Positions 1-64,000 of a DNA stretch of 64,000 nt are shown piece after piece. How positions within the stretch are numbered: position 1 is the stretch's first letter; every line of letters starts with the position of its first letter. Source of the DNA: Salegentibacter sediminis (GTDB lineage Bacteria; Bacteroidota; Bacteroidia; Flavobacteriales; Flavobacteriaceae); the NCBI RefSeq assembly GCF_002078605.1, contig NZ_MSJR01000004.1, positions 62,001-126,000 on the forward strand, given 5' to 3'. Made by a program: the position numbers and the translations under genes. Under the pieces are notes generated by a model. That model searched no databases and was not told the DNA's origin. It saw nothing but the letters and a program-made list of their open reading frames with translations.

Positions 1-2
1 AC

Positions 3-794
3 CATCCAAAATATTACGATAAGGCGCTAAATTCTGCCGCAACCGTGGTATTGATAAATAAAAAAGTAGAAGCGCCGGAAGCTAAGGCTTTGCTGATTTC
101 AGATGATCCCTTTAGGGATTTCAACAAACTTACCCGGTATTTTAAACCTTTTGAAAAAGCTCCTAAATCAATTGCCGATTCAGCAGAAATTGGAGAAGGA
201 ACTGTCATTCAGCCTAACGCATTTGTGGGGAATAATGTTCGGATAGGGAAAAACTGCTTGATTCACGCTAACGTAAGCATCTATGATAATACGGTTATTG
301 GGGATAATGTGACTATTCACTCGGGAACTGTGCTGGGTGGTGATGCTTTTTATTATAAGAACAGGCCGGAAGGCTTTGATAAGCTTCTTTCCGGAGGTCG
401 TGTAGTGATTGAGAATAATGTGGATATTGGTGCTAATTGTACTATTGATAAGGGGGTAACTGGTGATACCACTATTAAAGAAGGTACTAAGCTCGATAAC
501 CTTATCCAGGTAGGTCACGATACCGTAATAGGAAAAAAATGCCTTATCGCTTCTCAGGTGGGGATCGCAGGAGCCGTGGTAATTGAAGATGAAGTAACCA
601 TTTGGGGGCAGGTAGGTTTCCGAAGCGGAATTGTAGTGAAGAAAGGCGGGGTTATGATGGGCCAGGCAGGCATTACCAAATCTACCAAAGAAAATACTGT
701 TTACACCGGAAATCCGGCCATGGAAGCCAGAGCTAAATTAAAAGAGTTGGCGCTTTTAAGACAATTGCCTAAATTACTCCAGAAATTAAAATAA
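3..794 (+). CDS. LpxD-like UDP-3-O-acylglucosamine N-acyltransferase, 5' partial
   Basis: The frame is open from base 3, so the start lies left of the window; 263 residues are visible. The N-terminal part (VVLINKK, LLISDDPFRDFNKL) resembles the substrate-binding domain of LpxD. The rest is a run of hexapeptide repeats (I-G-x-N/D type), the left-handed beta-helix of this acyltransferase family. The segment NLIQVGHD contains the likely catalytic His, as in LpxD, and a C-terminal helix ends in LPKLLQKLK. The family transfers 3-hydroxyacyl chains to lipid A precursors. Bacteroidota commonly have a second LpxD-like copy near sucD, and I infer that this is that copy, so the exact substrate is uncertain. 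The next gene follows after 6 bases. Confidence 0.85.
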   Translation, partial: HPKYYDKALNSAATVVLINKKVEAPEAKALLISDDPFRDFNKLTRYFKPFEKAPKSIADSAEIGEGTVIQPNAFVGNNVRIGKNCLIHANVSIYDNTVIGDNVTIHSGTVLGGDAFYYKNRPEGFDKLLSGGRVVIENNVDIGANCTIDKGVTGDTTIKEGTKLDNLIQVGHDTVIGKKCLIASQVGIAGAVVIEDEVTIWGQVGFRSGIVVKKGGVMMGQAGITKSTKENTVYTGNPAMEARAKLKELALLRQLPKLLQKLK

Positions 795-800
795 ACTATT

Positions 801-1196
801 ATGGCTTTAAGCGGAAAAGAAATTGTTGAAAATTTTTATACTTCCGATTTTTACCAGGATAAGGAAGTCCTGAGAGAATTCCTTCATCCCCAGGTGGAAC
901 TGTCCTGGTACGGTACCACCGGGCTTAAAACGCTGAATCTTGATGAGATTTCGGATATAAGCCATCATTTAGCTCATTCTTTTGAATCGCTAAGAGCTGA
1001 AGTTGAAAATGTAATTTCAGAAAATGGAAAAACAGCCATTCAATTTACTTACCACGTAAGAACTATAGAAAACCCCGAAGAAGAAATGCCTCTGGCACAT
1101 TTTATGGCTATCTGGGAATTGAAAGACGATAAACTCTACCGGGGAGTACAGATAAGTCAGCTGGGGGAAGAGGTGAGCGAACAAGCCTGGTTATAA
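801..1196 (+). CDS. NTF2-like / SnoaL-like small protein
   Basis: 131 residues, no signal peptide or membrane segment. The layout (helical N-terminus with IVENFYTSDFY, then FLHPQVELSWYG, then beta strands such as AIQFTYHVRT and LAHFMAIWELKDDKLYRGVQIS) matches the cone-shaped NTF2-like fold. This fold serves as a ligand-binding or enzymatic pocket in many unrelated proteins, so no substrate can be named. It begins 6 bases after the acyltransferase and is probably co-transcribed with it. The downstream spacer carries its own promoter for sucD. Confidence 0.7.
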   Translation: MALSGKEIVENFYTSDFYQDKEVLREFLHPQVELSWYGTTGLKTLNLDEISDISHHLAHSFESLRAEVENVISENGKTAIQFTYHVRTIENPEEEMPLAHFMAIWELKDDKLYRGVQISQLGEEVSEQAWL

Positions 1197-1265
1197 AATT
1201 TCCTAAATAAGATCGATTTACCTGAATCCATTGGTAAACCCGACAATTAACTTCCAAAAAACTTT

Positions 1266-1293
1266 AGGTTTTATTATTAAAAACCTACTTTTG
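1266..1293 (+). promoter_or_regulatory. sucD promoter with an overlapping inverted repeat
   Basis: TACTTTTG at 1286-1293 matches the Bacteroidota -7 box TAnnTTTG and lies 23 bases before the sucD start. Directly upstream, AGGTTTT (1266-1272) and AAAACCT (1280-1286) form a perfect 7-bp inverted repeat with a 7-base spacer, the right arm touching the -7 box. It may be an operator; no U-tract follows, so it is not a terminator. Confidence 0.5.
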
Positions 1294-1316
1294 TTATCGC
1301 AAAAAATATAAAATTT

Positions 1317-2192
1317 ATGAGCGTTTTAGTCAATAAAAATTCAAAGATAATCGTGCAGGGATTTACCGGAAGTGAAGGTACTTTCCACGCCGAACAGATG
1401 ATAGAATACGGTACTAATGTGGTAGGAGGAGTCACTCCCGGGAAAGGTGGCCAAAAACACCTTGATCGTCCCGTTTTTAATACAGTAGCTGATGCTGTTA
1501 AGGAAACCGGAGCAGATGTTTCTCTTATTTTCGTGCCACCGGCCTTCGCAGCCGATGCAATTATGGAAGCTGCAGATGCAGGCATAAAAGTGATTATTAC
1601 TATTACCGAAGGAATTCCTGTTGCCGATATGGTAAAGGCTTCTAACTATATTAAAAATAAAGATACCAGACTTGTTGGTCCTAACTGCCCGGGTGTGATC
1701 ACTCCGGGAGAAGCTAAGGTGGGTATTATGCCAGGTTTCGTTTTCAAAAAAGGAAATGTTGGTATCGTATCTAAATCGGGTACGCTTACCTACGAAGCTG
1801 CCGATCAGGTGGTGAAACAAGGTCTTGGTATTACTACTGCTATCGGAATTGGAGGAGATCCAATTATCGGAACTACCACTAAAGAGGCTGTAGAATTATT
1901 GATGAATGACGATGACACCGAAATTATCGTAATGATTGGGGAGATTGGTGGACAACTGGAAGCCGATGCCGCTCAGTGGGTTAAAGAAAACGGCAACCGT
2001 AAACCTGTTATTGGGTTTATAGCCGGAGAAACCGCACCTGCAGGTCGTACCATGGGGCACGCCGGAGCCATCGTTGGAGGTAGCGAAGATACCGCTCAGG
2101 CGAAGAAAAAGATTCTTAAGGAGAATGGAATTCACGTAGTGGATTCTCCTGCTGAAATCGGTAAAAAAGTAGCTGAAGTTCTTAAAGGATAA
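1317..2192 (+). CDS. sucD: succinate-CoA ligase (ADP-forming), alpha subunit
   Basis: 291 residues, the usual length of SucD. It shows the N-terminal CoA-binding Rossmann fold ([43 protein letters not shown]). The phosphohistidine loop is [13 protein letters not shown], with the active His at about residue 248. With SucC the enzyme converts succinyl-CoA to succinate in the TCA cycle with nucleotide triphosphate synthesis. SucC is not adjacent, so the beta subunit must be encoded elsewhere. A promoter precedes the gene and a strong terminator follows, so it appears to be monocistronic. Confidence 0.97.
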
Positions 2193-2212
2193 GATTTCGC
2201 TTTAAATATATT

Positions 2213-2259
2213 AATCCTTCTGTTTCTCCTGAATTCAGGTGACTTCAGAAGGATTTTTT
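2213..2259 (+). terminator. terminator after sucD
   Basis: AATCCTTCTG (2213-2222) pairs with CAGAAGGATT (2246-2255) and is followed by a T-run to 2259. The interior holds a second perfect palindrome, CCTGAATTCAGG (2228-2239), which would form a smaller hairpin inside the loop. Confidence 0.85.
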
Positions 2260-2290
2260 AATGGAAAATATTTAAGCTTTCTGCTTTTAT

Positions 2291-2298
2291 TATATTTG
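2291..2298 (+). promoter_or_regulatory. fabG promoter -7 box
   Basis: TATATTTG is an exact TAnnTTTG match 29 bases before the fabG start. I see no clear -33 TTG at the usual distance. Confidence 0.5.
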
Positions 2299-2327
2299 AA
2301 TAAAATAAACAACCAATCTTTTTACTT

Positions 2328-3074
2328 ATGAAACTTTTAGAAGGAAAAAACGCCATAATTACCGGAGGTAGCCGTGGAATAGGAAAGGGGATCGCCCAGG
2401 TTTTCGCTCAACACGGTGCAAACGTTGCTTTTACCTATAACTCCTCTGCTGAATCGGCTAATGAACTTGCCAAACAACTTAGCGGGATGGGGGTAAAGGC
2501 CAAAGCCTATAAATCTAATGCCGCCAGTTTTTCTGAAGCGGAACAACTCGTTAAAGATGTGGTTGCAGACTTTGGAAGTATTGACATTCTGGTTAACAAT
2601 GCAGGAATCACTAAAGACAATCTCCTAATGCGAATGAGCGAGGAAGATTTTGATAAGGTAATAGAAGTTAACCTGAAATCTATTTTTAATATGACCAAAG
2701 CGGTGCAGAGAACCTTACTTAAGCAGCGCAAAGGAAGCATTATCAATATGAGCTCAGTGGTTGGGGTTACAGGAAATGCCGGACAGTCTAATTATGCGGC
2801 TTCAAAGGCCGGGATCATCGGGTTCTCAAAATCTATGGCGCTGGAACTCGGTTCCAGAAATATACGTACCAACGTGATCGCTCCGGGCTTTATCGAAACT
2901 GAGATGACCGGTAAACTCGATGAAAAAACTGTAGAAGGTTGGAGACAGGCTATTCCACTTAAACGTGGAGGTACTCCTGAAGATATTGCTAATGCCTGTG
3001 TTTTCCTCGGTAGTGATATGAGCAATTATATTACCGGACAGGTTTTACATATCGATGGTGGAATGCATACCTAA
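2328..3074 (+). CDS. fabG: 3-oxoacyl-[acyl-carrier-protein] reductase family SDR
   Basis: 248 residues, a classical short-chain dehydrogenase. The NAD(P)-binding motif is TGGSRGIGKGIA near residue 13, followed by VNNAG near residue 87. The catalytic Ser lies in NMSSVVG, and Tyr156 and Lys160 are in SNYAASKAG. The C-terminal ITGQVLHIDGGM is typical of FabG, which reduces beta-ketoacyl-ACP in fatty acid synthesis. Conservation along the whole length favours FabG over other SDRs, but SDR paralogues are numerous and context gives no further fatty-acid genes. Confidence 0.88.
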   Translation: MKLLEGKNAIITGGSRGIGKGIAQVFAQHGANVAFTYNSSAESANELAKQLSGMGVKAKAYKSNAASFSEAEQLVKDVVADFGSIDILVNNAGITKDNLLMRMSEEDFDKVIEVNLKSIFNMTKAVQRTLLKQRKGSIINMSSVVGVTGNAGQSNYAASKAGIIGFSKSMALELGSRNIRTNVIAPGFIETEMTGKLDEKTVEGWRQAIPLKRGGTPEDIANACVFLGSDMSNYITGQVLHIDGGMHT

Positions 3075-3178
3075 AAAATTGAAAGATCGATCTTAGAGAA
3101 ATATAAGCCTGGCTGGGAGTAAAAAATACTTCGGGCTTGTAATTTCTAACTTCGTTGCTTTTTATTTATCTTTCCTCA

Positions 3179-5209
3179 ATGGATCTTAATAACATTATTT
3201 TGATAGCCCTGGCTGCAATATTTGCGCTGGGGTTTTCTTTTTTTCAGTATTTATTCCGAAAGAAAAAAAACTACCGGGATAAGTATATGTTTTTCGGGTT
3301 GCGGGCTTTTACTGTTTTCATTCTTCTGTTGTTGCTAATAAATCCAAAGATCTCTACCACTTCTTACCAGGTAGAAAAACCAAACCTGGTTCTTGCAGCC
3401 GATAATTCGGCATCCATTGCATATTTAAATCAGGCCGATACCCTTCAAAATCTTATAAGCAGTCTGGAAAATAATAAAGAGCTGCAGCGGCGTTTCGATA
3501 TTTCCAAACTCAGTTTTGGCAGGGATATTCAGCTAAATGATAGCCTGACTTTTAAAGAGGCTCAAACCGATATAAATAAAGTATTAAGCAAAATAAAGGA
3601 TCTGTTTCGCGGGAAGAATACAGCTGTGATCCTTCTAAGCGATGGAAACCAAACCCTGGGCCGCGATTACCGGTATTTTAAAAGCAGGCCCGGGCAAAAT
3701 GTTTTGCCGGTGGTTTTAGGCGATACCACCAATTATGCCGATCTTGAGATAAACAGGCTGAATGTAAACCGTTATGCTTTTTTGGATAATCGCTTCCCCG
3801 TAGAAGTGATTATTAATTATAGTGGGCAGGAAGCTGTTTCTTCCCAATTCGAGATTCGCTCGGGAAAATCTGTGTTGTTTACTCAGGATTTAAAATTTGG
3901 CCCCGAAACCACTTCAGCAATAATTAATACTACCCTGCCTGCCAGCCGCCTTGGTGTGCTTACTTATGAGGCGGTAATTCTTCCGCAGGCATCAGAAAAG
4001 AATAAAGAAAACAACCGCCGCAAATTTGCCGTAGAAGTTATAGATGAACGCACCAGGGTTTTGTTGCTTAGCGATATTTCCCATCCCGATCTTGGCGCCA
4101 TTAAAAAATCTGTAGAGAGCAACCGGTATAGCGAGTTGGAAATAAAATACCTGGGAAAGGATGATTATGTCTTAGAGGATTACCAATTGGTGATGCTTTA
4201 TCAACCTAATACGGGGTTCAGGGAAGTTTTTGACGAATTGAAATCTGAAAAAATCAGTAGTTTTATTATTACCGGGACTAAAACAGATTGGCGCTTTCTT
4301 AATACCAGGCAGGAATTATTTAGCAAAGATTTTACCGCTCAACCTCAGGAGATCGAGGCCTTATATAACTCCAATTTCTCCCGTTTCCAGTTTGATGATT
4401 TAGGCTTTAAGGATTTCCCACCCCTTCAGGATATGTTTGGTGAAATTACTCCAAATGGATTAGACCCCCTTTTATTTCAAAAAATAGAAAATGTAGAAAC
4501 CACTCAGCCTTTACTGGCTATAGCCGAAAGCCGGGAAAATAAAATTGGGGTTTTGTTCGGAGAAGGGATCTGGCGCTGGCGGGCAAAAGTCTGGAGAGAC
4601 AGTGGTTCCTTTGAAGCTTACGACGATTTCTTTGGAAAGATTATACAGAATCTTGCCTCTCAAAAACAACGGGAACGCCTCACGATAGATTACGAATCCT
4701 TTTACTATGGCAATGATTTGATAGCGCTCACCGCCAGATATTTTGATGAAAATTATTCTTTTGACCCCGGGGCAACTTTGACTATCAGGATAGAGAATAC
4801 CGAAACCGGGGAGGTCCTGCAGCGCGGTTTGCTTCTTAATAATAATTCGTTTCTCCTGGAACTGGAAAATCTACCGGAAGGGGAATATGAATTTATGTTG
4901 AAGGAAGAAAATACCGGTATAAGCAAAACGGGAACATTTAATATTGTGGCTTCAGCCGTGGAGTCACAGTTTGCCTCTGCCAACCTGGAAAAGCTTCAGT
5001 TTTTTGCCAACAACAATGAGGAACAGTTGTATTTTGCCAGTAATCCTGAAGCCTTGATATCCCGTCTTCTAAATGACGAAAACTTTAAACCTGTACAGGA
5101 AAGCCACCAAAAAAACGTACCTTTGGTGAACTGGTATTATCTTTTGTTTTTGCTGCTTGCCTTGCTCGCAGCAGAATGGTTCTTCAGAAAATACCGGGGT
5201 CTAATTTAA
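3179..5209 (+). CDS. VWA-like domain membrane protein (BatA-like architecture)
   Basis: 676 residues from the ATG at 3179. A TTG at 3155 is possible but would sit on a likely -7 box (TAACTTCG, 3147-3154). Two N-terminal membrane segments (IILIALAAIFALGFSFF and FGLRAFTVFILLLLL) are followed by an extracytoplasmic region. LAADNSASI resembles the metal-binding DxSxS of von Willebrand A domains, and LLSDGNQT matches a second VWA strand. A beta-rich middle, a glutamine-amidotransferase-like stretch (TRVLLLSDISHPD) and a C-terminal membrane helix before a basic tail complete it. Such proteins accompany surface-assembly or stress machinery; the function here is unknown. The gene runs into the SPFH gene after 15 bases. 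Confidence 0.7.
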   Translation: MDLNNIILIALAAIFALGFSFFQYLFRKKKNYRDKYMFFGLRAFTVFILLLLLINPKISTTSYQVEKPNLVLAADNSASIAYLNQADTLQNLISSLENNKELQRRFDISKLSFGRDIQLNDSLTFKEAQTDINKVLSKIKDLFRGKNTAVILLSDGNQTLGRDYRYFKSRPGQNVLPVVLGDTTNYADLEINRLNVNRYAFLDNRFPVEVIINYSGQEAVSSQFEIRSGKSVLFTQDLKFGPETTSAIINTTLPASRLGVLTYEAVILPQASEKNKENNRRKFAVEVIDERTRVLLLSDISHPDLGAIKKSVESNRYSELEIKYLGKDDYVLEDYQLVMLYQPNTGFREVFDELKSEKISSFIITGTKTDWRFLNTRQELFSKDFTAQPQEIEALYNSNFSRFQFDDLGFKDFPPLQDMFGEITPNGLDPLLFQKIENVETTQPLLAIAESRENKIGVLFGEGIWRWRAKVWRDSGSFEAYDDFFGKIIQNLASQKQRERLTIDYESFYYGNDLIALTARYFDENYSFDPGATLTIRIENTETGEVLQRGLLLNNNSFLLELENLPEGEYEFMLKEENTGISKTGTFNIVASAVESQFASANLEKLQFFANNNEEQLYFASNPEALISRLLNDENFKPVQESHQKNVPLVNWYYLLFLLLALLAAEWFFRKYRGLI

Positions 5210-5224
5210 AATTCAAAAGAATAG

Positions 5225-6040
5225 ATGGAAAAATTACCTAAAATTGGTTTACCGATAATTATCGGTATTGTATTATTAATAATATTTGTCTCAAAATCTA
5301 CTGTGACTATTGGATCCGGGGAAGCCGGTGTGCTATATAGAACTTTTGCCGGCGGGGTTGTTACCGATGAACCTCCCTTAAATGAAGGATTTCACCTTGT
5401 TGCTCCCTGGAATAAGGTTTTTGTATATGAAGTACGCCAACAATCCCTTGAAGAGTCTATGACGGTTTTAAGCTCTAACGGACTTGAGATTAGGGTTGAT
5501 GCTTCCACCTGGTTTCAACCAACCTACAGCGACCTGGGGAAACTTCATAGTGAAAAAGGAGAAGCTTATATTCAACGTTTGCTTCAACCGGCAATTAGAT
5601 CGGCATCCAGAGCCGTTGTGGGGAGGTATATTCCGGAGCAATTATACGCCAGCAAAAGAGAAGCAATTCAAAAGGAGATCCTGGAAGAAACCAGGATTCT
5701 TTTAAAGGATCAATATGTTCAGGTAAATGAGGTGCTGGTTCGCGATGTGGCACTGCCTCCAAATATTAAGGATGCGATAGAACGCAAACTTCGTCAGGAA
5801 CAGGAGTCTCTTGAGTACGAGTATCGTCTAACTAAAGCTGAACAGGAAGCCGAACGTCAACGTATTGACGCTGAAGGTAAAGCCAGAGCCAATGATATTC
5901 TAAACGCGTCTCTTACTCCAAATATCCTGCGGGAAAAAGGAATACAGGCAACCCTTGAATTGGCCCGTTCCAACAATGCAAAAACAGTGGTTATAGGTTC
6001 TGGAGAAGATGGGATGCCTTTAATCCTGGGAAATAATTAA
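5225..6040 (+). CDS. SPFH/prohibitin family membrane protein
   Basis: 271 residues. A single N-terminal membrane helix (residues about 7-24) is followed by the SPFH domain: SGEAGVLYRTFAGGV, EGFHLVAPWNKVFVYEVRQQ, then a long charged coiled-coil helix (EAERQRIDAEGKARAND) and a short hydrophobic tail. Prohibitin-like proteins form large ring assemblies at membranes and modulate proteases. The preceding VWA-like gene is probably co-transcribed. Assignment to the family is firm, the cellular role is not. Confidence 0.88.
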   Translation: MEKLPKIGLPIIIGIVLLIIFVSKSTVTIGSGEAGVLYRTFAGGVVTDEPPLNEGFHLVAPWNKVFVYEVRQQSLEESMTVLSSNGLEIRVDASTWFQPTYSDLGKLHSEKGEAYIQRLLQPAIRSASRAVVGRYIPEQLYASKREAIQKEILEETRILLKDQYVQVNEVLVRDVALPPNIKDAIERKLRQEQESLEYEYRLTKAEQEAERQRIDAEGKARANDILNASLTPNILREKGIQATLELARSNNAKTVVIGSGEDGMPLILGNN

Positions 6041-6071
6041 TCAAACAATTCATAAAATTTAAAATGCATTA

Positions 6072-6101
6072 TTGCTAAATGGATTTTATGTTTTAAGTTT
6101 G
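6072..6101 (+). promoter_or_regulatory. his operon promoter
   Basis: TAAGTTTG (6094-6101) matches TAnnTTTG exactly. A TTG at 6072-6074, 19 bases upstream, fits the -33 element. Transcription would start about 5-8 bases downstream, placing the leader ATG (6110) almost at the 5' end of the mRNA. Confidence 0.65.
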
Positions 6102-6109
6102 TCACAACA

Positions 6110-6166
6110 ATGAGAACAATTCAATTACATCATCATCATTTTTACCCCCACGCTCAGGCGAGGTAA
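6110..6166 (+). CDS. hisL: His leader peptide of the his operon attenuator
   Basis: An 18-codon ORF encodes MRTIQLHHHHFYPHAQAR and ends in TAA. Codons 7-10 are four consecutive His codons (6128-6139, all CAT) and codon 14 is a fifth (6149-6151). A His run just before a terminator and the first his gene is the classical design of a ribosome-mediated attenuator. The sequence is unlike the enterobacterial leader except for the His run. The name hisL is by analogy. Confidence 0.8.
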   Translation: MRTIQLHHHHFYPHAQAR

Positions 6167-6210
6167 ATTTGATATGTAGTAATTTCACATATTTTAAAAA
6201 CCCGTTTGAG
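6153..6210 (+). promoter_or_regulatory. candidate antiterminator of the his attenuator
   Basis: CTCAGGCG (6153-6160, the last sense codons of the leader) can pair with CGTTTGAG (6203-6210), 8 contiguous pairs including two G-U, with G6162-C6201 beyond one mismatch. This pairing uses the 5' arm of the terminator and so excludes it. Between the arms, ATATGT (6172-6177) and ACATAT (6187-6192) form an inner hairpin. A ribosome stalled on the His codons would leave 6153-6163 free (read-through); one reaching the stop codon would cover it (termination). Confidence 0.65.
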
Positions 6211-6228
6211 TCTTCAAACGGGTTTTTT
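6196..6228 (+). terminator. his attenuator terminator
   Basis: AAAAACCCGTTTGA (6196-6209), loop GTCT, then TCAAACGGGTTTTT (6214-6227) with a T-run to 6228. It lies between the leader peptide and hisG, with no other gene to terminate. Confidence 0.88.
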
Positions 6229-6292
6229 GTTTATTTAAATCACCTGGTTGAAGATCTAAAAATGATTAAATTAAAAACTAAAATTTAAAAAA

Positions 6293-7156
6293 ATGAATCA
6301 GGAAAAATTAAGGATCGCCATTCAAAAATCAGGAAGACTTAACGAAGATTCCCTTAAAATCCTTAAAGAAGCCGGGATTTCCATAGACAATGGCAAAGAA
6401 CAGCTTAAGGCTACGGCCCGGAACTTTCCCCTCGAAGTAATGTACCTTAGAAATGGAGATATTCCCCAGTATTTGAGGGATGGGGTGGTAGATGTAGCCA
6501 TTCTCGGAGAAAATGTACTGGTAGAAAAAGGAAAGGATATTATACGAGGAGAAAAATTGGGGTTTTCTAAATGTCGTGTATCCCTGGCTGTTCCAAAGTC
6601 TATGAAGTATAAAGGAATTCAGGATCTGGACGGTAAAAAAATTGCAACTTCCTATCCCAATACCGTAAATGAATTTCTTGCTGAAAAAGGGATTTCTGCC
6701 GAACTCCATATTATTAATGGTTCGGTTGAGATCGCACCAAATATCGGGCTTGCCGACGGGATTTGCGATATAGTTTCCAGTGGAAGCACATTATTTAAGA
6801 ATGGTCTAAAGGAAGTAGAAGTAATGCTGAAGAGTGAAGCTGTTTTAGCCATTTCCCCTATGATATCTTCAGAAAGAAAAAGCATTCTCGAAAAACTTCA
6901 ATTCAGATTACAATCGGTCTTGAATGCACGAACTTCAAAATATATTCTCCTTAACGCTCCAAACGATAAACTCGATAAGATCATAGAATTACTTCCCGGA
7001 ATGAGAAGCCCAACAGTATTACCTCTGGCTGAAGAAGGTTGGAGTTCCATTCACACCGTGATTAACGAAGAGCGCTTTTGGGAAGTGATTGACGAGCTTA
7101 AAGAGAACGGCGCCGAGGGTATCCTTGTGGCTCCAATTGAGAAAATGGTAATGTAA
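6293..7156 (+). CDS. hisG: ATP phosphoribosyltransferase, long form
   Basis: 287 residues, the long HisG type that carries its own C-terminal ACT-like regulatory domain (SSIHTVINEERFWEVIDELKE near residue 240) and needs no HisZ. The N-terminal RIAIQKSGRL, then DVAILGENVLVEKG, and the PRPP-loop region DGICDIVSSGSTL near residue 155 are diagnostic. It catalyses the first, committed step of histidine synthesis and is usually feedback-inhibited by histidine. It is the first structural gene after the attenuator. hisD follows after 10 bases. Confidence 0.97.
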   Translation: MNQEKLRIAIQKSGRLNEDSLKILKEAGISIDNGKEQLKATARNFPLEVMYLRNGDIPQYLRDGVVDVAILGENVLVEKGKDIIRGEKLGFSKCRVSLAVPKSMKYKGIQDLDGKKIATSYPNTVNEFLAEKGISAELHIINGSVEIAPNIGLADGICDIVSSGSTLFKNGLKEVEVMLKSEAVLAISPMISSERKSILEKLQFRLQSVLNARTSKYILLNAPNDKLDKIIELLPGMRSPTVLPLAEEGWSSIHTVINEERFWEVIDELKENGAEGILVAPIEKMVM

Positions 7157-7166
7157 ATTTTTAGTA

Positions 7167-8453
7167 ATGAAAAGATTCAATAACCCTGCCCGTGAAAATT
7201 GGTCAGAAATACTTAAACGTCCTACTCAAAGTCTGGAAGATATTGAAGAAATCGTAAACCAGGTTTTTTCAGAGGTAAAGACTAAGGGTGATCTGGCCCT
7301 GGCCAAATACACCGAATTATTCGATGGTTTTAAACTGGATGACACCCGGGTATCCCGGGAAGAAACCGAAACCGCGATAGAAGAGGTTCCCGCCGACCTG
7401 AAAGAGGCTATTAAACTCGCAAAATCGAATATTTCCAAATTTCACAAAGCTCAGAAAACAGAACGGCTTGCTGTAGAAACTTCTGCAGGAGTAGAATGCT
7501 GGCAGGAAAAAAGGGCTATTCAAAAAGTAGGACTTTATATTCCCGGTGGTAGTGCGCCTTTATTTTCCACGATCTTAATGCTTGCTGTTCCGGCTTCCCT
7601 TGCCGGTTGCCAGGAGATCGTATTGTGCACCCCCCCCGGGAAAGACGGTAAAATAGATCCCGCTATTCTCTATACCGCCGAATTATGCGGTGTAACCCAA
7701 ATTTTTAAGGTGGGTGGAATTCAGGCGATCGCCGCGATGACTTTTGGCACCGATAGCATCCCGAAAGTGTATAAGATCTTTGGACCGGGTAACCAGTTTG
7801 TAACGGTAGCCAAACAATACGCCACCCGTTATAATGTGGCTATAGATATGCCTGCCGGGCCATCAGAACTTTTGGTAGTGGCCGACGATACGGCAAATGC
7901 AGCCTTTGTAGCCTCCGATCTATTAAGCCAGGCTGAACACGGCGCCGATAGCCAGGTTGTGCTTGTTTCTACCTCAGATAAGCTTCTCGATGCCGTGGAA
8001 GAAGAAATTAAGGACCAGTTGGAGGAACTGCCCAGGAAAGCGATAGCACAACAGGCCATAGAACACTGTAGATTTATCTCTATGAAACTGGATGAAACGG
8101 CCCTGGATTTAATTAATTTCTATGGGCCTGAACACTTTATCATCTGTACTGAAAACGAGCAATTTTATACCGAAGGAATTGAAAATGCAGGCTCGGTATT
8201 TATCGGGAATTACACTCCCGAGAGCGCCGGGGATTACGCATCGGGTACCAATCATACCCTACCAACAAATGGTTACGCCAAACAATACAGCGGGGTAAAC
8301 CTGGACAGTTTTATGAAGGCTATGACTTTTCAGAAGATTTCTTCGGAAGGAATTCAGGAAATTGGTCCTGCTATCGAATTAATGGCGGAAGCCGAAGGAT
8401 TATATGCACATAAAAATGCGGTTAGTTTAAGGCTGAAAGATTTGAAGAAATGA
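7167..8453 (+). CDS. hisD: histidinol dehydrogenase
   Basis: 428 residues, full length. Motifs include LYIPGGSAPLFSTILM, KIFGPGNQFVTVAKQ, DMPAGPSELLV and the catalytic Glu-His pair in YGPEHFI (Glu322, His323). It oxidises histidinol to histidine in two NAD-dependent steps with a zinc ion, the last steps of the pathway. The stop overlaps the hisC start (ATGA, 8450-8453), implying translational coupling. Confidence 0.97.
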   Translation: MKRFNNPARENWSEILKRPTQSLEDIEEIVNQVFSEVKTKGDLALAKYTELFDGFKLDDTRVSREETETAIEEVPADLKEAIKLAKSNISKFHKAQKTERLAVETSAGVECWQEKRAIQKVGLYIPGGSAPLFSTILMLAVPASLAGCQEIVLCTPPGKDGKIDPAILYTAELCGVTQIFKVGGIQAIAAMTFGTDSIPKVYKIFGPGNQFVTVAKQYATRYNVAIDMPAGPSELLVVADDTANAAFVASDLLSQAEHGADSQVVLVSTSDKLLDAVEEEIKDQLEELPRKAIAQQAIEHCRFISMKLDETALDLINFYGPEHFIICTENEQFYTEGIENAGSVFIGNYTPESAGDYASGTNHTLPTNGYAKQYSGVNLDSFMKAMTFQKISSEGIQEIGPAIELMAEAEGLYAHKNAVSLRLKDLKK

Positions 8454-9496
8454 GAAAATTTGAATTGAATAAGCTGGTAAGGCCAAATGTAGACGGGCTT
8501 AAGCCTTACTCTTCTGCCAGAGACGAATATAAATCGGTAGGAGAGGAGATGGTATTTCTGGATGCTAATGAAAATCCCTTTCCCAGTGATGTAAACCGTT
8601 ATCCCGATCCGCAACAACGCAATTTAAAGGCTGAATTAGGTAAAATAAAAGGCATTGCTGCAGAAAATATTTTGCTCGGAAACGGAAGTGATGAAGTGCT
8701 GGATTTGCTATTCAGAGCCTTTTGTGAACCGGGAATAGAAAATATTATCACCCTGCCACCCACTTACGGGATGTATTCGGTGTTGGCCGGGATCAATAAT
8801 ATTGAAAACAGGGAGGTTTTATTAAGCCGGGATTTTCAGCCACAAGTTCAGCAAATTCTGGAAATTGTTGATAAAAATACCAAAATGATCTTTTTGTGCT
8901 CCCCGAATAATCCAACGGGAAATTCATTTTCTGAAGAGAGTGTTACGGAAATTTTGAAAAATTTCGACGGACTCGTAGTAATCGATGAAGCCTATATAGA
9001 TTTTTCGGAAAAAGCATCCTGGTTGAAAAAACTAAAAAACTATCCGAATCTTGTGATCACCCAAACTCTTTCCAAAGCTTATGGCCTTGCGGGAATAAGA
9101 CTGGGAATTCTATATGCTTCCGTAGAAATTATCTCGATCCTGAATAGGATCAAGCCGCCTTACAACGTGAATCAATTAACGCAGGAAAGAGCCCTGGAGG
9201 AATTAAAAGACCGGGAAAAAGTGAACATGCAGGTAGCAGATATTTTGAAGGAAAGGGCCAAACTAAATAAAGCCCTGAAAGGAATTGAGCTTGTAAAAGA
9301 GATATACGATTCTGATGCTAATTTTATTCTGGTTAAAGTAGATGATGCTAATAGAAGATATGAGCAACTATTAGAGAAAGGGATTGTAGTTAGAAACCGG
9401 AGTTCTCAACCGCTTTGCGAGAATACCTTGAGATCGACGGTAGGGACAAAGAGTGAGAATGAGAAATTGTTGGAGGCTTTAAAAGCCATCCAATAA
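8450..9496 (+). CDS. hisC: histidinol-phosphate aminotransferase
   Basis: 348 residues, fold-type I PLP aminotransferase. Motifs are LDANENPFP near the N-terminus, LGNGSDEVLDLLFRAF, CSPNNPTGN, VIDEAYIDF and the PLP-binding lysine in TQTLSKAYGLAG (Lys209). It converts imidazole-acetol phosphate to histidinol phosphate. It overlaps hisD by 4 bases. A 158-base gap with REP-like hairpins separates it from hisB. Confidence 0.96.
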   Translation: MRKFELNKLVRPNVDGLKPYSSARDEYKSVGEEMVFLDANENPFPSDVNRYPDPQQRNLKAELGKIKGIAAENILLGNGSDEVLDLLFRAFCEPGIENIITLPPTYGMYSVLAGINNIENREVLLSRDFQPQVQQILEIVDKNTKMIFLCSPNNPTGNSFSEESVTEILKNFDGLVVIDEAYIDFSEKASWLKKLKNYPNLVITQTLSKAYGLAGIRLGILYASVEIISILNRIKPPYNVNQLTQERALEELKDREKVNMQVADILKERAKLNKALKGIELVKEIYDSDANFILVKVDDANRRYEQLLEKGIVVRNRSSQPLCENTLRSTVGTKSENEKLLEALKAIQ

Positions 9497-9504
9497 TTTC
9501 GAAA

Positions 9505-9642
9505 TGCTGAACTTGTTTCAGCAACTTTTGTATTATGCCATATTTTGGCATAAAGCCTGGAAATGGAATTTGATTAGAAAAATAAACCCTTCGTTAACGA
9601 CACTTGAAATTTAAACAAAAGGCCCTGAAACAAGTTCAGGGC
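9505..9642. repeat. REP/REPIN-like element between hisC and hisB
   Basis: Two related hairpins in inverted orientation: TGCTGAA-CTTGT-TTCAGCA (9505-9523) and GCCCTGAA-ACAAG-TTCAGGGC (9622-9642). Their 15-base cores (9507-9521 and 9625-9639) are exact reverse complements. Between them lies a third hairpin, TTATGCCA-TATTT-TGGCATAA (9533-9553). The arrangement is that of paired REP sequences. Confidence 0.65.
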
Positions 9643-9654
9643 ATAACTGAAGTT

Positions 9655-10794
9655 ATGAAAAAAGTATTATTTATAGACCGTGATGGCACCTTAGTGCTGG
9701 AGCCCGAAGATTACCAGGTAGATAAGCTGGAGAAACTGGAGTTTTATCCTGAGGCTTTTTATTATCTCTCCCGAATTGCCCGGGAGCTGGATTATGAATT
9801 GGTGATGGTAACCAACCAGGATGGGCTGGGCACCGATGTATATCCTGAAGCCAGTTTTTGGCCTATTCAGAATTTTATTCTGAAAAGCTTTAAAAATGAA
9901 GGCATTGAATTCAAGGATATTTTGATGGACCGCACTTTTCCCGAGGAAAACTCTCCTAACCGCAAGCCTAATACCGGTTTACTAAAAGGGAAATATCTCG
10001 ACAATCCTGAATATGATCTTGAGAATTCAGTGATGATTGGCGACCGGCTTACCGATATGGAGTTCGCCCTGAATTATGGCGGAAAGGGAATTTTTATCGA
10101 TACCCACGAAGATCTGGGCAGCGAGGAAATTCAGGAAAAAATGGAAAAAGTAGAGAAAGTAATTTCTTTAAAGACCTCCAGCTGGAAGGAAATCTATGAG
10201 TTTCTAAAGCTGGAATCCCGTACTGCAGAGATCTCAAGAAAGACCAATGAGACCGATATTTTTATCAAATTAAATCTGGATGGTACTGGGAAGTCTAAAA
10301 TTTCAACCGGATTGTCATTTTTCGATCATATGCTGGACCAGATCGCCCGGCACGGGCAAATGGATATGGAAATAGAGGTGAAAGGCGACCTGGAAGTGGA
10401 TGAGCACCATACCATTGAAGATACTGCGATTGCTTTGGGAGAAGTTTTCAGCAAGGCCCTGGGAAATAAACTGGGCATTGAGCGCTACGGTTTTTGTTTG
10501 CCTATGGATGATTGCCTGGCACAGGTGGCCATAGATTTTGGTGGCAGGAACTGGCTGGTGTGGGAAGCCGATTTTAAACGAGAGATGATAGGGAAAATGC
10601 CTACGGAGATGTTCTATCATTTCTTTAAATCTTTCACCGATGGTGCCAAAGCCAATTTGAATATTAAGGCTGAAGGCAACAACGAACACCATAAGATCGA
10701 AGCGATCTTTAAAGCCTTTGCGAAAGCCATTAAAATGGCTGTTAAACGCGATGCAGAGAAAATGATTTTACCCTCTACCAAGGGAATGCTATAA
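9655..10794 (+). CDS. hisB: bifunctional histidinol-phosphatase / imidazoleglycerol-phosphate dehydratase
   Basis: 379 residues from the ATG at 9655. An in-frame TTG at 9604 would start inside the REP-like element and adds nothing conserved. The N-terminal half is a HAD phosphatase (FIDRDGTL near residue 6, VTNQDGL, then [13 protein letters not shown]). The C-terminal half is imidazoleglycerol-phosphate dehydratase with the manganese-binding motifs [15 protein letters not shown] and [15 protein letters not shown]. The fusion supplies two steps of the pathway, so no separate hisN-type phosphatase is needed. Confidence 0.96.
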
Positions 10795-10809
10795 TAGAAG
10801 ATAGAGGTG

Positions 10810-10835
10810 AGTATTGAGATCTTTAGCTCAATACT
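10810..10835. repeat. hairpin between hisB and hisH
   Basis: AGTATTGAG (10810-10818) and CTCAATACT (10827-10835) form a perfect 9-bp stem with an 8-base loop, without a T-run. It could influence mRNA stability within the operon. Confidence 0.45.
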
Positions 10836-10854
10836 AACTACTCAACACTAAAAA

Positions 10855-11451
10855 ATGAAAATAGTAATAATAGACTACGGAGCCGGGAATATTCAGAGTA
10901 TCAAATTTGCGATAAAGCGCCTGGGTTTTGATGCAGTGTTAAGCAGCGATGCCCAAGAGATCAAAGCTGCCGACAGGGTGATCTTCCCGGGAGTTGGAGA
11001 AGCAGGCAGCGCGATGAAAATGCTGAAAAGCACCGGCCTGGATAAAGTGATTCCTGAATTGAAGCAACCGGTCCTGGGGATTTGCCTGGGAATGCAGCTA
11101 ATGTGCAGGCATTCGGAAGAAGGAGACACCGAAGGTTTGGGTATTTTCCATGCCGATGTGGTTAAATTCAAAACCCAACTCAAAGTACCCCAGATTGGCT
11201 GGAATAGGATCTTTAATTTGAAATCTGAACTTTTCGAGGGAATTAAGGAGCAGGAATTCGTGTACCTGGTGCACAGCTATTATGTTCCTGAATGTGCGGA
11301 AACCATCGCTTCCACGGAATACGGAGTGGAATACACTACGGCGATTCAAAAAGACAATTTCTACGGTGTACAATTTCACCCGGAGAAAAGCAGCGATGCC
11401 GGGGAGAAAATTTTAGAGAATTTTTTGAGTTCCCCCAGCCTCCTGAAATAA
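10855..11451 (+). CDS. hisH: imidazole glycerol phosphate synthase, glutaminase subunit
   Basis: 198 residues, class I glutamine amidotransferase. The nucleophile is Cys77 in LGICLGMQ, and the remaining triad members are His175 and Glu177 in GVQFHPEKS. The N-terminal IVIIDYGAGNIQS is typical of HisH. It feeds ammonia to HisF to make imidazole glycerol phosphate and AICAR. hisF lies two genes downstream with hisA between. Confidence 0.97.
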   Translation: MKIVIIDYGAGNIQSIKFAIKRLGFDAVLSSDAQEIKAADRVIFPGVGEAGSAMKMLKSTGLDKVIPELKQPVLGICLGMQLMCRHSEEGDTEGLGIFHADVVKFKTQLKVPQIGWNRIFNLKSELFEGIKEQEFVYLVHSYYVPECAETIASTEYGVEYTTAIQKDNFYGVQFHPEKSSDAGEKILENFLSSPSLLK

Positions 11452-11499
11452 AATCGGGACAGGCGACAAAGGGGGAGTAACAGGAGCTTGAAAATACTG

Positions 11500-11592
11500 C
11501 GTCATTGCGAGGGAGGCACGACAGAAGCAATCTTTTTAACTGGAAAACTTCTATCAAAAGATTCCCGCGCTTCTTTGTCGCTCGTAATGACG
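11500..11592. repeat. CGTCATTGCGAG-type dispersed repeat, inverted pair
   Basis: CGTCATTGCGAG at 11500-11511, continuing to GAAGCAATCTTTTT, is mirrored by an imperfect reverse complement that ends with CTCGTAATGACG at 11592. The two arms enclose about 20 bases and make a long imperfect stem in the 229-base hisH-hisA spacer. Sequences of this type are scattered through intergenic regions of many bacteria. I see no ORF inside. Confidence 0.65.
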
Positions 11593-11680
11593 TTGAGAAA
11601 CAAGAATTAAGAAAAAGCAAAATATCTGTGCATTCGTGACATAAGAATAAATAATTTAACCTCTAATTTCTAACTTCAAA

Positions 11681-12427
11681 ATGAGAATCATACCGGCAAT
11701 AGATATCATCGAAGGAAAGTGTGTAAGGCTTTCCAAAGGCGATTATAATACTAAGAAGATCTATAATGAAAACCCGTTGGAAGTGGCCAAAAGCTTCGAA
11801 GATCACGGGATTCAGAATCTGCACTTGGTAGATCTTGATGGTGCCAGGTCTAAACATATTGTAAATCATAAAATCCTGGAGCAGATCGCTTCCAAAACAG
11901 CTCTAAAGATCGACTTTGGGGGTGGACTTAAAACCGATGAAGACCTGCGTATCGCTTTTGAAAGCGGGGCCAATCAGATAACCGGAGGAAGTATAGCCGT
12001 TAAAGATCCGGAAACCTTTAAAAGTTGGATCGAAAAATTTGGTTCAGAAAAGATCATACTGGGCGCCGATGCCAATAATGAAAAAATCGCTGTGAGCGGT
12101 TGGCAGGAAGAATCAAAACTGGAATTGATTCCCTTTATCCAGGAGTATCAGAAAGAAGGCGTACAATACGTGATCTGTACCGATATTTCGAAAGATGGGA
12201 TGCTGAAAGGACCTGCTTTTGAGCTTTATAAAAGGATCCTGGAAGAAACTTCATCAGAAGATAAAAAACTAAAATTAATCGCTTCCGGAGGAATTTCAGA
12301 ATTCGGGGAATTGCCAAAGCTTGCAGAATTGGGTTGTGAAGGGACCATCATTGGAAAAGCTATTTATGAAGGGCGCATCCAGCTTAAACAACTTGAAAAA
12401 TTCATTTTGCAAAAAGATAACTTTTAA
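11681..12427 (+). CDS. hisA: 1-(5-phosphoribosyl)-5-[(5-phosphoribosylamino)methylideneamino]imidazole-4-carboxamide isomerase
   Basis: 248 residues, beta/alpha-barrel. The N-terminal [21 protein letters not shown] contains the catalytic Asp, the phosphate loop is [14 protein letters not shown], and the second half has [11 protein letters not shown] with the second catalytic Asp, then [10 protein letters not shown]. HisA catalyses an Amadori rearrangement upstream of HisF. It is a clear homologue of the neighbouring HisF, with which it shares the duplicated half-barrel. Confidence 0.96.
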
Positions 12428-12457
12428 CTTCTAATTTCGTACCTCTAACTTCAAATT

Positions 12458-13213
12458 ATGCTTACAAAACGAATCATACCCTGTCTGGACATCAAAGACG
12501 GAAGAACCGTTAAAGGAATAAATTTCGTCGATCTCCGGGATGCAGGAGACCCTGTGGAGCTGGCTGAGATTTATGCCAAATCTGGGGCCGATGAGCTGGT
12601 TTTCCTGGATATTACAGCAACCGAGCAGAAAAGGAAAACCCTGGCCGAGATGGTTAGAAGCGTGGCCGAAAAAGTGAATATTCCTTTTACCGTGGGTGGC
12701 GGGATTTCCTCTATAGAAGATGTGGATATTTTGCTTAAAAACGGTGCCGATAAGGTTTCGGTGAATTCCTCGGCTGTGAAAAGGCCCGAGCTTATCAATG
12801 AGCTTTCAGCAAAATTTGGGAGTCAGTGTATCACCGTGGCTATAGATGCCAAGCAGGTTAACGGAGAATGGCTGGTGCATTTAGTTGGCGGGAAAGTACC
12901 TACCGACATCAATCTTTTCCAATGGGCAAAAGAGGTGGAGGAGCGTGGTGCGGGGGAAATACTTTTCACCTCGATGAACAACGACGGTACCAAAGCCGGC
13001 TTTGCCAATGAAGCCCTGGCGGTCCTATCTTCAGAATTAAAAATTCCAATTATCGCTTCGGGAGGGGCAGGGAAAATACAGCACTTTACCGATGTGTTTT
13101 TAAAAGGAAAAGCCGATGCCGCCCTTGCTGCCAGTGTTTTTCATTTTAAAGAGATTGAAATTAAAGACCTTAAAGAGGAATTGAGGCGAAACGGGGTGGA
13201 AGTTAGGTTGTGA
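12458..13213 (+). CDS. hisF: imidazole glycerol phosphate synthase, cyclase subunit
   Basis: 251 residues, beta/alpha-barrel. Diagnostic segments are [16 protein letters not shown] with the catalytic Asp, [39 protein letters not shown] (second catalytic Asp in NNDGT) and [14 protein letters not shown]. It forms a heterodimer with HisH. Spacing to hisIE is 35 bases. Confidence 0.97.
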
Positions 13214-13248
13214 TTAGAATTAAAAATATACATTAAAGATCAAAAAAG

Positions 13249-13869
13249 ATGAACATAGATTTCGATAAAAATAACGATGGACTCGTTCCCGCGATCATTC
13301 AGGATGTGAATACTAAGAATGTGCTGATGCTGGGATATATGAACGAGGAGGCTTTTTTAAAAACCAACGAGACCAAAAAAGTAACCTTTTTTAGCCGGAC
13401 TAAAAACAGGCTTTGGACCAAAGGTGAGGAGAGTGGAAATTTCCTGAACCTGGTCGATATAAAAAACGACTGCGATAATGATACTTTGCTGGTTTCCGTA
13501 ATTCCGCAGGGCCCTACCTGCCATAAGGGAACCGATACCTGTTGGGCAGAGAAAAATGAACCTAATTTCGGGTTTTTATCGAATCTGGAGGGAGTTATCG
13601 AAAAGCGCAAAAGAATGAGCGAGGTAAAACCCGAACTCAGGACAGATAAAAAGAGTTACGTGGTTTCCCTTTTTGATGAGGGAATCAATAAAATAGCCCA
13701 AAAAGTAGGGGAAGAGGCCGTGGAAACAGTGATTGAAGCAAAAGACGATAATGAGGAGCTCTTTTTAAATGAAAGCGCCGATCTATTATTTCATTACTTA
13801 ATCCTGTTGCAGGCAAAAGGATTTACACTAAAAGACATCTCAAAAGTGCTGGAAGAAAGACATCGCTAA
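13249..13869 (+). CDS. hisIE: bifunctional phosphoribosyl-AMP cyclohydrolase / phosphoribosyl-ATP pyrophosphatase
   Basis: 206 residues. The N-terminal half is HisI (VLMLGYMNEEAF, FSRTKNRLWTKGEESGN and the metal-binding CDNDTLLVSVIPQGPTCH). The C-terminal half is HisE (SYVVSLFDEGINKIAQKVGEEAVET, then a helix with NESADLLFHYLILL). It performs steps 2 and 3 of the pathway and closes an apparently complete his operon. Its stop codon overlaps the stop of the convergent pirin gene (13866-13869). Confidence 0.97.
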   Translation: MNIDFDKNNDGLVPAIIQDVNTKNVLMLGYMNEEAFLKTNETKKVTFFSRTKNRLWTKGEESGNFLNLVDIKNDCDNDTLLVSVIPQGPTCHKGTDTCWAEKNEPNFGFLSNLEGVIEKRKRMSEVKPELRTDKKSYVVSLFDEGINKIAQKVGEEAVETVIEAKDDNEELFLNESADLLFHYLILLQAKGFTLKDISKVLEERHR

Positions 13870-14714
13870 TCCTTCCAGCTTCCAAATTTTCCCGACTGGT
13901 AATCGGCATAAGCCTGATTGATCTCTTCCATAGTATTCATCACAAAAGGGCCACGGGCAACTACCGGTTCATCGAAAGGCTTGGCGTGGCCAAAAAGCAA
14001 GGTAGAGTCTTCTATAGCCTCAATTTGAAGTTCTGGAGAATCATTTCCGAAATCTACCAGGTGTAATTTCATGGCCTGTTTCCCATTTACCTGGAGTTCC
14101 CCTTTGATCACATAGCATAAGATATTGTGGTTCTCGGGTACCTGGAGCTTTAGTTTAGCTCCTTTTTCTATAAAAAGCAGGGCCAGGTTTATACCGGTTT
14201 CGGGCTGGAAAGCGCCCTTAGTCCCTTCAAATTCCCCGGAAACCACCTGGGCTTTTCCGCCTTCGAATTCTGCTACGGGAATTTCAATATTTTGCAGGCC
14301 TTTATACCAGGGCTTGCCCATTTTAAGTTTGGCAGGTAGGTTCACCCAAAGCTGCAGAATTTCAAGCGGGCCACCTTTTTCTTTAAATTTTTCAGAAGAA
14401 ACCTCGGCGTGTATGAGTCCGCTGCCGGCGGTCATCCATTGTACTCCTCCTGCACCGATCACACTTTCATTTCCGCTGGAATCTTTATGGGAAATATCTC
14501 CATCTAAAATAAAGGTCACCGTTTCCATTCCACGGTGCGGGTGCGGCCCAAAAGGAAGTCCCTTATTGTTGGGTTTATAAGTTTGCGGGCCGTGATGATT
14601 GAGAAAGATGAAAGGATCTATCATATCTATACTGCCTGTAGGCATTGGCGAATAAGTGATTAGGTCACCAATAGGACGGTATTCTGCCTTTACGATCTTT
14701 CTGATACTTCTCAT
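13866..14714 (-). CDS. pirin family protein
   Basis: 282 residues, bicupin. The N-terminal cupin carries the metal-binding motif GPHPHRGMETVTF and the partner GSGLIHAE. The C-terminal cupin contains NLALLFIEKGAKL and LCYVIKGELQVNGK. Some pirins have quercetinase-like activity and others regulate transcription; the substrate cannot be read from sequence. It converges on hisIE, with which it shares stop-codon bases, and sits 4 bases downstream of the NYN gene, so the two are likely co-transcribed. Confidence 0.92.
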   Translation of the reverse strand: MRSIRKIVKAEYRPIGDLITYSPMPTGSIDMIDPFIFLNHHGPQTYKPNNKGLPFGPHPHRGMETVTFILDGDISHKDSSGNESVIGAGGVQWMTAGSGLIHAEVSSEKFKEKGGPLEILQLWVNLPAKLKMGKPWYKGLQNIEIPVAEFEGGKAQVVSGEFEGTKGAFQPETGINLALLFIEKGAKLKLQVPENHNILCYVIKGELQVNGKQAMKLHLVDFGNDSPELQIEAIEDSTLLFGHAKPFDEPVVARGPFVMNTMEEINQAYADYQSGKFGSWKD

Positions 14715-14718
14715 ATTA

Positions 14719-15462
14719 TTATTTATTGCGCACGTAGATAAGTTTGAACCGGCTGTTCTGGCCTGAACGCGACTCTACTTCAAATTTCGGTACCGAGCTA
14801 ATAAGCGGAGTAAGTTTTTCGTAACCATAATTACGGGAATCGAAGTTGGGTTGCTTTTTCTGAAGCAAACTTCCAACATCCCCAAGAAAAGCCCAGCCAT
14901 CTTCATCGGCCACATCAGAAATAGTCGATGAAATAAGTTTAATCACTTTCGGGGTTATCTTGTCTACGCTTTTCTTCTGACGTTTTCTGCCGCCTTTCCC
15001 CGAATCTCCGGTGTCTTTTTCATCTGGTTCACTATCTTTAAGAATCTCCAGGTAGATAAACCTGTCACAGGCCACAATGAAAGGATCCGGAGTTTTCTTT
15101 TCACCAATTCCGTACACCTTCATTCCGGCTTCCCGCAAGCGGGTGGCAAGTTTGGTGAAGTCGCTATCGCTGGAAACCAGGCAGAAGCCGTCTACCTTGC
15201 TGGAATAAAGAATATCCATCGCGTCGATAATCATCGCCGAGTCGGTGGCATTTTTCCCCTGGGTATAGGCATATTGCTGGATAGGGTTTATCGCATTTTC
15301 CAGGAGGACTCCTTTCCATTTTGCTAGGTGTGGTTTGGTCCAGTCACCGTAAATTCGTTTTATGGTAGGATTGCCGTATTTGGCGATCTCTTCCATCATT
15401 TCTTTGATATATGCAGAGGGGATATTGTCCCCGTCAATTAATACTGCAAGATTGTGATCCAT
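14719..15462 (-). CDS. NYN domain protein with C-terminal OST-HTH/LOTUS domain
   Basis: 247 residues. The N-terminal NYN (PIN-like) nuclease domain has acidic motifs LIDGDNIP, ATDSAMIIDAMD and LVSSDSDFTKLA, which supply the metal-binding Asp residues of this RNase superfamily. A charged, Lys/Gly-rich linker (residues about 155-170) leads to a LOTUS domain (DEDGWAFLGDVGSLLQKKQPN), a winged-helix RNA-binding fold. The family is thought to process or degrade RNA. Pirin follows after 4 bases. Confidence 0.85.
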   Translation of the reverse strand: MDHNLAVLIDGDNIPSAYIKEMMEEIAKYGNPTIKRIYGDWTKPHLAKWKGVLLENAINPIQQYAYTQGKNATDSAMIIDAMDILYSSKVDGFCLVSSDSDFTKLATRLREAGMKVYGIGEKKTPDPFIVACDRFIYLEILKDSEPDEKDTGDSGKGGRKRQKKSVDKITPKVIKLISSTISDVADEDGWAFLGDVGSLLQKKQPNFDSRNYGYEKLTPLISSVPKFEVESRSGQNSRFKLIYVRNK

Positions 15463-15491
15463 ATTTAATTTTGAAATTATTTATAAAGGTA

Positions 15492-15532
15492 CAAAAAAAG
15501 GCCGCCCCGGGACCATGGAGGTTCAGGGCGGC
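15492..15532 (-). terminator. terminator of the baeRF gene
   Basis: On the minus strand GCCGCCC (15532-15526) pairs with GGGCGGC (15507-15501), followed by a T-run (15499-15493). It lies directly after the eRF1-like gene and before the NYN gene. Confidence 0.85.
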
Positions 15533-15553
15533 AATGAAAAAAGGTTTTAACTT

Positions 15554-16705
15554 TTAGCTATAACGATAAATAGCATTCATTTTAGAACTATTTTCCGGCA
15601 TCTGTTCTTCATCCACAAGGAATACATTTCCGCCCTGTTTAAGCACATTTCTTGCCGCCCAGTTCATCAGCGAGAAATTCCCATTGCGCTGAGCTTCCTG
15701 AATATCAACTTTCATATTATCTTCATTATAGGTACCCCAGATATCAGAATCTCTATCGAGAAACAAAGTATCTACTTTACCCTGATGAATGGCGGGTAGA
15801 ATGTCGTGGATGCTTACTGCAGTTTTTCCATTCTGGTCCTGGAACTGGGTTAACTTGTCAAGCTTTTGTTTTTCAAAAAGCGGCTCTATGGTTTCCCAGG
15901 CTCGTTGGTGCAAGCCTAACATATCGGTGTCTTTTGGATTACCGGTAACTGCCTCGGGATACAAATTAGTATAGGTATTGGCTTCTTTATAAATAGGGAA
16001 AAGGTAATCCTGGCAGGCAACCAGTAAGGGGAGCTTTTCTTCCTGCAACAGGGAATGTAATCCCTGGTCTATCGCTCTAAAAAACCTGAAGATTTCATTT
16101 TTCCGTTCCCGGTCGGCTCCTGCGTGGCCGTGCATAGCCTGTTGTCCCATTGAACTGGCTCCACTTTTTTGCTGAAGGGTCTTTTCTTCATAATCATAGC
16201 CCACAGTGTCTTCCAGTCTTGAAGGGGTGAGATCATCTATTTTTACCGGAGCGATTCCGTACTTGGAAGCTTCAAAAAACTCTACGGCTTCTACCTGTAG
16301 CGATAGCAGGTAAAACCTTCCATCTCCCGAGAATAAGGGCACTAATGGTTTTACGTAGAATTCATTGTTTATATAATAGTGAGAATCAAATTTTAAAGGA
16401 AGGCTATACTTCCTGAAAAAGCCTTCTGCGATATAGATGGCCAATCCATCAGACTGGTGGCGCCAGAACCCCTTGTCGCTTAATAATTTTTGAATGGGCT
16501 CGTCGAGCTTTTCAATTTTATCTTTGGAAACCTCTTTTTTTTCAAGATCAATTTTAATTTCTTTCCACAGAGATTTCAAGTGGGTTTTGCTTTTCTCCTC
16601 CAGCACATCCTTACCTGCACGCTGGGTAGGAATAAAGATAGAAACACTTACCTCATCATTAAATCCTGCTAATTCCTGAAATTCTTTTTCGCTTATTAAT
16701 GACAT
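15554..16705 (-). CDS. bacterial eRF1-like (baeRF) family protein
   Basis: 383 residues from the ATG at 16705. A start at 16807 is open but adds an unconserved 34 residues. No signal peptide. The C-terminal third (LPLLVACQDYLFPIYKEA, VSIHDILPAIHQGKVDTLFLDRD, then GGNVFLVDEEQMP) matches the arrangement of bacterial proteins with an archaeo-eukaryotic release-factor fold, whose role is proposed to be in ribosome rescue or translation quality control. No GGQ motif is visible, though a GASSMGQQAMHGHAG loop lies in the middle domain. The gene stands alone with its own terminator. Confidence 0.65.
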   Translation of the reverse strand: MSLISEKEFQELAGFNDEVSVSIFIPTQRAGKDVLEEKSKTHLKSLWKEIKIDLEKKEVSKDKIEKLDEPIQKLLSDKGFWRHQSDGLAIYIAEGFFRKYSLPLKFDSHYYINNEFYVKPLVPLFSGDGRFYLLSLQVEAVEFFEASKYGIAPVKIDDLTPSRLEDTVGYDYEEKTLQQKSGASSMGQQAMHGHAGADRERKNEIFRFFRAIDQGLHSLLQEEKLPLLVACQDYLFPIYKEANTYTNLYPEAVTGNPKDTDMLGLHQRAWETIEPLFEKQKLDKLTQFQDQNGKTAVSIHDILPAIHQGKVDTLFLDRDSDIWGTYNEDNMKVDIQEAQRNGNFSLMNWAARNVLKQGGNVFLVDEEQMPENSSKMNAIYRYS

Positions 16706-16918
16706 AATTTCATTTTTTTGGTTAAAAATCCTGAGGAAATACCCGTGGTTTCCTCTCAGGATTTTATAATTAAAACTTAATGATAAGATAAGCCGATTTG
16801 CGCTCAATTCAAAGGTTTTATACCCCGGGCAGTGCTAAATTTTTCTTAAGAATAGCTTAGCGGGAGCATTTAATAAAATTTTTAAAAAAAGAATAAGGGG
16901 GACGGGCCGTGATGAAAT

Positions 16919-17803
16919 TTATACCTCATGTGCTCCTTCCGGCTCTACGTGAATAAGCACGTCAAAGATTTCCGGTAGCTGGGTGAGCAGTTCATTTTTC
17001 ACTTCGTGGGCAATATCGTGACCTTCTTTTACTGTAATTTCGGCGTCTACAATTATATGAAGATCTACGTGAAAGTGCATCCCGGTTTTGCGAACAAGAC
17101 ATTTTTCGGTTTCCAGGACTCCCGGTACTTTTTCGCTGGTCTTCCTTATGTCTTCTATCATTTCATCGAACATATGCTCATCCATGACTTCTCCCAGGGC
17201 AGGCCTCAGGATTAAATAGGCGTTATAGAGAATAAAGCCTGAAGCGAGTAAAGCAGCCCAGTCATCGGCTGTTTCGTAGCCCGGGCCCATAAATATCGCA
17301 ATGGAGATCCCAATAAAAGCCATAAGTGAAGTTATGGCGTCACTTCGGTGATGCCAGGCATCTGCTTTTAAAGAGGTACTTTTTGTTTCGTCTCCCTTTT
17401 TTGAAAAGAACCGGTAAAATACTTCCTTGATGATCACTATTACCGCTAGCACGATGAGGGTGTAGCTCTCGGGTGTTTTGTGAGGGGTTCTAATGTGATC
17501 TATGCTTTCATAAGCGATAACCGTGGCCGAAACCACAAGGAATCCTACCACGGCAAAGGTAATTAAAGGTTCGGCTTTTCCGTGGCCATAGGGATGGTTT
17601 TCGTCGGGGGGTTTGCTGGAATATTTCAGGCCAAGTAAAACCAGAAAAGATGAAAATACATCGGTAGTAGATTCTATCCCATCGGCGATGAGGGCATAAG
17701 AATTCCCGAAGATCCCGGTGATGAATTTAGCGGTGGCCAGCACGGCATTACCCGCAATGCTCAAATAGGAGGCTTTTATGGCTTTTTGGGTGTTTTCGTT
17801 CAT
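16919..17803 (-). CDS. cation diffusion facilitator family transporter
   Basis: 294 residues with about six membrane helices followed by a cytoplasmic domain. The metal site is seen as ADGIESTTD (Asp41, Asp48) in helix 2 and HHRSDAITS (His-x3-Asp type) in helix 5, with the typical HPYGHGKAEPL loop. The C-terminal ferredoxin-like domain (GMHFHVDLHIIVDAE, then HDIAHEVKNEL) is conserved. CDF proteins export zinc, iron, manganese or similar ions against protons; the metal cannot be assigned. It appears monocistronic. Confidence 0.93.
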   Translation of the reverse strand: MNENTQKAIKASYLSIAGNAVLATAKFITGIFGNSYALIADGIESTTDVFSSFLVLLGLKYSSKPPDENHPYGHGKAEPLITFAVVGFLVVSATVIAYESIDHIRTPHKTPESYTLIVLAVIVIIKEVFYRFFSKKGDETKSTSLKADAWHHRSDAITSLMAFIGISIAIFMGPGYETADDWAALLASGFILYNAYLILRPALGEVMDEHMFDEMIEDIRKTSEKVPGVLETEKCLVRKTGMHFHVDLHIIVDAEITVKEGHDIAHEVKNELLTQLPEIFDVLIHVEPEGAHEV

Positions 17804-17907
17804 CGGAAAATTTCGGAAGTCAAAATTAAAGGTTTTTAAGCAGACTAAGGGGCTGAGATTTTTATTTTATTCGGCATCCGGGACCCGGGCTTCTTTAGGT
17901 TTTCATT

Positions 17908-18753
17908 TCAATATGAATTCTCTCTTTCCCACCAAACTACAAAAAAGCGTTCAAATTCAGTTTCTGATCTTTTCATCCAGATAAGCGGAGATTTTTTCTT
18001 TTCAAAAGAGGCGTGGATCTGGTCTTTTATTGCTGAAAAAGAGACCCAATCGCTTCCAAATTTAGGGTCGATAGGCCAGTCCTGCTTTGAAGGCGCATGA
18101 AATTGGAAATCTTTATATTCAGCGTTATCAAATTCTCTGAAGGAGAGCCAAAAACCCGCAATGCATTCCGGGTTGAGAATATTTATCTCTTCTCGCTTAA
18201 TTTTCTTGGGAAGGAAAAGTTTTGCTTTAAAATAGGTTTGCTGAATAAGCTCTTCGGGATTTAGTTCCAGGCTTTTCAGGAATTCCCTGGTTTCGGGTTG
18301 GTACAGCAGGGGGAACTGTTTTTGTTTTAATTTATCCATTTTTTGTAAAAAGGAATCCCTTCGGTTAGGGCCAATCCACCGGGCTTCTTCCGAAGAAAAA
18401 GAAGGATCGTACACATAGAATTTATAGACCAGTTCCAGGTGAAGCTTCTGGTTGGTATGAGTATCCTTCAGCAAAAAATCCATTTCCCCCAGGGTGATCT
18501 TCTCCCGGCTTATCTGGATGTTACTGGCAAGCAGCTTATAGCGATCGCTATGTTGGATGAGCAGTTCAAAAAAACTTTCCATTCGTTTCCCGAGCACGAA
18601 ATTGGTGGATAGGGAAGGGATAGCTGCTTTGGGGTCGGGTAGCTCGCGTGCCGGCTTTCCCGGATCAAATTGTTTTAAGCCTAGTAATTCCCCGCGCCAA
18701 AGCGGAGGGGTATGCAGGTACCCCAGGAGTTGCTTTTTAATCCGATCTTTCAT
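17908..18753 (-). CDS. DUF1853 family protein
   Basis: 281 residues, soluble. It has the family's signature blocks: LGKRMESFFELLIQHS, the acidic GEMDFLLKD followed by LHLELVYKFYVYD, and WIGPNRRDSFLQKMDKLKQKQ. The order E/D...ExxxK resembles a PD-(D/E)XK nuclease core, but this is my reading and activity is unproven. The start codon overlaps the stop of the upstream permease gene by one base (TAATG at 18755-18751), so the two are translationally coupled. Confidence 0.75.
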   Translation of the reverse strand: MKDRIKKQLLGYLHTPPLWRGELLGLKQFDPGKPARELPDPKAAIPSLSTNFVLGKRMESFFELLIQHSDRYKLLASNIQISREKITLGEMDFLLKDTHTNQKLHLELVYKFYVYDPSFSSEEARWIGPNRRDSFLQKMDKLKQKQFPLLYQPETREFLKSLELNPEELIQQTYFKAKLFLPKKIKREEINILNPECIAGFWLSFREFDNAEYKDFQFHAPSKQDWPIDPKFGSDWVSFSAIKDQIHASFEKKKSPLIWMKRSETEFERFFVVWWERENSY

Positions 18754-19823
18754 TAATCTCCCTGCTTGCTATCTGTACTCAGTAAGTAACCAAATGGTTT
18801 CAATGAGGGTACATTGTTAAAAATAACATTCAGGATCCCCAGGACGGGAATAGCCAGGATCATGCCCATCACGCCCCAAACCATATTGCCCAGGATAATG
18901 GCAAGGATCACAAAGAAAGGATGAATATCTACCTTATCGCCCACTATGTAAGGCTCCAGGATGTAACTTTCAATAAACTGTACGATGGTAAAGGTTAAAA
19001 TGATCCCTATGAGGATTCCTGTTTCTCCCTGCGTGAGATAGCCAAAGAACACGGCCAGCCCCATCCCGATGATATTTCCTATAAAAGGGATTAAGGTGAG
19101 AAAGGCGGCCAGTATCGAGATTAGAATAAAATTACTCACTCCTGAAAATCCCAGGCCTATACTGTAAAAAACAGATAGCAGCGAAATGAGAATGAGCTTG
19201 CCTCTTAGGTAATACTGGGCGATGTGGGCCGTTTCATTGATGATTTCTTTAACTTCTTCCTTTCTCGAATCCGAAAATAGCTTCAGAATGAATTTCTTTA
19301 ACCTGCTGCGATAATTCAGCAGAAAGAAGATATAGATAAAAGTGAGCAGGTAATTGCTTATAAAGCTCATTACCGAATTAAAGAAGTTAAAAGCTCTTTT
19401 TCCCGAGTCCATGCTGCTCACCATACTTCCGAGATCATTCTCCTCGCGGTATTCCTGCAGGTCTTGCTCACTTACCGGCGTATGCTCATAAATATAAGTG
19501 ATGAGTTGCTCCACCTTGGGCTTCATGGTTTCGGTGATCTTATCCCAGTCGTCTACGAAATTTTTGATCTGAAAGGAGATAAGCGCGAACACTCCAAGGG
19601 AAACAATAAACAGCAGAATAGTGCTCACCAGGGAAGCGACGCTTCTATTTAAAGGCCCCCGCTCCAATAAATTTCCCAGGGGAATAAGCAGTAAAGCCAG
19701 AATTATAGCCGTTACCAAAGGTCCCAAAAAAGCTTTGGCCTCCACAAGACCGGTGAAGAAAAAATAGCTGCCTATAATTATTGCTACAAGGGGAAAAAGT
19801 AGTTTTTCGTGAGATTTTATCAT
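18753..19823 (-). CDS. AI-2E family transporter (PerM-like)
   Basis: 356 residues with about eight membrane helices, two pairs near the N-terminus and a C-terminal cluster. The central region (LITYIYEHTPVSEQDLQEYREENDL in part) is extramembrane, followed by the conserved FLTLIPFIGNIIGMGLAVFFGY and PYIVGDKVDIHPFFVILAIILGN. The family includes exporters of the quorum signal AI-2 but many members are Na+/H+ or unknown transporters. It is coupled to the DUF1853 gene. Confidence 0.88.
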   Translation of the reverse strand: MIKSHEKLLFPLVAIIIGSYFFFTGLVEAKAFLGPLVTAIILALLLIPLGNLLERGPLNRSVASLVSTILLFIVSLGVFALISFQIKNFVDDWDKITETMKPKVEQLITYIYEHTPVSEQDLQEYREENDLGSMVSSMDSGKRAFNFFNSVMSFISNYLLTFIYIFFLLNYRSRLKKFILKLFSDSRKEEVKEIINETAHIAQYYLRGKLILISLLSVFYSIGLGFSGVSNFILISILAAFLTLIPFIGNIIGMGLAVFFGYLTQGETGILIGIILTFTIVQFIESYILEPYIVGDKVDIHPFFVILAIILGNMVWGVMGMILAIPVLGILNVIFNNVPSLKPFGYLLSTDSKQGD

Positions 19824-20011
19824 GGATTAGTGAGCTTAGTAGCAAACAAATTAGAAAAACTTTTTGGTTTCTGGAAGCTTCCCGCCAAGTCTTATAAAAG
19901 GCTTAACAGATTTTAAAGCAAAACAAACCGGAAAACCGGCCTCTGTATTGTCCATTAAATTTCAAAGTTTTCGCTGTAAGCTGGCATAGCTTTCACCGCA
20001 TGTAAGGCACA

Positions 20012-20473
20012 TCATTTAGTGGTTTTTAAGTCCATTGCTGTAAAAACGCTATCTACGGGTTCCCAGAGCTCAATTTTGTTGCCTTCGTGGTCCATGATGT
20101 GCACAAATTTCCCGTAATCAAAAGTCTCGATCTCATCGAGAATGCTCACCCCGTTTGCTTCCAATTTCTTCACCAGGCCTTCGAGGTTCTGCACCCGGTA
20201 ATTGATCATAAATTCCTTTTTTGAAGGCTTAAAATGTTCGCTGCCTCTTTTAGACGGACTCCATTGCAGGTAGTTGATCTCCTCGGGGCGGTTAGCATTC
20301 CTGAACTCAAAGCTGGAACTCCATTGATTTACCTCCAGTCCCAGGTTCTCGGCATACCATTCGCGGCTGGCTACGGGATCGTCGCTAAAGAAAAAGATAC
20401 CTCCCAAACCGGTTACTTTTGGGGTAGTGTCTTTTTGATTATTATTTTTGGGTTGTTTGTCTTCTGCTGCCAT
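20012..20473 (-). CDS. VOC (glyoxalase/bleomycin resistance) family protein
   Basis: 153 residues. After a charged 20-residue N-terminal tail come the two betaalphabetabetabeta modules: GLGGIFFFSDDPVASREWYAENLGL and later LEGLVKKLEANGV, ending with FVHIMDHEGNKIELWEP, the classical VOC closing motif. The enzyme class covers isomerases, dioxygenases and resistance proteins and the substrate is unknown. It is flanked by spacers of 188 and 105 bases and looks monocistronic. Confidence 0.85.
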   Translation of the reverse strand: MAAEDKQPKNNNQKDTTPKVTGLGGIFFFSDDPVASREWYAENLGLEVNQWSSSFEFRNANRPEEINYLQWSPSKRGSEHFKPSKKEFMINYRVQNLEGLVKKLEANGVSILDEIETFDYGKFVHIMDHEGNKIELWEPVDSVFTAMDLKTTK

Positions 20474-20578
20474 AGTTTCTGTTTTTTCCGGGCCTTAATT
20501 AGGCGAAAATTAAGCTGAATAAAGGGAAGATAAGGAAAAGTTTTTTCATTGGTAGACTAGAGGTGGTTACCTGAAAAT

Positions 20579-20839
20579 TCAGAAATTGGTTTTATATATA
20601 AAAACAGCTGTAATTATAAACAGGATCCCGATGGCATTGATAAGCCAGGGATTTTTTAAAAGCCACTGCAGTATAGCATCTATTCCCAGGAATGTTAGCG
20701 TGATCCCGAAACTCAGGAAAAGTGCGATTACAGAATAATCCCAGGCTTCCCCGCTTAAGCCTGAAGTTAGAAAACCGTATAGCTCGTAGAGAAAAAAACC
20801 AACAGCGGCTATGTTTAGGATGGTGGGGTTATAGCTCAT
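20579..20839 (-). CDS. small three-helix membrane protein
   Basis: 86 residues with about three membrane segments (ILNIAAVGFFLYELYGF, SVIALFLSFGITLTFLGI, INAIGILFIITAVFIY). I do not recognise the family. It lies between the VOC gene and the LRR lipoprotein gene, on the same strand as both, with no detectable operon coupling. Confidence 0.5.
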   Translation of the reverse strand: MSYNPTILNIAAVGFFLYELYGFLTSGLSGEAWDYSVIALFLSFGITLTFLGIDAILQWLLKNPWLINAIGILFIITAVFIYKTNF

Positions 20840-20901
20840 TAAGGGCCCATTACGGGAGTTTATCTGTGAAGAGTTTCGGGCAGCCGTATTTTTTCATATT
20901 T

Positions 20902-21867
20902 TCAGTCGAAGCTACACGCTGTGGTTACTATGGTGTTTTCTCCAACTAATGTTGAAATTTGTTCCCATTCCGTTGGATTATCATCAATGCAAATATAGTC
21001 TACGTAAGCTAAGTACGGGTTTATTCCTCCATCCCCAATCTCATCTGCTTTAAAAGTTTCTAAAACAGAAGAATTTTTTAGGATTAATCTGCTTATCCTA
21101 TTTTCCCCAATATTAAGCCATTTTAAATTTTCCAGACAATGGAAATCAAAGGTGTCTGGTTCACCCCCTTCTAAATAGAACATGTCCAGCACTTCTAATG
21201 ACGGAATTTGACAGAAATCAATTCTTAAAAAACTATTCGTCATATTTAATTTTTTCAGATTTGAACAAGCTTCAAAATTTACTGTAACAAAGGGATCTTT
21301 ATCAGTATAAAAGTCCATTGACCTATTTGATGAAAGATCAACCTCAAGTAGTTTATTTAAGCCTGAGCAATTTATATTGTCGTAATACTCTGTGGCCAGA
21401 CCGCTTATTTGTAAATACTCTAATTTTCTTAAGCTTGTAAGGTCATAGCTTAGATTCCCGGTATTTAAAACTTCACGTTCATAAATGTATCCTCCCGGGC
21501 CCTGTATGTTTAAATATTTAAGGTTTGAAAAATGCTCAATACCAGTTATATCAGCAAAGCTTATAGGGGTTTCATATTTAAACTGAAGTATTAATGCTTC
21601 AATAGCGTTTGCTTCCTTTTTTTCAATTTTACCGTCTCCGTTTAAATCGGTATTTCTATCACCTATTCCATCTCCATCGGTGTCTACGCAATTTGTATTA
21701 AATAATACCTCTCTAAAATTGTCATCAGCAATTATGATTTCGCTTCCTTTTGAGTTTTGACCTTTAAGATCATAAACTTCTATCTCATCATATTTCTCTG
21801 TACTGCAGGACTGGTTTAATAAAAACGATAAGCTTATTATCGATAAAATTTTGATTGAATTTTTCAT
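20902..21867 (-). CDS. leucine-rich-repeat lipoprotein with EF-hand-like segment
   Basis: 321 residues. The N-terminus is a lipoprotein signal peptide (hydrophobic stretch then LLNQSC, with the lipidated Cys at about 21). A calcium-binding-like segment DTDGDGIGDRNTDLNGDGKI (about residues 62-81) follows, then irregular leucine-rich repeats (LKYLNIQG, LEYLQISG, LKKLNMTNS, LEVLDMFYL, LKWLNIGEN). It is predicted to sit at the outer membrane or cell surface as a binding protein. It is AT-rich and looks like part of the accessory region to its right. Confidence 0.72.
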   Translation of the reverse strand: MKNSIKILSIISLSFLLNQSCSTEKYDEIEVYDLKGQNSKGSEIIIADDNFREVLFNTNCVDTDGDGIGDRNTDLNGDGKIEKKEANAIEALILQFKYETPISFADITGIEHFSNLKYLNIQGPGGYIYEREVLNTGNLSYDLTSLRKLEYLQISGLATEYYDNINCSGLNKLLEVDLSSNRSMDFYTDKDPFVTVNFEACSNLKKLNMTNSFLRIDFCQIPSLEVLDMFYLEGGEPDTFDFHCLENLKWLNIGENRISRLILKNSSVLETFKADEIGDGGINPYLAYVDYICIDDNPTEWEQISTLVGENTIVTTACSFD

Positions 21868-21956
21868 AGGTGCTTGGTTGCCCCAAAGGCTTGTTGGTTA
21901 GTATCTTAAAGTAAATTATTAATTAAAATAGAATTATTTACCTAAAAGCTGAAAAA

Positions 21957-22091
21957 TTAGATAAAAGGCTTCTTTTTACCTTTAAAGGCATATTTGAAGC
22001 GCTTAATTGCTGTAAAAATCACCTCCAGGGTCACGATGTTCATGGAGTAGAGGAGACGGGCTTGCAGACTTAGCCCGGTTTGCTGTTGCAG
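21957..22091 (-). pseudogene. possible C-terminal remnant of an unidentified protein
   Basis: In the 283-base gap between two genes, one minus-strand frame stays open for 44 codons and reads like a protein tail: LSLQARLLYSMN, then IVTLEVIFTAIKRF, then KYAFKGKKKPFI and a stop at 21957. It begins directly after an in-frame stop (22094-22092) and has no start codon at its head. The periodic hydrophobic pattern and basic end look protein-like. I cannot name a parent gene, and chance is possible. Confidence 0.35.
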
Positions 22092-22150
22092 TTAATTATT
22101 TTCTTTAAAATTCAACCGGGTATTTGCGGTTGGCCGACTTAACTGTAGTG

Positions 22151-22972
22151 CTATTGCAAAAACTTATTCGTATTCATTAATTCAAACTCCGGAGAACTTT
22201 CAAATAATAAGTTGAGGATGTTCAAATGTCCCGAGCCGTATATGACAAGGATCTTATCTTCTTTATGGAAATCGATGCGCTGTATGTTTCTAAAGATTTT
22301 CAGGTTTCTGTTAAACCAACGCCCTGTTTCGAAATGCACCCCTAAGAAATCTCTTTCTTTGCTTTCGTATTTAAACGGACCCACTAAATAATTTCCCAGG
22401 CTCTTTTTAATATGCTCCGGATTATTTAATCTTATTAATTCAGGAAGTATTCCTTCTTCTTTAAAAATAGTTCGCGGATTGTATTTTTTAGAAGCCTCAA
22501 CATCTCTCTGATAATATTCTTCAAATTTCTTTTTTCCTATGCTGTCCCGGCCCGATAAAACCTGATCTACCTCTGGGTTGAAGTCTCCCCACTCATCTAC
22601 ACAATAGAGTTTTTTAATCCCTCGCTCTTTTGCTAATCTAAATCCAATTTGTTGCCGTTCATCTCGCTTTAGCTCATGTTCTCCATTTAGATAAGCGGTG
22701 TATAAGGAATCGATTATGTGTTGCTTTGAGGCCTGACACTCGATTATAATTATGCTGGGTTTAAATTTTTCCAGGCTTTGAACTATCTCTTTTATTTCGT
22801 CCTGATACTTTGGTTTAAGAACATCAATTTGATTGGATTTTGCTGTTTTAACGAAATCATTATTGGGGAAATTAAAATGAAAAGTTCCCAGCGTAAGTAC
22901 TTGTGTTGGGGTGTCCTGGGCCTGTAATGCTAGCGTAAACACCAGTAAAAAAGAGAGTAGGTAGCATCTCAT
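22151..22972 (-). CDS. DUF5694 family secreted protein
   Basis: 273 residues. A signal peptide (residues 1-18, ending LALQAQ) precedes a globular domain. The motifs LTLGTFHFNFPNND near the N-terminus, IIIIECQAS, KLYCVDEWGDFNPE and GSGHLNILNLLFE at the C-terminus match DUF5694, which resembles the TraB/EreA-like superfamily with conserved His and Glu residues. Function is unknown. The export signal suggests a periplasmic location. It is flanked by the possible remnant and by the end of the cassette array. Confidence 0.68.
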   Translation of the reverse strand: MRCYLLSFLLVFTLALQAQDTPTQVLTLGTFHFNFPNNDFVKTAKSNQIDVLKPKYQDEIKEIVQSLEKFKPSIIIIECQASKQHIIDSLYTAYLNGEHELKRDERQQIGFRLAKERGIKKLYCVDEWGDFNPEVDQVLSGRDSIGKKKFEEYYQRDVEASKKYNPRTIFKEEGILPELIRLNNPEHIKKSLGNYLVGPFKYESKERDFLGVHFETGRWFNRNLKIFRNIQRIDFHKEDKILVIYGSGHLNILNLLFESSPEFELMNTNKFLQ

Positions 22973-23114
22973 TATTGTTTTTTAATAATGACAGCTGCTT
23001 GTGTGAAGTGTTACACTTAAACAGGCTTTTGCAGTGGGAAAATCTGGACTGACTTATGATGAGAATTTTGGGTCAAAAATGGGATAAATGATTTGGGAGC
23101 TAGCTTAGGTCTTT

Positions 23115-23124
23115 GTTAGCTCTA
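23115..23124 (-). repeat. orphan R''-type half-site at the left end of the array
   Basis: TAGAGCTAAC on the minus strand is the exact complement of the first ten bases of its cassette (23930-23921). The rest of an attC is missing, so the last site appears truncated. The TAG also serves as the stop codon of the cassette gene. Confidence 0.55.
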
Positions 23125-23916
23125 GTTAATGAAACGTTTCATCATTTCATACTCGGTTTTTGCCATATTTACTATCAATGAATATCCATTAGGTATTGTT
23201 TCACTTTCATTGAAAAGTTTTTCAAGGTTTTTTATTGCAATCTTAGACTTTTCCAAGTTACTTTTTGAAAGCCAATACTCACTAAGATATAGATAACCAT
23301 AAAGCTTTTCTACATCTTCTTTTTCAGAATTAATAAGTTTCTTTATTAATGGTTTAACCTCTTTGTCGTTCTCAAAATTATCATCAAAGAGGTACATTCC
23401 GATAAGGGAGTAACCATTTTTCCTTCTATTTTCTTCCTCTGCCTCTTTAGAATACAGATCCTTTCTATAAACCAATTTGCCATCTTTAATAGCATACCAT
23501 CTATAAATCGAATTGTTTGGGGCTACTTCTTTTTCGAAAACTCTGGATTTACTATTAAAGTTCGTTCCTAAAACTAAAATGTCTCCAATTTTTGATTTTG
23601 GCATAAAAGCAAATGCTAGTCTGGCATCAGGTGATCTCTTCTGATTAATTATAGTTAATACTTTTTCATCGGGCGTAACACTATAATATGCTTTTTTAAG
23701 AATAGAATACATTTCATCATCTGTCAACTGTTTGTACAAATCAGTCATATAAAAAGCATCAGCAAATGTGTGATGTACGAAATAAAATATGTCAATTCCA
23801 AGTTGATTCTCTTCGAATGTTTTTCCACTTTCAAATTTTATTTTATTCTGAGCTGAAGTTGCAAAACCGGATAATAGAATTGATAGTAATAGTAAAGTTC
23901 TTTTCATTTTTGTCAT
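23122..23916 (-). CDS. secreted protein of unknown function (cassette 3)
   Basis: 264 residues. A signal peptide ends near SGFATSAQ (residue about 22). The ATG at 23907 (MKRTLLLLS) is an alternative start. The mature part holds a mixed region (FFYFVHHTFADAFYM type aromatic segment, then AFAFMPKSKIGDILVLG) and a helical C-terminal half that resembles tetratricopeptide-like repeats (YLYLSEYWLSKSNLEKSKIAIKNLEKLF). No family recognised. The gene fills its cassette: it starts 13 bases after the attC core and its TAG stop lies in the next half-site. Confidence 0.65.
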   Translation of the reverse strand: MTKMKRTLLLLSILLSGFATSAQNKIKFESGKTFEENQLGIDIFYFVHHTFADAFYMTDLYKQLTDDEMYSILKKAYYSVTPDEKVLTIINQKRSPDARLAFAFMPKSKIGDILVLGTNFNSKSRVFEKEVAPNNSIYRWYAIKDGKLVYRKDLYSKEAEEENRRKNGYSLIGMYLFDDNFENDKEVKPLIKKLINSEKEDVEKLYGYLYLSEYWLSKSNLEKSKIAIKNLEKLFNESETIPNGYSLIVNMAKTEYEMMKRFIN

Positions 23917-23920
23917 TAAT

Positions 23921-24056
23921 TAGAGCTAACGGTTAGTATATGAAAAGTAGGCGATTAAGATGCACGGAACTATCGGTAAAACACAAAGTTTGATATGAGA
24001 CAAAAGCCTTAATTTTATTACTATTTCGCCTAATTTTTATATACATTGTTAGCCAC
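23921..24056 (-). repeat. attC-like site 2
   Basis: 136 bp, read on the minus strand. The outer arms are GTGGCTAAC (24056-24048) and GTTAGCTCTA (23930-23921). Inner arms TCGCCTAATTTTTATATAC (24026-24044, plus strand) and GTATATGAAAAGTAGGCGA (23936-23954) pair at 17 of 19 positions. The centre is unpaired AT-rich sequence. It nearly matches site 1 in length and in the CATAT-AAAA arm. Confidence 0.7.
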
Positions 24057-24061
24057 TGGCT

Positions 24062-24641
24062 TTATTTTGTCCAACTTGAAAAATTGTTATAACCGTTATC
24101 TTTAATCCAACAATACGTCTTGTAATCTTTGGATAATTTAAACGATTTTCCCCATTTCGATTGGTCTGGTTTAGATTTCAGTTTATAAGCGTCATAGTCT
24201 CCGAAATATATCCATTTACCGTTCTTGTATTCAATTGGATGCAATTTAGTGCCATCTTCGCTATATTGATAACCTAGATAGTCAAACGGGTTGCTACCGT
24301 AATTTTTTGTGAATTGGTCCTTACCTTTGATTTTGTTAATATGAACACCAAAAAGATGGTTTCCTGCTGCAACACTTTTGATAATTTCATATTTAACCCA
24401 TCTTCTCTTAAACGTCTCACTTCCAATTAGAACACAAGTGTTTGAAGTGTTCTTAATTGAACCCATTAATTAATCTTTTAAGTGCTGTTGGACTATCTTT
24501 TTTGGCTTTCTCCCATACAGATGCATCGAAAAAGCCTGCGTCTTCCCTGTCTTTTTTTAGCAACCAATGATTTCTAACTGTATTTGCTCGAAAATCTATT
24601 ACATCTTGATAGTGAAAACTGAAAAATATTCTTTTTGTCAT
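24062..24641 (-). pseudogene. Thoeris ThsB-like (DUF1863, TIR-like) protein, frameshifted
   Basis: Two overlapping frames together make one protein of about 190 residues. The first (24641-24453) reads RIFFSFHYQDVIDFR to ALKRLINGFN and stops. The second (to 24062) continues NTSNTCVLIGSETFKRRWVKYEI, NPFDYLGYQYSEDGTKLHP and ends GYNNFSSWTK. These are hallmark blocks of ThsB, the TIR-like sensor of Thoeris anti-phage defence. Removing one T from AATTAAG (minus strand, 24458-24452) restores a single frame. It follows the membrane-protein gene after 3 bases. A true inactivating mutation, a phase-variable slip or a sequencing error are all possible. Confidence 0.78.
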
Positions 24642-24644
24642 AAA

Positions 24645-25046
24645 TTAGTTGATTATGAACATCACAACTAGCGTTATTGCTATGAGTGTTCCATAAAAAA
24701 TTATTTGAGTGATTGAAAATGTACTTGCAAGCCAACTATTCTTATTGTTGTCGGTAATAGTAGCATTCATATCAAAATCAATTTCATCTTCTTGTTTTTG
24801 TCTTATGATGTTATATAAGTCCCTGTATTTCCTTTCTTGGGACAAATAGTAACCATCTAATAGCCAAAAAAGTGGTGTAGAAATGTATGTAATTAGTACA
24901 TAGTCAATATTTGTGTCTTTAGCTGCGAATGCGAAGAGAGCCGCAACAAGAGTTACAGACCATCCGCGAAGCAAAAAAGAATTAACATTCATCCTAGTTA
25001 TCACTAGTTGAATAAACTCGAGATGCTTGATTTTTTTATCTTCCAT
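24645..25046 (-). CDS. small three-helix membrane protein, candidate defence effector
   Basis: 133 residues from the ATG at 25046, two bases after the TIR stop; an ATG at 25064 overlaps that gene. It has a charged N-terminus, three membrane segments (WSVTLVAALFAFAA, YVLITYISTPLFWLLDGYYL, ITQIIFYGTLIAITLVVMFII) and a cytoplasmic loop with LSQERKYRDLYNIIRQ. I recall similar proteins next to TIR genes but cannot name the family; it is broadly like SLATT-type membrane effectors. Its position between two TIR-type genes suggests that it acts as, or with, the effector of a nucleotide-signalling defence system. Confidence 0.65.
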   Translation of the reverse strand: MEDKKIKHLEFIQLVITRMNVNSFLLRGWSVTLVAALFAFAAKDTNIDYVLITYISTPLFWLLDGYYLSQERKYRDLYNIIRQKQEDEIDFDMNATITDNNKNSWLASTFSITQIIFYGTLIAITLVVMFIIN

Positions 25047-25048
25047 TT

Positions 25049-25591
25049 TTAACTCTTTAACCAAGACCCAAGGCCTTTTAAATCACCATTTGGATATTTT
25101 ACATAGAACGTATTTGGTGTTGAATCGCTTTCATAGATGTATGGGTAAATCTGCAAATATTCCGCACCACTATAGTCAGTGTAATTGTTCTTTACGGGAA
25201 GCACAGCAATATGCTCTACGTATTTTTGCGCATCTCCGTGTCCTAATTCCCAATTGCACCATTTTGAACTTATCGCACCTTCCGTTGCTAAAAAAACAAA
25301 CTTTCTGTTTTCTTTAATTTTTTGTTTGATTCGATTCGCTGTTACTCCACTAGTTGTTCTAGGCATTCCATCATCTAACCAATCCACATAAACTTCAACG
25401 CCAAATCTTTTTAAGAAACTTATTGCGCCATCCAACTCTTCAGTCTCATCGTGTTTATGAGAGAGGAAAATGGTCACTTTAGAATAACGGCTTTCCCCCT
25501 TAAATTCTCTTAGGCTTTCATTTATTGTCTTGCTATAGTATCGAGTACTATTTCTGTATCCTGTCAGTCTTGATTTAGATATTATGCTCAT
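25049..25591 (-). CDS. TIR domain protein
   Basis: 180 residues, soluble. The TIR domain spans about residues 36-150: VTIFLSHKHDE (41-49 region), FGVEVYVDWLDD, then ENRKFVFLATEGAISSKWCNWELG. Glu115 in WCNWELG is in the place of the NAD-cleaving glutamate. Bacterial TIR proteins hydrolyse NAD or make cyclic ADP-ribose-type signals in anti-phage defence. It is the first gene of a three-gene cassette, and its start lies 22 bases after the attC recombination point. Confidence 0.85.
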   Translation of the reverse strand: MSIISKSRLTGYRNSTRYYSKTINESLREFKGESRYSKVTIFLSHKHDETEELDGAISFLKRFGVEVYVDWLDDGMPRTTSGVTANRIKQKIKENRKFVFLATEGAISSKWCNWELGHGDAQKYVEHIAVLPVKNNYTDYSGAEYLQIYPYIYESDSTPNTFYVKYPNGDLKGLGSWLKS

Positions 25592-25604
25592 ATTTTTTCA
25601 GCTT

Positions 25605-25739
25605 GTGGCTAACGGTTTGCATATGAAAAGTTGCGGGTTATAATGCGCGGAATTGTCCGCCGCAACTTTTGCTTTTTTAAAGTAAACAATTTCGAGCAAA
25701 CACAGGCGAAGCAATTTTTTATATGCGTTGTTGTAGCTA
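25605..25739 (-). repeat. attC-like site 1
   Basis: 135 bp, read on the minus strand. Outer arms are TAGCTACAAC (25739-25730) and GTTAGCCAC (25613-25605). GCATATGAAAAGTTGC (25619-25634, plus) pairs with GCAATTTTTTATATGC (25711-25726) at 14 of 16 positions. An alternative internal hairpin, AAAAGTTGCGG (25626-25636) with CCGCAACTTTT (25660-25670), is perfect. The Abi-alpha stop TAG (25739-25737) lies inside the outer arm. Confidence 0.7.
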
Positions 25740-26516
25740 GTTTTTTTCTTCTTTTGGATCAGGTTCTCTATACTCCAAGTTGTAATATTCTTTTGGTGTT
25801 CCTTTGAACCCTTTAGATTTTACATATAAGGCAATTGCGAAAGGACTTGGTTCAAGTTGTGCTTTTAATTCCTTGTCTCCAAACGCAAAACCACTAGCGT
25901 GTCCTACCAAACCTCCTCCATTTAACAATTCAGAACTTGCCATATTGTCAAACTCTGTGTCAATTTTATGTAAATCTTCATCTCCGATAATTCTATGAAT
26001 TTGATCTAGTTCTAAATCAATATGCTCAGCAAAAATGAAACCGTTTTTATCTACTTCCATTTGACAATTTTCACAGATATAATTTAAGATTTTTGCTTGA
26101 TTAGAAGTTAGATTTTTTAAGGTATTTACAAATAATAAATTAATATCATCTCCATCATTTTTATCGCAAGAAGAAGCAATCAAACCAGCCCACATTTCTT
26201 GCAGGGTTTCATCATCACACCACGAGCCGTTCTCCATTATTTCTTTTACTACTCTTGGATGTGCAGAAAGAGTTAATCTTTCACTTTCAAAATCCATTTT
26301 ACCTTCGCTCTTTTGAATTATTTTTATGATATTATTCAAACGCCAATACCTTACTTTATCCTGAAACATTAGTCCTAATTCTTCTGCTGCTGGCAGACAA
26401 ATTCTACTCAAAACTGATTGAGCCGCTTCAAAACTTTTCTCTACACTAATTTTTATGGCTTCTCCGTAAGGTGCAATTCCAAGTAAATCCACACTATTTT
26501 TATTTTCTTCTTTCAT
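25737..26516 (-). CDS. Abi-alpha (DUF4393) family protein (cassette 1)
   Basis: 259 residues, soluble. The core RYWRLNNIIKIIQKSE, then a helical stretch with RVVKEIMENGSWCDDETLQEMWAGLIASS, is the signature of the Abi-alpha family linked to abortive infection. The C-terminal half (ICENCQMEVDKNGFIFAEH, then ELLNGGGLVGHASGF) looks like a winged-helix sensor domain. The mechanism is unknown. It is alone in its cassette; the start lies 20 bases after the cassette boundary and the stop overlaps attC-like site 1. Confidence 0.75.
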   Translation of the reverse strand: MKEENKNSVDLLGIAPYGEAIKISVEKSFEAAQSVLSRICLPAAEELGLMFQDKVRYWRLNNIIKIIQKSEGKMDFESERLTLSAHPRVVKEIMENGSWCDDETLQEMWAGLIASSCDKNDGDDINLLFVNTLKNLTSNQAKILNYICENCQMEVDKNGFIFAEHIDLELDQIHRIIGDEDLHKIDTEFDNMASSELLNGGGLVGHASGFAFGDKELKAQLEPSPFAIALYVKSKGFKGTPKEYYNLEYREPDPKEEKN

Positions 26517-26527
26517 TTTTTTTAAAT

Positions 26528-26537
26528 TAGCTACAAC
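26528..26537 (-). repeat. R'-type half-site at the right end of the array
   Basis: GTTGTAGCTA on the minus strand is complementary to the outer arm of attC-like site 1 (25739-25730). No second palindromic arm is visible upstream, so it may be the attI-like insertion point or a decayed attC. Confidence 0.5.
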
Positions 26538-26736
26538 TTGTTATACTCTCTAGATTTCTACTTATCAATCATACTACATCCGGAATAAATTCTATATTCC
26601 TATTTAATTTAATCGATAAGGTATTTCAAGAGATTGCAAAAAGGTAGGGTACTGCTAATTTAATAAAAATTTCAGAAAATATTAAGAATTGTGCTACGAG
26701 GTGTGAGTAACTTTAAGCAGGAGGCTAGGGGTAGGC
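26538..26736. other. AT-rich spacer right of the array
   Basis: This is most of the 303-base gap between the Abi-alpha and lipoprotein genes. I see no ORF with protein-like features, no integrase fragment and no clear TAnnTTTG box on the minus strand. If the array has an attI site it should be here. Confidence 0.5.
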
Positions 26737-26788
26737 AAAAAAAAGAGGAAAACAAAAACCTGTACTTTTAGGTTCCTGTTTTCCTCTT
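26737..26788 (-). terminator. terminator of the small lipoprotein gene
   Basis: On the minus strand AAGAGGAAAACA (26788-26777) pairs with TGTTTTCCTCTT (26754-26743), followed by a T-run down to 26737. It lies 31 bases after the lipoprotein stop. Confidence 0.82.
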
Positions 26789-26819
26789 AACAGCTATAGA
26801 CGGGTGTCCATAGCTTGAT

Positions 26820-27050
26820 TTAATCGTCGATCTTGACCTTTTTCTTTACCTCGCCGTCATCATCGGTCTTGATCTTGATCTTCTTGTCGTCGGTCTTTAC
26901 TTTTATCTTTTCATCTTTCACTTTCACCTTGGCATCTTCTTCTTCCATGAGTTCTTCCATCTCCGATTTTTCTTCTTCCTGTTCCCGGCAGGAGACCAGG
27001 GAAAGCGTAAGGGCCATAAATAAAAGCCCGGTTTTAAACAGATGTTTCAT
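26820..27050 (-). CDS. small charged lipoprotein
   Basis: 76 residues. A lipoprotein signal (FMALTLSLVSC, Cys at 21) is followed by a glutamate run and then alternating Lys/Asp/Val-Ile segments (VKVKDEKIKVKTDDKKIKIK). The repeat-like K-x-K/D-D pattern suggests an extended, possibly ion-binding, periplasmic tail. No family recognised. A near-consensus -7 box (TACATTTA, 27083-27076 on the minus strand) precedes it. Confidence 0.65.
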   Translation of the reverse strand: MKHLFKTGLLFMALTLSLVSCREQEEEKSEMEELMEEEDAKVKVKDEKIKVKTDDKKIKIKTDDDGEVKKKVKIDD

Positions 27051-27138
27051 AGTATTAAAGTTTTGGTTTGCAGGATAAATGTAAGAAAATAGCAGGGGCG
27101 CAGGAGCAATTTTAAGTTTTCTTAAAGAAAATCAAGGC

Positions 27139-27963
27139 TTATTGTTCCTTTTTCTTCAGCTCTGCCTTCTCGGTAAATTCCACAAGCTCGATCGCGGGAT
27201 TACCGTAAACCTCGATTTGGCTGCGGTCTTTTGCAGTGAGTTTCAGAGTGCCGGTTACCTGGACTTCATTCTTTGAGCGGCCCTCGGCGGTAACCACAGC
27301 ATTCTCTGCGGTGAGCTTACTGCCGTTAAATTTGGTGGAATGCTCGCTGCGAAGTTCGAATTCCCCGGTTTCTCCCTCTATTTTCGCGCTGGCTTTTTCA
27401 TATAGATCTGCCTTAAAGATGGGCGAATAGACAAGAGCTTCCAGGTCGCTGGAGTTATTGAGCTGAAAATAGGTGTTACTCGCGTTAAGGTTGAGTTCGG
27501 TTTTGCTATCGTCATTTTTATAAAGCTTAAAATCTCTTGCGGTTAAAGTGAGCCAGGCTTTAGCTTTTCCGTTTATATGCACTTCTACATCCTGTAAATA
27601 CAGGTCTTCATCAGAATATAAGTCTACATTATCGGTGATTAGAATTCGTTCCAGGTCCTGGGGAAAAGTGAGTATTATTTCGAAGGACTTACTGCTTTTT
27701 ACCGGTTTCCGGCTTTTTATAAATAGGGTATTATCTACGATATCTGTTTGGATGAGGCTGTGCAGGTTATCATCGGCCTCCACTTCCATATGAGCGCGAT
27801 CCCCTTTTTTAAGCCCCACTTCAAAATCTCCCTGAATTTCCACAGCGGTGAATTCTTTTAGATTAGTTCGCTCGGTGGTGACATTTCGGCTGCCCTTTAC
27901 CTTTTGAGATCCACAGGAATATAGGCTGCCCAGCACAAGAAATAATAGGAGTAGTTTTTTCAT
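27139..27963 (-). CDS. head GIN (DUF2807) family lipoprotein
   Basis: 274 residues. The signal peptide ends in GSLYSC (lipidated Cys at 17). The rest is the DUF2807 putative auto-transporter-adhesin head: FTAVEIQGDFEVGLKKGD, then beta-helix-like repeats (VEVHINGKAKAWLTLTARDFKLYKNDDSKTELNL in part, LTAENAVVTAEGRSKNEVQV, GTLKLTAKDRSQIEVYGNP). These proteins are common near PspC-type genes in Bacteroidota, as here, and are thought to act at the envelope. It has its own promoter. Confidence 0.85.
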   Translation of the reverse strand: MKKLLLLFLVLGSLYSCGSQKVKGSRNVTTERTNLKEFTAVEIQGDFEVGLKKGDRAHMEVEADDNLHSLIQTDIVDNTLFIKSRKPVKSSKSFEIILTFPQDLERILITDNVDLYSDEDLYLQDVEVHINGKAKAWLTLTARDFKLYKNDDSKTELNLNASNTYFQLNNSSDLEALVYSPIFKADLYEKASAKIEGETGEFELRSEHSTKFNGSKLTAENAVVTAEGRSKNEVQVTGTLKLTAKDRSQIEVYGNPAIELVEFTEKAELKKKEQ

Positions 27964-27983
27964 TTTATCAGATTGAGTTATAA

Positions 27984-27991
27984 CAAATATA
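27984..27991 (-). promoter_or_regulatory. promoter of the DUF2807 gene
   Basis: TATATTTG on the minus strand, an exact TAnnTTTG box 20 bases before the start codon. It directly follows the T-run of the preceding terminator. Confidence 0.5.
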
Positions 27992-28016
27992 AAAAAAGCC
28001 TCCCGGCTGGGAGGCT
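27991..28016 (-). terminator. terminator of the DUF4870-PadR-PspC operon
   Basis: On the minus strand AGCCTCCC (28016-28009), loop AGCC, GGGAGGCT (28004-27997) and a T-run (27996-27991). It begins 3 bases after the stop of the 50-codon ORF. Confidence 0.88.
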
Positions 28017-28019
28017 ATC

Positions 28020-28172
28020 TTAACATTTGTAAACTTTTGAATCGGTTTGGGGAGTCTCACATTCTGCTGAGATCTCCGTTCGATCGGGTAGGGGCGGATC
28101 GGTTGCTACTTCCTGCTGAAAGCCAAGTGCGGCTAACAGCATATTGATTAAAATATTGATCAGGGTAGTCAT
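28020..28172 (-). CDS. 50-residue hypothetical protein, end of the PspC operon
   Basis: A short ORF below usual gene-calling limits. ATG at 28172 is preceded by CAGGAACG, a fair ribosome-binding site. The product has a hydrophobic N-terminus (LINILINMLLAALGF), a proline-rich middle (DPPLPDRTE) and two Cys residues (ECETP and the final YKC). It starts 19 bases after the PspC gene stop and ends immediately before the operon terminator, which supports it being translated. No family recognised. Confidence 0.5.
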   Translation of the reverse strand: MTTLINILINMLLAALGFQQEVATDPPLPDRTEISAECETPQTDSKVYKC

Positions 28173-28191
28173 CGTTCCTGGTTTTTAATTA

Positions 28192-29928
28192 TTAGGAGAT
28201 AGTGATCGTACCGTCACCAACTTTGATCGTTTTTTTGATCCTGTAGGTTCTGGCCTGGCTGCTATCCTGTTCCATCCGTGCATTAAAGTCGTCGGCTTCA
28301 TCCCATTCGTCGCTGCTTTCCATATTCTCTTCGGAATCATCTTCAGGGAAAACATCATCGGTATCCTCAAATTCGGACATAGGGCAATCGAGACAGATGC
28401 TCCCATCTTCGGTTACTTCTACATAATGGCCTTCTTCCCCACGGTTAAGGATATCTCCCCAATGAAAGGAAGAGATATTATCATCGGCAAAAAGTATGCT
28501 TCCTTCAGGCAGGAAAAGCGTTAATCTCACTTCCTGGTCCCGGTATTTATTTTCTGAAGGCGTTGTGAAATAAGAGTCCAAAAGCAATTCATTGCCGGTA
28601 AAGCTGGTGCCATAATCAATATTACGGGCACGATCGCGGGCCTCTACATAATCTTTTCCTTCCGCAGAGCGAACGATCTCTAACCTGGCAACAGAATCCC
28701 TGGTGGAATTTATGCTAAGTCTCACATCAGAACTATACAATACCTTTTGGTCATTTTCATCGTATTTGATCTTGAAATCACTTTTTCTGTGAGCATAAGA
28801 CGAATAATTAGGGTTATTTCTCATCCTAAGGTATAGGGTATCCTGTGGGGTGATGTCCAGGGTTTCGGTGTTCACCTGCTCCCCGTCGAAAGCGCGGTGG
28901 GTAGCCTGTTGCACGCCAATAGTGATGAGGCCGATTACCGAAAGTAGCCACAGCCCGAGCAGTACCAGTTTTGCAGTGGTTCCTATAGATTTCAGTCTTT
29001 TTACCAGGATCTTCAGCCCGAGGGTAAAGAGGAAGAAAAACGGGATTCCTACCGCAAAAAAGCTTAGCAGGGAAAGCACCCAAAGGGGAGCCCCGCTGGT
29101 AGCCATTTCGATATAATCGCTCCAGGGAGCATCAAATAAACCAAAAGTACCCACGGTAAATAAACCTATAAACAGGGCTATTAAAGTGGCTCCGGCCACG
29201 AGCAGAAGCAATACTCCTACAAGTTTCACAAATACATTAATAAGGAACCTTATTACATCGCCAAGGGCGGTAGCAGCCGAACCGGCGCCTTCCCTGGCTC
29301 TGTTGCCATATTTATCATAGTCTATATCCTTTACCTTTCCGGTAACATTATCAAAACCCTCACGAATCTTTTTTTCGATGTTGCTTATGGTGACATCCTC
29401 CCCGCGCATGGCGAGTTTATCGGCTGTGGTCTTTGCTTCAGGCACAAAGATCCACAGCGCTAAATAGATAAGGACAAAAGCTCCGCTGGAAAAAATAGTA
29501 AGCAGGATCCACAGCAATCTTATCCAGATAGGCTCGATATTAAGGTAGTGCCCAAGTCCGGAAGATACCCCTCCCACATAAGAATGTTCGGTATCTCTGA
29601 AAAGCTGTTTTCCTTTAGAGCCAGTACTGGTTTTTGGTGCGGGTTCGTCGTCAAAGATCTCTTCGTCCAGCATATAATCTTCTGGTTGCCCCATGATGGC
29701 GATTACTTCTTCAACTTCTTTTATGCTAATTACCTGTCTATCGTTTTGAATCTTTTCTTTAAAAAGCTCAGCGATTCGGGCTTCTATATCGGCGATGATC
29801 TCGTCGCTGCCCTGGGTAGTAGTAAAAGAGCGTCTTATAGCATCCAGATAGTGCTGAAGCTTTGCATAGGCGTCTTCATCGATATGAAAGAAAATGCCTG
29901 CCAGATTTATATTTACGGTCTTATTCAT
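28192..29928 (-). CDS. PspC domain membrane protein
   Basis: 578 residues. An N-terminal cytoplasmic region (INLAGIFFHIDEDAYAKLQHYLDAI, EVIAIMGQPEDY) precedes the PspC domain (GVSSGLGHYLNIEPIWIRLLWILLTIFSSGAFVLIYLALWIFVP). More membrane segments follow (FLINVFVKLVGVLLLLVAG, LLSFFAVGIPFFFLFTLGL, LVLLGLWLLSVIGLITIG), then an extracytoplasmic domain with an acidic Glu/Asp-rich C-terminus. PspC-family proteins sense envelope stress. The gene overlaps the PadR gene by 8 bases, so the regulator likely controls it. Confidence 0.85.
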   Translation of the reverse strand: MNKTVNINLAGIFFHIDEDAYAKLQHYLDAIRRSFTTTQGSDEIIADIEARIAELFKEKIQNDRQVISIKEVEEVIAIMGQPEDYMLDEEIFDDEPAPKTSTGSKGKQLFRDTEHSYVGGVSSGLGHYLNIEPIWIRLLWILLTIFSSGAFVLIYLALWIFVPEAKTTADKLAMRGEDVTISNIEKKIREGFDNVTGKVKDIDYDKYGNRAREGAGSAATALGDVIRFLINVFVKLVGVLLLLVAGATLIALFIGLFTVGTFGLFDAPWSDYIEMATSGAPLWVLSLLSFFAVGIPFFFLFTLGLKILVKRLKSIGTTAKLVLLGLWLLSVIGLITIGVQQATHRAFDGEQVNTETLDITPQDTLYLRMRNNPNYSSYAHRKSDFKIKYDENDQKVLYSSDVRLSINSTRDSVARLEIVRSAEGKDYVEARDRARNIDYGTSFTGNELLLDSYFTTPSENKYRDQEVRLTLFLPEGSILFADDNISSFHWGDILNRGEEGHYVEVTEDGSICLDCPMSEFEDTDDVFPEDDSEENMESSDEWDEADDFNARMEQDSSQARTYRIKKTIKVGDGTITIS

Positions 29929-30265
29929 GATTCTTGTTTTTTTGATTGGTTACAATACTTACTGCGGTTTGTAATTCGTCCCAGGTGGTGGTGAGCTCTT
30001 TTAAGAAAAGCCTCCCTGTTTCTGTGAGTCCGTAGTATTTACGCGGTGGTCCACTGCTGGATTCTTCCCAGCGGTAGGTGAGGAGTCCCGCGTTCTTTAA
30101 CCTGGTAAGCAGGGGGTAGATAGTACCCTCTACTACCAGCAGTTTTGCGTCTTTCAAGGTGTCCAGGATCTCGGCTACATAGGCATCTTCGTCTTTTAAG
30201 ACAGAGAGAATGCAGTATTCCAGAACCCCTTTGCGCATTTGCGCTTTGGTGTTTTCAATCTTCAT
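29921..30265 (-). CDS. PadR family transcriptional regulator
   Basis: 114 residues, winged helix. Typical segments are MRKGVLEYCILSVLKDEDAYVAEI, LLVVEGTIYPLLTRLKNAGLL and GPPRKYYGLTETGRLFL. PadR regulators usually repress their own operon and dissociate on binding a ligand or stress signal. It overlaps the DUF4870 gene (4 bases) and PspC gene (8 bases), so it is inside a single transcript and probably autoregulates it. Confidence 0.92.
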   Translation of the reverse strand: MKIENTKAQMRKGVLEYCILSVLKDEDAYVAEILDTLKDAKLLVVEGTIYPLLTRLKNAGLLTYRWEESSSGPPRKYYGLTETGRLFLKELTTTWDELQTAVSIVTNQKNKNHE

Positions 30266-30792
30266 AGCCTTTGGTTTTGAGTGTTGTTAAACTGTTCATT
30301 TTCTGATTGATGATTTGATGAATGATTATTGTTCGCTCCTAAAAAATTAATGCTAAGCGGGTATTTGTAAGTTTTACCTTCGCTGGCTTTGATGGCCGCC
30401 TGCACTACTGCAAAAATCTCCAGGATAAAAAGTCCCAACAGTAATGTGAGTACGCCCCCAAGGATTAATCCGAAAGGAAAAAGCCGGGCCAGTTCTCCCA
30501 GGTTAGAATCGTCTTTAAAAGGAAAGTGGGTACTCTCCAAACTTAATTGCATTCCGGTGAATACCATTCCTGCAATTCCTCCTAAAACTAATACTATAAA
30601 GTAAAGGAAGATGCTTATCTGGAAGTTAAGGGCTTGTTTCCCGTGATGGTCTATAAATTTATTTTCTTTCCTAATGAGCCATAGTACAAGTGGAAAGATA
30701 AAATTCCCCAATGGAATAAAATACTTGGTGAAGGCCGAAAGATGTAGCAAACTTGCCAGGGTTCTGTCTTCTTTTTTGATTGCTGAGTTCAT
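30262..30792 (-). CDS. DUF4870 family membrane protein
   Basis: 176 residues with about three membrane helices (FIPLGNFIFPLVLWLI, ISIFLYFIVLVLGGIAGMVF, LFPFGLILGGVLTLLLGLFILEIFAVVQA) and the conserved HHGKQALNFQISI. A hydrophilic Asn/Gln/His-rich tail (NNNHSSNHQSENEQ) ends it. Function unknown. It is the first gene of the PadR-PspC operon, overlapping PadR by 4 bases. Confidence 0.85.
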   Translation of the reverse strand: MNSAIKKEDRTLASLLHLSAFTKYFIPLGNFIFPLVLWLIRKENKFIDHHGKQALNFQISIFLYFIVLVLGGIAGMVFTGMQLSLESTHFPFKDDSNLGELARLFPFGLILGGVLTLLLGLFILEIFAVVQAAIKASEGKTYKYPLSINFLGANNNHSSNHQSENEQFNNTQNQRL

Positions 30793-30811
30793 AACCTATT
30801 AATTTATAATA

Positions 30812-30843
30812 CAAATATATGTTTAAAAGAAGGTATTATGCAA
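30812..30843 (-). promoter_or_regulatory. promoter of the DUF4870-PadR-PspC operon
   Basis: On the minus strand TATATTTG (30819-30812) is an exact -7 box and TTG (30843-30841) lies 21 bases upstream as a -33 element. The start codon is 20 bases downstream. Confidence 0.6.
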
Positions 30844-30933
30844 CACATAGTACCTAAATTTAACATTTAATTAAGAAAATACTGTCGGGGAGGTAAGGTT
30901 TAATTGAATAATTTAGGGAGAAAATAAAATCCT

Positions 30934-31389
30934 ATGTCCTTTACACCCGGCAAACTCAATGTTTATTTAATGACCAAGCTCCCAAGCGCCTGGATAACAG
31001 GAGTGCGGGTAAAACATATAGATGCCGATTCCTGTAAGGTAGGGGTGAAGCACAGCTGGATAAATCAAAACCCCTTCAGGTCTATGTATTTCGCGGTACA
31101 GGCGATGGCGGCTGAGCTAAGCACCGGCGCCCTGGTTATGCAGCAGATAAAAGCCAGCAATCAGAGGATATCTATGTTGGTGGCCCAAAATAAAGCGGTC
31201 TTTACCAAGAAGGCTAAAGGCAAAATTATTTTCACCTGTGTAGACGGGCACCTGGTAAACCAGGCTATAGAAAACACTATCGCTACCGGGCAGGGGCAAA
31301 CCTTCTGGATGAAATCTACCGGGCTGAACGAGACCGGGGAAGTAGTTTCAGAATTCGATTTTGAATGGACGGTGAAGCTTAAAACTTAG
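30934..31389 (+). CDS. DUF4442 family hotdog-fold protein
   Basis: 151 residues, no signal peptide. The pattern ITGVRVKHIDADSCKVGVKHSWINQNPFRSMYFAVQAMAAELSTG in part, with the central helix of a hotdog thioesterase fold, and QGQTFWMKSTGLNETGEVVSEFDFEWTV at the end match DUF4442, putative acyl-CoA or acyl-ACP thioesterases. The catalytic role is not proven. It is followed after 29 bases by the AIM24-like gene in the same direction. Confidence 0.8.
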   Translation: MSFTPGKLNVYLMTKLPSAWITGVRVKHIDADSCKVGVKHSWINQNPFRSMYFAVQAMAAELSTGALVMQQIKASNQRISMLVAQNKAVFTKKAKGKIIFTCVDGHLVNQAIENTIATGQGQTFWMKSTGLNETGEVVSEFDFEWTVKLKT

Positions 31390-31418
31390 ATCAGGATATT
31401 AACCAACAGGCATAAAAA

Positions 31419-32219
31419 ATGAATGCACACGAAATAGATTACCAGATATTCGGGGAGGAGATGCAGTTTGTAGAACTGGAACTGGACCCCCGGGAGGCAG
31501 TTATCGCCGAGGCCGGGAATTTTATGATGATGGATCAGGAAATTCAAATGAATACCATCTTTGGCGATGGCTCAAAGCAGAATGAAGGTTTCCTCGGGAA
31601 GGTGCTTGGTGCCGGAAAACGCCTGCTTACCGGCGAGAGTTTGTTTATGACGATTTTCACGAATGAAGGCGCCGGAAAAAAGAAGGTGAGCTTTGCCTCT
31701 CCCTACCCGGGAAAGATCATTCCCATAGACCTTACCCGCTATAATGGTAAGTTTATTTGCCAGAAAGACGCTTTTTTGTGTGCGGCTAAGGGCGTCTCCA
31801 TTGGTATTGAATTTAGTCGTAAACTGGGGCGCGGCTTTTTTGGAGGCGAAGGATTTATTATGCAGAAGGTAGAAGGCGATGGGATGGCATTTGTTCACGC
31901 GGGAGGCACTATGGCCAGAAAGGAATTACGCCCCGGAGAAAAACTCAAGGTAGATACCGGATGTATTATTGGTTTTACCCAAACTATACAATACGATATA
32001 GAATTTGTAGGAGGCATTAAGAATACCATTTTCGGCGGGGAAGGTTTATTCTTTGCAAGTCTTACGGGGCCGGGCACGGTCTATATACAAAGCCTTCCTT
32101 TCTCTCGCCTGGCCAACAGGGTTTTACAGGCTGCTCCGCAGGGAGGAGGAAAAGATAAGGGGGAAGGCAGTATCCTGGGTGGCCTGGGAGATGTCCTTGG
32201 AGGCGACAGAAGGTTTTAA
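31419..32219 (+). CDS. TIGR00266 / AIM24 family protein
   Basis: 266 residues. The double-stranded beta-helix family is recognised by QFVELELDPREAVIAEAGNFMMMD, GKRLLTGESLFMTIFTNEG, GEGFIMQKVEGDGMAFVHAGGTM and a glycine-rich ending (GGLGDVLGGDRRF). The biochemical function is unknown; the eukaryotic relative is a mitochondrial protein. It is probably co-transcribed with the DUF4442 gene. Confidence 0.88.
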   Translation: MNAHEIDYQIFGEEMQFVELELDPREAVIAEAGNFMMMDQEIQMNTIFGDGSKQNEGFLGKVLGAGKRLLTGESLFMTIFTNEGAGKKKVSFASPYPGKIIPIDLTRYNGKFICQKDAFLCAAKGVSIGIEFSRKLGRGFFGGEGFIMQKVEGDGMAFVHAGGTMARKELRPGEKLKVDTGCIIGFTQTIQYDIEFVGGIKNTIFGGEGLFFASLTGPGTVYIQSLPFSRLANRVLQAAPQGGGKDKGEGSILGGLGDVLGGDRRF

Positions 32220-32350
32220 GCCGGGAAATGAAGATTTTTTCTTAAACAATTCAAAATATTTTATTATATTTAGACAGTCTAAAAATCACCGCATATAGCA
32301 AATTTCTACGCTTTAATTAACCTATCTAATAACTTAAAACAGTTCAAATT

Positions 32351-32548
32351 ATGGCGAGAGCGATGTTTGAATACACCAAAACTATACTTGACAAAGTTAG
32401 TTTTGACCCGGTGTTATTTTGCAAGGAAGTGAAAAAAGCCTTGCAGCGCCTTTTACCTCACGAGATTGAGGAGCTCAGAATCTGGATTGAAGCCTTAACC
32501 CGCAAAAATCCCGAATTGAATCAATGTTTAATCTATCTAAATCCATAA
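32351..32548 (+). CDS. small conserved-looking hypothetical protein
   Basis: 65 residues, soluble and helical (MARAMFEYTKTILDKVSFD, FCKEVKKALQRLLPHEIEELRIWIEAL). I have an impression of relatives in other Flavobacteriaceae but know no function. The gene is bracketed by a near-consensus -7 box (TATATTTA around 32264) and a strong terminator, which supports expression as a single unit. Confidence 0.65.
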   Translation: MARAMFEYTKTILDKVSFDPVLFCKEVKKALQRLLPHEIEELRIWIEALTRKNPELNQCLIYLNP

Positions 32549-32550
32549 AA

Positions 32551-32575
32551 AAAAGCGGCTGAAAGGCCGCTTTTT
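32551..32575 (+). terminator. terminator after the 65-residue gene
   Basis: AAAAGCGGC (32551-32559), loop TGAAAG, GCCGCTTTTT (32566-32575). The A-run and T-run on either side may let it work in both directions, serving the convergent oxyR gene as well. Confidence 0.85.
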
Positions 32576-32621
32576 CTTTTTAAAGACATTCTTAATCTTA
32601 AAGCTTAGGTGCAATTAGCTT

Positions 32622-33581
32622 CTAAGACTGCATTTCCTTTTTGTTGTTGCTTAGTGGACTTATAATCTTCACATTTTGAAAAGCAATGGCTCCCTTTACC
32701 ACTCCGGCAATGGTGCTGCGCAGGGCTTCTATGATTTGCATCTTTAGTTCACTGCGATTGTAGATAAGACTTACTTCTCTCGCGGGAACAGGATCTACAA
32801 AGGATCTCAGGTTTTCCTTTTCCGCATCTTTCATATCCAGGGTATGAAGATAGGGAAGGAGCGTCATTCCCAATCCTTCATTGGCTAGTTTAATAAGGGT
32901 TTCAAAGCTTCCGCTTTCGAGCTGGAAATGATCGTCATCATAATTCCTGCTAGCCTTACACAGGTTAATAACCCCATCTTTAAAACAGTGCCCATCTTCC
33001 AGTAAAAGAATATCGTCAATGTCAAGTTCATCAACTTTAATCTTTGTCTCTTTATGCAATCTATGGGAAGGGGGGATATATCCCACAAAAGGCTCATAAT
33101 AGAGCACGTTTTCTTTTATTCCGTTTAATTCCAAAGGGGTTGCTGCAATTGCGGCATCAAGATGACCTTCCCGAAGCCGCTCTATGATTGCCTGTGTGCT
33201 TAACTCCTCGATTTTTAATTTTACCTTAGGGTATTTCTTTATGAAATTACTGATGAACATTGGTAGTAAAGTAGGCATTATGGTAGGGATAACTCCCAAC
33301 CTGAAGATTCCGCCAATATAACCTTTCTGCTGATCTACAATATCCTGGATCCTATCGCTTTCATTCACGATATTCCGCGCCTGGTGTACGATCTTCTTAC
33401 CCGTTTCGGTAAGTTGAATGGGTTTTTTGGTTCTATCGAAGATCTGTACATCCAGTTCTTCTTCCAGTTTCTGGATTTGCATACTCAAGGTAGGCTGGGT
33501 AACAAACACCTTCTGTGCGGCCCGGGTAAAGTTCTTATGCTCGGCAACCGCCAGGACGTAATGTAATTGTGTTATTGTCAT
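32622..33581 (-). CDS. oxyR: hydrogen peroxide sensor, LysR family
   Basis: 319 residues. The N-terminal LysR helix-turn-helix (LHYVLAVAEHKNFTRAAQKVFVTQPTLS in part) is followed by the effector domain. Two cysteines, Cys199 and Cys208 (GHCFKDGVINLCK), have the numbering and spacing of the peroxide-sensing pair in E. coli OxyR, so redox sensing by disulphide formation is a sound inference. Targets such as catalase are not in the window. The promoter box TACATTTG precedes it. Confidence 0.93.
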   Translation of the reverse strand: MTITQLHYVLAVAEHKNFTRAAQKVFVTQPTLSMQIQKLEEELDVQIFDRTKKPIQLTETGKKIVHQARNIVNESDRIQDIVDQQKGYIGGIFRLGVIPTIMPTLLPMFISNFIKKYPKVKLKIEELSTQAIIERLREGHLDAAIAATPLELNGIKENVLYYEPFVGYIPPSHRLHKETKIKVDELDIDDILLLEDGHCFKDGVINLCKASRNYDDDHFQLESGSFETLIKLANEGLGMTLLPYLHTLDMKDAEKENLRSFVDPVPAREVSLIYNRSELKMQIIEALRSTIAGVVKGAIAFQNVKIISPLSNNKKEMQS

Positions 33582-33603
33582 AGATATTCATTTTCAGTAG
33601 ATG

Positions 33604-33611
33604 CAAATGTA
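33604..33611 (-). promoter_or_regulatory. oxyR promoter -7 box
   Basis: TACATTTG on the minus strand, exact TAnnTTTG, 23 bases before the oxyR start. No clear -33 TTG. Confidence 0.45.
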
Positions 33612-33662
33612 TAAGATTTTTCTATTAAGAAAAGAAAGATTTTTTATTTTCTATCAGGCTTA

Positions 33663-34994
33663 TTATAACAAGCCCCGGGCTTTGATCTCCAGGTATTTGT
33701 TGATGGTATTGATGCTTAATTCTTCGGGTTTGCTTAGCACCGCCTGTATCCCGTGTTTCTGAAGTTCCATTAACATCAGTTTTTTGTTTTGTGCAAATTC
33801 TTCGGCCACTATTTGATGGGCCGCCACGTTGACATCGCCGGGCCTGGCTTCAATAAGTTCGTGCAAACTGGTATTTTCAAAAAGTATGACCACCAGCAAA
33901 TGATTTTTTGCCAGGGCTTTCAGGGAAGCTAAACGCTTTTTCAATCCCGAAATATGTTCAAAATTGGTGTACAACATAAGCAAGCTGCGTTGGGGGAGTT
34001 GCTTTTTAAGGTGGGAATATAGAAGTCCGTAATCTGAATCAAAATAATTTGTCTCGATATTATAGAGGTGTTCCTGGATAAGGTTTAACTGGCTTATCCT
34101 GGAATTGGCTTTCAGCAGAAATTCTATTTTGTTCGAAAAACTAATCAATCCTACCTTGTCTTTTTTCTTCAGGGCGATATTGGAAAATGCCAGGCTGGCA
34201 TTTATGGCGTAATCCAGCAGGCTAAGTCCGGAGAAGGGCATTTTCATAACTCTACCCGTATCAATCACCGAATATACCGGTTGGGAGCGTTCATCCTGAA
34301 ACTGGTTTACCATCAGGTTGCCCTGTTTGGCTGTAGCCTTCCAGTTTATGGTTCTGGCATCGTCACCCCGAACATATTCCTTTATCTGCTCAAATTCCAT
34401 AGTATGGCCTATACGGCGAATCTTTTTCAGGCCGGGACGCGAGATACGCTGGTCGGTGGCCAGGAAATCCAGGTTTCGCATTTGCAAAAAGGAGGGATAC
34501 ACCTTTACCATCTGATCTTTATTGAAGGTATCCCGTTTTTTTACCAGGCCCAGGGTTCCGGAGCTAAAAACATTCAGCCTTCCAAAATGGTATTCGCCAC
34601 GGGCCACAGGTCGCACAAAATAATTAACTTCTTTTTCCTGGCCGGGATTCAGCTTAAAACGCATTAAGAAATCCCGCTTCTGAAACTGCACCGGCAGTTC
34701 ATCAATTACTTCACAGCTTAGCCTGAAATTACGGGAATTCCGGATTTTCAGCTTAACTTCATTTTCATCTGAATTTGAGAATTTTCCCGGAAGTATCCTT
34801 TCCGCAGTAATTCCCTTATCCTTAAACAAAATACTTATATCTATAAGCACTAAAAAAAACATAAGGACCACAGCCATCCAGGTGACGGCATACAAAAACG
34901 GGATCCAGTAGGAAAACAGGAAGCCCATCGCGATCCCAAAAAGGAGCACGAAGAAACGCTGAGTGAGGTATAGGGATTTCAGAAATTTTATCAC
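33663..34994 (-). CDS. DUF58 domain protein of the MoxR cluster
   Basis: 443 residues with a GTG start directly after the moxR stop (TAGGTG). Two N-terminal membrane helices are followed by a beta domain and the DUF58 region (EFEQIKEYVRGDDARTINWKATAKQGNLMVNQF in part), then a VWA-like part with VYSVIDTGRVMKM (degenerate metal site). DUF58 proteins act with MoxR-type AAA+ ATPases in assembling or protecting envelope complexes. Confidence 0.9.
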   Translation of the reverse strand: MIKFLKSLYLTQRFFVLLFGIAMGFLFSYWIPFLYAVTWMAVVLMFFLVLIDISILFKDKGITAERILPGKFSNSDENEVKLKIRNSRNFRLSCEVIDELPVQFQKRDFLMRFKLNPGQEKEVNYFVRPVARGEYHFGRLNVFSSGTLGLVKKRDTFNKDQMVKVYPSFLQMRNLDFLATDQRISRPGLKKIRRIGHTMEFEQIKEYVRGDDARTINWKATAKQGNLMVNQFQDERSQPVYSVIDTGRVMKMPFSGLSLLDYAINASLAFSNIALKKKDKVGLISFSNKIEFLLKANSRISQLNLIQEHLYNIETNYFDSDYGLLYSHLKKQLPQRSLLMLYTNFEHISGLKKRLASLKALAKNHLLVVILFENTSLHELIEARPGDVNVAAHQIVAEEFAQNKKLMLMELQKHGIQAVLSKPEELSINTINKYLEIKARGLL

Positions 34995-35996
34995 CTAACG
35001 TGGAATTTCAACCGAATGGCTTATCATTTCTATTACATCTTTCGGGCGCAGGCCTTCCATCTCGCGGTCGGGGCTAAGGATGAGACGGTGCGCTATAACG
35101 GGCTGCAGCATCTTCCTTATATCTTCCGGAATAACGAAATCTCTGCCGTTGATAGCAGCCATAGCCCTGGCACCATTCATAATAGCAATAGAGGCCCGGG
35201 GAGAAGCCCCCAGGTAAAGGTGCGGATGGTTACGGGTTTTACCAACTATCTGGGTTATATACTCCAGAAGCTTTTCTTCTATTTTGATCTCGTGAATCTG
35301 GTCTTTTATTTCTTCAAGACGGCCCGGTTCCAGAACGGCCTGGATATCGGTCTCGGGAAGCTTGCCTTTTCTTTGCTGGTGGCCTTTAAGGATGCTGAGT
35401 TCTTCTGCGGCGCTTGGATAATCTACTTCTATCTTAAAGAGAAACCGGTCCAGCTGAGCTTCGGGCAGGGCATAGGTGCCTTCCTGCTCTATGGGGTTTT
35501 GGGTTGCCAATACCATAAAAGGTGATTTCATAGCATACATTTTCCCGTCTATGGTCACCTGGCGTTCCTCCATCACTTCAAAAAGCGCGGCCTGGGTTTT
35601 TGCCGGGGCACGGTTAATCTCGTCAATAAGCACGATATTAGAAAAAATGGGGCCGGGTTTAAATTCAAATTCAGAGGTTTTCATATTTAAGACCGATGTT
35701 CCCAAAACATCGCTGGGCATAAGGTCTGGAGTAAATTGTATCCTGCTGAAACCTGTATTTAGCGTCCTGGCAAATAGCTTGGCGGTTAAGGTCTTGGCAA
35801 TGCCCGGCACGCCTTCAATAAGTACATGACTATTGGTGAGTAGCGCTACGATAAGTAATTCTACAAATTCCTCCTGGCCCACGATAATCTTAGCAAGCTG
35901 GGATTTTAGACTTTCTACCGATTCCTTCAGGTCTTCCAGAGGAATGCGGCTGTCAAAATTTATTTCGTTGTTAGACGGGGTTTCCTGATTTTCCAT
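34995..35996 (-). CDS. MoxR family AAA+ ATPase
   Basis: 333 residues from the ATG at 35996; an ATG at 36026 would overlap the previous gene further. Walker A is EGVPGIAKT, with IDEINRAPAKTQAAL as Walker B and sensor 1 in MVLATQNPIEQEGTY. The C-terminal AAA lid (LGASPRASIAIMNGARAMAA) is typical of MoxR. It probably acts as a chaperone that inserts metals or remodels VWA-domain partners; its partners here are the adjacent DUF58 and DUF4350/DUF4129 membrane proteins. Confidence 0.94.
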   Translation of the reverse strand: MENQETPSNNEINFDSRIPLEDLKESVESLKSQLAKIIVGQEEFVELLIVALLTNSHVLIEGVPGIAKTLTAKLFARTLNTGFSRIQFTPDLMPSDVLGTSVLNMKTSEFEFKPGPIFSNIVLIDEINRAPAKTQAALFEVMEERQVTIDGKMYAMKSPFMVLATQNPIEQEGTYALPEAQLDRFLFKIEVDYPSAAEELSILKGHQQRKGKLPETDIQAVLEPGRLEEIKDQIHEIKIEEKLLEYITQIVGKTRNHPHLYLGASPRASIAIMNGARAMAAINGRDFVIPEDIRKMLQPVIAHRLILSPDREMEGLRPKDVIEMISHSVEIPR

Positions 35997-37176
35997 TTTT
36001 TGGGTTTTTAAAGCTGGCAATGGCACGGGTGAGGTGCAGGAATTCTTCCTTGCTGATGTTTTGTTGTGCCCTAAGCTGTCTTATTTTGCTGAATAAATCT
36101 CTTGTTGCTGTTTCGTTATTTCCGCTTCTGGCCATTAGTTTTTGCTCAAATTCGGAGTCTAATTCCTGAGTGGACAGGCGGTACTGGCTGCGGATATAAT
36201 CTAAAAATAACTCAATTTTTTTTATGGTCATTTCCCGGTAGCGATTTTGCTCCAGGTACAAATTACTGATGTTTCGGGTATACTCATAAGTTTTGTTCTC
36301 CAAAGCTTTTACAATAGGAATTGGCCTTTGGCGGCGTTTCCCCTGAAAAACAAGATAGAGTACGCTTGCCAGTAATACAAAATAATAGGCCCATTTCAGG
36401 GCTCTATTGGCCAGAAGGTAATACAGCGGCGAACTGTAAAAGCTTTTCCCCGATTTATAATAATTGTCCCACAATAAAGTTTCAGAGGGATCCAGGTAAG
36501 CTAGTACAGCCTCTGCATATTGATAGTTTTCCTGCTGTAACAGAAAATAGTTGCTGAAGGCTTCGGGCGTGGAATGCACGAATATTTGCCCTTTTCCGAA
36601 GCTGGTTTGCACAAAATTAGGCTTTTGTTCTAATGGTTCCTCTGCAAAGACCGCGGTTCCCAGTACATTATGTTCCAGAGAATCGGTTTTGGTAAAGATG
36701 AGGGCTTCAATGTCGAAATTAAGCTTTGGCATTTCCGCCTCATTTTTAAGTTTTAATCCCGGCCGACTTTTAAAATCGGTATTCCTTAGGTTGGTGCGGG
36801 CTTCAAGTTTAAGGGTGTCTAATAAGTTCTTTCCGATATATCCTGCCGAAACAAAAACTGTATTTCCGCGGCTTACCCAGGCCAGGACCTTGTTGAGTTC
36901 GTTATCGTCAAAAACCACATGATCATTCAGAAAGAAATAAATGCCGTCGGGCGGTTCCTCTTTAGCTAGAAACTCAAATGGAGGCTGGTTGATTTCTTTG
37001 ATCTCCCGGGTGTTCTTCCAGCTTTCAAAGAAAGCAAAACTGCCAAGGGGAATCTTGTCTTTGCCCGAATAACTGGGGTTCATATTTAAAGGCTCGGGTT
37101 CGTTAGCTTCCAAAAAGCTTAGCGCCAGCACAAGTAGGAAGAAAAACGCGAATCCTATTTTCCAGCTTTTATGCAT
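35971..37176 (-). CDS. DUF4350 domain membrane protein of the MoxR cluster
   Basis: 401 residues. An N-terminal membrane segment (WKIGFAFFFLLVLALSFL), an extracytoplasmic DUF4350 domain with a glutamine-amidotransferase-like core (YFFLNDHVVFDDNELNKVLAWVSRGNTVFVSAG) and a second helix (LKWAYYFVLLASVLYLVFQ) before a helical cytoplasmic tail. It overlaps moxR by 26 bases and the DUF4129 gene by 8, so all are co-transcribed. Function is unknown outside the cluster. Confidence 0.82.
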   Translation of the reverse strand: MHKSWKIGFAFFFLLVLALSFLEANEPEPLNMNPSYSGKDKIPLGSFAFFESWKNTREIKEINQPPFEFLAKEEPPDGIYFFLNDHVVFDDNELNKVLAWVSRGNTVFVSAGYIGKNLLDTLKLEARTNLRNTDFKSRPGLKLKNEAEMPKLNFDIEALIFTKTDSLEHNVLGTAVFAEEPLEQKPNFVQTSFGKGQIFVHSTPEAFSNYFLLQQENYQYAEAVLAYLDPSETLLWDNYYKSGKSFYSSPLYYLLANRALKWAYYFVLLASVLYLVFQGKRRQRPIPIVKALENKTYEYTRNISNLYLEQNRYREMTIKKIELFLDYIRSQYRLSTQELDSEFEQKLMARSGNNETATRDLFSKIRQLRAQQNISKEEFLHLTRAIASFKNPKNGKSGNPV

Positions 37177-37909
37177 AGGTTCGGGTTTTTATCATTTTTT
37201 CACTCTCTAAAAAAGCTCTTTCTGCCAGGCTGAAATTCTCTTTGCTCACCTGGAAATCCCCATACCAGCTATACTCATATATGCGGGTTATTCTTTTAAA
37301 CTGATGCCGGAGTGCTTCAGATTTTAACTCTCCTGAATAATCCTGATTGGTCTTATCGAAGCTGTATTCGATTATGCCTTGCTCATCCATTTTTCGAAGC
37401 GTTTCCAGGTAATGATACCTTATGGCCAACCGGTAGTTTTCTTCAGCCACCGCTTTTTTTATCAATTTGCTGATATCTTCAGACTTAATGATCTTTTCTT
37501 CTTCTGAATAAAATACCCGGGCATTTTTTCCCGCAGGAGCTGCAGCATAGGCCGGGTTAAGTTTTACAAAAAGCCAGGCTACCAGGAATAAAACCATTAA
37601 TAGCAAAAGATAAGGGAGAATTGTTATAAAAAGATCCAGGATGCTTCCCGGTTCATAACTCCCGAAGAGCCAATCTATAAAAGCCTGGAATTTTTTATTG
37701 ATCCAGCCTTTGAATTGTGTCCACCAGCCGGTAGAGGTTTCCCGCTCCAGGTAGCCGAAATCCCTGTCGTTTCTCCATTTTTCAAGAAGACCTTTCTCAA
37801 ATTCGACCTTCTGAAAATTGGTGGGTTCCCGGCCAATACTATCTTCCTGCGGAAATGCTTTTCCGAAGAAAAAAAGAAATAATGCTATTACCGGGAGCAG
37901 TTTTTTCAT
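37169..37909 (-). CDS. DUF4129 domain membrane protein of the MoxR cluster
   Basis: 246 residues. A signal-like N-terminus (LLPVIALFLFFFGKAFPQ), a region with a Trp-rich amphipathic stretch (WWTQFKGWINKKFQAFIDWLFG), a membrane helix (ILPYLLLLMVLFLVAWLFVKL) and the C-terminal DUF4129 domain (ISKLIKKAVAEENYRLAIRYHYLETLRKMDEQG in part). DUF4129 is often linked to transglutaminase-like or MoxR partners. The start overlaps the next upstream stop by one base. Confidence 0.82.
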   Translation of the reverse strand: MKKLLPVIALFLFFFGKAFPQEDSIGREPTNFQKVEFEKGLLEKWRNDRDFGYLERETSTGWWTQFKGWINKKFQAFIDWLFGSYEPGSILDLFITILPYLLLLMVLFLVAWLFVKLNPAYAAAPAGKNARVFYSEEEKIIKSEDISKLIKKAVAEENYRLAIRYHYLETLRKMDEQGIIEYSFDKTNQDYSGELKSEALRHQFKRITRIYEYSWYGDFQVSKENFSLAERAFLESEKMIKTRTYA

Positions 37910-38766
37910 CAGGAATTATTTCCGAGCTTATCGATGCGTTCATAGGTGCCGGTAAAGTTCTTTTTTTCATTTAAATGAAAATAAAGAAAGGCAACCCCAA
38001 TGGGGATTATAGAATAAAAGATATACTGGACCAACGAAGAAACAATACTAAAAAGGATATACACCCAGTCTATCATCTCGCTCATATCTGCTGCCGAACC
38101 TTCGCTAACACTGGTAAAAGCCCTCACGAATGTGTAAATTATTAAGGGCAACTGAAAGATAAGGCTTATCACATAAATAATTATCCATATAAAAACCAGG
38201 GTCAAAAAACTCATCCACCAGTTATCTTTCACCAGCTTAAAACCTTCGGCAATGCTCTCGGTGATGCTTTGCTGTTTAAAAATGAGGGCGGCCATGGCGA
38301 TACTAAGCGGAACGCTTACATATATTCCGGGGATTAAAAAGAGCATCATCCCGGCGAAGATAAAAATCCAGGAAATGATGTTAAGTCCGAACATTTTTCC
38401 CAGGTCATCTTTGGACCAGGCAGCAACTTCAGATTCTTTTATCTCTCCTTCATTTTCAATATAAGATTTTATCAGGTTAAAAACCGTGGCATATACCACC
38501 GAAAAATATAGGAGCAGGGTAAGGCCCAGAATTCCGAAGGAAATAAGGAAGCCTCCCGATAAAAATGCTTCAGTATTCAGCGGATCGCCAAGAGTACTAT
38601 AGGAATAATAGCTTATTGCAGCAATAAGCAATAAAAATGCCGGGCCGGCTACTTTTAAAAGTAACCTGAAATAAGTCTTATAATTTTCTCTGAGGAATTT
38701 AAAGCTAATGCTTATAATTTCCCCCATTTCCCGTTGTTGTTTAAACTGAATTAGGTCGCGGTTCAT
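37909..38766 (-). CDS. multi-helix membrane protein of the MoxR cluster
   Basis: 285 residues with about six membrane segments (FLLLIAAISYYSY, FLISFGILGLTLLLYFSVVYATVF, IISWIFIFAGMMLFLIPGIYVSVPLSIAMAALIF in part). No catalytic motif is evident; it resembles uncharacterised membrane proteins that accompany SpoIIM/RDD genes in Bacteroidota. It shares a TGATG junction with the DUF4129 gene and overlaps the SpoIIM-like gene by 26 bases. Confidence 0.7.
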   Translation of the reverse strand: MNRDLIQFKQQREMGEIISISFKFLRENYKTYFRLLLKVAGPAFLLLIAAISYYSYSTLGDPLNTEAFLSGGFLISFGILGLTLLLYFSVVYATVFNLIKSYIENEGEIKESEVAAWSKDDLGKMFGLNIISWIFIFAGMMLFLIPGIYVSVPLSIAMAALIFKQQSITESIAEGFKLVKDNWWMSFLTLVFIWIIIYVISLIFQLPLIIYTFVRAFTSVSEGSAADMSEMIDWVYILFSIVSSLVQYIFYSIIPIGVAFLYFHLNEKKNFTGTYERIDKLGNNS

Positions 38767-39727
38767 CGTTGATTTTTATTTTTTTATAAAGATAGCCTGG
38801 GTAAAATACATAGTAAAAGAGGATAAGGGCCAATGAACCTGAAATAATCAGGATCGCCAGCCAGTCGGGCATTTGGGTAATTCGGGTAACAAAACCTTCC
38901 AGGAAGCCTGCTATGATAAAGAAAGGCAGGGTACTCACCACTATTTTGAGTCCGCTTTTTATACCTCGCGTAAAGGAGGCCAACCGGGTATAAGTGCCGG
39001 GAAAGAGCATGCTTTTCCCTAGCACCAGTCCTGCACAGCCGGCAATGACGATTACCGAAATCTCTATGGTGCCGTGTATCCAGATAGTCCTGGCCGATTC
39101 CCACAAGAGGCCCTGCTCGTAAAAAAAATACTGAAAGGAGCCCAGCATAATGGCATTTTGCATCATCACAAACACGGTTCCTATCCCGGCGAAAATTCCC
39201 AGTACAAATACCATAAATGCCACTCTGATATTATTTATAGTGATGCCCAGGAACATATCGGTTTGGGCCATTTTTTTATATACCGCCATGGGGTCGTTTT
39301 CGGCAATGTTTTGTAGCGTCATATTCACATATTCATCTCCCATGATGAACCTCACAAAGGCCGCATCTCCCGATGCGGAGAAAGCGCCAACCACCGCGAA
39401 CAAAATGAAAATTAAAAAGCTTAGCAGGAGCTGTTTCTGGTGTTTATAGAATTCCAGCGGAAACTCCCGTGTAAAAAATTTGATTATCCGGCTACCGGGT
39501 TCCTTACGGCTATGGTAGATCCTGCGGTGTGCCGTGGCTGCCAATGCGTTGAGATAAGACGTGGTGTTGCTTTTGGGGTAAAATGTTTGTGCATAGCTCA
39601 AATCGTCGCTTACCTCAATATATAAAGCCGAAAGCTGATCGGGACTAAGCGAAGTTTTATTCTCAAGGAGGCTTTCAAACTTTAACCATTTATCCTTATT
39701 TTGCCTAACAAAGGCTGCCTCGCGCAT
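38741..39727 (-). CDS. stage II sporulation protein M (SpoIIM/DUF95) family
   Basis: 328 residues from the ATG at 39727 (MREAAFVRQNKDKW). A TTG at 39748 is open but less likely. An N-terminal cytoplasmic part is followed by membrane helices including QLLLSFLIFILFAVVGAFSA, INNIRVAFMVFVLGIFAGIGTVFVMMQN and EISVIVIAGCAGLVLGKSMLFPGTY, which define the SpoIIM family. In non-sporulating bacteria the role is unknown. It opens the MoxR operon and diverges from the RDD gene over 34 bases. Confidence 0.86.
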   Translation of the reverse strand: MREAAFVRQNKDKWLKFESLLENKTSLSPDQLSALYIEVSDDLSYAQTFYPKSNTTSYLNALAATAHRRIYHSRKEPGSRIIKFFTREFPLEFYKHQKQLLLSFLIFILFAVVGAFSASGDAAFVRFIMGDEYVNMTLQNIAENDPMAVYKKMAQTDMFLGITINNIRVAFMVFVLGIFAGIGTVFVMMQNAIMLGSFQYFFYEQGLLWESARTIWIHGTIEISVIVIAGCAGLVLGKSMLFPGTYTRLASFTRGIKSGLKIVVSTLPFFIIAGFLEGFVTRITQMPDWLAILIISGSLALILFYYVFYPGYLYKKIKINDEPRPNSV

Positions 39728-39761
39728 AGTTTTGTTATTAAGACTCAAAGAAACATATTAA

Positions 39762-40475
39762 ATGGATAATTTTCAAATTGAAACTGCTCAAAATATCAGT
39801 ATTCGTCAAAATGTGGCGGGCATTGGGGATCGCATCCTGGCTTTTATCGTAGATAGTTTTATTTTAGGGTTTTACCTTATTTTTAGTTCCTTTATGATTG
39901 CAGGCACCGGCCTGGATGCTGCGGGCGAATTCGTTTATTATCTTATCCTGGGGGTGCCGCTTTTACTTTATTACCTGCTTTGGGAAAGCCTTTGGAATGG
40001 ACAAACACCCGGAAAGAAAATCCTGAAGTTACGGGTGGTAAAGATGGATGGCTCCCGTCCCGATTTCTCTAATTTTGTGATTCGCTGGTTGTTGCGACTA
40101 ATAGATATAAGCATAAGCAGTGGGGCGATTGCCGTGGTAAGTATTCTTCTTAACGGAAAAGGACAGCGTCTGGGCGATATTGCTGCTGGTACAACAGTGA
40201 TTAGCGAAAAGAAACAAATTGGTCTTGAAAATAGCCTGGGAGTGGAGCTTCCTGAAGATTATCAGCCGCTTTATCCTCAGGTGAGTATGTTGAAAGATTC
40301 AGATATTCAGGAGGTAAAAAACCTTTACCGAAATGCTAAAATAAACGGGAATCATCAAATTATCATTATGCTCTCTAAAAAGTTATCCGATTTGCTGGAT
40401 ATAAATCCGCAGCAGCAACCCAGTGATTTTGTACAAAAGGTGATCTCAGATTATAATTATTATACGGGCCGCTAG
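39762..40475 (+). CDS. RDD family membrane protein
   Basis: 237 residues. The RDD domain contains two or three helices (FIVDSFILGFYLIFSSFMIAG, VYYLILGVPLLLYYLLWESLWNGQTPGKKI, LIDISISSGAIAVVSILL) with the Arg-Asp pairs GIGDRILAFIVD and RLGDIAAGTTVI. A soluble helical tail follows. RDD proteins are proposed transporters or partners of MoxR/SpoIIM clusters, and this gene sits divergent to such a cluster. It ends 2 bases before the convergent PPIase gene. Confidence 0.88.
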   Translation: MDNFQIETAQNISIRQNVAGIGDRILAFIVDSFILGFYLIFSSFMIAGTGLDAAGEFVYYLILGVPLLLYYLLWESLWNGQTPGKKILKLRVVKMDGSRPDFSNFVIRWLLRLIDISISSGAIAVVSILLNGKGQRLGDIAAGTTVISEKKQIGLENSLGVELPEDYQPLYPQVSMLKDSDIQEVKNLYRNAKINGNHQIIIMLSKKLSDLLDINPQQQPSDFVQKVISDYNYYTGR

Positions 40476-40477
40476 GT

Positions 40478-41233
40478 TTATTCGATAATTTCTACATCTA
40501 TTTCAATGTTATCAATTGGCCATTCAGATTGGCCTGTTTTTACTTTCGATATTTCATCGGCAACATCCATCCCTTTGGTAACGCGGCCAAAAACAGTATG
40601 CTCATTGTCCAGGTGGTGGGCGCCGTCGGATTTGGTGACTATAAAAAACTCAAAAGGAGAGGAAGCCTTGCTTACATTCTGCTCGCTGTATTTTGCTGCT
40701 GAAAAAGCGCCCCGAACATGCCAGTGTCCTGCTTCAAATTCATTGGGAATTAGATAAGATCCTATTTTACTCCTGTGGCGGGAGGTCTCCCTGTTATCTG
40801 AGTTTCCACCCTGAATGACAAAATTGGGAGCAACCCGGTAAATATAGGTATGATCGAAATACTTATCTTTTGTTAGCATGATGAAATTTGCACGGTGTAG
40901 AGGAGTATCCCTGTAAAGACTAACTTCAATATCCCCAAAATTGGTAATAATCCTGATGCGGGTTTCAGGGTTGTTTTCTCCATATTCTGTTAAAGTGGGA
41001 ATCAATTCTTCCTGCTCAATAGGGAAATCTATACTGCTTACTCCTTCTTCTTCAGGGGCTTCTGTTTCGGCTTTTTTCTCCTGAAGGCGCATCAGGGAAT
41101 CTACTTTGGTTTGCTTGTTTTTAAGGCTATCTGCAGTGGTTTCAGTATTATTTTTAGAAGAAGATTGCTTATCTTCACAACTGCTGAAGGTCAAAATAAA
41201 GACAAAGGATAAAACAGAAAGTTTTCGTATCAT
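40478..41233 (-). CDS. cyclophilin-type peptidyl-prolyl isomerase, lipoprotein
   Basis: 251 residues. A lipoprotein signal ends in LTFSSC (lipidated Cys at 19). A charged linker precedes the cyclophilin domain (residues about 80-245): TNFGDIEVSLYRDTPLHRANF, YIYRVAPNFVIQGG with the catalytic Arg, SSPFEFFIV and TVFGRVTKGMDVADEI. It should catalyse proline isomerisation in the periplasm and help folding. Its start codon lies within the CATG shared with the divergent NUDIX gene. Confidence 0.93.
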   Translation of the reverse strand: MIRKLSVLSFVFILTFSSCEDKQSSSKNNTETTADSLKNKQTKVDSLMRLQEKKAETEAPEEEGVSSIDFPIEQEELIPTLTEYGENNPETRIRIITNFGDIEVSLYRDTPLHRANFIMLTKDKYFDHTYIYRVAPNFVIQGGNSDNRETSRHRSKIGSYLIPNEFEAGHWHVRGAFSAAKYSEQNVSKASSPFEFFIVTKSDGAHHLDNEHTVFGRVTKGMDVADEISKVKTGQSEWPIDNIEIDVEIIE

Positions 41234-41873
41234 GGATTTTCAAGAGTTTAAAGACAGGATTCCAAAATTAAAAAAATTACCGCTTCCCGGCGAGGAAGCT
41301 CACTATAAATTGATCCCTGCCACCAGACTTGAAGAATTATCCTTACTGGACATCGAAAAAAGAAATCCTCTAAAAGCAGGGGTGATGGCGGTCTTTTACC
41401 CAGGAGAAGATGGGCATACCAGACTGGTGCTCATTTTACGCAAGACTTATCAGGGAGTGCACTCCAACCAGATAGGTTTTCCCGGTGGGAGGCAGGAAAC
41501 CACAGATCGGGACCTGGTGCATACGGCGCTAAGAGAAACCGAGGAAGAGGTAGGAATCCCGCAATCTGAAATAGAAGTGGTTAAGACGCTAACCAAATTA
41601 TATATCCCACCGAGTAATTTTTGGGTACATCCCTTTATAGGAATGCTGGAACACACTCCTGAAATGGTGCCTCAGGAAAGCGAAGTAGAAAAGATACTGG
41701 AGGTAAAGCTTGCACATTTTATGGATAAAAAATGTTTTGTGAATCAAACCTTGAGTACCAGTTATGCAAAAAACATTGAAGTACCTGCCTTTTTGCTGAA
41801 CGACCAGATAGTTTGGGGTGCAACAGCAATGATGTTGAGTGAAATAAAGGTATTGCTACAAAAGCTGTTCTAA
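41232..41873 (+). CDS. CoA pyrophosphatase-type NUDIX hydrolase
   Basis: 213 residues from the ATG at 41232; a long upstream extension is open but lies wholly antisense to the PPIase gene. The NUDIX region is FPGGRQETTDRDLVHTAL followed by RETEEEVGI, the arrangement seen in the CoA-specific subfamily (TALRE with an Asp before it), plus QIGFPGG. The predicted reaction splits CoA or related nucleotides. The next gene follows after 76 bases with its own promoter. Confidence 0.87.
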   Translation: MDFQEFKDRIPKLKKLPLPGEEAHYKLIPATRLEELSLLDIEKRNPLKAGVMAVFYPGEDGHTRLVLILRKTYQGVHSNQIGFPGGRQETTDRDLVHTALRETEEEVGIPQSEIEVVKTLTKLYIPPSNFWVHPFIGMLEHTPEMVPQESEVEKILEVKLAHFMDKKCFVNQTLSTSYAKNIEVPAFLLNDQIVWGATAMMLSEIKVLLQKLF

Positions 41874-41887
41874 ATACTGAATTATAT

Positions 41888-41895
41888 TATATTTG
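41888..41895 (+). promoter_or_regulatory. promoter of the acyltransferase gene
   Basis: TATATTTG, an exact -7 box 55 bases before the start codon. No TTG at a standard -33 distance. Confidence 0.4.
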
Positions 41896-41949
41896 TCCGG
41901 TTTTCCAAAGTATCCTTAGGCGTAACCTGGAAATTATAAAAGTAGCATT

Positions 41950-42753
41950 ATGGGCTTGTTTAAAAGAAACCCTTTTGGGCATATTTTGTTCTTAAAAAAA
42001 TGGCTTATTCGAATCTTCGGAGTGCTTAGCCATCAGCGCTACCAGGGCTTTAATCAGTTAAAGATCGAAGGTTCTGAGATTATAAAGGATCTTCCCGACA
42101 CCAATGTGCTTTTTGTTTCCAATCATCAGACCTATTTCGCCGATGTTACCGCGATGTTTCACGTTTTTAACGCCAGTCTTAGCGGCCGGGTAGATACCAT
42201 CAAAAACATAGGCTATATCTGGCAACCAAAACTTAACATCTACTATGTTGCGGCCAAAGAAACCATGCGCTCCGGGCTTTTGACCAGGATTATGGCTTAT
42301 GCGGGTTCTGTAAGTGTAGAACGCACCTGGCGCCAAAAAGGAAAAGAAGTAGAACGCGAGGTCAATCCACACGATACCGAAAATATAGGAAAAGCCTTAA
42401 AGGATGGCTGGGTGATTACTTTTCCGCAGGGCACTACCAAACCTTTTAAACCCATTCGAAAAGGAACGGCGCATATTATAAAAAATCATAAACCTATCGT
42501 GATACCCATTGTGATAGATGGTTTTAGAAGGTCATTCGATAAAAAAGGATTGCGCATCAAAAAACGGGGAATTCTTCAATCTTTTGTGATTAAAGCTCCC
42601 CTGGAAATCGATTACGAGAACGAGACCATTGAAGAGATCGTAAGTAAGATTGAATATGCAATTGAACAGCATCCTTCTTTTCTGAAGGTAATCCCGGGTG
42701 AGGAAATTGAAGAAATGGAAAAGATGAACGAGAAGCGCCGCTGGGAATATTAG
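41950..42753 (+). CDS. 1-acylglycerol-3-phosphate O-acyltransferase-like protein
   Basis: 267 residues. The acyltransferase motifs are SNHQTYFAD, FPQGTTKP and PIVIDGFRRSF. In SNHQTYFAD the His and Asp are separated by five residues instead of the usual four, and the second motif has Gln where most PlsC enzymes have Glu. These look like a family variation rather than a defect, because the flanking segments are well conserved. It would acylate lysophosphatidic acid in phospholipid synthesis. The TruA-like gene begins 37 bases on. Confidence 0.8.
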   Translation: MGLFKRNPFGHILFLKKWLIRIFGVLSHQRYQGFNQLKIEGSEIIKDLPDTNVLFVSNHQTYFADVTAMFHVFNASLSGRVDTIKNIGYIWQPKLNIYYVAAKETMRSGLLTRIMAYAGSVSVERTWRQKGKEVEREVNPHDTENIGKALKDGWVITFPQGTTKPFKPIRKGTAHIIKNHKPIVIPIVIDGFRRSFDKKGLRIKKRGILQSFVIKAPLEIDYENETIEEIVSKIEYAIEQHPSFLKVIPGEEIEEMEKMNEKRRWEY

Positions 42754-42789
42754 GCAAGTCTTCGCAGAAGAGAAAAAAGGAAGCAAAAT

Positions 42790-43575
42790 TTGCAACGGAA
42801 ACGATTTTATTATTTAATCAAGCTACAATACCTCGGATTCAGGTTACATGGATGGCAAAAACAACCCGATGTAAAAACCGTGGAAGGCCTGGTAAGCAAG
42901 ACTCTGAAGTATGTCTTACCCGAAGAAAAATTTAAGATTCTAGGCACCAGCCGCACCGATGCGATGGTTTCGGCTATGGATAGCGCTTTCGAACTCTTTA
43001 TTGATGAGAGGCCCCTGGAAGATTTAGAAGAATTTCTAAGACTTTTTAATCTTAATTTACCGCAGGATATCCGCGCCTTATCTATAAGCCAGGTTGATTC
43101 GAAATTCAATATCATTCAACATCCAAAATATAAAGAATACACTTACCTTTTTAGTGTCGGGGACAAAAACCATCCTTTTTGCGCCCCTTTAATGGCTAAT
43201 TTTCAGGAGGAGCTCGATATTGAAAAGATGAAACAGGCTGCAGCTTTATTTAGAGGACAGCATAATTTCAGGAATTACTGCGTAAGGGTTTCAGAAAACA
43301 GCAAATTTGAGCGGGAGATTCTTTCTTCAGAAATTATAGAAAACACCGAAATAACCGCCAGTTTCTTTCCCGAAAAAACGTTTCTTTTCCGAATAAGCGG
43401 CGAAGGCTTTCTTAGACACCAGGTAAGATTGATGATGGGAAGCCTGGTATTAGTTGGGCGTGGAGAATTGAGCCAGGAAGACATCGGTAAAAGCCTTAAG
43501 CCCGACAGTACCATGCAAATGGATTATATCGCCCCGGCATCTGGCCTTATTCTCAATAAAGTTGATTTCACCTAA
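42790..43575 (+). CDS. TruA-like tRNA pseudouridine synthase
   Basis: 261 residues with a TTG start: no ATG exists between the preceding in-frame stop (42751) and this codon. Family features are YLIKLQYLGFRLHGWQKQ, the catalytic Asp57 in SRTDAMVSA, KYKEYTYLFS and a C-terminal RISGEGFLRHQVRLMMGSLVLVGRG. Canonical TruA has RTDAGVHA, so SRTDAMVSA marks a divergent paralogue whose target could differ from tRNA positions 38-40. Its stop is directly followed by the convergent recQ stop. Confidence 0.82.
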   Translation: MQRKRFYYLIKLQYLGFRLHGWQKQPDVKTVEGLVSKTLKYVLPEEKFKILGTSRTDAMVSAMDSAFELFIDERPLEDLEEFLRLFNLNLPQDIRALSISQVDSKFNIIQHPKYKEYTYLFSVGDKNHPFCAPLMANFQEELDIEKMKQAAALFRGQHNFRNYCVRVSENSKFEREILSSEIIENTEITASFFPEKTFLFRISGEGFLRHQVRLMMGSLVLVGRGELSQEDIGKSLKPDSTMQMDYIAPASGLILNKVDFT

Positions 43576-45690
43576 TCACTCCCCGGGAACTTCTTCTTTA
43601 TCCAGAACTGCCAGCGCACAGCGAATCGTCCAGTAATCCATGCTTTCCTCAAAATGCTCATAATAGGATTTTAAAGTCTCGGGATTATTCAAGACTTCCC
43701 GGGCTTTCTTTACGGCTTCCAGATCATTTTTATCTACCAACCTGCTCATATCGATATTTTCCCCATTGGTGTAAAGTTTAGCCAGGTGGGAATAGATAGT
43801 GGTAATGGCAAGCTCCCGTTTTTTTGAAATTTCCTCTACCGAAAGACCTTCCCGGTAAAGTTCCAGGGTGATTTTATAGGTGTTGCCTTTCTTTTGTTTT
43901 TTGGGTTTTCTCTTTTCCTTTGAAAACGCGATGATTTCTTTGATGAATTGATACCCGTAATCCTGCATTTTTTTGCGTCCCACCCCATTAATCCTGATAA
44001 ATTCTTCATCGGTCATCGGGCGCTCTTTCTCCATTTCCTTAAGGGTTGCATCATTAAAAATGAGATATGCGGGGATACCTTCGTCCCGTGCGATTTTTAA
44101 GCGTAATTCCCTTAATTTTTCAAACAAGGAATTAGTGGAGCCGGAGGAAGCTTCTTTGGTATTATTAAGAATGGCTTTGCGGTCTGGTACTTTGGCGAGT
44201 TCCACTTTTTCTCCCATAAAAAGCACATTCTTAGCAATTGCTGTAAGTTGTAAATTGTTGTGTAGATGAAAAGCAATTTCAATAAATCCCAGGTTTATAA
44301 GTTGGATAATATAGTTTTGCCAGTGCTGCCAGGAGGTTTCTTTACCGATGCCAAAAGTTTTTAAAGCCTGGTATTGCTTCGAAAAAACAGTTTCGTTCTG
44401 TGCACCTCTAAGCACATCTATCACCGTGGTAATTGATTCCTGTTCCTTTAAACGATAGATGCAGGAAAGAGCTTTTTGGGCAATAATTGTCCCGTCGAAA
44501 AATTTAGGAGGATTTTTGCAGATATCACAATTCCCGCAGTCCTCCTGTTTTAGTTCCCCAAAATAATTCAACAATATTTTTCTTCTGCAGGTAAGGGATT
44601 CAGCGTATTGCTTCATGCGGTCCAGTTTTGCGAGCTGCACCTCGCTGTTTCCGGCATCGGCCGCAAATTTTTGAAGCTGAACCACATCGGCATAACTATG
44701 GAATAGCAAGGTGTCTGAGGCTAATCCATCCCGGCCGGCACGACCTATTTCCTGGTAATAGCCTTCCATGTTTTTAGGCATATTATAATGTATCACCCAT
44801 CGGATATTGGATTTATCTATTCCCATCCCAAAAGCTATGGTAGCACAAATGATCTTGCTGTGGTCGTTAATAAAATCGTCCTGGATCTGGATTCGTTTCT
44901 CGTGGCTGAGTCCGGCGTGATAAGCTTCAGCGGTATGACCTTTGGCCTTGAGTTTTGAAGCCAGTTCCTCTGTGGTTTTTCGACTCAGGCAATAAATAAT
45001 CCCACTTTCATTTTTCCGGGAACTTATAAATTTTTCAATCTGTTCAAAGCGTTTTATCCCCGGGCGTACCTCCAGGCTCAGGTTTTTCCGATCAAAGGAA
45101 GCGATATGTTTTTCAGCTTGTGGAATATTAAGCTGGTTGCAAATATCCTGGCGGGTGGCTTTATCGGCGGTAGCGGTTAATGCTATCACCGGGGTTTGGG
45201 GGAAACGTTTCTTCAGGTATCCCAGTTGGGTGTATGCCGGCCTGAAATCATGACCCCAGCTCGAAATACAATGGGCCTCATCAATTGCGATTAAACTCAC
45301 TTTCCCATTAGAAAGAAACCGGTCTATCACCTGAAGACTTTCAGGAGCAACATATAGTAGTTTTAATTCCTTCGCATCAATTTTTTTGAATATTTCCTGC
45401 TGCTGATTTTCTGTCTGGCTGCTGTTTAAAAAAGCTGCGGGAATCCCGTTAGCCGTAAGTCCATCTACCTGGTCTTTCATAAGGGCAATCAAAGGGGAAA
45501 TTACCAGGGTAATCTCGGGCAGCAATAATGCGGGAAGCTGGAAACAAATAGATTTTCCTCCTCCTGTAGGCATGATCACCAGATTATCACGACCCTTAAA
45601 AACAGAGGCAATTATCTTCTCCTGAAGTGGCCTGAAACTTTCATATCCAAAATATTCTTTAAGCGTATTTAGCAAGCGGGATTTTTCCAT
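43576..45690 (-). CDS. recQ: ATP-dependent DNA helicase RecQ
   Basis: 704 residues. Walker A (MPTGGGKS near residue 40), DEAH box (IDEAHCISSWGHDFRP near 135), helicase motif VI (EIGRAGRDG), the four-Cys zinc site (CRRKILLNYF to CGNCDICKNPP, about 365-392), a winged RQC helix, an HRDC domain (about 520-600: IPAYLIFNDATLKEM, INGVGRKKMQDYG) and a C-terminal helix-turn-helix segment (about 615-660). The length and domains are those of a full RecQ, unwinding DNA in recombinational repair. It is convergent and abuts the TruA-like gene. Confidence 0.96.
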   Translation of the reverse strand: MEKSRLLNTLKEYFGYESFRPLQEKIIASVFKGRDNLVIMPTGGGKSICFQLPALLLPEITLVISPLIALMKDQVDGLTANGIPAAFLNSSQTENQQQEIFKKIDAKELKLLYVAPESLQVIDRFLSNGKVSLIAIDEAHCISSWGHDFRPAYTQLGYLKKRFPQTPVIALTATADKATRQDICNQLNIPQAEKHIASFDRKNLSLEVRPGIKRFEQIEKFISSRKNESGIIYCLSRKTTEELASKLKAKGHTAEAYHAGLSHEKRIQIQDDFINDHSKIICATIAFGMGIDKSNIRWVIHYNMPKNMEGYYQEIGRAGRDGLASDTLLFHSYADVVQLQKFAADAGNSEVQLAKLDRMKQYAESLTCRRKILLNYFGELKQEDCGNCDICKNPPKFFDGTIIAQKALSCIYRLKEQESITTVIDVLRGAQNETVFSKQYQALKTFGIGKETSWQHWQNYIIQLINLGFIEIAFHLHNNLQLTAIAKNVLFMGEKVELAKVPDRKAILNNTKEASSGSTNSLFEKLRELRLKIARDEGIPAYLIFNDATLKEMEKERPMTDEEFIRINGVGRKKMQDYGYQFIKEIIAFSKEKRKPKKQKKGNTYKITLELYREGLSVEEISKKRELAITTIYSHLAKLYTNGENIDMSRLVDKNDLEAVKKAREVLNNPETLKSYYEHFEESMDYWTIRCALAVLDKEEVPGE

Positions 45691-45807
45691 AGCGCCAAAT
45701 TTAGGTTTTTGATTCGGAAAGAAGAAGTAGGCTTTTCCCTGAAATTTTAATTCCTTGGCCTAAGGAAATCTATCGGAGCAGAAAATTATTTCGTAAATTT
45801 ACTGGTG

Positions 45808-46203
45808 ATGAAGCAACTCACCGTCATATATTTAAGTATCACCCTTTTATTGCAGGGTTTTAATCCCGGTCTTAAAGATTTGGTGCGGGTGGGGGATATG
45901 CTTCAGCATTTCGAATATCATTCGCAAAATTACGGCGATAGTTTCACCGAGTTTTTTTCCAAGCATTACGGGGCTGCTAAAGAAGCACATCAGCAAGATG
46001 AAGATAAGGACCATGAGCACAAGAACTTACCTTTTAATCATCAAACTTCGGTACAAATTGCCTTAGCCCTCTTTATTCAACAGGATAAAATTTCTTTAAG
46101 AAAATTACCTCCGGAAAAGAAACATTCCTTAAATTTCATTTATAAAGAAGGTCATTCTATACCTTGTAATACCGATATTTTTCAGCCTCCCCGATACCTG
46201 TAA
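45808..46203 (+). CDS. small exported histidine-rich protein at the metal-efflux locus
   Basis: 131 residues from the ATG at 45808; a GTG lies one codon upstream. The N-terminal signal segment (MKQLTVIYLSITLLLQGF) is followed by a short domain and then an His/Asp/Glu-rich stretch (EAHQQDEDKDHEHKNLPFNHQ, about residues 70-90), plausibly metal-binding. It precedes the RND pump gene by 55 bases, so I infer a role as a periplasmic metal-binding accessory. Confidence 0.65.
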   Translation: MKQLTVIYLSITLLLQGFNPGLKDLVRVGDMLQHFEYHSQNYGDSFTEFFSKHYGAAKEAHQQDEDKDHEHKNLPFNHQTSVQIALALFIQQDKISLRKLPPEKKHSLNFIYKEGHSIPCNTDIFQPPRYL

Positions 46204-46258
46204 TCTACCTTAGAATTTCTACCACTTTGGCTTTGTTTCATAGATTACATATACAAAT

Positions 46259-49200
46259 ATGCTGTCAAAAATTATCAGTTTCAGTATCAGGAATAAGCTC
46301 ATTATTCTTTTGTTCACCTCTTTTATAATTGGCTACGGACTTTATTCATTAAGCCAGTTATCTATTGGAGCGGTACCCGATATCACCAACAATCAGGTAC
46401 AGGTTATAACTACTTCCCAGAATCTTTCTACCCAGGATATGGAGCAATTCATCACCTATCCCGTGGAGCTGGAGATGGCCAATTTACCGGGTGTGGAAGA
46501 GATTCGTTCGGTCTCAAAATTCGGATTATCGGTGGTGACCATTGTTTTCGATGAAGATATGGGAACCTATTTGCCGAGGCAGCTTCTTGCTGAAAAGATC
46601 CAAACGGCTGCAGCCAATATTCCTGAAAGTTTTGGTAAACCAGAGATGGGCCCCATCACCACAGGACTCGGCGAGATCTACCAGTATATTCTGGATACCA
46701 AACCCGGTTATGAAGACCGGTATACAGCCATGGAGTTAAGAACGATCCAGGACTGGATAGTAAAGCGGCAATTATCGGGTATTCCCGGGGTAGTAGAAGT
46801 GAACAGCTGGGGAGGGAAGCTTAAACAATATGAAGTGGCCATAGATTCAGAAAAACTGATGGCGATGAATATCACCGCTTCTGAAGTCTATACGGCACTC
46901 GAAAAAAACAACAGCATAGCCGGGGGTGGTTATATAGAACGTCTCAATCAGGCATATTTTATTCGTGGAGAAGGCCTGATCCATTCCCTGGAAGATATTG
47001 AGAATATCGTGGTTAAAAATCCTGACGGCAACCCAATTTATATTCGGGATATTGCCGATGTTGGTTTTGGGAGTGCCACCCGGTTTGGCGCGATTACCGG
47101 AAATGGTGAAGGCGAAAAAGTACTCGGCCAGGTAATGATGATCAAGGATGGTAATTCCAAACAGGTTATTGAAGCGGTAAAAGACAGGGTAGAAGAGGTT
47201 TCAGAAAATTTGCCTGAAGGGGTTTATATCAATGCTTTTCTTGATAGAAGCGAACTTATAGCAAAAACAACCTGGACCATTACCGAAAACCTGATTTTCG
47301 GATTTCTAATCGTGATCTTTGTGGTGGTAGTTTTGCTGGGAAACCTGCGTTCAGGATTGGTAGTCGCCTCGGTGATTCCTCTGTCTTTACTTTTTGCATT
47401 CTCCCTGATGTACCTCTTTGGAGTAGACGCCAATTTAATGAGTCTGGGGGCGATCGACTTCGGAATAATTATCGATGGGGCCGTGATCATCGTTGAGTTT
47501 ATCGCTTACCAAATGACCTCGAAAGGATCTGAACTTAAAAATCTTTCAAGGTCTGAATTGAGTAAGGCTAAAGATAAGATCACCTTTACCGGCGCTTCAA
47601 AAATGATGAACTCGGCAGTTTTTGGTCAACTAATCATTTTAATAGTGTTTATTCCTATTCTCTCCCTTAGCGGAGTGGAGGGGAAAATGTTTCGGCCTAT
47701 GGCCTTAACTTTCAGTTTTGCCCTGGTGGGTGCGATGATTTTGTGTTTTACCTACGTCCCGGTAATATCTTCCATGGTTTTAAAACCCGATAAATTATCT
47801 GATAAGAATATTTCAGTACGCTTGATGCGTTTTATAACCAAACTCTATACTCCTACTATTACCTGGGCACTCAAGGCTAAAAAACTGGTGCTCGGCATCG
47901 CTGTATTTATTCTTGCCATAACTATCTATATTTTTACCACGATGGGGGGAGAGTTTGTACCTACCCTGGATGAAGGGGATTTTGTAATTCAGCCCATATT
48001 CAAAACAGGGACCTCCTTAAGTGAGACCATAGCACTCACCACTAAAATGGAGCAGATCCTGATGGAATTCCCCGAAGTAAAACAGGCGGTGTCCAGAATT
48101 GGTGCTGCTGAAGTTCCTACAGATCCCATGTCTATGGAAGAAAGCGATGTTATTATCACACTTGTCCCCAAAAAAGATTGGGTGACGGCCGATACTAAAG
48201 ATGGTCTTGCAGAAAAGTTCAAAGAGGCATTAATGATTATTCCCGGGATGGAAGTAGAATTCACCCAGCCTATCGAGATGCGTTTTAATGAACTCATCAC
48301 CGGGGTACGTGCCGATATTGCGATTAAGATCTTTGGGGAAGATTTAGATATTCTAAATCGCAAAGCCCACCAGATAGAAAGCCTAATAAGTGATGTGGAA
48401 GGCGCAGCAGATATAACAGTTGAAAAAATCGCCGGACTTCCCCAGATGAGCGTAAAATACGACCGGGCAAAAATAGCCCGTTATGGACTTAATATTTCAG
48501 ATATCAATGAGTTGGTGAGCGCTGGGTTTGCAGGGATGAAAATGGGAAGTGTTTTTGAAGGGGAGAAGCGTTTTGATCTCGTGGTAAGACTAAACGAAGA
48601 AAACAGAAAGGATATTTCCAACCTGGAAAATCTATATGTTGATACGCCTGCTGGAAACAAAATTCCACTGAATGAACTGGCAGAAATAAGTTATCAAAAA
48701 GGAGCCGCCAAGATTTCCAGAGATGAAACCCAGAGGAGGATTGTGGTTGGTATAAATGTTAGAAACCGTGATCTTCAATCGGTGGTAGATGATGTGGAAG
48801 CCCTGGTGAGTGCTAATATCGATTTGCCACCCGGGTATAATATTACCTACGGGGGGCAGTTTGAAAATTTGCAAAGCGCTAAAAACAGATTGAAAATCGC
48901 GGTACCGGTAGCCCTGGTACTTATTTTCTTCCTTTTATATTTCGCATTTGAATCGGTACGGGATGCTTTGATTATTTATTCTGCTATTCCATTATCTGCT
49001 GTTGGAGGCGTGTTTTTGCTATGGATAAGAGATATGCCGTTTAGTATTTCGGCGGGCGTTGGTTTTATCGCTCTTTTCGGGATTGCAGTGCTTAATGGGA
49101 TTGTTCTTATTGAACATTATAAAGAATTAAAAAAGGATGGCATGGAGCATACAGACCTATTAATGAAAAAAGGAGCTAAAGACCGCTTACGGGCGGTTTT

Positions 49201-50590
49201 GTTAACAGCTTCTGCAGCAGCCCTTGGTTTCCTTCCTATGGCAATTTCAACTGGCGCGGGAGCCGAAGTGCAACGACCTTTAGCCACTGTGGTAGTTGGG
49301 GGACTGGTAACCGCAACATTATTGACCCTGGTGGTATTACCCGTTTTATATTCCCTTTTTGGTGGAAGAAAAACTGCTAAGAAGAATGTTCATTTTAAAA
49401 AGAGTAAATACAAATTACCCGTCTTAATTCTATTGTTTTCCCTTCCGGGGTTTAGCCAGGAAAAGGAATTGAGTTTTGAAGAGGTTCGCCAATTAGCTAT
49501 TGAGAATAACGCAGGGTTACAGGTTTCCAATCTGAATATATCGGAAGCTGAAGCAATGGTGAATTCGGCATTTAGTTTCGATAAGACAGAAGTCTATTAT
49601 GGCTATAATCAATTGGACGAAGGCCCAACCGATGAGCCCTTCAGGGTGATGGGAATTCAGCAAAATTTTTCTTTTCCCACAGTATATTTTTCGGCTCAGA
49701 AATTTAATAAAGCAAATGTTAGCGTGCAGGAAGATGCTTATGGGCTTGTAAACCTCCGTTTGGAAAAGGAAGTAGCTTCAGCCTTTTATCAGCTTAAATA
49801 TGAACAGGAAAAGAGGGAGATCTATAAAGTTCTGGACAGTTTATACAGCCGTTTTGCTCAGGCAGCAACACGAAGGTTTGAACTTGGAGCAACCAATTAT
49901 CTGGAAAAAATAACGGCACAGGCAAGACAAAGAGAACTACAAACCCAATATCAACAAGCAGGAGAACAAGTTAAAGCGGCTTATGAGATGTTGTGGAGCA
50001 GGGTTCAGGCAGAAGAAGAATTCAGCATTGAGAAAGACAGTTTGGGCAAGCTGGAAATGACGCGTTTGGGCGTGGAAAATCACGAACTTCTGAATTTTTA
50101 TGATAGCCGTGAAAAATACTTTACAGCTCATAATAGGTTGATGAAGCAACAGCTCCTGCCCGATTTCAGTATAAATTATTTTGAAGCCACCACCCCTGAT
50201 ATTGATTACAGTTTGTATGGATACCAGGTAGGGATTAAAATTCCGCTACTATTTAGCGGACAGGCCTCAAAGATTAAGGCTTCAAAAATTGCTATGGAGA
50301 GAGCAGAGCAGGAGACCCGCAATAACAGGATCCTGCTTCAAACCAAATTTAACCAACTCCAGGCAGAACTTAGAAAATACCAGGAAGCTCTTAGTTATTA
50401 TGAAAATGAAGGCAAAGAGCTTTCCAGGGAAATCCTTAAAACCGCCAATGGCAGTTATGAGAATGGAGAAATAGACTTCTTTCAATATATCCAGAGTCTC
50501 GAAAATGCTTATGGTATCCAGTTATCTTACCTGGAAAGTCTCAATGCCTATAACCAAACCATCATTTCTTTAAATTATTTAAACCTGTAA
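46259..50590 (+). CDS. CzcA/CusA-type RND pump fused to a TolC-like outer-membrane channel
   Basis: 1443 residues. Residues 1 to about 1040 form a heavy-metal RND pump with 12 helices: SIGAVPDITNNQVQV at the start, the proton-relay motif DFGIIIDGAVIIVE in helix 4, and PTDPMSMEESDV in the periplasmic domain. At about residue 1050 a signal-peptide-like segment (KLPVLILLFSLPGFSQ) follows, then about 380 residues of outer-membrane-factor coiled coil (LSFEEVRQLAIENNAGLQVSN, FELGATNYLEKITAQA, NGEIDFFQYIQSLENAYGIQ). Pump and channel are normally separate proteins; here they share one frame. The ion could be Zn/Co/Ni or Cu/Ag. Confidence 0.92.
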   Translation: MLSKIISFSIRNKLIILLFTSFIIGYGLYSLSQLSIGAVPDITNNQVQVITTSQNLSTQDMEQFITYPVELEMANLPGVEEIRSVSKFGLSVVTIVFDEDMGTYLPRQLLAEKIQTAAANIPESFGKPEMGPITTGLGEIYQYILDTKPGYEDRYTAMELRTIQDWIVKRQLSGIPGVVEVNSWGGKLKQYEVAIDSEKLMAMNITASEVYTALEKNNSIAGGGYIERLNQAYFIRGEGLIHSLEDIENIVVKNPDGNPIYIRDIADVGFGSATRFGAITGNGEGEKVLGQVMMIKDGNSKQVIEAVKDRVEEVSENLPEGVYINAFLDRSELIAKTTWTITENLIFGFLIVIFVVVVLLGNLRSGLVVASVIPLSLLFAFSLMYLFGVDANLMSLGAIDFGIIIDGAVIIVEFIAYQMTSKGSELKNLSRSELSKAKDKITFTGASKMMNSAVFGQLIILIVFIPILSLSGVEGKMFRPMALTFSFALVGAMILCFTYVPVISSMVLKPDKLSDKNISVRLMRFITKLYTPTITWALKAKKLVLGIAVFILAITIYIFTTMGGEFVPTLDEGDFVIQPIFKTGTSLSETIALTTKMEQILMEFPEVKQAVSRIGAAEVPTDPMSMEESDVIITLVPKKDWVTADTKDGLAEKFKEALMIIPGMEVEFTQPIEMRFNELITGVRADIAIKIFGEDLDILNRKAHQIESLISDVEGAADITVEKIAGLPQMSVKYDRAKIARYGLNISDINELVSAGFAGMKMGSVFEGEKRFDLVVRLNEENRKDISNLENLYVDTPAGNKIPLNELAEISYQKGAAKISRDETQRRIVVGINVRNRDLQSVVDDVEALVSANIDLPPGYNITYGGQFENLQSAKNRLKIAVPVALVLIFFLLYFAFESVRDALIIYSAIPLSAVGGVFLLWIRDMPFSISAGVGFIALFGIAVLNGIVLIEHYKELKKDGMEHTDLLMKKGAKDRLRAVLLTASAAALGFLPMAISTGAGAEVQRPLATVVVGGLVTATLLTLVVLPVLYSLFGGRKTAKKNVHFKKSKYKLPVLILLFSLPGFSQEKELSFEEVRQLAIENNAGLQVSNLNISEAEAMVNSAFSFDKTEVYYGYNQLDEGPTDEPFRVMGIQQNFSFPTVYFSAQKFNKANVSVQEDAYGLVNLRLEKEVASAFYQLKYEQEKREIYKVLDSLYSRFAQAATRRFELGATNYLEKITAQARQRELQTQYQQAGEQVKAAYEMLWSRVQAEEEFSIEKDSLGKLEMTRLGVENHELLNFYDSREKYFTAHNRLMKQQLLPDFSINYFEATTPDIDYSLYGYQVGIKIPLLFSGQASKIKASKIAMERAEQETRNNRILLQTKFNQLQAELRKYQEALSYYENEGKELSREILKTANGSYENGEIDFFQYIQSLENAYGIQLSYLESLNAYNQTIISLNYLNL

Positions 50591-50600
50591 AATCTTACCG

Positions 50601-51740
50601 ATGAAATCCATATATATTTTTATAGCGCTTTTAAGCTTAAGCCTGGTATCCTGTAAAGAAACTCCTGAGCAACCGGGGGAGGAAAAAACAGAACAGGGAA
50701 ACCAGATTGTTATATCCAAAGCCCAGTTTGAGGATAGCGAACTTGAAACAGGAAATTTAAGGGAGTCTGATTTTCCTGAAATTGTGCGTAGCAATGGACG
50801 TATAGATGTACCCCCGCAAAACAGGACCAGCATCAATGCCTTTTTGGGAGGGTACATCAGGAATATTGAGCTGCTTGAAGGAGACCGGGTATCTAAAGGA
50901 CAGTTTCTGGTGAGTCTGGAAAGTACCGAATATGTGCAGTTGCAACAAGATTATATGGATGTGGCAGGACAACTGGATTACCTGAAAGCCGAATTTGAGC
51001 GCCAGCAAATTATGCTTAAGGAAAATATAACCTCCAGAAAAAGCTTCCTGAAAGCCGAAAGCGATTATAATCGGGCCCAGGCTGCCGCAAAGAGTTTGCA
51101 AAGTAAACTGCGAATGTTGAACATAGATCCCGCCGCAGTAGAGGAAGGTAAAATACGTTCTGTGGTAAATATTTATTCTCCTATTAAGGGTAATGCCAGT
51201 AACATTTCGGTGAGCCGGGGGAGCTTCGTTTCTCCCACAGATCAAATAATGGAAATCATTAATTCTGAACATATCCATCTTGAACTCGTTGTCTTTGAAA
51301 AAGACGTGAGAAAGATTAAGGAAGGCCAAAAGATAATTTTCAATACCCCCGAAGCTTCCAATGAGAGTTTTGAAGCCGAAGTTGTACTGGTAGGCAAGAC
51401 TATAGACGAGCAGAAAAGGAATGTTAGGGTTCACGGGCACCTTCCCGACAGTATTGCTTCCAATTTTACGGTGGGTATGTTCGTGGAGGCACTTATTCTT
51501 ACGAGCGAAGTAAAAAAATCGGGACTTCCCGAAGAGGCGGTCGTAGAACAGGATGGAAATTATTTTGTCCTGGTACTGGAAAAAGAAGATGAGGAAAACT
51601 ATTATTTTAACAAGAAAAGCGTTTCCCCGGGGGACACTTTTAATGGAGTTACCAGTTTAGAAAATCCCGAAAGCTTAGAAAACCAAACTATACTTCTGAA
51701 AGGTGCTTTTAAATTGATTGGGGAAGCCGGTGGAGAATAG
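50601..51740 (+). CDS. RND efflux periplasmic adaptor (CusB/CzcB type)
   Basis: 379 residues, lipoprotein (LSLVSC, Cys at 19). Adaptor features are GGYIRNIELLEGDRVSKGQFL (lipoyl-like half), a helical hairpin (YVQLQQDYMDVAGQLDYLKAEFERQ to NRAQAAAKSLQSKL), IYSPIKGNASNISVSRGSFV (second half) and a beta-barrel region. It bridges the fused pump and channel across the periplasm. It starts 11 bases after the pump gene. Confidence 0.92.
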   Translation: MKSIYIFIALLSLSLVSCKETPEQPGEEKTEQGNQIVISKAQFEDSELETGNLRESDFPEIVRSNGRIDVPPQNRTSINAFLGGYIRNIELLEGDRVSKGQFLVSLESTEYVQLQQDYMDVAGQLDYLKAEFERQQIMLKENITSRKSFLKAESDYNRAQAAAKSLQSKLRMLNIDPAAVEEGKIRSVVNIYSPIKGNASNISVSRGSFVSPTDQIMEIINSEHIHLELVVFEKDVRKIKEGQKIIFNTPEASNESFEAEVVLVGKTIDEQKRNVRVHGHLPDSIASNFTVGMFVEALILTSEVKKSGLPEEAVVEQDGNYFVLVLEKEDEENYYFNKKSVSPGDTFNGVTSLENPESLENQTILLKGAFKLIGEAGGE

Positions 51741-51760
51741 AATTTCCCGATGCCCCGGTT

Positions 51761-51806
51761 ACCTGATTCAAATCATATTAATCGTTTAGGGGGTACTTTA
51801 ACTTTG
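51761..51806 (+). promoter_or_regulatory. hemN promoter with FNR/CRP-type site
   Basis: TGAT-TCAA-ATCA at 51764-51775 (inside ACCTGATTCAAATCATATTA) is a perfect dyad of FNR type. Its centre is 36.5 bases upstream of the final G of the -7 box TAACTTTG (51799-51806), i.e. about -41.5 from the likely start of transcription. Confidence 0.75.
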
Positions 51807-51824
51807 TGGCCTAAACTAAACTAA

Positions 51825-53180
51825 ATGAGTTCTGATCTTATAAGAAAATACAATATTCCGGGTCCACGTTATACCAGTTATCCCACCGTTCCCTACTGGG
51901 AAGAGTCCGGATTTTCGGTTAAAGCCTGGAAGGATAGCTTGCTTAAACGCTTTAGCGAAAACCGGGAAATAAGTCTTTATCTACACCTGCCATTTTGTGA
52001 AAGTCTGTGCACTTTTTGTGGGTGTAACAAACGCATTACCAAACAACATGGGGTAGAGACGCCTTATATTGAAACCTTAATCCACGAGTGGGAACTCTAT
52101 TTGCAGGAGCTTCCATATAAACCGATTATAAAAGAAGTACACCTGGGGGGAGGCACTCCTACTTTTTTCTCTCCTGAGAATCTTGAATTTTTGCTAAAAA
52201 CCATCTTCCGAAAAGCAGAGCTTGGCGATGAGGTGGAGTTTAGTTTTGAAGGGCACCCAAATAATACCACCAAAGAACACCTTAAAAAACTTGCCGAATT
52301 AGGTTTTAGTAGGGTGAGTTATGGGGTTCAGGATTATAATATGAAAGTACAAATCGCTATTCATAGAATCCAGCCTTTTGAAAATGTAAAACGAGCTACC
52401 GAACAAGCCCGGGAAGCAGGCTATACTTCTATAGGTCATGATATAATTTTTGGCCTTCCTTTTCAAACAAAACAACATATTATTGAAACCATAGAGAAAA
52501 CCAAGTTGCTAATGCCAGATCGCATTGCTTTTTATAGCTATGCTCATGTGCCCTGGATAAAAGGTAGCGGTCAACGAGGTTTTAATGAAGATGATTTGCC
52601 CGATGGGGAGACTAAACGCGAAATGTATGAAACCGGAAAGCGAATGTTGGAAGAAGCCGGTTATGTAGAAATAGGGATGGACCATTTTGCCCTTAAATCT
52701 GATTCGCTTTATAAAGCGGTTGAGGAAAAAAACCTTCACCGGAATTTTATGGGCTATACCACCTCTAACACAGGCCTGATGATTGGGCTTGGAGTTTCAG
52801 CAATTAGTGATAGTTGGTATGGTTTCGCCCAGAATGAAAAAACCGTTGAGGCCTATCAGGAACGCGTTGAAAAAGGAGAGATTCCTGTCTTTAGAGGTCA
52901 TATCCTAAGTGAAGAAGATCTCAATATCAGAAAACATATCCTTAATCTTATGTGCCGACTGGAAACCAGTTGGGAAGCTCCAGAAGATTATTTTGAGGAA
53001 TTACCGCAGGTTCTGGTGAAACTTAGGGAAATGGAAAGTGATGGTTTAGTTGAATTCTCAGAAAAGGGATTGCGAATTCCGGAAAAAGGTAGGCCTTTTG
53101 TTCGAAATATTTGTATGGCCTTTGATCTAAGGTTACAAAGAAATGTTCCAGATACCAGATTGTTCTCTATGACCATGTAG
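51825..53180 (+). CDS. hemN: oxygen-independent coproporphyrinogen III oxidase
   Basis: 451 residues, radical SAM enzyme. The cluster-binding motif is FCESLCTFCGC (CxxxCxxC), with YLHLPF before it, EVHLGGGTPTFF, EFSFEGHPNN, SYGVQDYN and the C-terminal HemN domain. It decarboxylates coproporphyrinogen III to protoporphyrinogen IX without oxygen, supplying haem for the cbb3 oxidase. The N-terminal RYTSYPTVPYW identifies true HemN rather than HemW. The upstream FNR-like site agrees with use at low oxygen. Confidence 0.95.
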   Translation: MSSDLIRKYNIPGPRYTSYPTVPYWEESGFSVKAWKDSLLKRFSENREISLYLHLPFCESLCTFCGCNKRITKQHGVETPYIETLIHEWELYLQELPYKPIIKEVHLGGGTPTFFSPENLEFLLKTIFRKAELGDEVEFSFEGHPNNTTKEHLKKLAELGFSRVSYGVQDYNMKVQIAIHRIQPFENVKRATEQAREAGYTSIGHDIIFGLPFQTKQHIIETIEKTKLLMPDRIAFYSYAHVPWIKGSGQRGFNEDDLPDGETKREMYETGKRMLEEAGYVEIGMDHFALKSDSLYKAVEEKNLHRNFMGYTTSNTGLMIGLGVSAISDSWYGFAQNEKTVEAYQERVEKGEIPVFRGHILSEEDLNIRKHILNLMCRLETSWEAPEDYFEELPQVLVKLREMESDGLVEFSEKGLRIPEKGRPFVRNICMAFDLRLQRNVPDTRLFSMTM

Positions 53181-53206
53181 GCTTTCAGACTTAAAAAAAG
53201 AATAAT

Positions 53207-53232
53207 AAAAACCACGAATTTTCGTGGTTTTT
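53207..53232. terminator. bidirectional terminator after hemN and the cco operon
   Basis: AAAAACCACGAA (53207-53218), loop TT, TTCGTGGTTTTT (53221-53232). The A-run and T-run allow function on both strands between the convergent genes. Confidence 0.85.
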
Positions 53233-53254
53233 CTGTTTAAAAAAGTTTTGAGGA

Positions 53255-53389
53255 TTACTCTTTTTTACCTCCAAAGATCATTTTTAGGACTACAAAAATA
53301 AGGGCGACACATACCAGGGCAAAAAATCCAATAATATATGTTCCCATTTCCCAGTTTACCAGGGCAAGATTATTAGCTAGAGTCATCAT
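53255..53389 (-). CDS. 44-residue single-helix membrane protein at the end of the cco operon
   Basis: A short ORF missed by usual length limits. It starts ATGATG (53389 or 53386), encodes a short leader (TLANNLALVNWEMG), one membrane helix (TYIIGFFALVCVALIFVVLKM) and a basic tail (FGGKKE). It begins 8 bases after the TauE/SafE-like stop and is followed by a terminator, so it is very probably translated with the cco genes. No family recognised. Confidence 0.55.
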   Translation of the reverse strand: MMTLANNLALVNWEMGTYIIGFFALVCVALIFVVLKMIFGGKKE

Positions 53390-53397
53390 TTTTATAT

Positions 53398-54099
53398 TTA
53401 ATGGCAGGATTGAACTGCGGTTATTTTTGGAGTCATTTCAACGGGAGAGAGGTAGGGGATCCCTAATCCCATCCCGCGTATAATAAAAAGCAGGCCTATT
53501 ATTACTACAAATACGGGCACAGCTTTGGTTATCTTTTGCCTCACCCCGGTACCTATAATATTACCAAGGTAAACCGCGGCCGTCATCATCGGTACGGTAC
53601 CAAGCCCAAACAACATCATATAAAGACTGCCCTCAAGCGCATTGGCTGAGGCCACAGCCCCAAAAACAGCCATATATACCAGGCCACAGGGCAGGAACCC
53701 ATTAAGGAAGCCGGCGGTAAAAAAAGTGTCGGGAGTTTTTTTCTTAAGGCTTTGTCCCAGGCCTGATTTTACTTTAGAAATTATCCTGTAAACCGGGCCG
53801 GAGCCGTTAATTTTATTAAAAGTTTTATAGGGTAAAAAAATCACCAGGATCATTAAGATGCCAACGGCAATGGATAATTGCTGCTGAAGTCCAAACAAAC
53901 CAAAGCTTTTGCCTATAATTCCGAATAAGAGGCCAATAATAGCATAGGAGAAAATTCTCCCTATATGATAAAGGCTCACCTGCCCGACTTTGCGCAGGGA
54001 ATTTTCACGGTCTACCGGAAGCAAAAAAGCAATGGGACCACACATGCCGATGCAGTGAAAACTTCCTAAAAGGCCGAATATGAGTGCTGAAACTAGCAT
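53398..54099 (-). CDS. sulfite exporter TauE/SafE-like (DsbD-type) membrane protein
   Basis: 233 residues with six or so helices. GSFHCIGMCGP near the N-terminus (His-Cys-x3-Cys) and NGFLPCGLVYMA are the DsbD/CcdA-like or TauE-type motifs. Proteins of this sort are commonly encoded at the ends of cbb3 operons, where they are suspected of copper handling or thiol chemistry for oxidase maturation. It starts 3 bases after the ccoH stop. Confidence 0.8.
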   Translation of the reverse strand: MLVSALIFGLLGSFHCIGMCGPIAFLLPVDRENSLRKVGQVSLYHIGRIFSYAIIGLLFGIIGKSFGLFGLQQQLSIAVGILMILVIFLPYKTFNKINGSGPVYRIISKVKSGLGQSLKKKTPDTFFTAGFLNGFLPCGLVYMAVFGAVASANALEGSLYMMLFGLGTVPMMTAAVYLGNIIGTGVRQKITKAVPVFVVIIGLLFIIRGMGLGIPYLSPVEMTPKITAVQSCH

Positions 54100-54102
54100 G
54101 TT

Positions 54103-54549
54103 TTAGTAAACGATCTCATTTTTATACAGATAGGTTTCCCCCTGATATTCCCAGTGAATATAGATGTTCCATCTTCCGGGAATCAGATTTTTATCAGTGA
54201 TCTCGATACGGTTGGATTCCAGATTTAATGGAATATCAAAATCCAGTTTCGCGTTAGAAGGCCGGTAGAAGCTCAAACTCCCTGAAATTTCAGAAAGTTT
54301 AAGGTCTTCAGGAAACTCAATTAGCCACCCGTTCATGATCCTTCGATCGCTTATATTTTCAGCCAGGGCATTTCCCCGTGTTTCCGCATCGATTTCCTGC
54401 TGAAATAAAAGCTCCTTTTTGTAATATTCTTCAGTCACGAGATCGTGATCAAATTTTTCATCGGTGAGCATATTAAATACCAGGTAAAGTATAAAACTTA
54501 TAAAAAGCGTCATCCCTATCACTATGCCTGTTCCCCAGTTAATTTTCAT
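54103..54549 (-). CDS. ccoH: FixH/CcoH family protein
   Basis: 148 residues. One N-terminal membrane helix (GIVIGMTLFISFILYLVFNML) and a periplasmic domain (EYYKKELLFQQEIDAETRGNAL, then a beta-rich end with GRWNIYIHWEYQGETYLYK). CcoH helps assemble the cbb3 complex. It sits between ccoG and the TauE/SafE-like gene, the usual order in Bacteroidota. Confidence 0.87.
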   Translation of the reverse strand: MKINWGTGIVIGMTLFISFILYLVFNMLTDEKFDHDLVTEEYYKKELLFQQEIDAETRGNALAENISDRRIMNGWLIEFPEDLKLSEISGSLSFYRPSNAKLDFDIPLNLESNRIEITDKNLIPGRWNIYIHWEYQGETYLYKNEIVY

Positions 54550-54560
54550 AAGTAAAAATT

Positions 54561-55976
54561 TTAATTAAAACTTCGTGGTCCCATGAACATTGTCTTGGTG
54601 GTTTCAATGAGGCGGTCTCCACTATAAATGCCTATTTCCACTTTTTCTTTTTCATCTTCCAGGGCCGAGGCATTGATCTCAATAAACAAAGTTCCTTCAC
54701 TGAGTTCCTGTCCCGGCACCACGATCTCCTTATCCTGTACCGGTATTACCGTTCCCTGATGCGACATCAATTTAAATTCGATATCCCCAAAATCGGCGGT
54801 GGTCTTGTTTACCAATTTGTAGGTATAGACATTGCTGATCACGTTATTATCCTTGTGTTCATATAGCTGGCCGGGTAAACGTAAAATACGCGCTTCTACC
54901 TCGCTGCGCACAAACAGCATCCCGATGAGCACTGCGGTTAAAATCCCCAGCACTACGGTATAGCCTTTAAGCCTTGGGGTAAATCTGAATTTTGCCTTTT
55001 TCTCAATATTTTCTTCGCTGGCATAGCGAATAAGACCTTTGGGAAGATCTACGGCTTCCATCATAGAATCGCAGGCATCGATACAAGCCGTACAGTTAAT
55101 ACATTCCAACTGAGTCCCGTTTCGAATGTCTATACCCGTGGGGCAAACCTGCACACATTGAAAACAGTCTATGCAATCTCCTTTTCCGCTGGCTTCGCGG
55201 TCTTCGTTCTTTTTGAACTTTGCCCGACCTTTTTCTTTCTCCCCACGCTTATGATCATAAGCAACAACAATAGATTTATTATCCAGAAGTACGCCTTGCA
55301 ACCTTCCGTAGGGACAGGCAATAACACAAACCTGTTCCCTGAACCAGGCGAAGACAAAATAGAAAACCCCCGTGAAAATGAGCAACGAAAAGAAGGTGCT
55401 CAGGTGGTTCATCGGGCCATCGGTAACGTATTGTATCAAACGGTCGCTACCTATTAAATAGGCGAGGAAAACATTTGCTATAAGAAAGGAAATAATAGCA
55501 AACAAGAACCATTTTAAGCCTTTTTTCCTAATCTTTTCGGCATTCCATTCCTGTTTATTGAGACGCATCTGCTTCCCACGGTCACCTTCTATCCAGTATT
55601 CAATTCTTCGGAAGACCATTTCCATAAATATGGTTTGTGGGCAAAGCCATCCGCAAAAGATCCTTCCGAAGGCTACCGTAAAAAGAATAATGAACACCAC
55701 CCCAATCACCATCATGATCACAAAAATGTGAAAATCCTGGGGCCAGAAGGGAAATCCGAAGATATTGAAACGTCGTTCCAGGATGTTGAACATCAGGAAC
55801 TGGTTACCGTTTATTTTCACAAAAGGAGCGGCAAAAAGAAAGATGAGAAGCACATAGCTAACGTATTTACGATAGTCATAAAACCTACCTTCGGGTTTCT
55901 TGGGATAGATCCATTTTCTCTCTCCTTTTTCGCCCGCGGTGGCTATAGTATCTCTAAAGCTTTCGTTGTTTTCCAA
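54561..55976 (-). CDS. ccoG: cbb3 oxidase accessory protein CcoG (FixG/RdxA)
   Basis: 471 residues with a TTG start: an in-frame stop lies five codons upstream and no ATG lies between. It has several membrane helices, GWLCPQTIFME in the N-terminal half, and two cysteine clusters for [4Fe-4S] centres (CIDCFQCVQVCPTGIDIRNG and LECINCTACIDACDSM). A periplasmic Ig-like domain ends it. CcoG is thought to reduce copper for cbb3 maturation. Confidence 0.94.
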   Translation of the reverse strand: MENNESFRDTIATAGEKGERKWIYPKKPEGRFYDYRKYVSYVLLIFLFAAPFVKINGNQFLMFNILERRFNIFGFPFWPQDFHIFVIMMVIGVVFIILFTVAFGRIFCGWLCPQTIFMEMVFRRIEYWIEGDRGKQMRLNKQEWNAEKIRKKGLKWFLFAIISFLIANVFLAYLIGSDRLIQYVTDGPMNHLSTFFSLLIFTGVFYFVFAWFREQVCVIACPYGRLQGVLLDNKSIVVAYDHKRGEKEKGRAKFKKNEDREASGKGDCIDCFQCVQVCPTGIDIRNGTQLECINCTACIDACDSMMEAVDLPKGLIRYASEENIEKKAKFRFTPRLKGYTVVLGILTAVLIGMLFVRSEVEARILRLPGQLYEHKDNNVISNVYTYKLVNKTTADFGDIEFKLMSHQGTVIPVQDKEIVVPGQELSEGTLFIEINASALEDEKEKVEIGIYSGDRLIETTKTMFMGPRSFN

Positions 55977-56006
55977 CTTCTTATTCTCTTAAATTAAATC
56001 TACCAG

Positions 56007-56891
56007 TTATTCTGCATCTCCTGTCCAGACATCTCCTTCCGGTGCTTTGGCATCGGGAGGGTTGGTGCCTTCCAGGCTTACCACGTAGCTTGCAACCTGA
56101 GCAATCTCTTCGGCACTAAGGGAAGATTTCCAGGCGACCATTCCTTTTCCGTCACGGCCCCCTTCAGAAACAGTATGGAAAATATTGCTTATTCCTCCTC
56201 CCAGGATCCAGTGTTCATCGGTTAAATTTGGGCCAATAGCGCCACCACCATCGGCACGGTGACAGGCTATACAGTTTGCCATGTAAATTGTTTCCCCGGC
56301 CTCAAGATCGGCAGCATCGGTAAGTAACTCAACATTGGAGGCATCCAGTAAATCCGGATTCTCTTTTTTATAAGCTTCTACCTGTTCTTTGGCCTTTGCA
56401 ACTTCAGCAAGATATTCTTCTGTTTGATCTGCTCCGTCAAACACGTGATAGCGTACCATATAGATAACCGCAAAGATGATACTGATGTAAAATCCATACA
56501 ACCACCAGGCCGGAAGATCGTTATCCAATTCACGTATTCCATCGTAATTGTGATCTAAGATAATCTCATCTTCTTTTTCCAGAGGCTTTTTGGTGACCAT
56601 CTTTTCATAGAGGCGTCTAAACCAGGCGGTACGTTTTTGGTGTTGGGCCTTTTCAATCTGAAAAAGCTTATCACGGCCTTGCTCATCAAGGCTTTTACGC
56701 ACCATATTCTTAAGGGCCGCCAGAGAGGCTTCAATAGCGATGGCAATGATAAGGATCAAGCCTAAAACAACCCAAACAAATGGGTATTGTTGAAATACCC
56801 AGGTGGTTTCAGCATCTATGCTTATTTCTATTAAGAGGAATGCCAGGATTATAAACCCTGCAATTCTTAAATATGACGAAGTAGATCTCAT
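56007..56891 (-). CDS. ccoP: cbb3 oxidase cytochrome c subunit CcoP
   Basis: 294 residues. Two or three membrane helices (FIILAFLLIEISI, FVWVVLGLILIIAIAIEASLA, WWLYGFYISIIFAVIYMV) and the acidic LDHNYDGIRELDNDLPAWW characteristic of CcoP lead to a cytochrome c domain with one CxxCH (NCIACHRADGGG) and a distal MVAWKSSLSAEEIAQVASYV. Textbook CcoP has two haems; only one site is seen, which I believe is usual in Flavobacteria. It overlaps ccoQ by 4 bases. Confidence 0.93.
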   Translation of the reverse strand: MRSTSSYLRIAGFIILAFLLIEISIDAETTWVFQQYPFVWVVLGLILIIAIAIEASLAALKNMVRKSLDEQGRDKLFQIEKAQHQKRTAWFRRLYEKMVTKKPLEKEDEIILDHNYDGIRELDNDLPAWWLYGFYISIIFAVIYMVRYHVFDGADQTEEYLAEVAKAKEQVEAYKKENPDLLDASNVELLTDAADLEAGETIYMANCIACHRADGGGAIGPNLTDEHWILGGGISNIFHTVSEGGRDGKGMVAWKSSLSAEEIAQVASYVVSLEGTNPPDAKAPEGDVWTGDAE

Positions 56892-57076
56892 AATTGGTTA
56901 TTTTCTTGGTTTTGGTCTAAGGGTAGCTGGCTTACTTCATTAATGTGTTCTTTTTTCGTAGTGAAAACCCACCAGAAAAGGGCAACAAAAAAGATGAAGA
57001 AAATAAGCAGCGAGATGATGGGGTAGATCGTTACCCCATCTATAGCTTCAAGATTTCCTTTTATAAATTTTAACAT
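56888..57076 (-). CDS. ccoQ: CcoQ-like cbb3 oxidase subunit
   Basis: 62 residues, a single membrane helix (IYPIISLLIFFIFFVALFWWVF) followed by a charged cytoplasmic tail (TTKKEHINEVSQLPLD), as in CcoQ. It overlaps ccoP (ATGA) and starts 2 bases after the ccoNO stop. CcoQ stabilises the complex. Confidence 0.82.
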   Translation of the reverse strand: MLKFIKGNLEAIDGVTIYPIISLLIFFIFFVALFWWVFTTKKEHINEVSQLPLDQNQENNQL

Positions 57077-57078
57077 AA

Positions 57079-59280
57079 TTACTCGTTTTTAGCTGAAACT
57101 TCCTGGGCGTCTATTACCTTGATATCGGTTCCTAAGCGTTGCAGGTAGGCAATAAGAGCTACAATTTCCCGGTTACGCATCTCTACGAATTCGGTGTTAT
57201 TCTCCTCGGCATATTCCTTATCGGCCTGGTAGGTACGTGCAAAGTCAGGATCGGAGTGCAGGTTTTCCTCGATTTCAGTTCCCTGTTCCAACATCCACTC
57301 TTGTGCATTGGCGATCTCTTCTTCGGTATATGGTACCCCAAGGGTGTTAAGTGCCCGCATTTTATTTTCGGTATCGCTCTTATCCAACTCATCGGTGATC
57401 AGCCATTTGTAGGCCGGCATAATTGAGCCCGAAGAGGTACTCTGGGGATCGTACATATGGTTTAGGTGCCAGTTATCGGAATATTTACCTCCTACCCGCA
57501 GTAAATCGGGGCCGGTACGTTTACTACCCCATAAGAACGGATAATCGTAAACATATTCGCCCGATTTGGAGTATTCTCCATAGCGTTCCACTTCACTTCT
57601 AAAAGGCCTGATCATCTGGGAGTGACATCCCACACAACCTTCCCTGATGTAGATATCGCGGCCTTCAAGCTCCAGCGGAGTATATGGTTTTACACTGGAA
57701 ATAACAGGAACATATTCGTCTACCATCAGCGATGGTATTATCTGTACTATTCCACCAATAAGAATTGCGATGGTGGCATACAGAGTTAGTTTTACAGGTC
57801 TTCTTTCCAGCCAGGTGTGGTAACCTTCTCCGGTAACACGTTTTCTGGTAACTTTTTGTAGCGGTGCAGCTTCAGCAAGTTCATCTTCTACCGCGCTTCC
57901 CTGTCTAACGGTTTTTACGATATTATAGAGTAAGATAAAAGCACCAACGATATATAAACTTCCTCCAATGGCACGCATCCAGTACATCGGAATAATCGAA
58001 GTTACCGTTTCCAGGAAGTTTCCGTAGGTAAGGGTTCCATCGGGATTAAATTGTTTCCACATAGAAGCCTGTACGAATCCGGCAACATACATAGGGAGGG
58101 TATAGATAATAATACCAAGAGTACCTATCCAGAAATGTGCATTGGCAAGTTTAACCGAGTAAAGCTTTGTTTTGAACAATCGTGGCACCATCCAATAGAC
58201 CATCCCAAAGGTTAGGAAACCGTTCCAGGCTAAAGCCCCAACGTGCACGTGCGCAATAATCCAGTCACTGAAGTGGGCTATGGCATTAACGTTTTTAAGT
58301 GAAAGCATAGGGCCTTCAAAAGTTGCCATCCCGTATCCGGTAATCGCCACTACGAAGAATTTAAGAACAGGATCTGTTCTTACCTTGTCCCAGGCTCCAC
58401 GCAGGGTCAATAAGCCGTTGATCATTCCACCCCAGGAGGGGAACAATAGCATTACTGAAAATGCAACCCCAAGGTTCTGAGCCCAATCTGGCAATGCAGA
58501 ATAGAGCAGGTGGTGGGGCCCGGCCCAGATATAAATAAATATCAATGACCAGAAGTGAATAATCGAGAGTCGGTAGGAGTAAACAGGCCTATTAGCTGCT
58601 TTGGGTACAAAATAGTACATAAGCCCAAGGAAAGGAGTGGTAAGGAAAAATGCCACCGCATTATGCCCGTACCACCATTGTACCAGGGCATCCTGAACTC
58701 CTGAGAAAATAGAATAACTTTTAAATGCAGAAACAGGTATTTCAAGATTGTTTACGATATGCAACACCGCAACGGTCACGAAAGTTGCCAGGTAAAACCA
58801 AATGGCTACATATAAATGGCGCTGCCGGCGTTTTATCATTGTCATAATAAGGTTAACTCCAAATGCTACCCAAACTATGGCTATTGCGATATCAATAGGC
58901 CATTCCAGTTCGGCGTATTCCTTTGAGCTTGTAAAACCCATTGGTAGGGTAATCGCCGCGGCAACAATAATAGTCTGCCAACCCCAGAAGTTTATGTTAC
59001 TAAGTGCATCACTCCACATTCTGGCTTTTAACAGCCGTTGGGTAGAGTAATATACTCCGGCAAAAATGGCGTTCCCAACAAAGGCAAAGATCACCGCATT
59101 AGTGTGCAGTGGTCGTAACCGGCCAAAACTAAGCCAGGAAATGCCATCGGTAAGGTTAGGGAATAAAAACATAAAGGCCAGAAGCAGGCCAACACTCATT
59201 CCCACAATACCCCATACGAGGGTGGCAATGGTAAACATCTTTACGATCTTATTATCGTAATAAAACTGTTCTGTTTGCAT
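57079..59280 (-). CDS. ccoN: cbb3-type cytochrome c oxidase fused subunits I and II (CcoNO)
   Basis: 733 residues. Residues 1 to about 480 are CcoN with 12 helices and haem/copper His ligands (GRLRPLHTNAVIFAF, WWYGHNAVAFFLTTPFLG, GPHHLLYSALPDW, IIAHVHVGALAWNGF). From about 530 the CcoO cytochrome c domain follows after one more helix: IREGCVGCHSQMIRPF with CxxCH, then GGKYSDNWHLNHMYDPQSTSSGS. The fusion is a known Bacteroidota arrangement. It is the terminal oxidase for low oxygen. Confidence 0.96.
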   Translation of the reverse strand: MQTEQFYYDNKIVKMFTIATLVWGIVGMSVGLLLAFMFLFPNLTDGISWLSFGRLRPLHTNAVIFAFVGNAIFAGVYYSTQRLLKARMWSDALSNINFWGWQTIIVAAAITLPMGFTSSKEYAELEWPIDIAIAIVWVAFGVNLIMTMIKRRQRHLYVAIWFYLATFVTVAVLHIVNNLEIPVSAFKSYSIFSGVQDALVQWWYGHNAVAFFLTTPFLGLMYYFVPKAANRPVYSYRLSIIHFWSLIFIYIWAGPHHLLYSALPDWAQNLGVAFSVMLLFPSWGGMINGLLTLRGAWDKVRTDPVLKFFVVAITGYGMATFEGPMLSLKNVNAIAHFSDWIIAHVHVGALAWNGFLTFGMVYWMVPRLFKTKLYSVKLANAHFWIGTLGIIIYTLPMYVAGFVQASMWKQFNPDGTLTYGNFLETVTSIIPMYWMRAIGGSLYIVGAFILLYNIVKTVRQGSAVEDELAEAAPLQKVTRKRVTGEGYHTWLERRPVKLTLYATIAILIGGIVQIIPSLMVDEYVPVISSVKPYTPLELEGRDIYIREGCVGCHSQMIRPFRSEVERYGEYSKSGEYVYDYPFLWGSKRTGPDLLRVGGKYSDNWHLNHMYDPQSTSSGSIMPAYKWLITDELDKSDTENKMRALNTLGVPYTEEEIANAQEWMLEQGTEIEENLHSDPDFARTYQADKEYAEENNTEFVEMRNREIVALIAYLQRLGTDIKVIDAQEVSAKNE

Positions 59281-59282
59281 AG

Positions 59283-59474
59283 TTATTCAGTTTTCTCTTG
59301 TTTGGTGGTTTTATTTTTGGATTTTGAGTTTACTAATTCGTCTTCAAACAGCATACGGACCGAAGGAGTATACATATCGTCATACTGGCCCTTTTTTACC
59401 GAGAGGATAAAAGCTATAAAGAAAATTATGGCTACCAGAACGCTGAGTGCCAGTAGCAGGTAGATAATATTCAT
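59283..59474 (-). CDS. ccoS: cbb3 oxidase assembly protein CcoS
   Basis: 63 residues: one membrane helix (IIYLLLALSVLVAIIFFIAFIL), the conserved SVKKGQYDDMYTPSVRMLFEDE and a Lys/Thr-rich tail. CcoS is needed for insertion of cofactors into the oxidase. It is the first gene after the FNR-type promoter and is 2 bases from ccoNO. Confidence 0.9.
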   Translation of the reverse strand: MNIIYLLLALSVLVAIIFFIAFILSVKKGQYDDMYTPSVRMLFEDELVNSKSKNKTTKQEKTE

Positions 59475-59493
59475 TGTTTAGTTAATTGCGCCA

Positions 59494-59540
59494 CAAAAAT
59501 AATGGCTAATTAAATTTTAAAATATGACCTCAATCAGGTT
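59494..59540 (-). promoter_or_regulatory. cco operon promoter with FNR/CRP-type site
   Basis: On the plus strand the site reads TGAC-CTCA-ATCA (59525-59536) within AATATGACCTCAATCAGGTT; on the minus strand ACCTGATT...TCATATT, as at hemN. The -7 box TATTTTTG (59501-59494, minus) is exact and its last G is 36.5 bases from the dyad centre. Confidence 0.7.
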
Positions 59541-59548
59541 TCATGTGT

Positions 59549-61930
59549 TTAAAATTGCCTAAGCCCTTTCCCGGCAAGCTTAGTTGCCAGGCTGGTAAAA
59601 GCTACTATACTAATGGAACTCAGGGGCATAAGGATTGCAGCGATTACCGGCATTAAATTCCCGGTGACTGCAAATGCCAGCCCCACCAGGTTATAGCACA
59701 GGCTCAGCACAAAACTCCATTTAATGATCTTCATTCCCTTTTCTGAAATTTCAAAAAAGCTGTGCAGGTCTTTTAACCTGGAAGCATCCAGGATCCCGTC
59801 ACAGGCAGGGGAAAAAACATTTATATTTTCTGAAACCGATATTCCAACATCACTTTGGGCCAAAGCCCCGGCATCATTAAGGCCGTCTCCAACCATCATC
59901 ACCCTGTTGCCTTGCTGCTGAAGCCTTTTTATAAAAACCAGTTTATCTTCGGGTTTCTGGTTAAAATAATATTTCGTTTGCAGCGGAAGCATTTTTTCAA
60001 GACGTTCTTTCTCACCATCATTATCTCCCGAGAGGATAAAGATTTGTCTTCCTTTCCCGAGTTTTTCCAGGAGTTCTTCCAGGCCTTCCCGATAGGAATT
60101 CCTGAAAATAAAACGCCCCTTGTATTCCCGGTTACTGCTAATATGTACTGCCGTTTTATTAGCTTGTGCGGTCTCGCTTAAAGGTTGCTGCACAAAGTCT
60201 GCAGAACCTATCTTTAAATTGCTTTGTTTATGCCTGGCCTCAATACCTTTTCCGGTATGTTCGGTAAACTCCTCTGGGGTGAGGATCTCATTTTTATTGA
60301 GAATATCGTATAACTGCCGGCTAAGGGGGTGCCCCGAGGCCCGCAGACTTCCGCTAAGGAGTTTTTCCTCTTCTGTGGTGAGCTTAAGGCCTTCGTAGTA
60401 AATCTCGGCTTTTTTATTGGTGGTGATCGTTCCGGTTTTATCAAATACCAGACAATCGATTTGGGCGATTTGTTCTATAATTCCTGCTTCTTTTAAGTAG
60501 AATTTATTCCTTCCGAAGATACGAAGCAAATTACCCAGCGTAAAAGGCGTAGATAAGGCTATAGCACAGGGGCAGGCTATAATAAGCACCGCGGTGAACA
60601 CATTTAAGACTTTAGTAGGATCGTAAATAATCCAAAACAAGCTGGCCAGAAATGCAATACTTAGCACGGCGGCTGTAAATCGCTTGCTGATCTGGTTGAT
60701 AAGGCTTTGGAAAGCCGAATTCTTATTCTTTTTAAAAACCTCATTGCTCCATAGTTTTGTTAGATAACTTTGGTTTATGGCTTTTATCGCTTCAATTTCG
60801 ATCAATCCTCCTTGCTGGCGTCCTCCGGCGAACAGGGTTTCTCCCTGTAATTTCTCCACGGCATTGGCTTCTCCGGTTACAAAACTGTAATCGATTAAGG
60901 CATCCCCCGTCATCAGGACAGCATCTATCGGAATTAACTCCCCGTTTCTTATCAGGATACGATCTCCGGGTTCTATATCGTATACCTGCACCTGTTCTTC
61001 AACATTTTCTGAAGTGAGTCGCGTAACCCCTATGGGGAAATACGATTTATAATCCCGTTCAAAAGAAAGGTAAGAGTATGTTTTTTGCTGAAAAAATCTT
61101 CCTAAAAGCAGGAAGAAGACCAGGCCGGTGAGGCTATCAAAAAAGCCTGTTCCCAGGTCCAGGACAATCTCTGCGGTGCTACGTAGAAATAATACCGCAA
61201 TGCCCAGAGCTATAGGAACATCGATATTTAGCATATTAGCCCGAAGCCCTTTATAGGCCGAAATGAAATAACCCGAGCCCGCGTAAAAAACCACGGGAAG
61301 GGAAAAGGCAAACATCATCCAGCGGAATAGGTTTTTGAAACGCTCCAACCAGAATTCATTCACTTCAAAATACTCGGGAAAAGAAAGGAACATCACATTC
61401 CCAAAGGCAAAGCCCGCGACTCCTAATTTATAGATAAGGCTTCGGTTTATATCTGGTTTCTTTTCATCAAAATCTTTGAGGGAAATGTAGGGTTCATAAC
61501 CAATTCTACTTAACAGATATGCAAGGTCTTTTAGGGAGACCTCTTCAGGATTATAGGTGATTCGAACTGTTTTACCCGGAAAATCAACCTGAGAGGTTTT
61601 TACTCCCGGATTAAGTTTATTGAGGTTTTCCAGTACCCAGATACAGGAACTGCAATGCATAGACGGAATGAGCAGGTTAACCACCTGGGTATTGTTCTCG
61701 TTGAATTCCAGCAACTTTGCAAGGATTTCCTTATTATCGAGGAAATCGAATTTTCGCTCTGAAGAAGCCGGAGAGATCCCCGGGTTACTATCCAGGTCGT
61801 AATAATAGGAAAGGTCACTTTCATTCAGGATCTCATAGACGGTTTTGCAGCCCGTACAACAGAAATCCTTTTCCTGATAACGTAGATGCTCTTCTTTACA
61901 TTCTTCACCGCAGTGAAAACAACTGGTCAT
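59549..61930 (-). CDS. ccoI: copper-transporting P-type ATPase of the cbb3 locus (CcoI/FixI)
   Basis: 793 residues from the ATG at 61930; the TTG two codons upstream is less likely. An N-terminal Cys-rich region (SCFHCGEEC, CCTGCKTVYEIL), an HMA domain with SMHCSSCIWVLE, eight helices with the ion-binding ACPCAIALSTP, the phosphorylation site FDKTGTIT and VGDGLNDAGAL make a P1B ATPase. The ATPase supplies copper to the oxidase. It is transcribed separately upstream of ccoS, with its own FNR-type promoter. Confidence 0.95.
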   Translation of the reverse strand: MTSCFHCGEECKEEHLRYQEKDFCCTGCKTVYEILNESDLSYYYDLDSNPGISPASSERKFDFLDNKEILAKLLEFNENNTQVVNLLIPSMHCSSCIWVLENLNKLNPGVKTSQVDFPGKTVRITYNPEEVSLKDLAYLLSRIGYEPYISLKDFDEKKPDINRSLIYKLGVAGFAFGNVMFLSFPEYFEVNEFWLERFKNLFRWMMFAFSLPVVFYAGSGYFISAYKGLRANMLNIDVPIALGIAVLFLRSTAEIVLDLGTGFFDSLTGLVFFLLLGRFFQQKTYSYLSFERDYKSYFPIGVTRLTSENVEEQVQVYDIEPGDRILIRNGELIPIDAVLMTGDALIDYSFVTGEANAVEKLQGETLFAGGRQQGGLIEIEAIKAINQSYLTKLWSNEVFKKNKNSAFQSLINQISKRFTAAVLSIAFLASLFWIIYDPTKVLNVFTAVLIIACPCAIALSTPFTLGNLLRIFGRNKFYLKEAGIIEQIAQIDCLVFDKTGTITTNKKAEIYYEGLKLTTEEEKLLSGSLRASGHPLSRQLYDILNKNEILTPEEFTEHTGKGIEARHKQSNLKIGSADFVQQPLSETAQANKTAVHISSNREYKGRFIFRNSYREGLEELLEKLGKGRQIFILSGDNDGEKERLEKMLPLQTKYYFNQKPEDKLVFIKRLQQQGNRVMMVGDGLNDAGALAQSDVGISVSENINVFSPACDGILDASRLKDLHSFFEISEKGMKIIKWSFVLSLCYNLVGLAFAVTGNLMPVIAAILMPLSSISIVAFTSLATKLAGKGLRQF

Positions 61931-61950
61931 ATGCAAGCTAGATTTTCCGG

Positions 61951-61996
61951 CAAATTTTGAGCAATTGTGCCAGGTGTAATATGATTAGAATCAGGT
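61951..61996 (-). promoter_or_regulatory. ccoI promoter with FNR/CRP-type site
   Basis: TGAT-TAGA-ATCA (61982-61993, plus) sits in TAATATGATTAGAATCAGGT (61977-61996), the reverse complement of the hemN site with one change in 20 bases. The -7 box is AAAATTTG (61958-61951, minus; first base off consensus) and its G is 36.5 bases from the dyad centre. Confidence 0.68.
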
Positions 61997-62075
61997 TACG
62001 AGTTAATTAAGAATTGTCCTATCAACTTTAAGAGTTAAATTTAAGAAAATATTAGTAATCCCCATCCTTCGGTTG

Positions 62076-63419
62076 TTAAAGTTTCTTCTTTCGTTTTCTG
62101 GTCCTGGAGATGATGTTCAGGTAGAAATATCCTATTATTCCTGCGAGCATGGATGCGATTAGAATTCCGATTTTTGCCTGGGCTTGCAGGGCTTCATCTA
62201 CAAATGCAAGGTCGGTGATGAATAAGGACATAGTAAATCCAATCGCTCCCAGAAATCCCAGTCCGTAAATATGTTTCCATTTCACATTTCTTGGTAGTGC
62301 CGAAATTTTTAAGAAGACCATAAGCCTGGTGAAAATGACAATTCCGAAGATTTTTCCGATAATAAGTCCGAAGATAACGCCCAGGGTAACCGGGCTATGG
62401 AAAAGGTCAAAAGAAGTGGTGTTTATGGTAACTCCTGCATTGGCAAAAGCGAAAATTGGCAGTACCACAAAACTCACAAAGGGATAAAGGGCGTGTTCCA
62501 AACGTTGGAGAGGCGGGGTGGCATCTTCGGTTAGCGAAGCGAACTTTTCTATGGTATGGGTGATCTTTTCTTCGGTCTCTATGGGATTTCTTTCTCTGTC
62601 GCGGTAATGCTGTTTTATTTCAAAAGAAAGCATTTTTGCCTTCCGAAGAAAAAGTGGAGTATTGATACGTTTAGAAGTAGGCACAGCAAAGGCAGCCAGC
62701 ACCGCGGCTATGGTGGCATGAACCCCTGAGAGTAAAATTGCCAGCCATAAACCGCCAATTCCCATAATCGCATAGAACAGGGTATTTCTTATTCCAATAA
62801 TATTGGCAGTTATCAGAATTAAAAGAAAGAAGGCCCCTACTGCCAGGCTTTCCATAGAAATTTCGGAAGTATAGAAGAATGCAATCACCAGGACGGCACC
62901 CAGATCATCAACAATCGCAATGGCCGTTAGGAGAATTTTTAAGGTGAAGGGAACCCTGTCGCCCAGTAGAAAAAGAATTCCTAAAGCGAAAGCTATATCG
63001 GTAGCCATCGGAATTCCCCAACCGGAGGCTCCAGGTTCGCCGGCATTTAAGTAATAGTATATTATAGCCGGAACAAGCATACCTCCAATCGCTGCAGCCA
63101 CGGGTAAGATAGATTTACCTAAGCTGGACAATTCCCCCTGCAGGATTTCTCTTTTTAGTTCCAGCCCAACCATAAAAAAGAAAATAGACATTAAGCCGTC
63201 ATTTATCCAATGCAAGAGGTTTTTTCGTAAAACAAAATCGTTTATGCCCAGGTGTATATATTGTTTCCAAAGGCCGTGATAAGCTTCTGCTAGAGGGGAG
63301 TTAGCCACGATCATTGCCAGAATTGCCGAAAAGATCAACACCAGGCCCACCGAGGTTTGTTTCTCGATAAAATTCTTTATGGGTAGTAAAAAATAAAGAT
63401 CAAGGCCCGACTTTTTCAT
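62076..63419 (-). CDS. nhaA: Na+/H+ antiporter NhaA
   Basis: 447 residues with about twelve helices. The characteristic FFFMVGLELKREILQGELSS, PMATDIAFALGILFLLGDRVP and AIAIVDDLGAVLVIAFFY contain the essential Asp residues (one in ATD and the VDD pair). The loop with RDRERNPIETEEKITHTIEK is longer than in E. coli NhaA. It exchanges sodium for protons at alkaline or saline conditions, consistent with a marine organism. It appears monocistronic. Confidence 0.95.
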   Translation of the reverse strand: MKKSGLDLYFLLPIKNFIEKQTSVGLVLIFSAILAMIVANSPLAEAYHGLWKQYIHLGINDFVLRKNLLHWINDGLMSIFFFMVGLELKREILQGELSSLGKSILPVAAAIGGMLVPAIIYYYLNAGEPGASGWGIPMATDIAFALGILFLLGDRVPFTLKILLTAIAIVDDLGAVLVIAFFYTSEISMESLAVGAFFLLILITANIIGIRNTLFYAIMGIGGLWLAILLSGVHATIAAVLAAFAVPTSKRINTPLFLRKAKMLSFEIKQHYRDRERNPIETEEKITHTIEKFASLTEDATPPLQRLEHALYPFVSFVVLPIFAFANAGVTINTTSFDLFHSPVTLGVIFGLIIGKIFGIVIFTRLMVFLKISALPRNVKWKHIYGLGFLGAIGFTMSLFITDLAFVDEALQAQAKIGILIASMLAGIIGYFYLNIISRTRKRKKKL

Positions 63420-63624
63420 AATTCAGCTACTGATTTGATTTTAAAGTTACAATCTCCTAAAAACAGGCAAAATGATAAGGCTCAGGTTTTAACCTAATAA
63501 AGCTTCCTTTTCCGGGAACCTGTGATTTAAAATGGGGAAATGATAAACACCTGAATTGCACATTCTTTGAAAAGTTTAACTTTTAAGCAAGCTTTTCTGC
63601 GTTAAATTTACCCCCGGTACAGGC

Positions 63625-63640
63625 TGGCATAAAATATGTA
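63625..63640 (+). promoter_or_regulatory. possible sigma-54-type promoter before the last gene
   Basis: TGGCATAAAATATGTA keeps the GG and the downstream G at the -24/-12 spacing, but lacks the consensus C of TTGC. It lies about 60 bases before the ATG at 63699. No TAnnTTTG box is seen in this 279-base gap. Confidence 0.3.
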
Positions 63641-63698
63641 AAAAACCTTGACGTTTTAAGCTTAATACCTGAAACACAGTTTTAATAACCCAAATACT

Positions 63699-64000
63699 AT
63701 GAGGAAGATACACTTGTTTATATTTAGTTTATTGCTTTCAATATCTGCAGTAAGCCAGGCCCAAAACTTTAATGAAAATCAATCGGTGACAGAGCAGGTG
63801 CTTAGTGAGCTCAACAGGGAACGAAGCCTGCTGAGTAGAAACCTGGATTACAGGATTAAAGAGATCGATTCTAAAATTAGCACCCTGGATGAGAGCATTA
63901 AAAATTCAAATTCTTCTGCCGAGAAGGTGGAGAAACTTCTGGAGCGGGTAAAATACCTGGAAGAGCGACAGGAGGAGCTTGATAAAAACACTGTGAGTGT
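63699..64000 (+). CDS. secreted coiled-coil protein, 3' partial
   Basis: The frame is open to the right edge; 100 residues visible. A signal peptide ends near SAVSQAQ (residue about 22). The following sequence is a long charged helix with heptad-like hydrophobics (VTEQVLSELNRERSLLSR, IDSKISTLDESI, VEKLLERVKYLEERQEEL), predicted coiled coil. I cannot name the family from the visible part. Confidence 0.6.
   Translation, partial: MRKIHLFIFSLLLSISAVSQAQNFNENQSVTEQVLSELNRERSLLSRNLDYRIKEIDSKISTLDESIKNSNSSAEKVEKLLERVKYLEERQEELDKNTVS

Follow-up and report, generated by a model that had tools for sequence, protein, structure and literature searches.

The promoters of hemN, ccoS and ccoI in Salegentibacter sediminis, formerly FNR promoters by this account, are probably served by a switch in which a FixL-type haem-PAS histidine kinase acts on a receiver–CRP fusion protein (REC-CRP), a reading to which we assign a probability of roughly 60%. 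Loss of O2 from the PAS haem would activate the kinase, a phosphoryl group would pass from H196 of HisKA to Asp52 in the receiver of REC-CRP, and a REC-CRP dimer would then bind ACCTGAT-n4-ATCATATT and make contact with RNA polymerase from position -41.5 of TAnnTTTG promoters, turning on hemN, ccoS-NOQPGH, ccoI, nhaA, universal stress proteins and others. One polypeptide would combine the roles of rhizobial FixJ and FixK, and would do so at promoters served by FNR in flavobacterial relatives. The evidence for this reading is all computational.

The three sites lie within the window, i.e. the whole 64 kb stretch of DNA that was analysed (table 1). A first-pass annotation had described three dyads with a shared motif and a common offset from a downstream box, and recomputation gave the same coordinates, the same motif (ACCTGATT...TCATATT at all three sites) and a distance of exactly 36.5 bases from each dyad centre to the last G of the box. 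The single difference in 20 bases noted between the hemN and ccoI sites applies in the register ACCTGATT..TATTA, whereas one base leftward there are two. The ccoS dyad is imperfect, with GTCA as its right half, and the ccoI box departs from TAnnTTTG at one of six positions. In Flavobacterium psychrophilum, according to the available part of PMC9723704, the TAnnTTTG -7 box was mapped at -12 to -5. Because the 36.5 offset adds to this placement, the dyads come to be centred at -41.5, the class II position that the first-pass annotation had proposed, an assignment that combines the sequence geometry found here with a box placement taken from F. psychrophilum. The three dyads are thus most likely class II activator sites of a predicted low-oxygen regulon.

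Table 1. Predicted promoter elements and neighbouring genes in the 64 kb window (positions count from its first letter; dyads on the minus strand are given in gene orientation).
Feature	Position	Strand	Remarks
hemN operator dyad TGATTCAAATCA	51764..51775	+	extended ACCTGATTCAAATCATATT, 51761-51779
hemN -7 box TAACTTTG	51799..51806	+	
hemN, oxygen-independent coproporphyrinogen III oxidase	51825..53180	+	TIGR00538, 434 bits (cut-off 325)
cco operon	53398..59474	-	order: ccoS, fused ccoNO, ccoQ-like stretch, ccoP, ccoG, ccoH-like, sulfite exporter/ccoH2-like
sulfite exporter/ccoH2-like membrane protein	53398-54099	-	no NCBIfam match
ccoH-like	54103-54549	-	named by position and sequence only
ccoG	54561-55976	-	TIGR02745, above cut-off
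ccoP	56007-56891	-	TIGR00782 match, below cut-off
ccoQ-like stretch	between ccoNO and ccoP	-	named by position and sequence only
fused ccoNO	57079-59280	-	NF011053, above cut-off
ccoS	59283-59474	-	named by position and sequence only
ccoS -7 box TATTTTTG	59494..59501	-	
ccoS operator dyad TGATTGAGGTCA	59525..59536	-	
ccoI (fixI), P-type copper ATPase	59549..61930	-	TIGR01525 best NCBIfam match, 337 bits, slightly below cut-off 346; adjoins ccoS-NO
ccoI -7 box AAAATTTG	61951..61958	-	5/6 match to TAnnTTTG
ccoI operator dyad TGATTCTAATCA	61982..61993	-	
nhaA, Na+/H+ antiporter	62076..63419	-	PF06965
nhaA upstream box TAACTTTA	63442-63449	-	part of weaker fourth site
nhaA upstream dyad TGAGCCTTATCA	63473..63484	-	weaker fourth site

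When both strands of the window were scanned with relaxed criteria (a core of 7/8 or better, a box of 5/6 or better, 13/14 or better for the two combined, gap 22–24), the hemN, ccoS and ccoI sites were the only ones returned; the nhaA site scores under this threshold. The genome-wide scan suggested by the first-pass annotation gave 18 matches to ACCTGATN5TCATATT-N19-TANNTTTG with up to three mismatches, against one for the reversed pattern; 17 of them are followed by a same-strand ORF start 15–99 nt downstream of the box and the remaining one is intragenic. When TGAYN5TCA followed by TANNTTTG was sought at gaps of 9–38 in six genus genomes, 151 matches were obtained (reversed control, 81), and the distribution, covering 150 of them, peaks sharply, with 52 at the gap that corresponds to 36.5, 11 at the next and a mean of about 3.4 at the others. 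A chance origin of the sites is rejected by the window scan, the reversed-pattern control and the spacing peak.

The upstream regions of relatives, a further proposed check, were read for 14 genus genomes and for other relatives. The 36.5 spacing is kept at hemN in 14/14 genus genomes and in Salinimicrobium, at ccoS in 14/14 genus genomes with ccoN and at ccoI in 12/14, with 35.5 in the remaining two, counts that do not represent independent events because the genus is one clade. The nhaA site was readable in 12 genus genomes and lies at 36.5 in every one of them; nhaA was unreadable in G004 and not found in G005, G015 or Salinimicrobium, and no hemN turned up in the stretches used for G015. 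Across 14 genus genomes, mean pairwise identity is 0.89–1.00 in the TGAT and ATCA halves versus 0.33–0.55 further upstream. Among 30 ccoN loci across genomes, 29 were read (G028 was left out), and in seven of these the best site is not at 36.5 (G017, G025, G026, G030, G036, G037 and G039). Conservation at orthologous promoters in the genus supports the shared low-oxygen regulon predicted from the window.

The regulator itself is most likely REC-CRP and not FNR. An FNR-like regulator had been expected, and motif and geometry are indeed shared with FNR systems, but an Fe–S FNR at these promoters is highly improbable. In its favour, FNR-bearing relatives have the same promoters with the same geometry and a closely similar dyad, and the dyad core TGATnnnnATCA is common to the FNR consensus. 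At 22 of 24 FNR loci in those relatives, an FNR-like gene with conserved cysteines (C4, C7, C53 and C106 in 11/13) is the divergent neighbour of ccoI; here nhaA fills that place. A search with the relatives' FNR found no ortholog among the 15 genus genomes, one of them 61% complete, or in Salinimicrobium: the best match in S. sediminis has 35% identity over query residues 34–224 and, because the alignment starts at residue 34, is without the N-terminal cysteines; no genus match exceeds 35% or covers these cysteines, whereas matches of 39–100% were obtained in 14 other members of the 40-genome set. The search for an FNR/CRP gene did find eight proteins with a cNMP-binding domain in the genome of S. 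sediminis (an assembly of 22 contigs), but none is an FNR ortholog. N-terminal cluster-binding cysteines were not found in the candidates inspected: the CRP part of REC-CRP (residue 126 on) and the CRP-family protein L006 have no cysteine, and neither of the two in L001 lies in an N-terminal CxxC.

The operators differ as well, the cco sites of FNR-bearing relatives being in the same place with a different sequence. The fifth dyad base is A in 24/27 FNR-served cco sites versus 0/45 in the genus plus Salinimicrobium (Fisher p ~4e-16, which is no true probability since the genomes are related). Where FNR and REC-CRP occur in one genome, the ccoI sites are of the FNR type in 11/11. The relatives' FNR-site set, which leaves out L189 (G025), has 3 of 20 ccoI sites at gap 22 or 24 instead of 23, and four of 24 FNR loci are without such a ccoI site. 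At the -1 flank of the dyad, a difference of C versus A was noticed by eye. With an ortholog found in no genus genome, Fe–S FNR was rejected as the regulator here.

The REC-CRP gene (contig C16, 248595-249641) lies directly downstream of the kinase gene and encodes a receiver, a cNMP-binding domain and HTH_Crp_2. Compared with a PDB set, kinase residues 1–160 match FixL first (1d06, 3.4e-18), the top seven rows all being FixL; the proximal His and distal Arg line up in a haem-type PAS, and HisKA and HATPase domains are present. H68 and H196 are invariant (15/15), R88 is found in 14/15, and Asp52 of REC-CRP is invariant in 17/17. The sequence shows these ligand and phospho-acceptor residues, along with the sites, their geometry and conservation, the gene neighbourhood and the phyletic pattern; haem and O2 binding, phosphotransfer, DNA binding by REC-CRP and activation as the direction of regulation are inferences. 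With the curated FixL model NF041777 the kinase scores 114 bits in two stretches, the best covering residues 10–142 only, and since the cut-off is 850 it is FixL-like but outside the rhizobial FixL filing. REC-CRP has no LuxR/GerE-type HTH next to its receiver, as a FixJ would, and is fused to a receiver rather than being, like FixK, a stand-alone CRP protein without Fe–S under FixLJ; its score with the NCBIfam FixK model is 70 bits (cut-off 300).

Kinase and REC-CRP occur as a pair in 14/15 genus genomes and in Salinimicrobium, the sole absence being the 61% complete genome. REC-CRP is also present without an FNR ortholog in genomes of Aquimarina, Aequorivita and UBA3591. The usp gene after REC-CRP bears a site in S. 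sediminis, in most genus genomes and in Salinimicrobium, where the pair is about 13 kb from ccoN and sites stand at usp, ccoI, ccoS and hemN in the region. At phylum level, the best 80 REC-CRP loci of a longer list were surveyed and 76 used, the other four being discarded for a match restricted to the receiver. Among these 76 Bacteroidota loci, a haem-histidine kinase lies directly upstream of REC-CRP in 63 and a site within 260 bp after it in 35; 33 of the 35 sites are at the exact gap, with 0–3 at each of ten control gaps, and 49 of 69 motif–box pairs at the surveyed loci have gap 23. These REC-CRP-adjacent sites, again from the best 80 loci, are mixed at base 5 (A in 11/35) and accompany usp or other genes rather than cco. 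Both properties are points against REC-CRP, as are the FNR-type ccoI sites where FNR and REC-CRP coexist, the single-clade genus, the paralog L004 (48%), which could share the sites, G015, which combines FNR and a REC-CRP with a non-haem-type kinase with ACC-flanked cco sites, and the equally good phyletic pattern of L006.

L006, a stand-alone CRP protein of 198 residues (C20:185026-185619), is the main rival: acting like FixK, it might be the direct activator, alone or in a cascade from FixL through REC-CRP to L006, which we regard as somewhat unlikely. It occurs, at no less than 67% identity, in 13/13 genus genomes that combine ccoN with the FixL pair, as well as in Salinimicrobium, where it is some 3 kb away from the hemN site and adjoins a truncated-haemoglobin-like gene; it is absent from the ccoN-less G010 and from seven FNR-bearing family members (G015, G016, G017, G019, G020, G022 and G023), and in a tree it is sister to REC-CRP (84/88). 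A TGACC..CTCA dyad with gap 23, such as a cascade would need, precedes L006 in five of 14 loci from the genus and Salinimicrobium, but the other nine, S. sediminis included, have no boxed site there. Relatives of L006 moreover coexist with FNR in G027, G026 and G028, and phylum-wide, among the best 80 loci, the sites are tied to REC-CRP genes. The phyletic pattern separates the two proteins only in G010, where ACCTGATTCCCATCATATT is retained after REC-CRP although L006 is missing.

That another CRP-family protein is the regulator is decidedly unlikely. L001, L003, L004, L005 and two cNMP proteins without a recognized HTH are all encoded in the genome, and L004 is surrounded by seven more TGAY..TCA sites, close to Hsp20 and usp genes. 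Yet full-length L004-like matches (46–49%) occur only in G000, G001 and Salinimicrobium, the second fusion of other genus genomes being more distant from L004 (33–36%), and within the genus L001-like proteins at the searched level are limited to G000 and G001, for which reason L001 was rejected.

The FixL to REC-CRP switch proposed here resembles FixL–FixJ–FixK of rhizobia and Caulobacter in its FixL-type haem-PAS kinase, its CRP-family activator without an Fe–S cluster and its cco/fix operon and hemN targets. It differs in belonging to Bacteroidota with TAnnTTTG promoters and in the fusion of the receiver to a CRP-type output: a FixJ of its own (receiver plus LuxR-type HTH) is not seen, which would make the cascade one step shorter. 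With the Fe–S regulons of FNR, FnrN and FnrL it shares the class II -41.5 position, a TGATnnnnATCA-like core and hemN and cco targets, a role filled, by position, by an FNR-like protein with conserved cysteines in flavobacterial relatives; in contrast to these regulons, the genus has no FNR ortholog found, and flank and inner base of the dyad differ. As far as the available parts of PMC4999443 and PMC7888657 go, hFixL–FxkR–FixKf of Rhizobium also places a FixL-type sensor instead of FixLJ above a CRP-family activator, but with FxkR and FixKf as separate proteins. A close parallel is described in the accessible portion of PMC4999443 for Caulobacterales, where FnrN was lost and Fnr sites were taken over by FixLJ–FixK. 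Low O2 induces cbb3 oxidase and haem synthesis genes in F. psychrophilum too, and the terms Fnr and Crp are absent from the main text of that report (PMC9723704). A limited search of open-licence PMC papers found no description of a FixL-type kinase with a receiver–CRP fusion in Bacteroidota.

A wider reading, tentative and for us close to evenly balanced, is that haem-PAS kinase and receiver–CRP form a compact, Bacteroidota-wide FixL–FixJ/K oxygen circuit whose output is at position -41.5 of promoters of the TAnnTTTG type. In one flavobacterial lineage, the genus plus Salinimicrobium, this circuit may have completely displaced Fe–S FNR from the promoters of hemN and the cbb3 oxidase; FNR would have disappeared from its place next to ccoI, and the operator would have drifted, at fixed geometry, away from TGACAnnTATCA towards CCTGATYnnnATCA, convergent with the FnrN-to-FixLJ–K swap of Caulobacterales. 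Promoters in Bacteroidota are unlike those of E. coli, and for this phylum a concrete, testable low-oxygen circuit can now be proposed, from the operator and its promoter geometry to the list of targets, the sensor and a candidate for the regulator. As proposed, it would be a clean case of Fe–S sensor chemistry exchanged for haem at conserved promoters.

The dyads upstream of hemN, ccoS and ccoI lie where the first-pass annotation had placed them, each centred exactly 36.5 bases upstream of the last G of its TAnnTTTG-type −7 box, and a relaxed scan of both strands of the 64 kb window matched these three only; a fourth, weaker site, upstream of nhaA, was recognized from the genome-wide pattern. 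Genome-wide (3.26 Mb, at most 3 mismatches), motif plus box gave 18 matches versus 1 with the reversed pattern; in 17 of these a same-strand open reading frame starts 15–99 nt 3' of the box, and the remaining one lies within a gene. With at most 2 mismatches, 25 of 40 relatives were matched (reversed pattern, 0/40), with 3–12 matches per genome in all 15 members of the genus. Six genus genomes were also scanned with any gap of 9–38 allowed between TGAYN5TCA and TANNTTTG, and a spacing preference emerged: the gap giving 36.5 was used by 52 of the 150 matches listed and the next by 11, the mean for other gaps among these matches being about 3.4 (the 11 included). Since mapped transcription starts put the box at −12 to −5 in F. 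psychrophilum (excerpts of PMC9723704), the dyad centre would be at −41.5, the predicted class II position.

Features and their coordinates in the window, the source genome (contigs C12, C16, C17 and C20) and relatives
Feature	Location	Remark
hemN dyad	window 51764-51775	
ccoS dyad	window 59525-59536	
ccoI dyad	window 61982-61993	
Fourth site	window 63473-63484	upstream of nhaA
RND efflux pump (ACR_tran)	window 46259-50590 (+)	1443 aa, with an outer membrane efflux (OEP) domain in the same frame
REC-CRP	C16:248595-249641	directly after FixL-type kinase gene, before usp gene
Gap-24 site and nearby gap-23 site	C17:146823-146866 and 147309-147351	gap-24 site upstream of deoC-like aldolase gene
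Second REC-CRP (L004) region, L043	C12:378000-396000	neighbours Hsp20 and several usp genes
Membrane protein adjoining L006	L317:2620-3819 (C20)	histidine-rich HSHVALLGW stretch; no Pfam/NCBIfam match
REC-CRP fusion of G015	L180:64-3580	behind PAS-PAS-GAF kinase

Orthologous promoters bear out the annotation: the offset is 36.5 for hemN in 14/14 genus genomes and Salinimicrobium, and the ccoS site is conserved in all 14 genus genomes having ccoN. For ccoI it is 36.5 in 12 of 14 (35.5 in G004 and G011), and for nhaA in all 12 with a readable site. Mean pairwise identity is 0.85–1.00 in half-sites and boxes and 0.33–0.55 in spacer and upstream DNA, except for the ccoS gap (0.80). Further same-geometry sites in the source genome precede genes for three universal stress proteins, an S30AE ribosome-hibernation-type protein, complex I subunit A, 2-oxoacid:acceptor oxidoreductase alpha, NhaA, an MFS transporter, a fasciclin-domain protein, two outer-membrane proteins, a GH97-like protein (so labelled by eye) and two proteins without Pfam match, some of these sites, at 3 mismatches, being possibly due to chance. 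Excerpts of PMC8510549, which treats CRP/FNR regulons of wastewater Bacteroidota using FNR/CRP motifs from E. coli and MalR motifs from Bacteroides, do not describe this motif.

The FNR-like regulator originally proposed did not materialize as an Fe–S FNR: a full-length match occurs in 0/15 genus genomes (one only 61% complete) and, in the same search of 40 genomes, was not found in Salinimicrobium. Such matches (39–100%) occur in 14 of the 40, all with ccoN; besides the genus and Salinimicrobium, only G039 (0.3 Mb) carries ccoN without one. In relatives, 11 of 13 FNR-like proteins have C4, C7, C53 and C106, and their profile, for which the uncharacterised Crp/Fnr protein 2gau ranks first, matches FNR of solved structure at 1e-34 to 1e-35. 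In 22 of 24 loci the gene and ccoI are divergently oriented. The cco sites of FNR-bearing relatives share the geometry, with A at dyad base 5 in 24/27, as against 0/45 sites of the genus and Salinimicrobium.

The favoured regulator is instead a receiver-CRP fusion (REC-CRP), one of two among the six proteins of the source genome with a recognised CRP HTH (eight have a cNMP domain). The PAS domain of the kinase upstream best matches FixL (1d06, 3.4e-18), His and Arg included, and model-based membership tests class the kinase as FixL-like only; REC-CRP itself did not fall within FNR, FixJ or FixK. The design would match FixL–FixJ–FixK in function, here with FixJ and FixK fused. The usp gene 3' of REC-CRP carries a site, and a truncated-hemoglobin-like gene (so named by eye, with neither a Pfam nor an NCBIfam match) also follows. 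The full-length pair is present in 14/15 genus genomes and Salinimicrobium. Around the paralogous L004 there are eight TGAY..TCA-type sites at gap 23, several of them with TTAG or TTTA at the end of the box. The fusion of G015 matches at 43%, and its kinase was matched by the FixL-type query in the kinase part only; the second PAS of this kinase contains NCRFLQ, a LOV (blue-light) signature, and this regulator type may be wired to light, not oxygen.

Alternatively, direct activation may be the task of L006, a stand-alone CRP protein of 198 residues, or L006 may form a second tier, as the site upstream of L006 itself in 5 of 14 loci could indicate. It occurs in Salinimicrobium, there near hemN, and in the 13 genus genomes carrying both ccoN and the FixL pair, and is absent from G010 (without cco) and from 7 FNR-bearing family members; however, G010 keeps ACCTGATTCCCATCATATT after REC-CRP despite lacking L006. 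In G010, a genus member without ccoN match, kinase and REC-CRP are each matched twice, far apart on one contig. Phylogenetically, FNR, REC-CRP and L006 form three separate groups, the latter two joined at 84/88. A gene related to that of the adjoining HSHVALLGW membrane protein lies near L006 in most genus genomes.

For REC-CRP, 76 fusion loci from other Bacteroidota (from the best 80 among the matches listed, 4 left out) have a PAS-profile kinase directly upstream in 66, with the heme histidine in 63, and a site at most 260 bp downstream in 35, versus 0–3 at control gaps; 49 of 69 motif–box pairs have the exact gap. Among 25 named genomes with the fusion, FNR is present at 57% or more in 11 and at 38–42% in 2, and was not found at these levels in 12, including S. 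catena and S. nanhaiense. Because ccoI sites are of the FNR type in the 11 genomes having both, the kinase/REC-CRP pair is not a general FNR substitute. In Caulobacterales, according to excerpts of PMC4999443, FnrN was lost and its sites were taken over by FixLJ–FixK; we propose replacement of FNR by the pair only for the genus and Salinimicrobium, where it would probably have been a single event.
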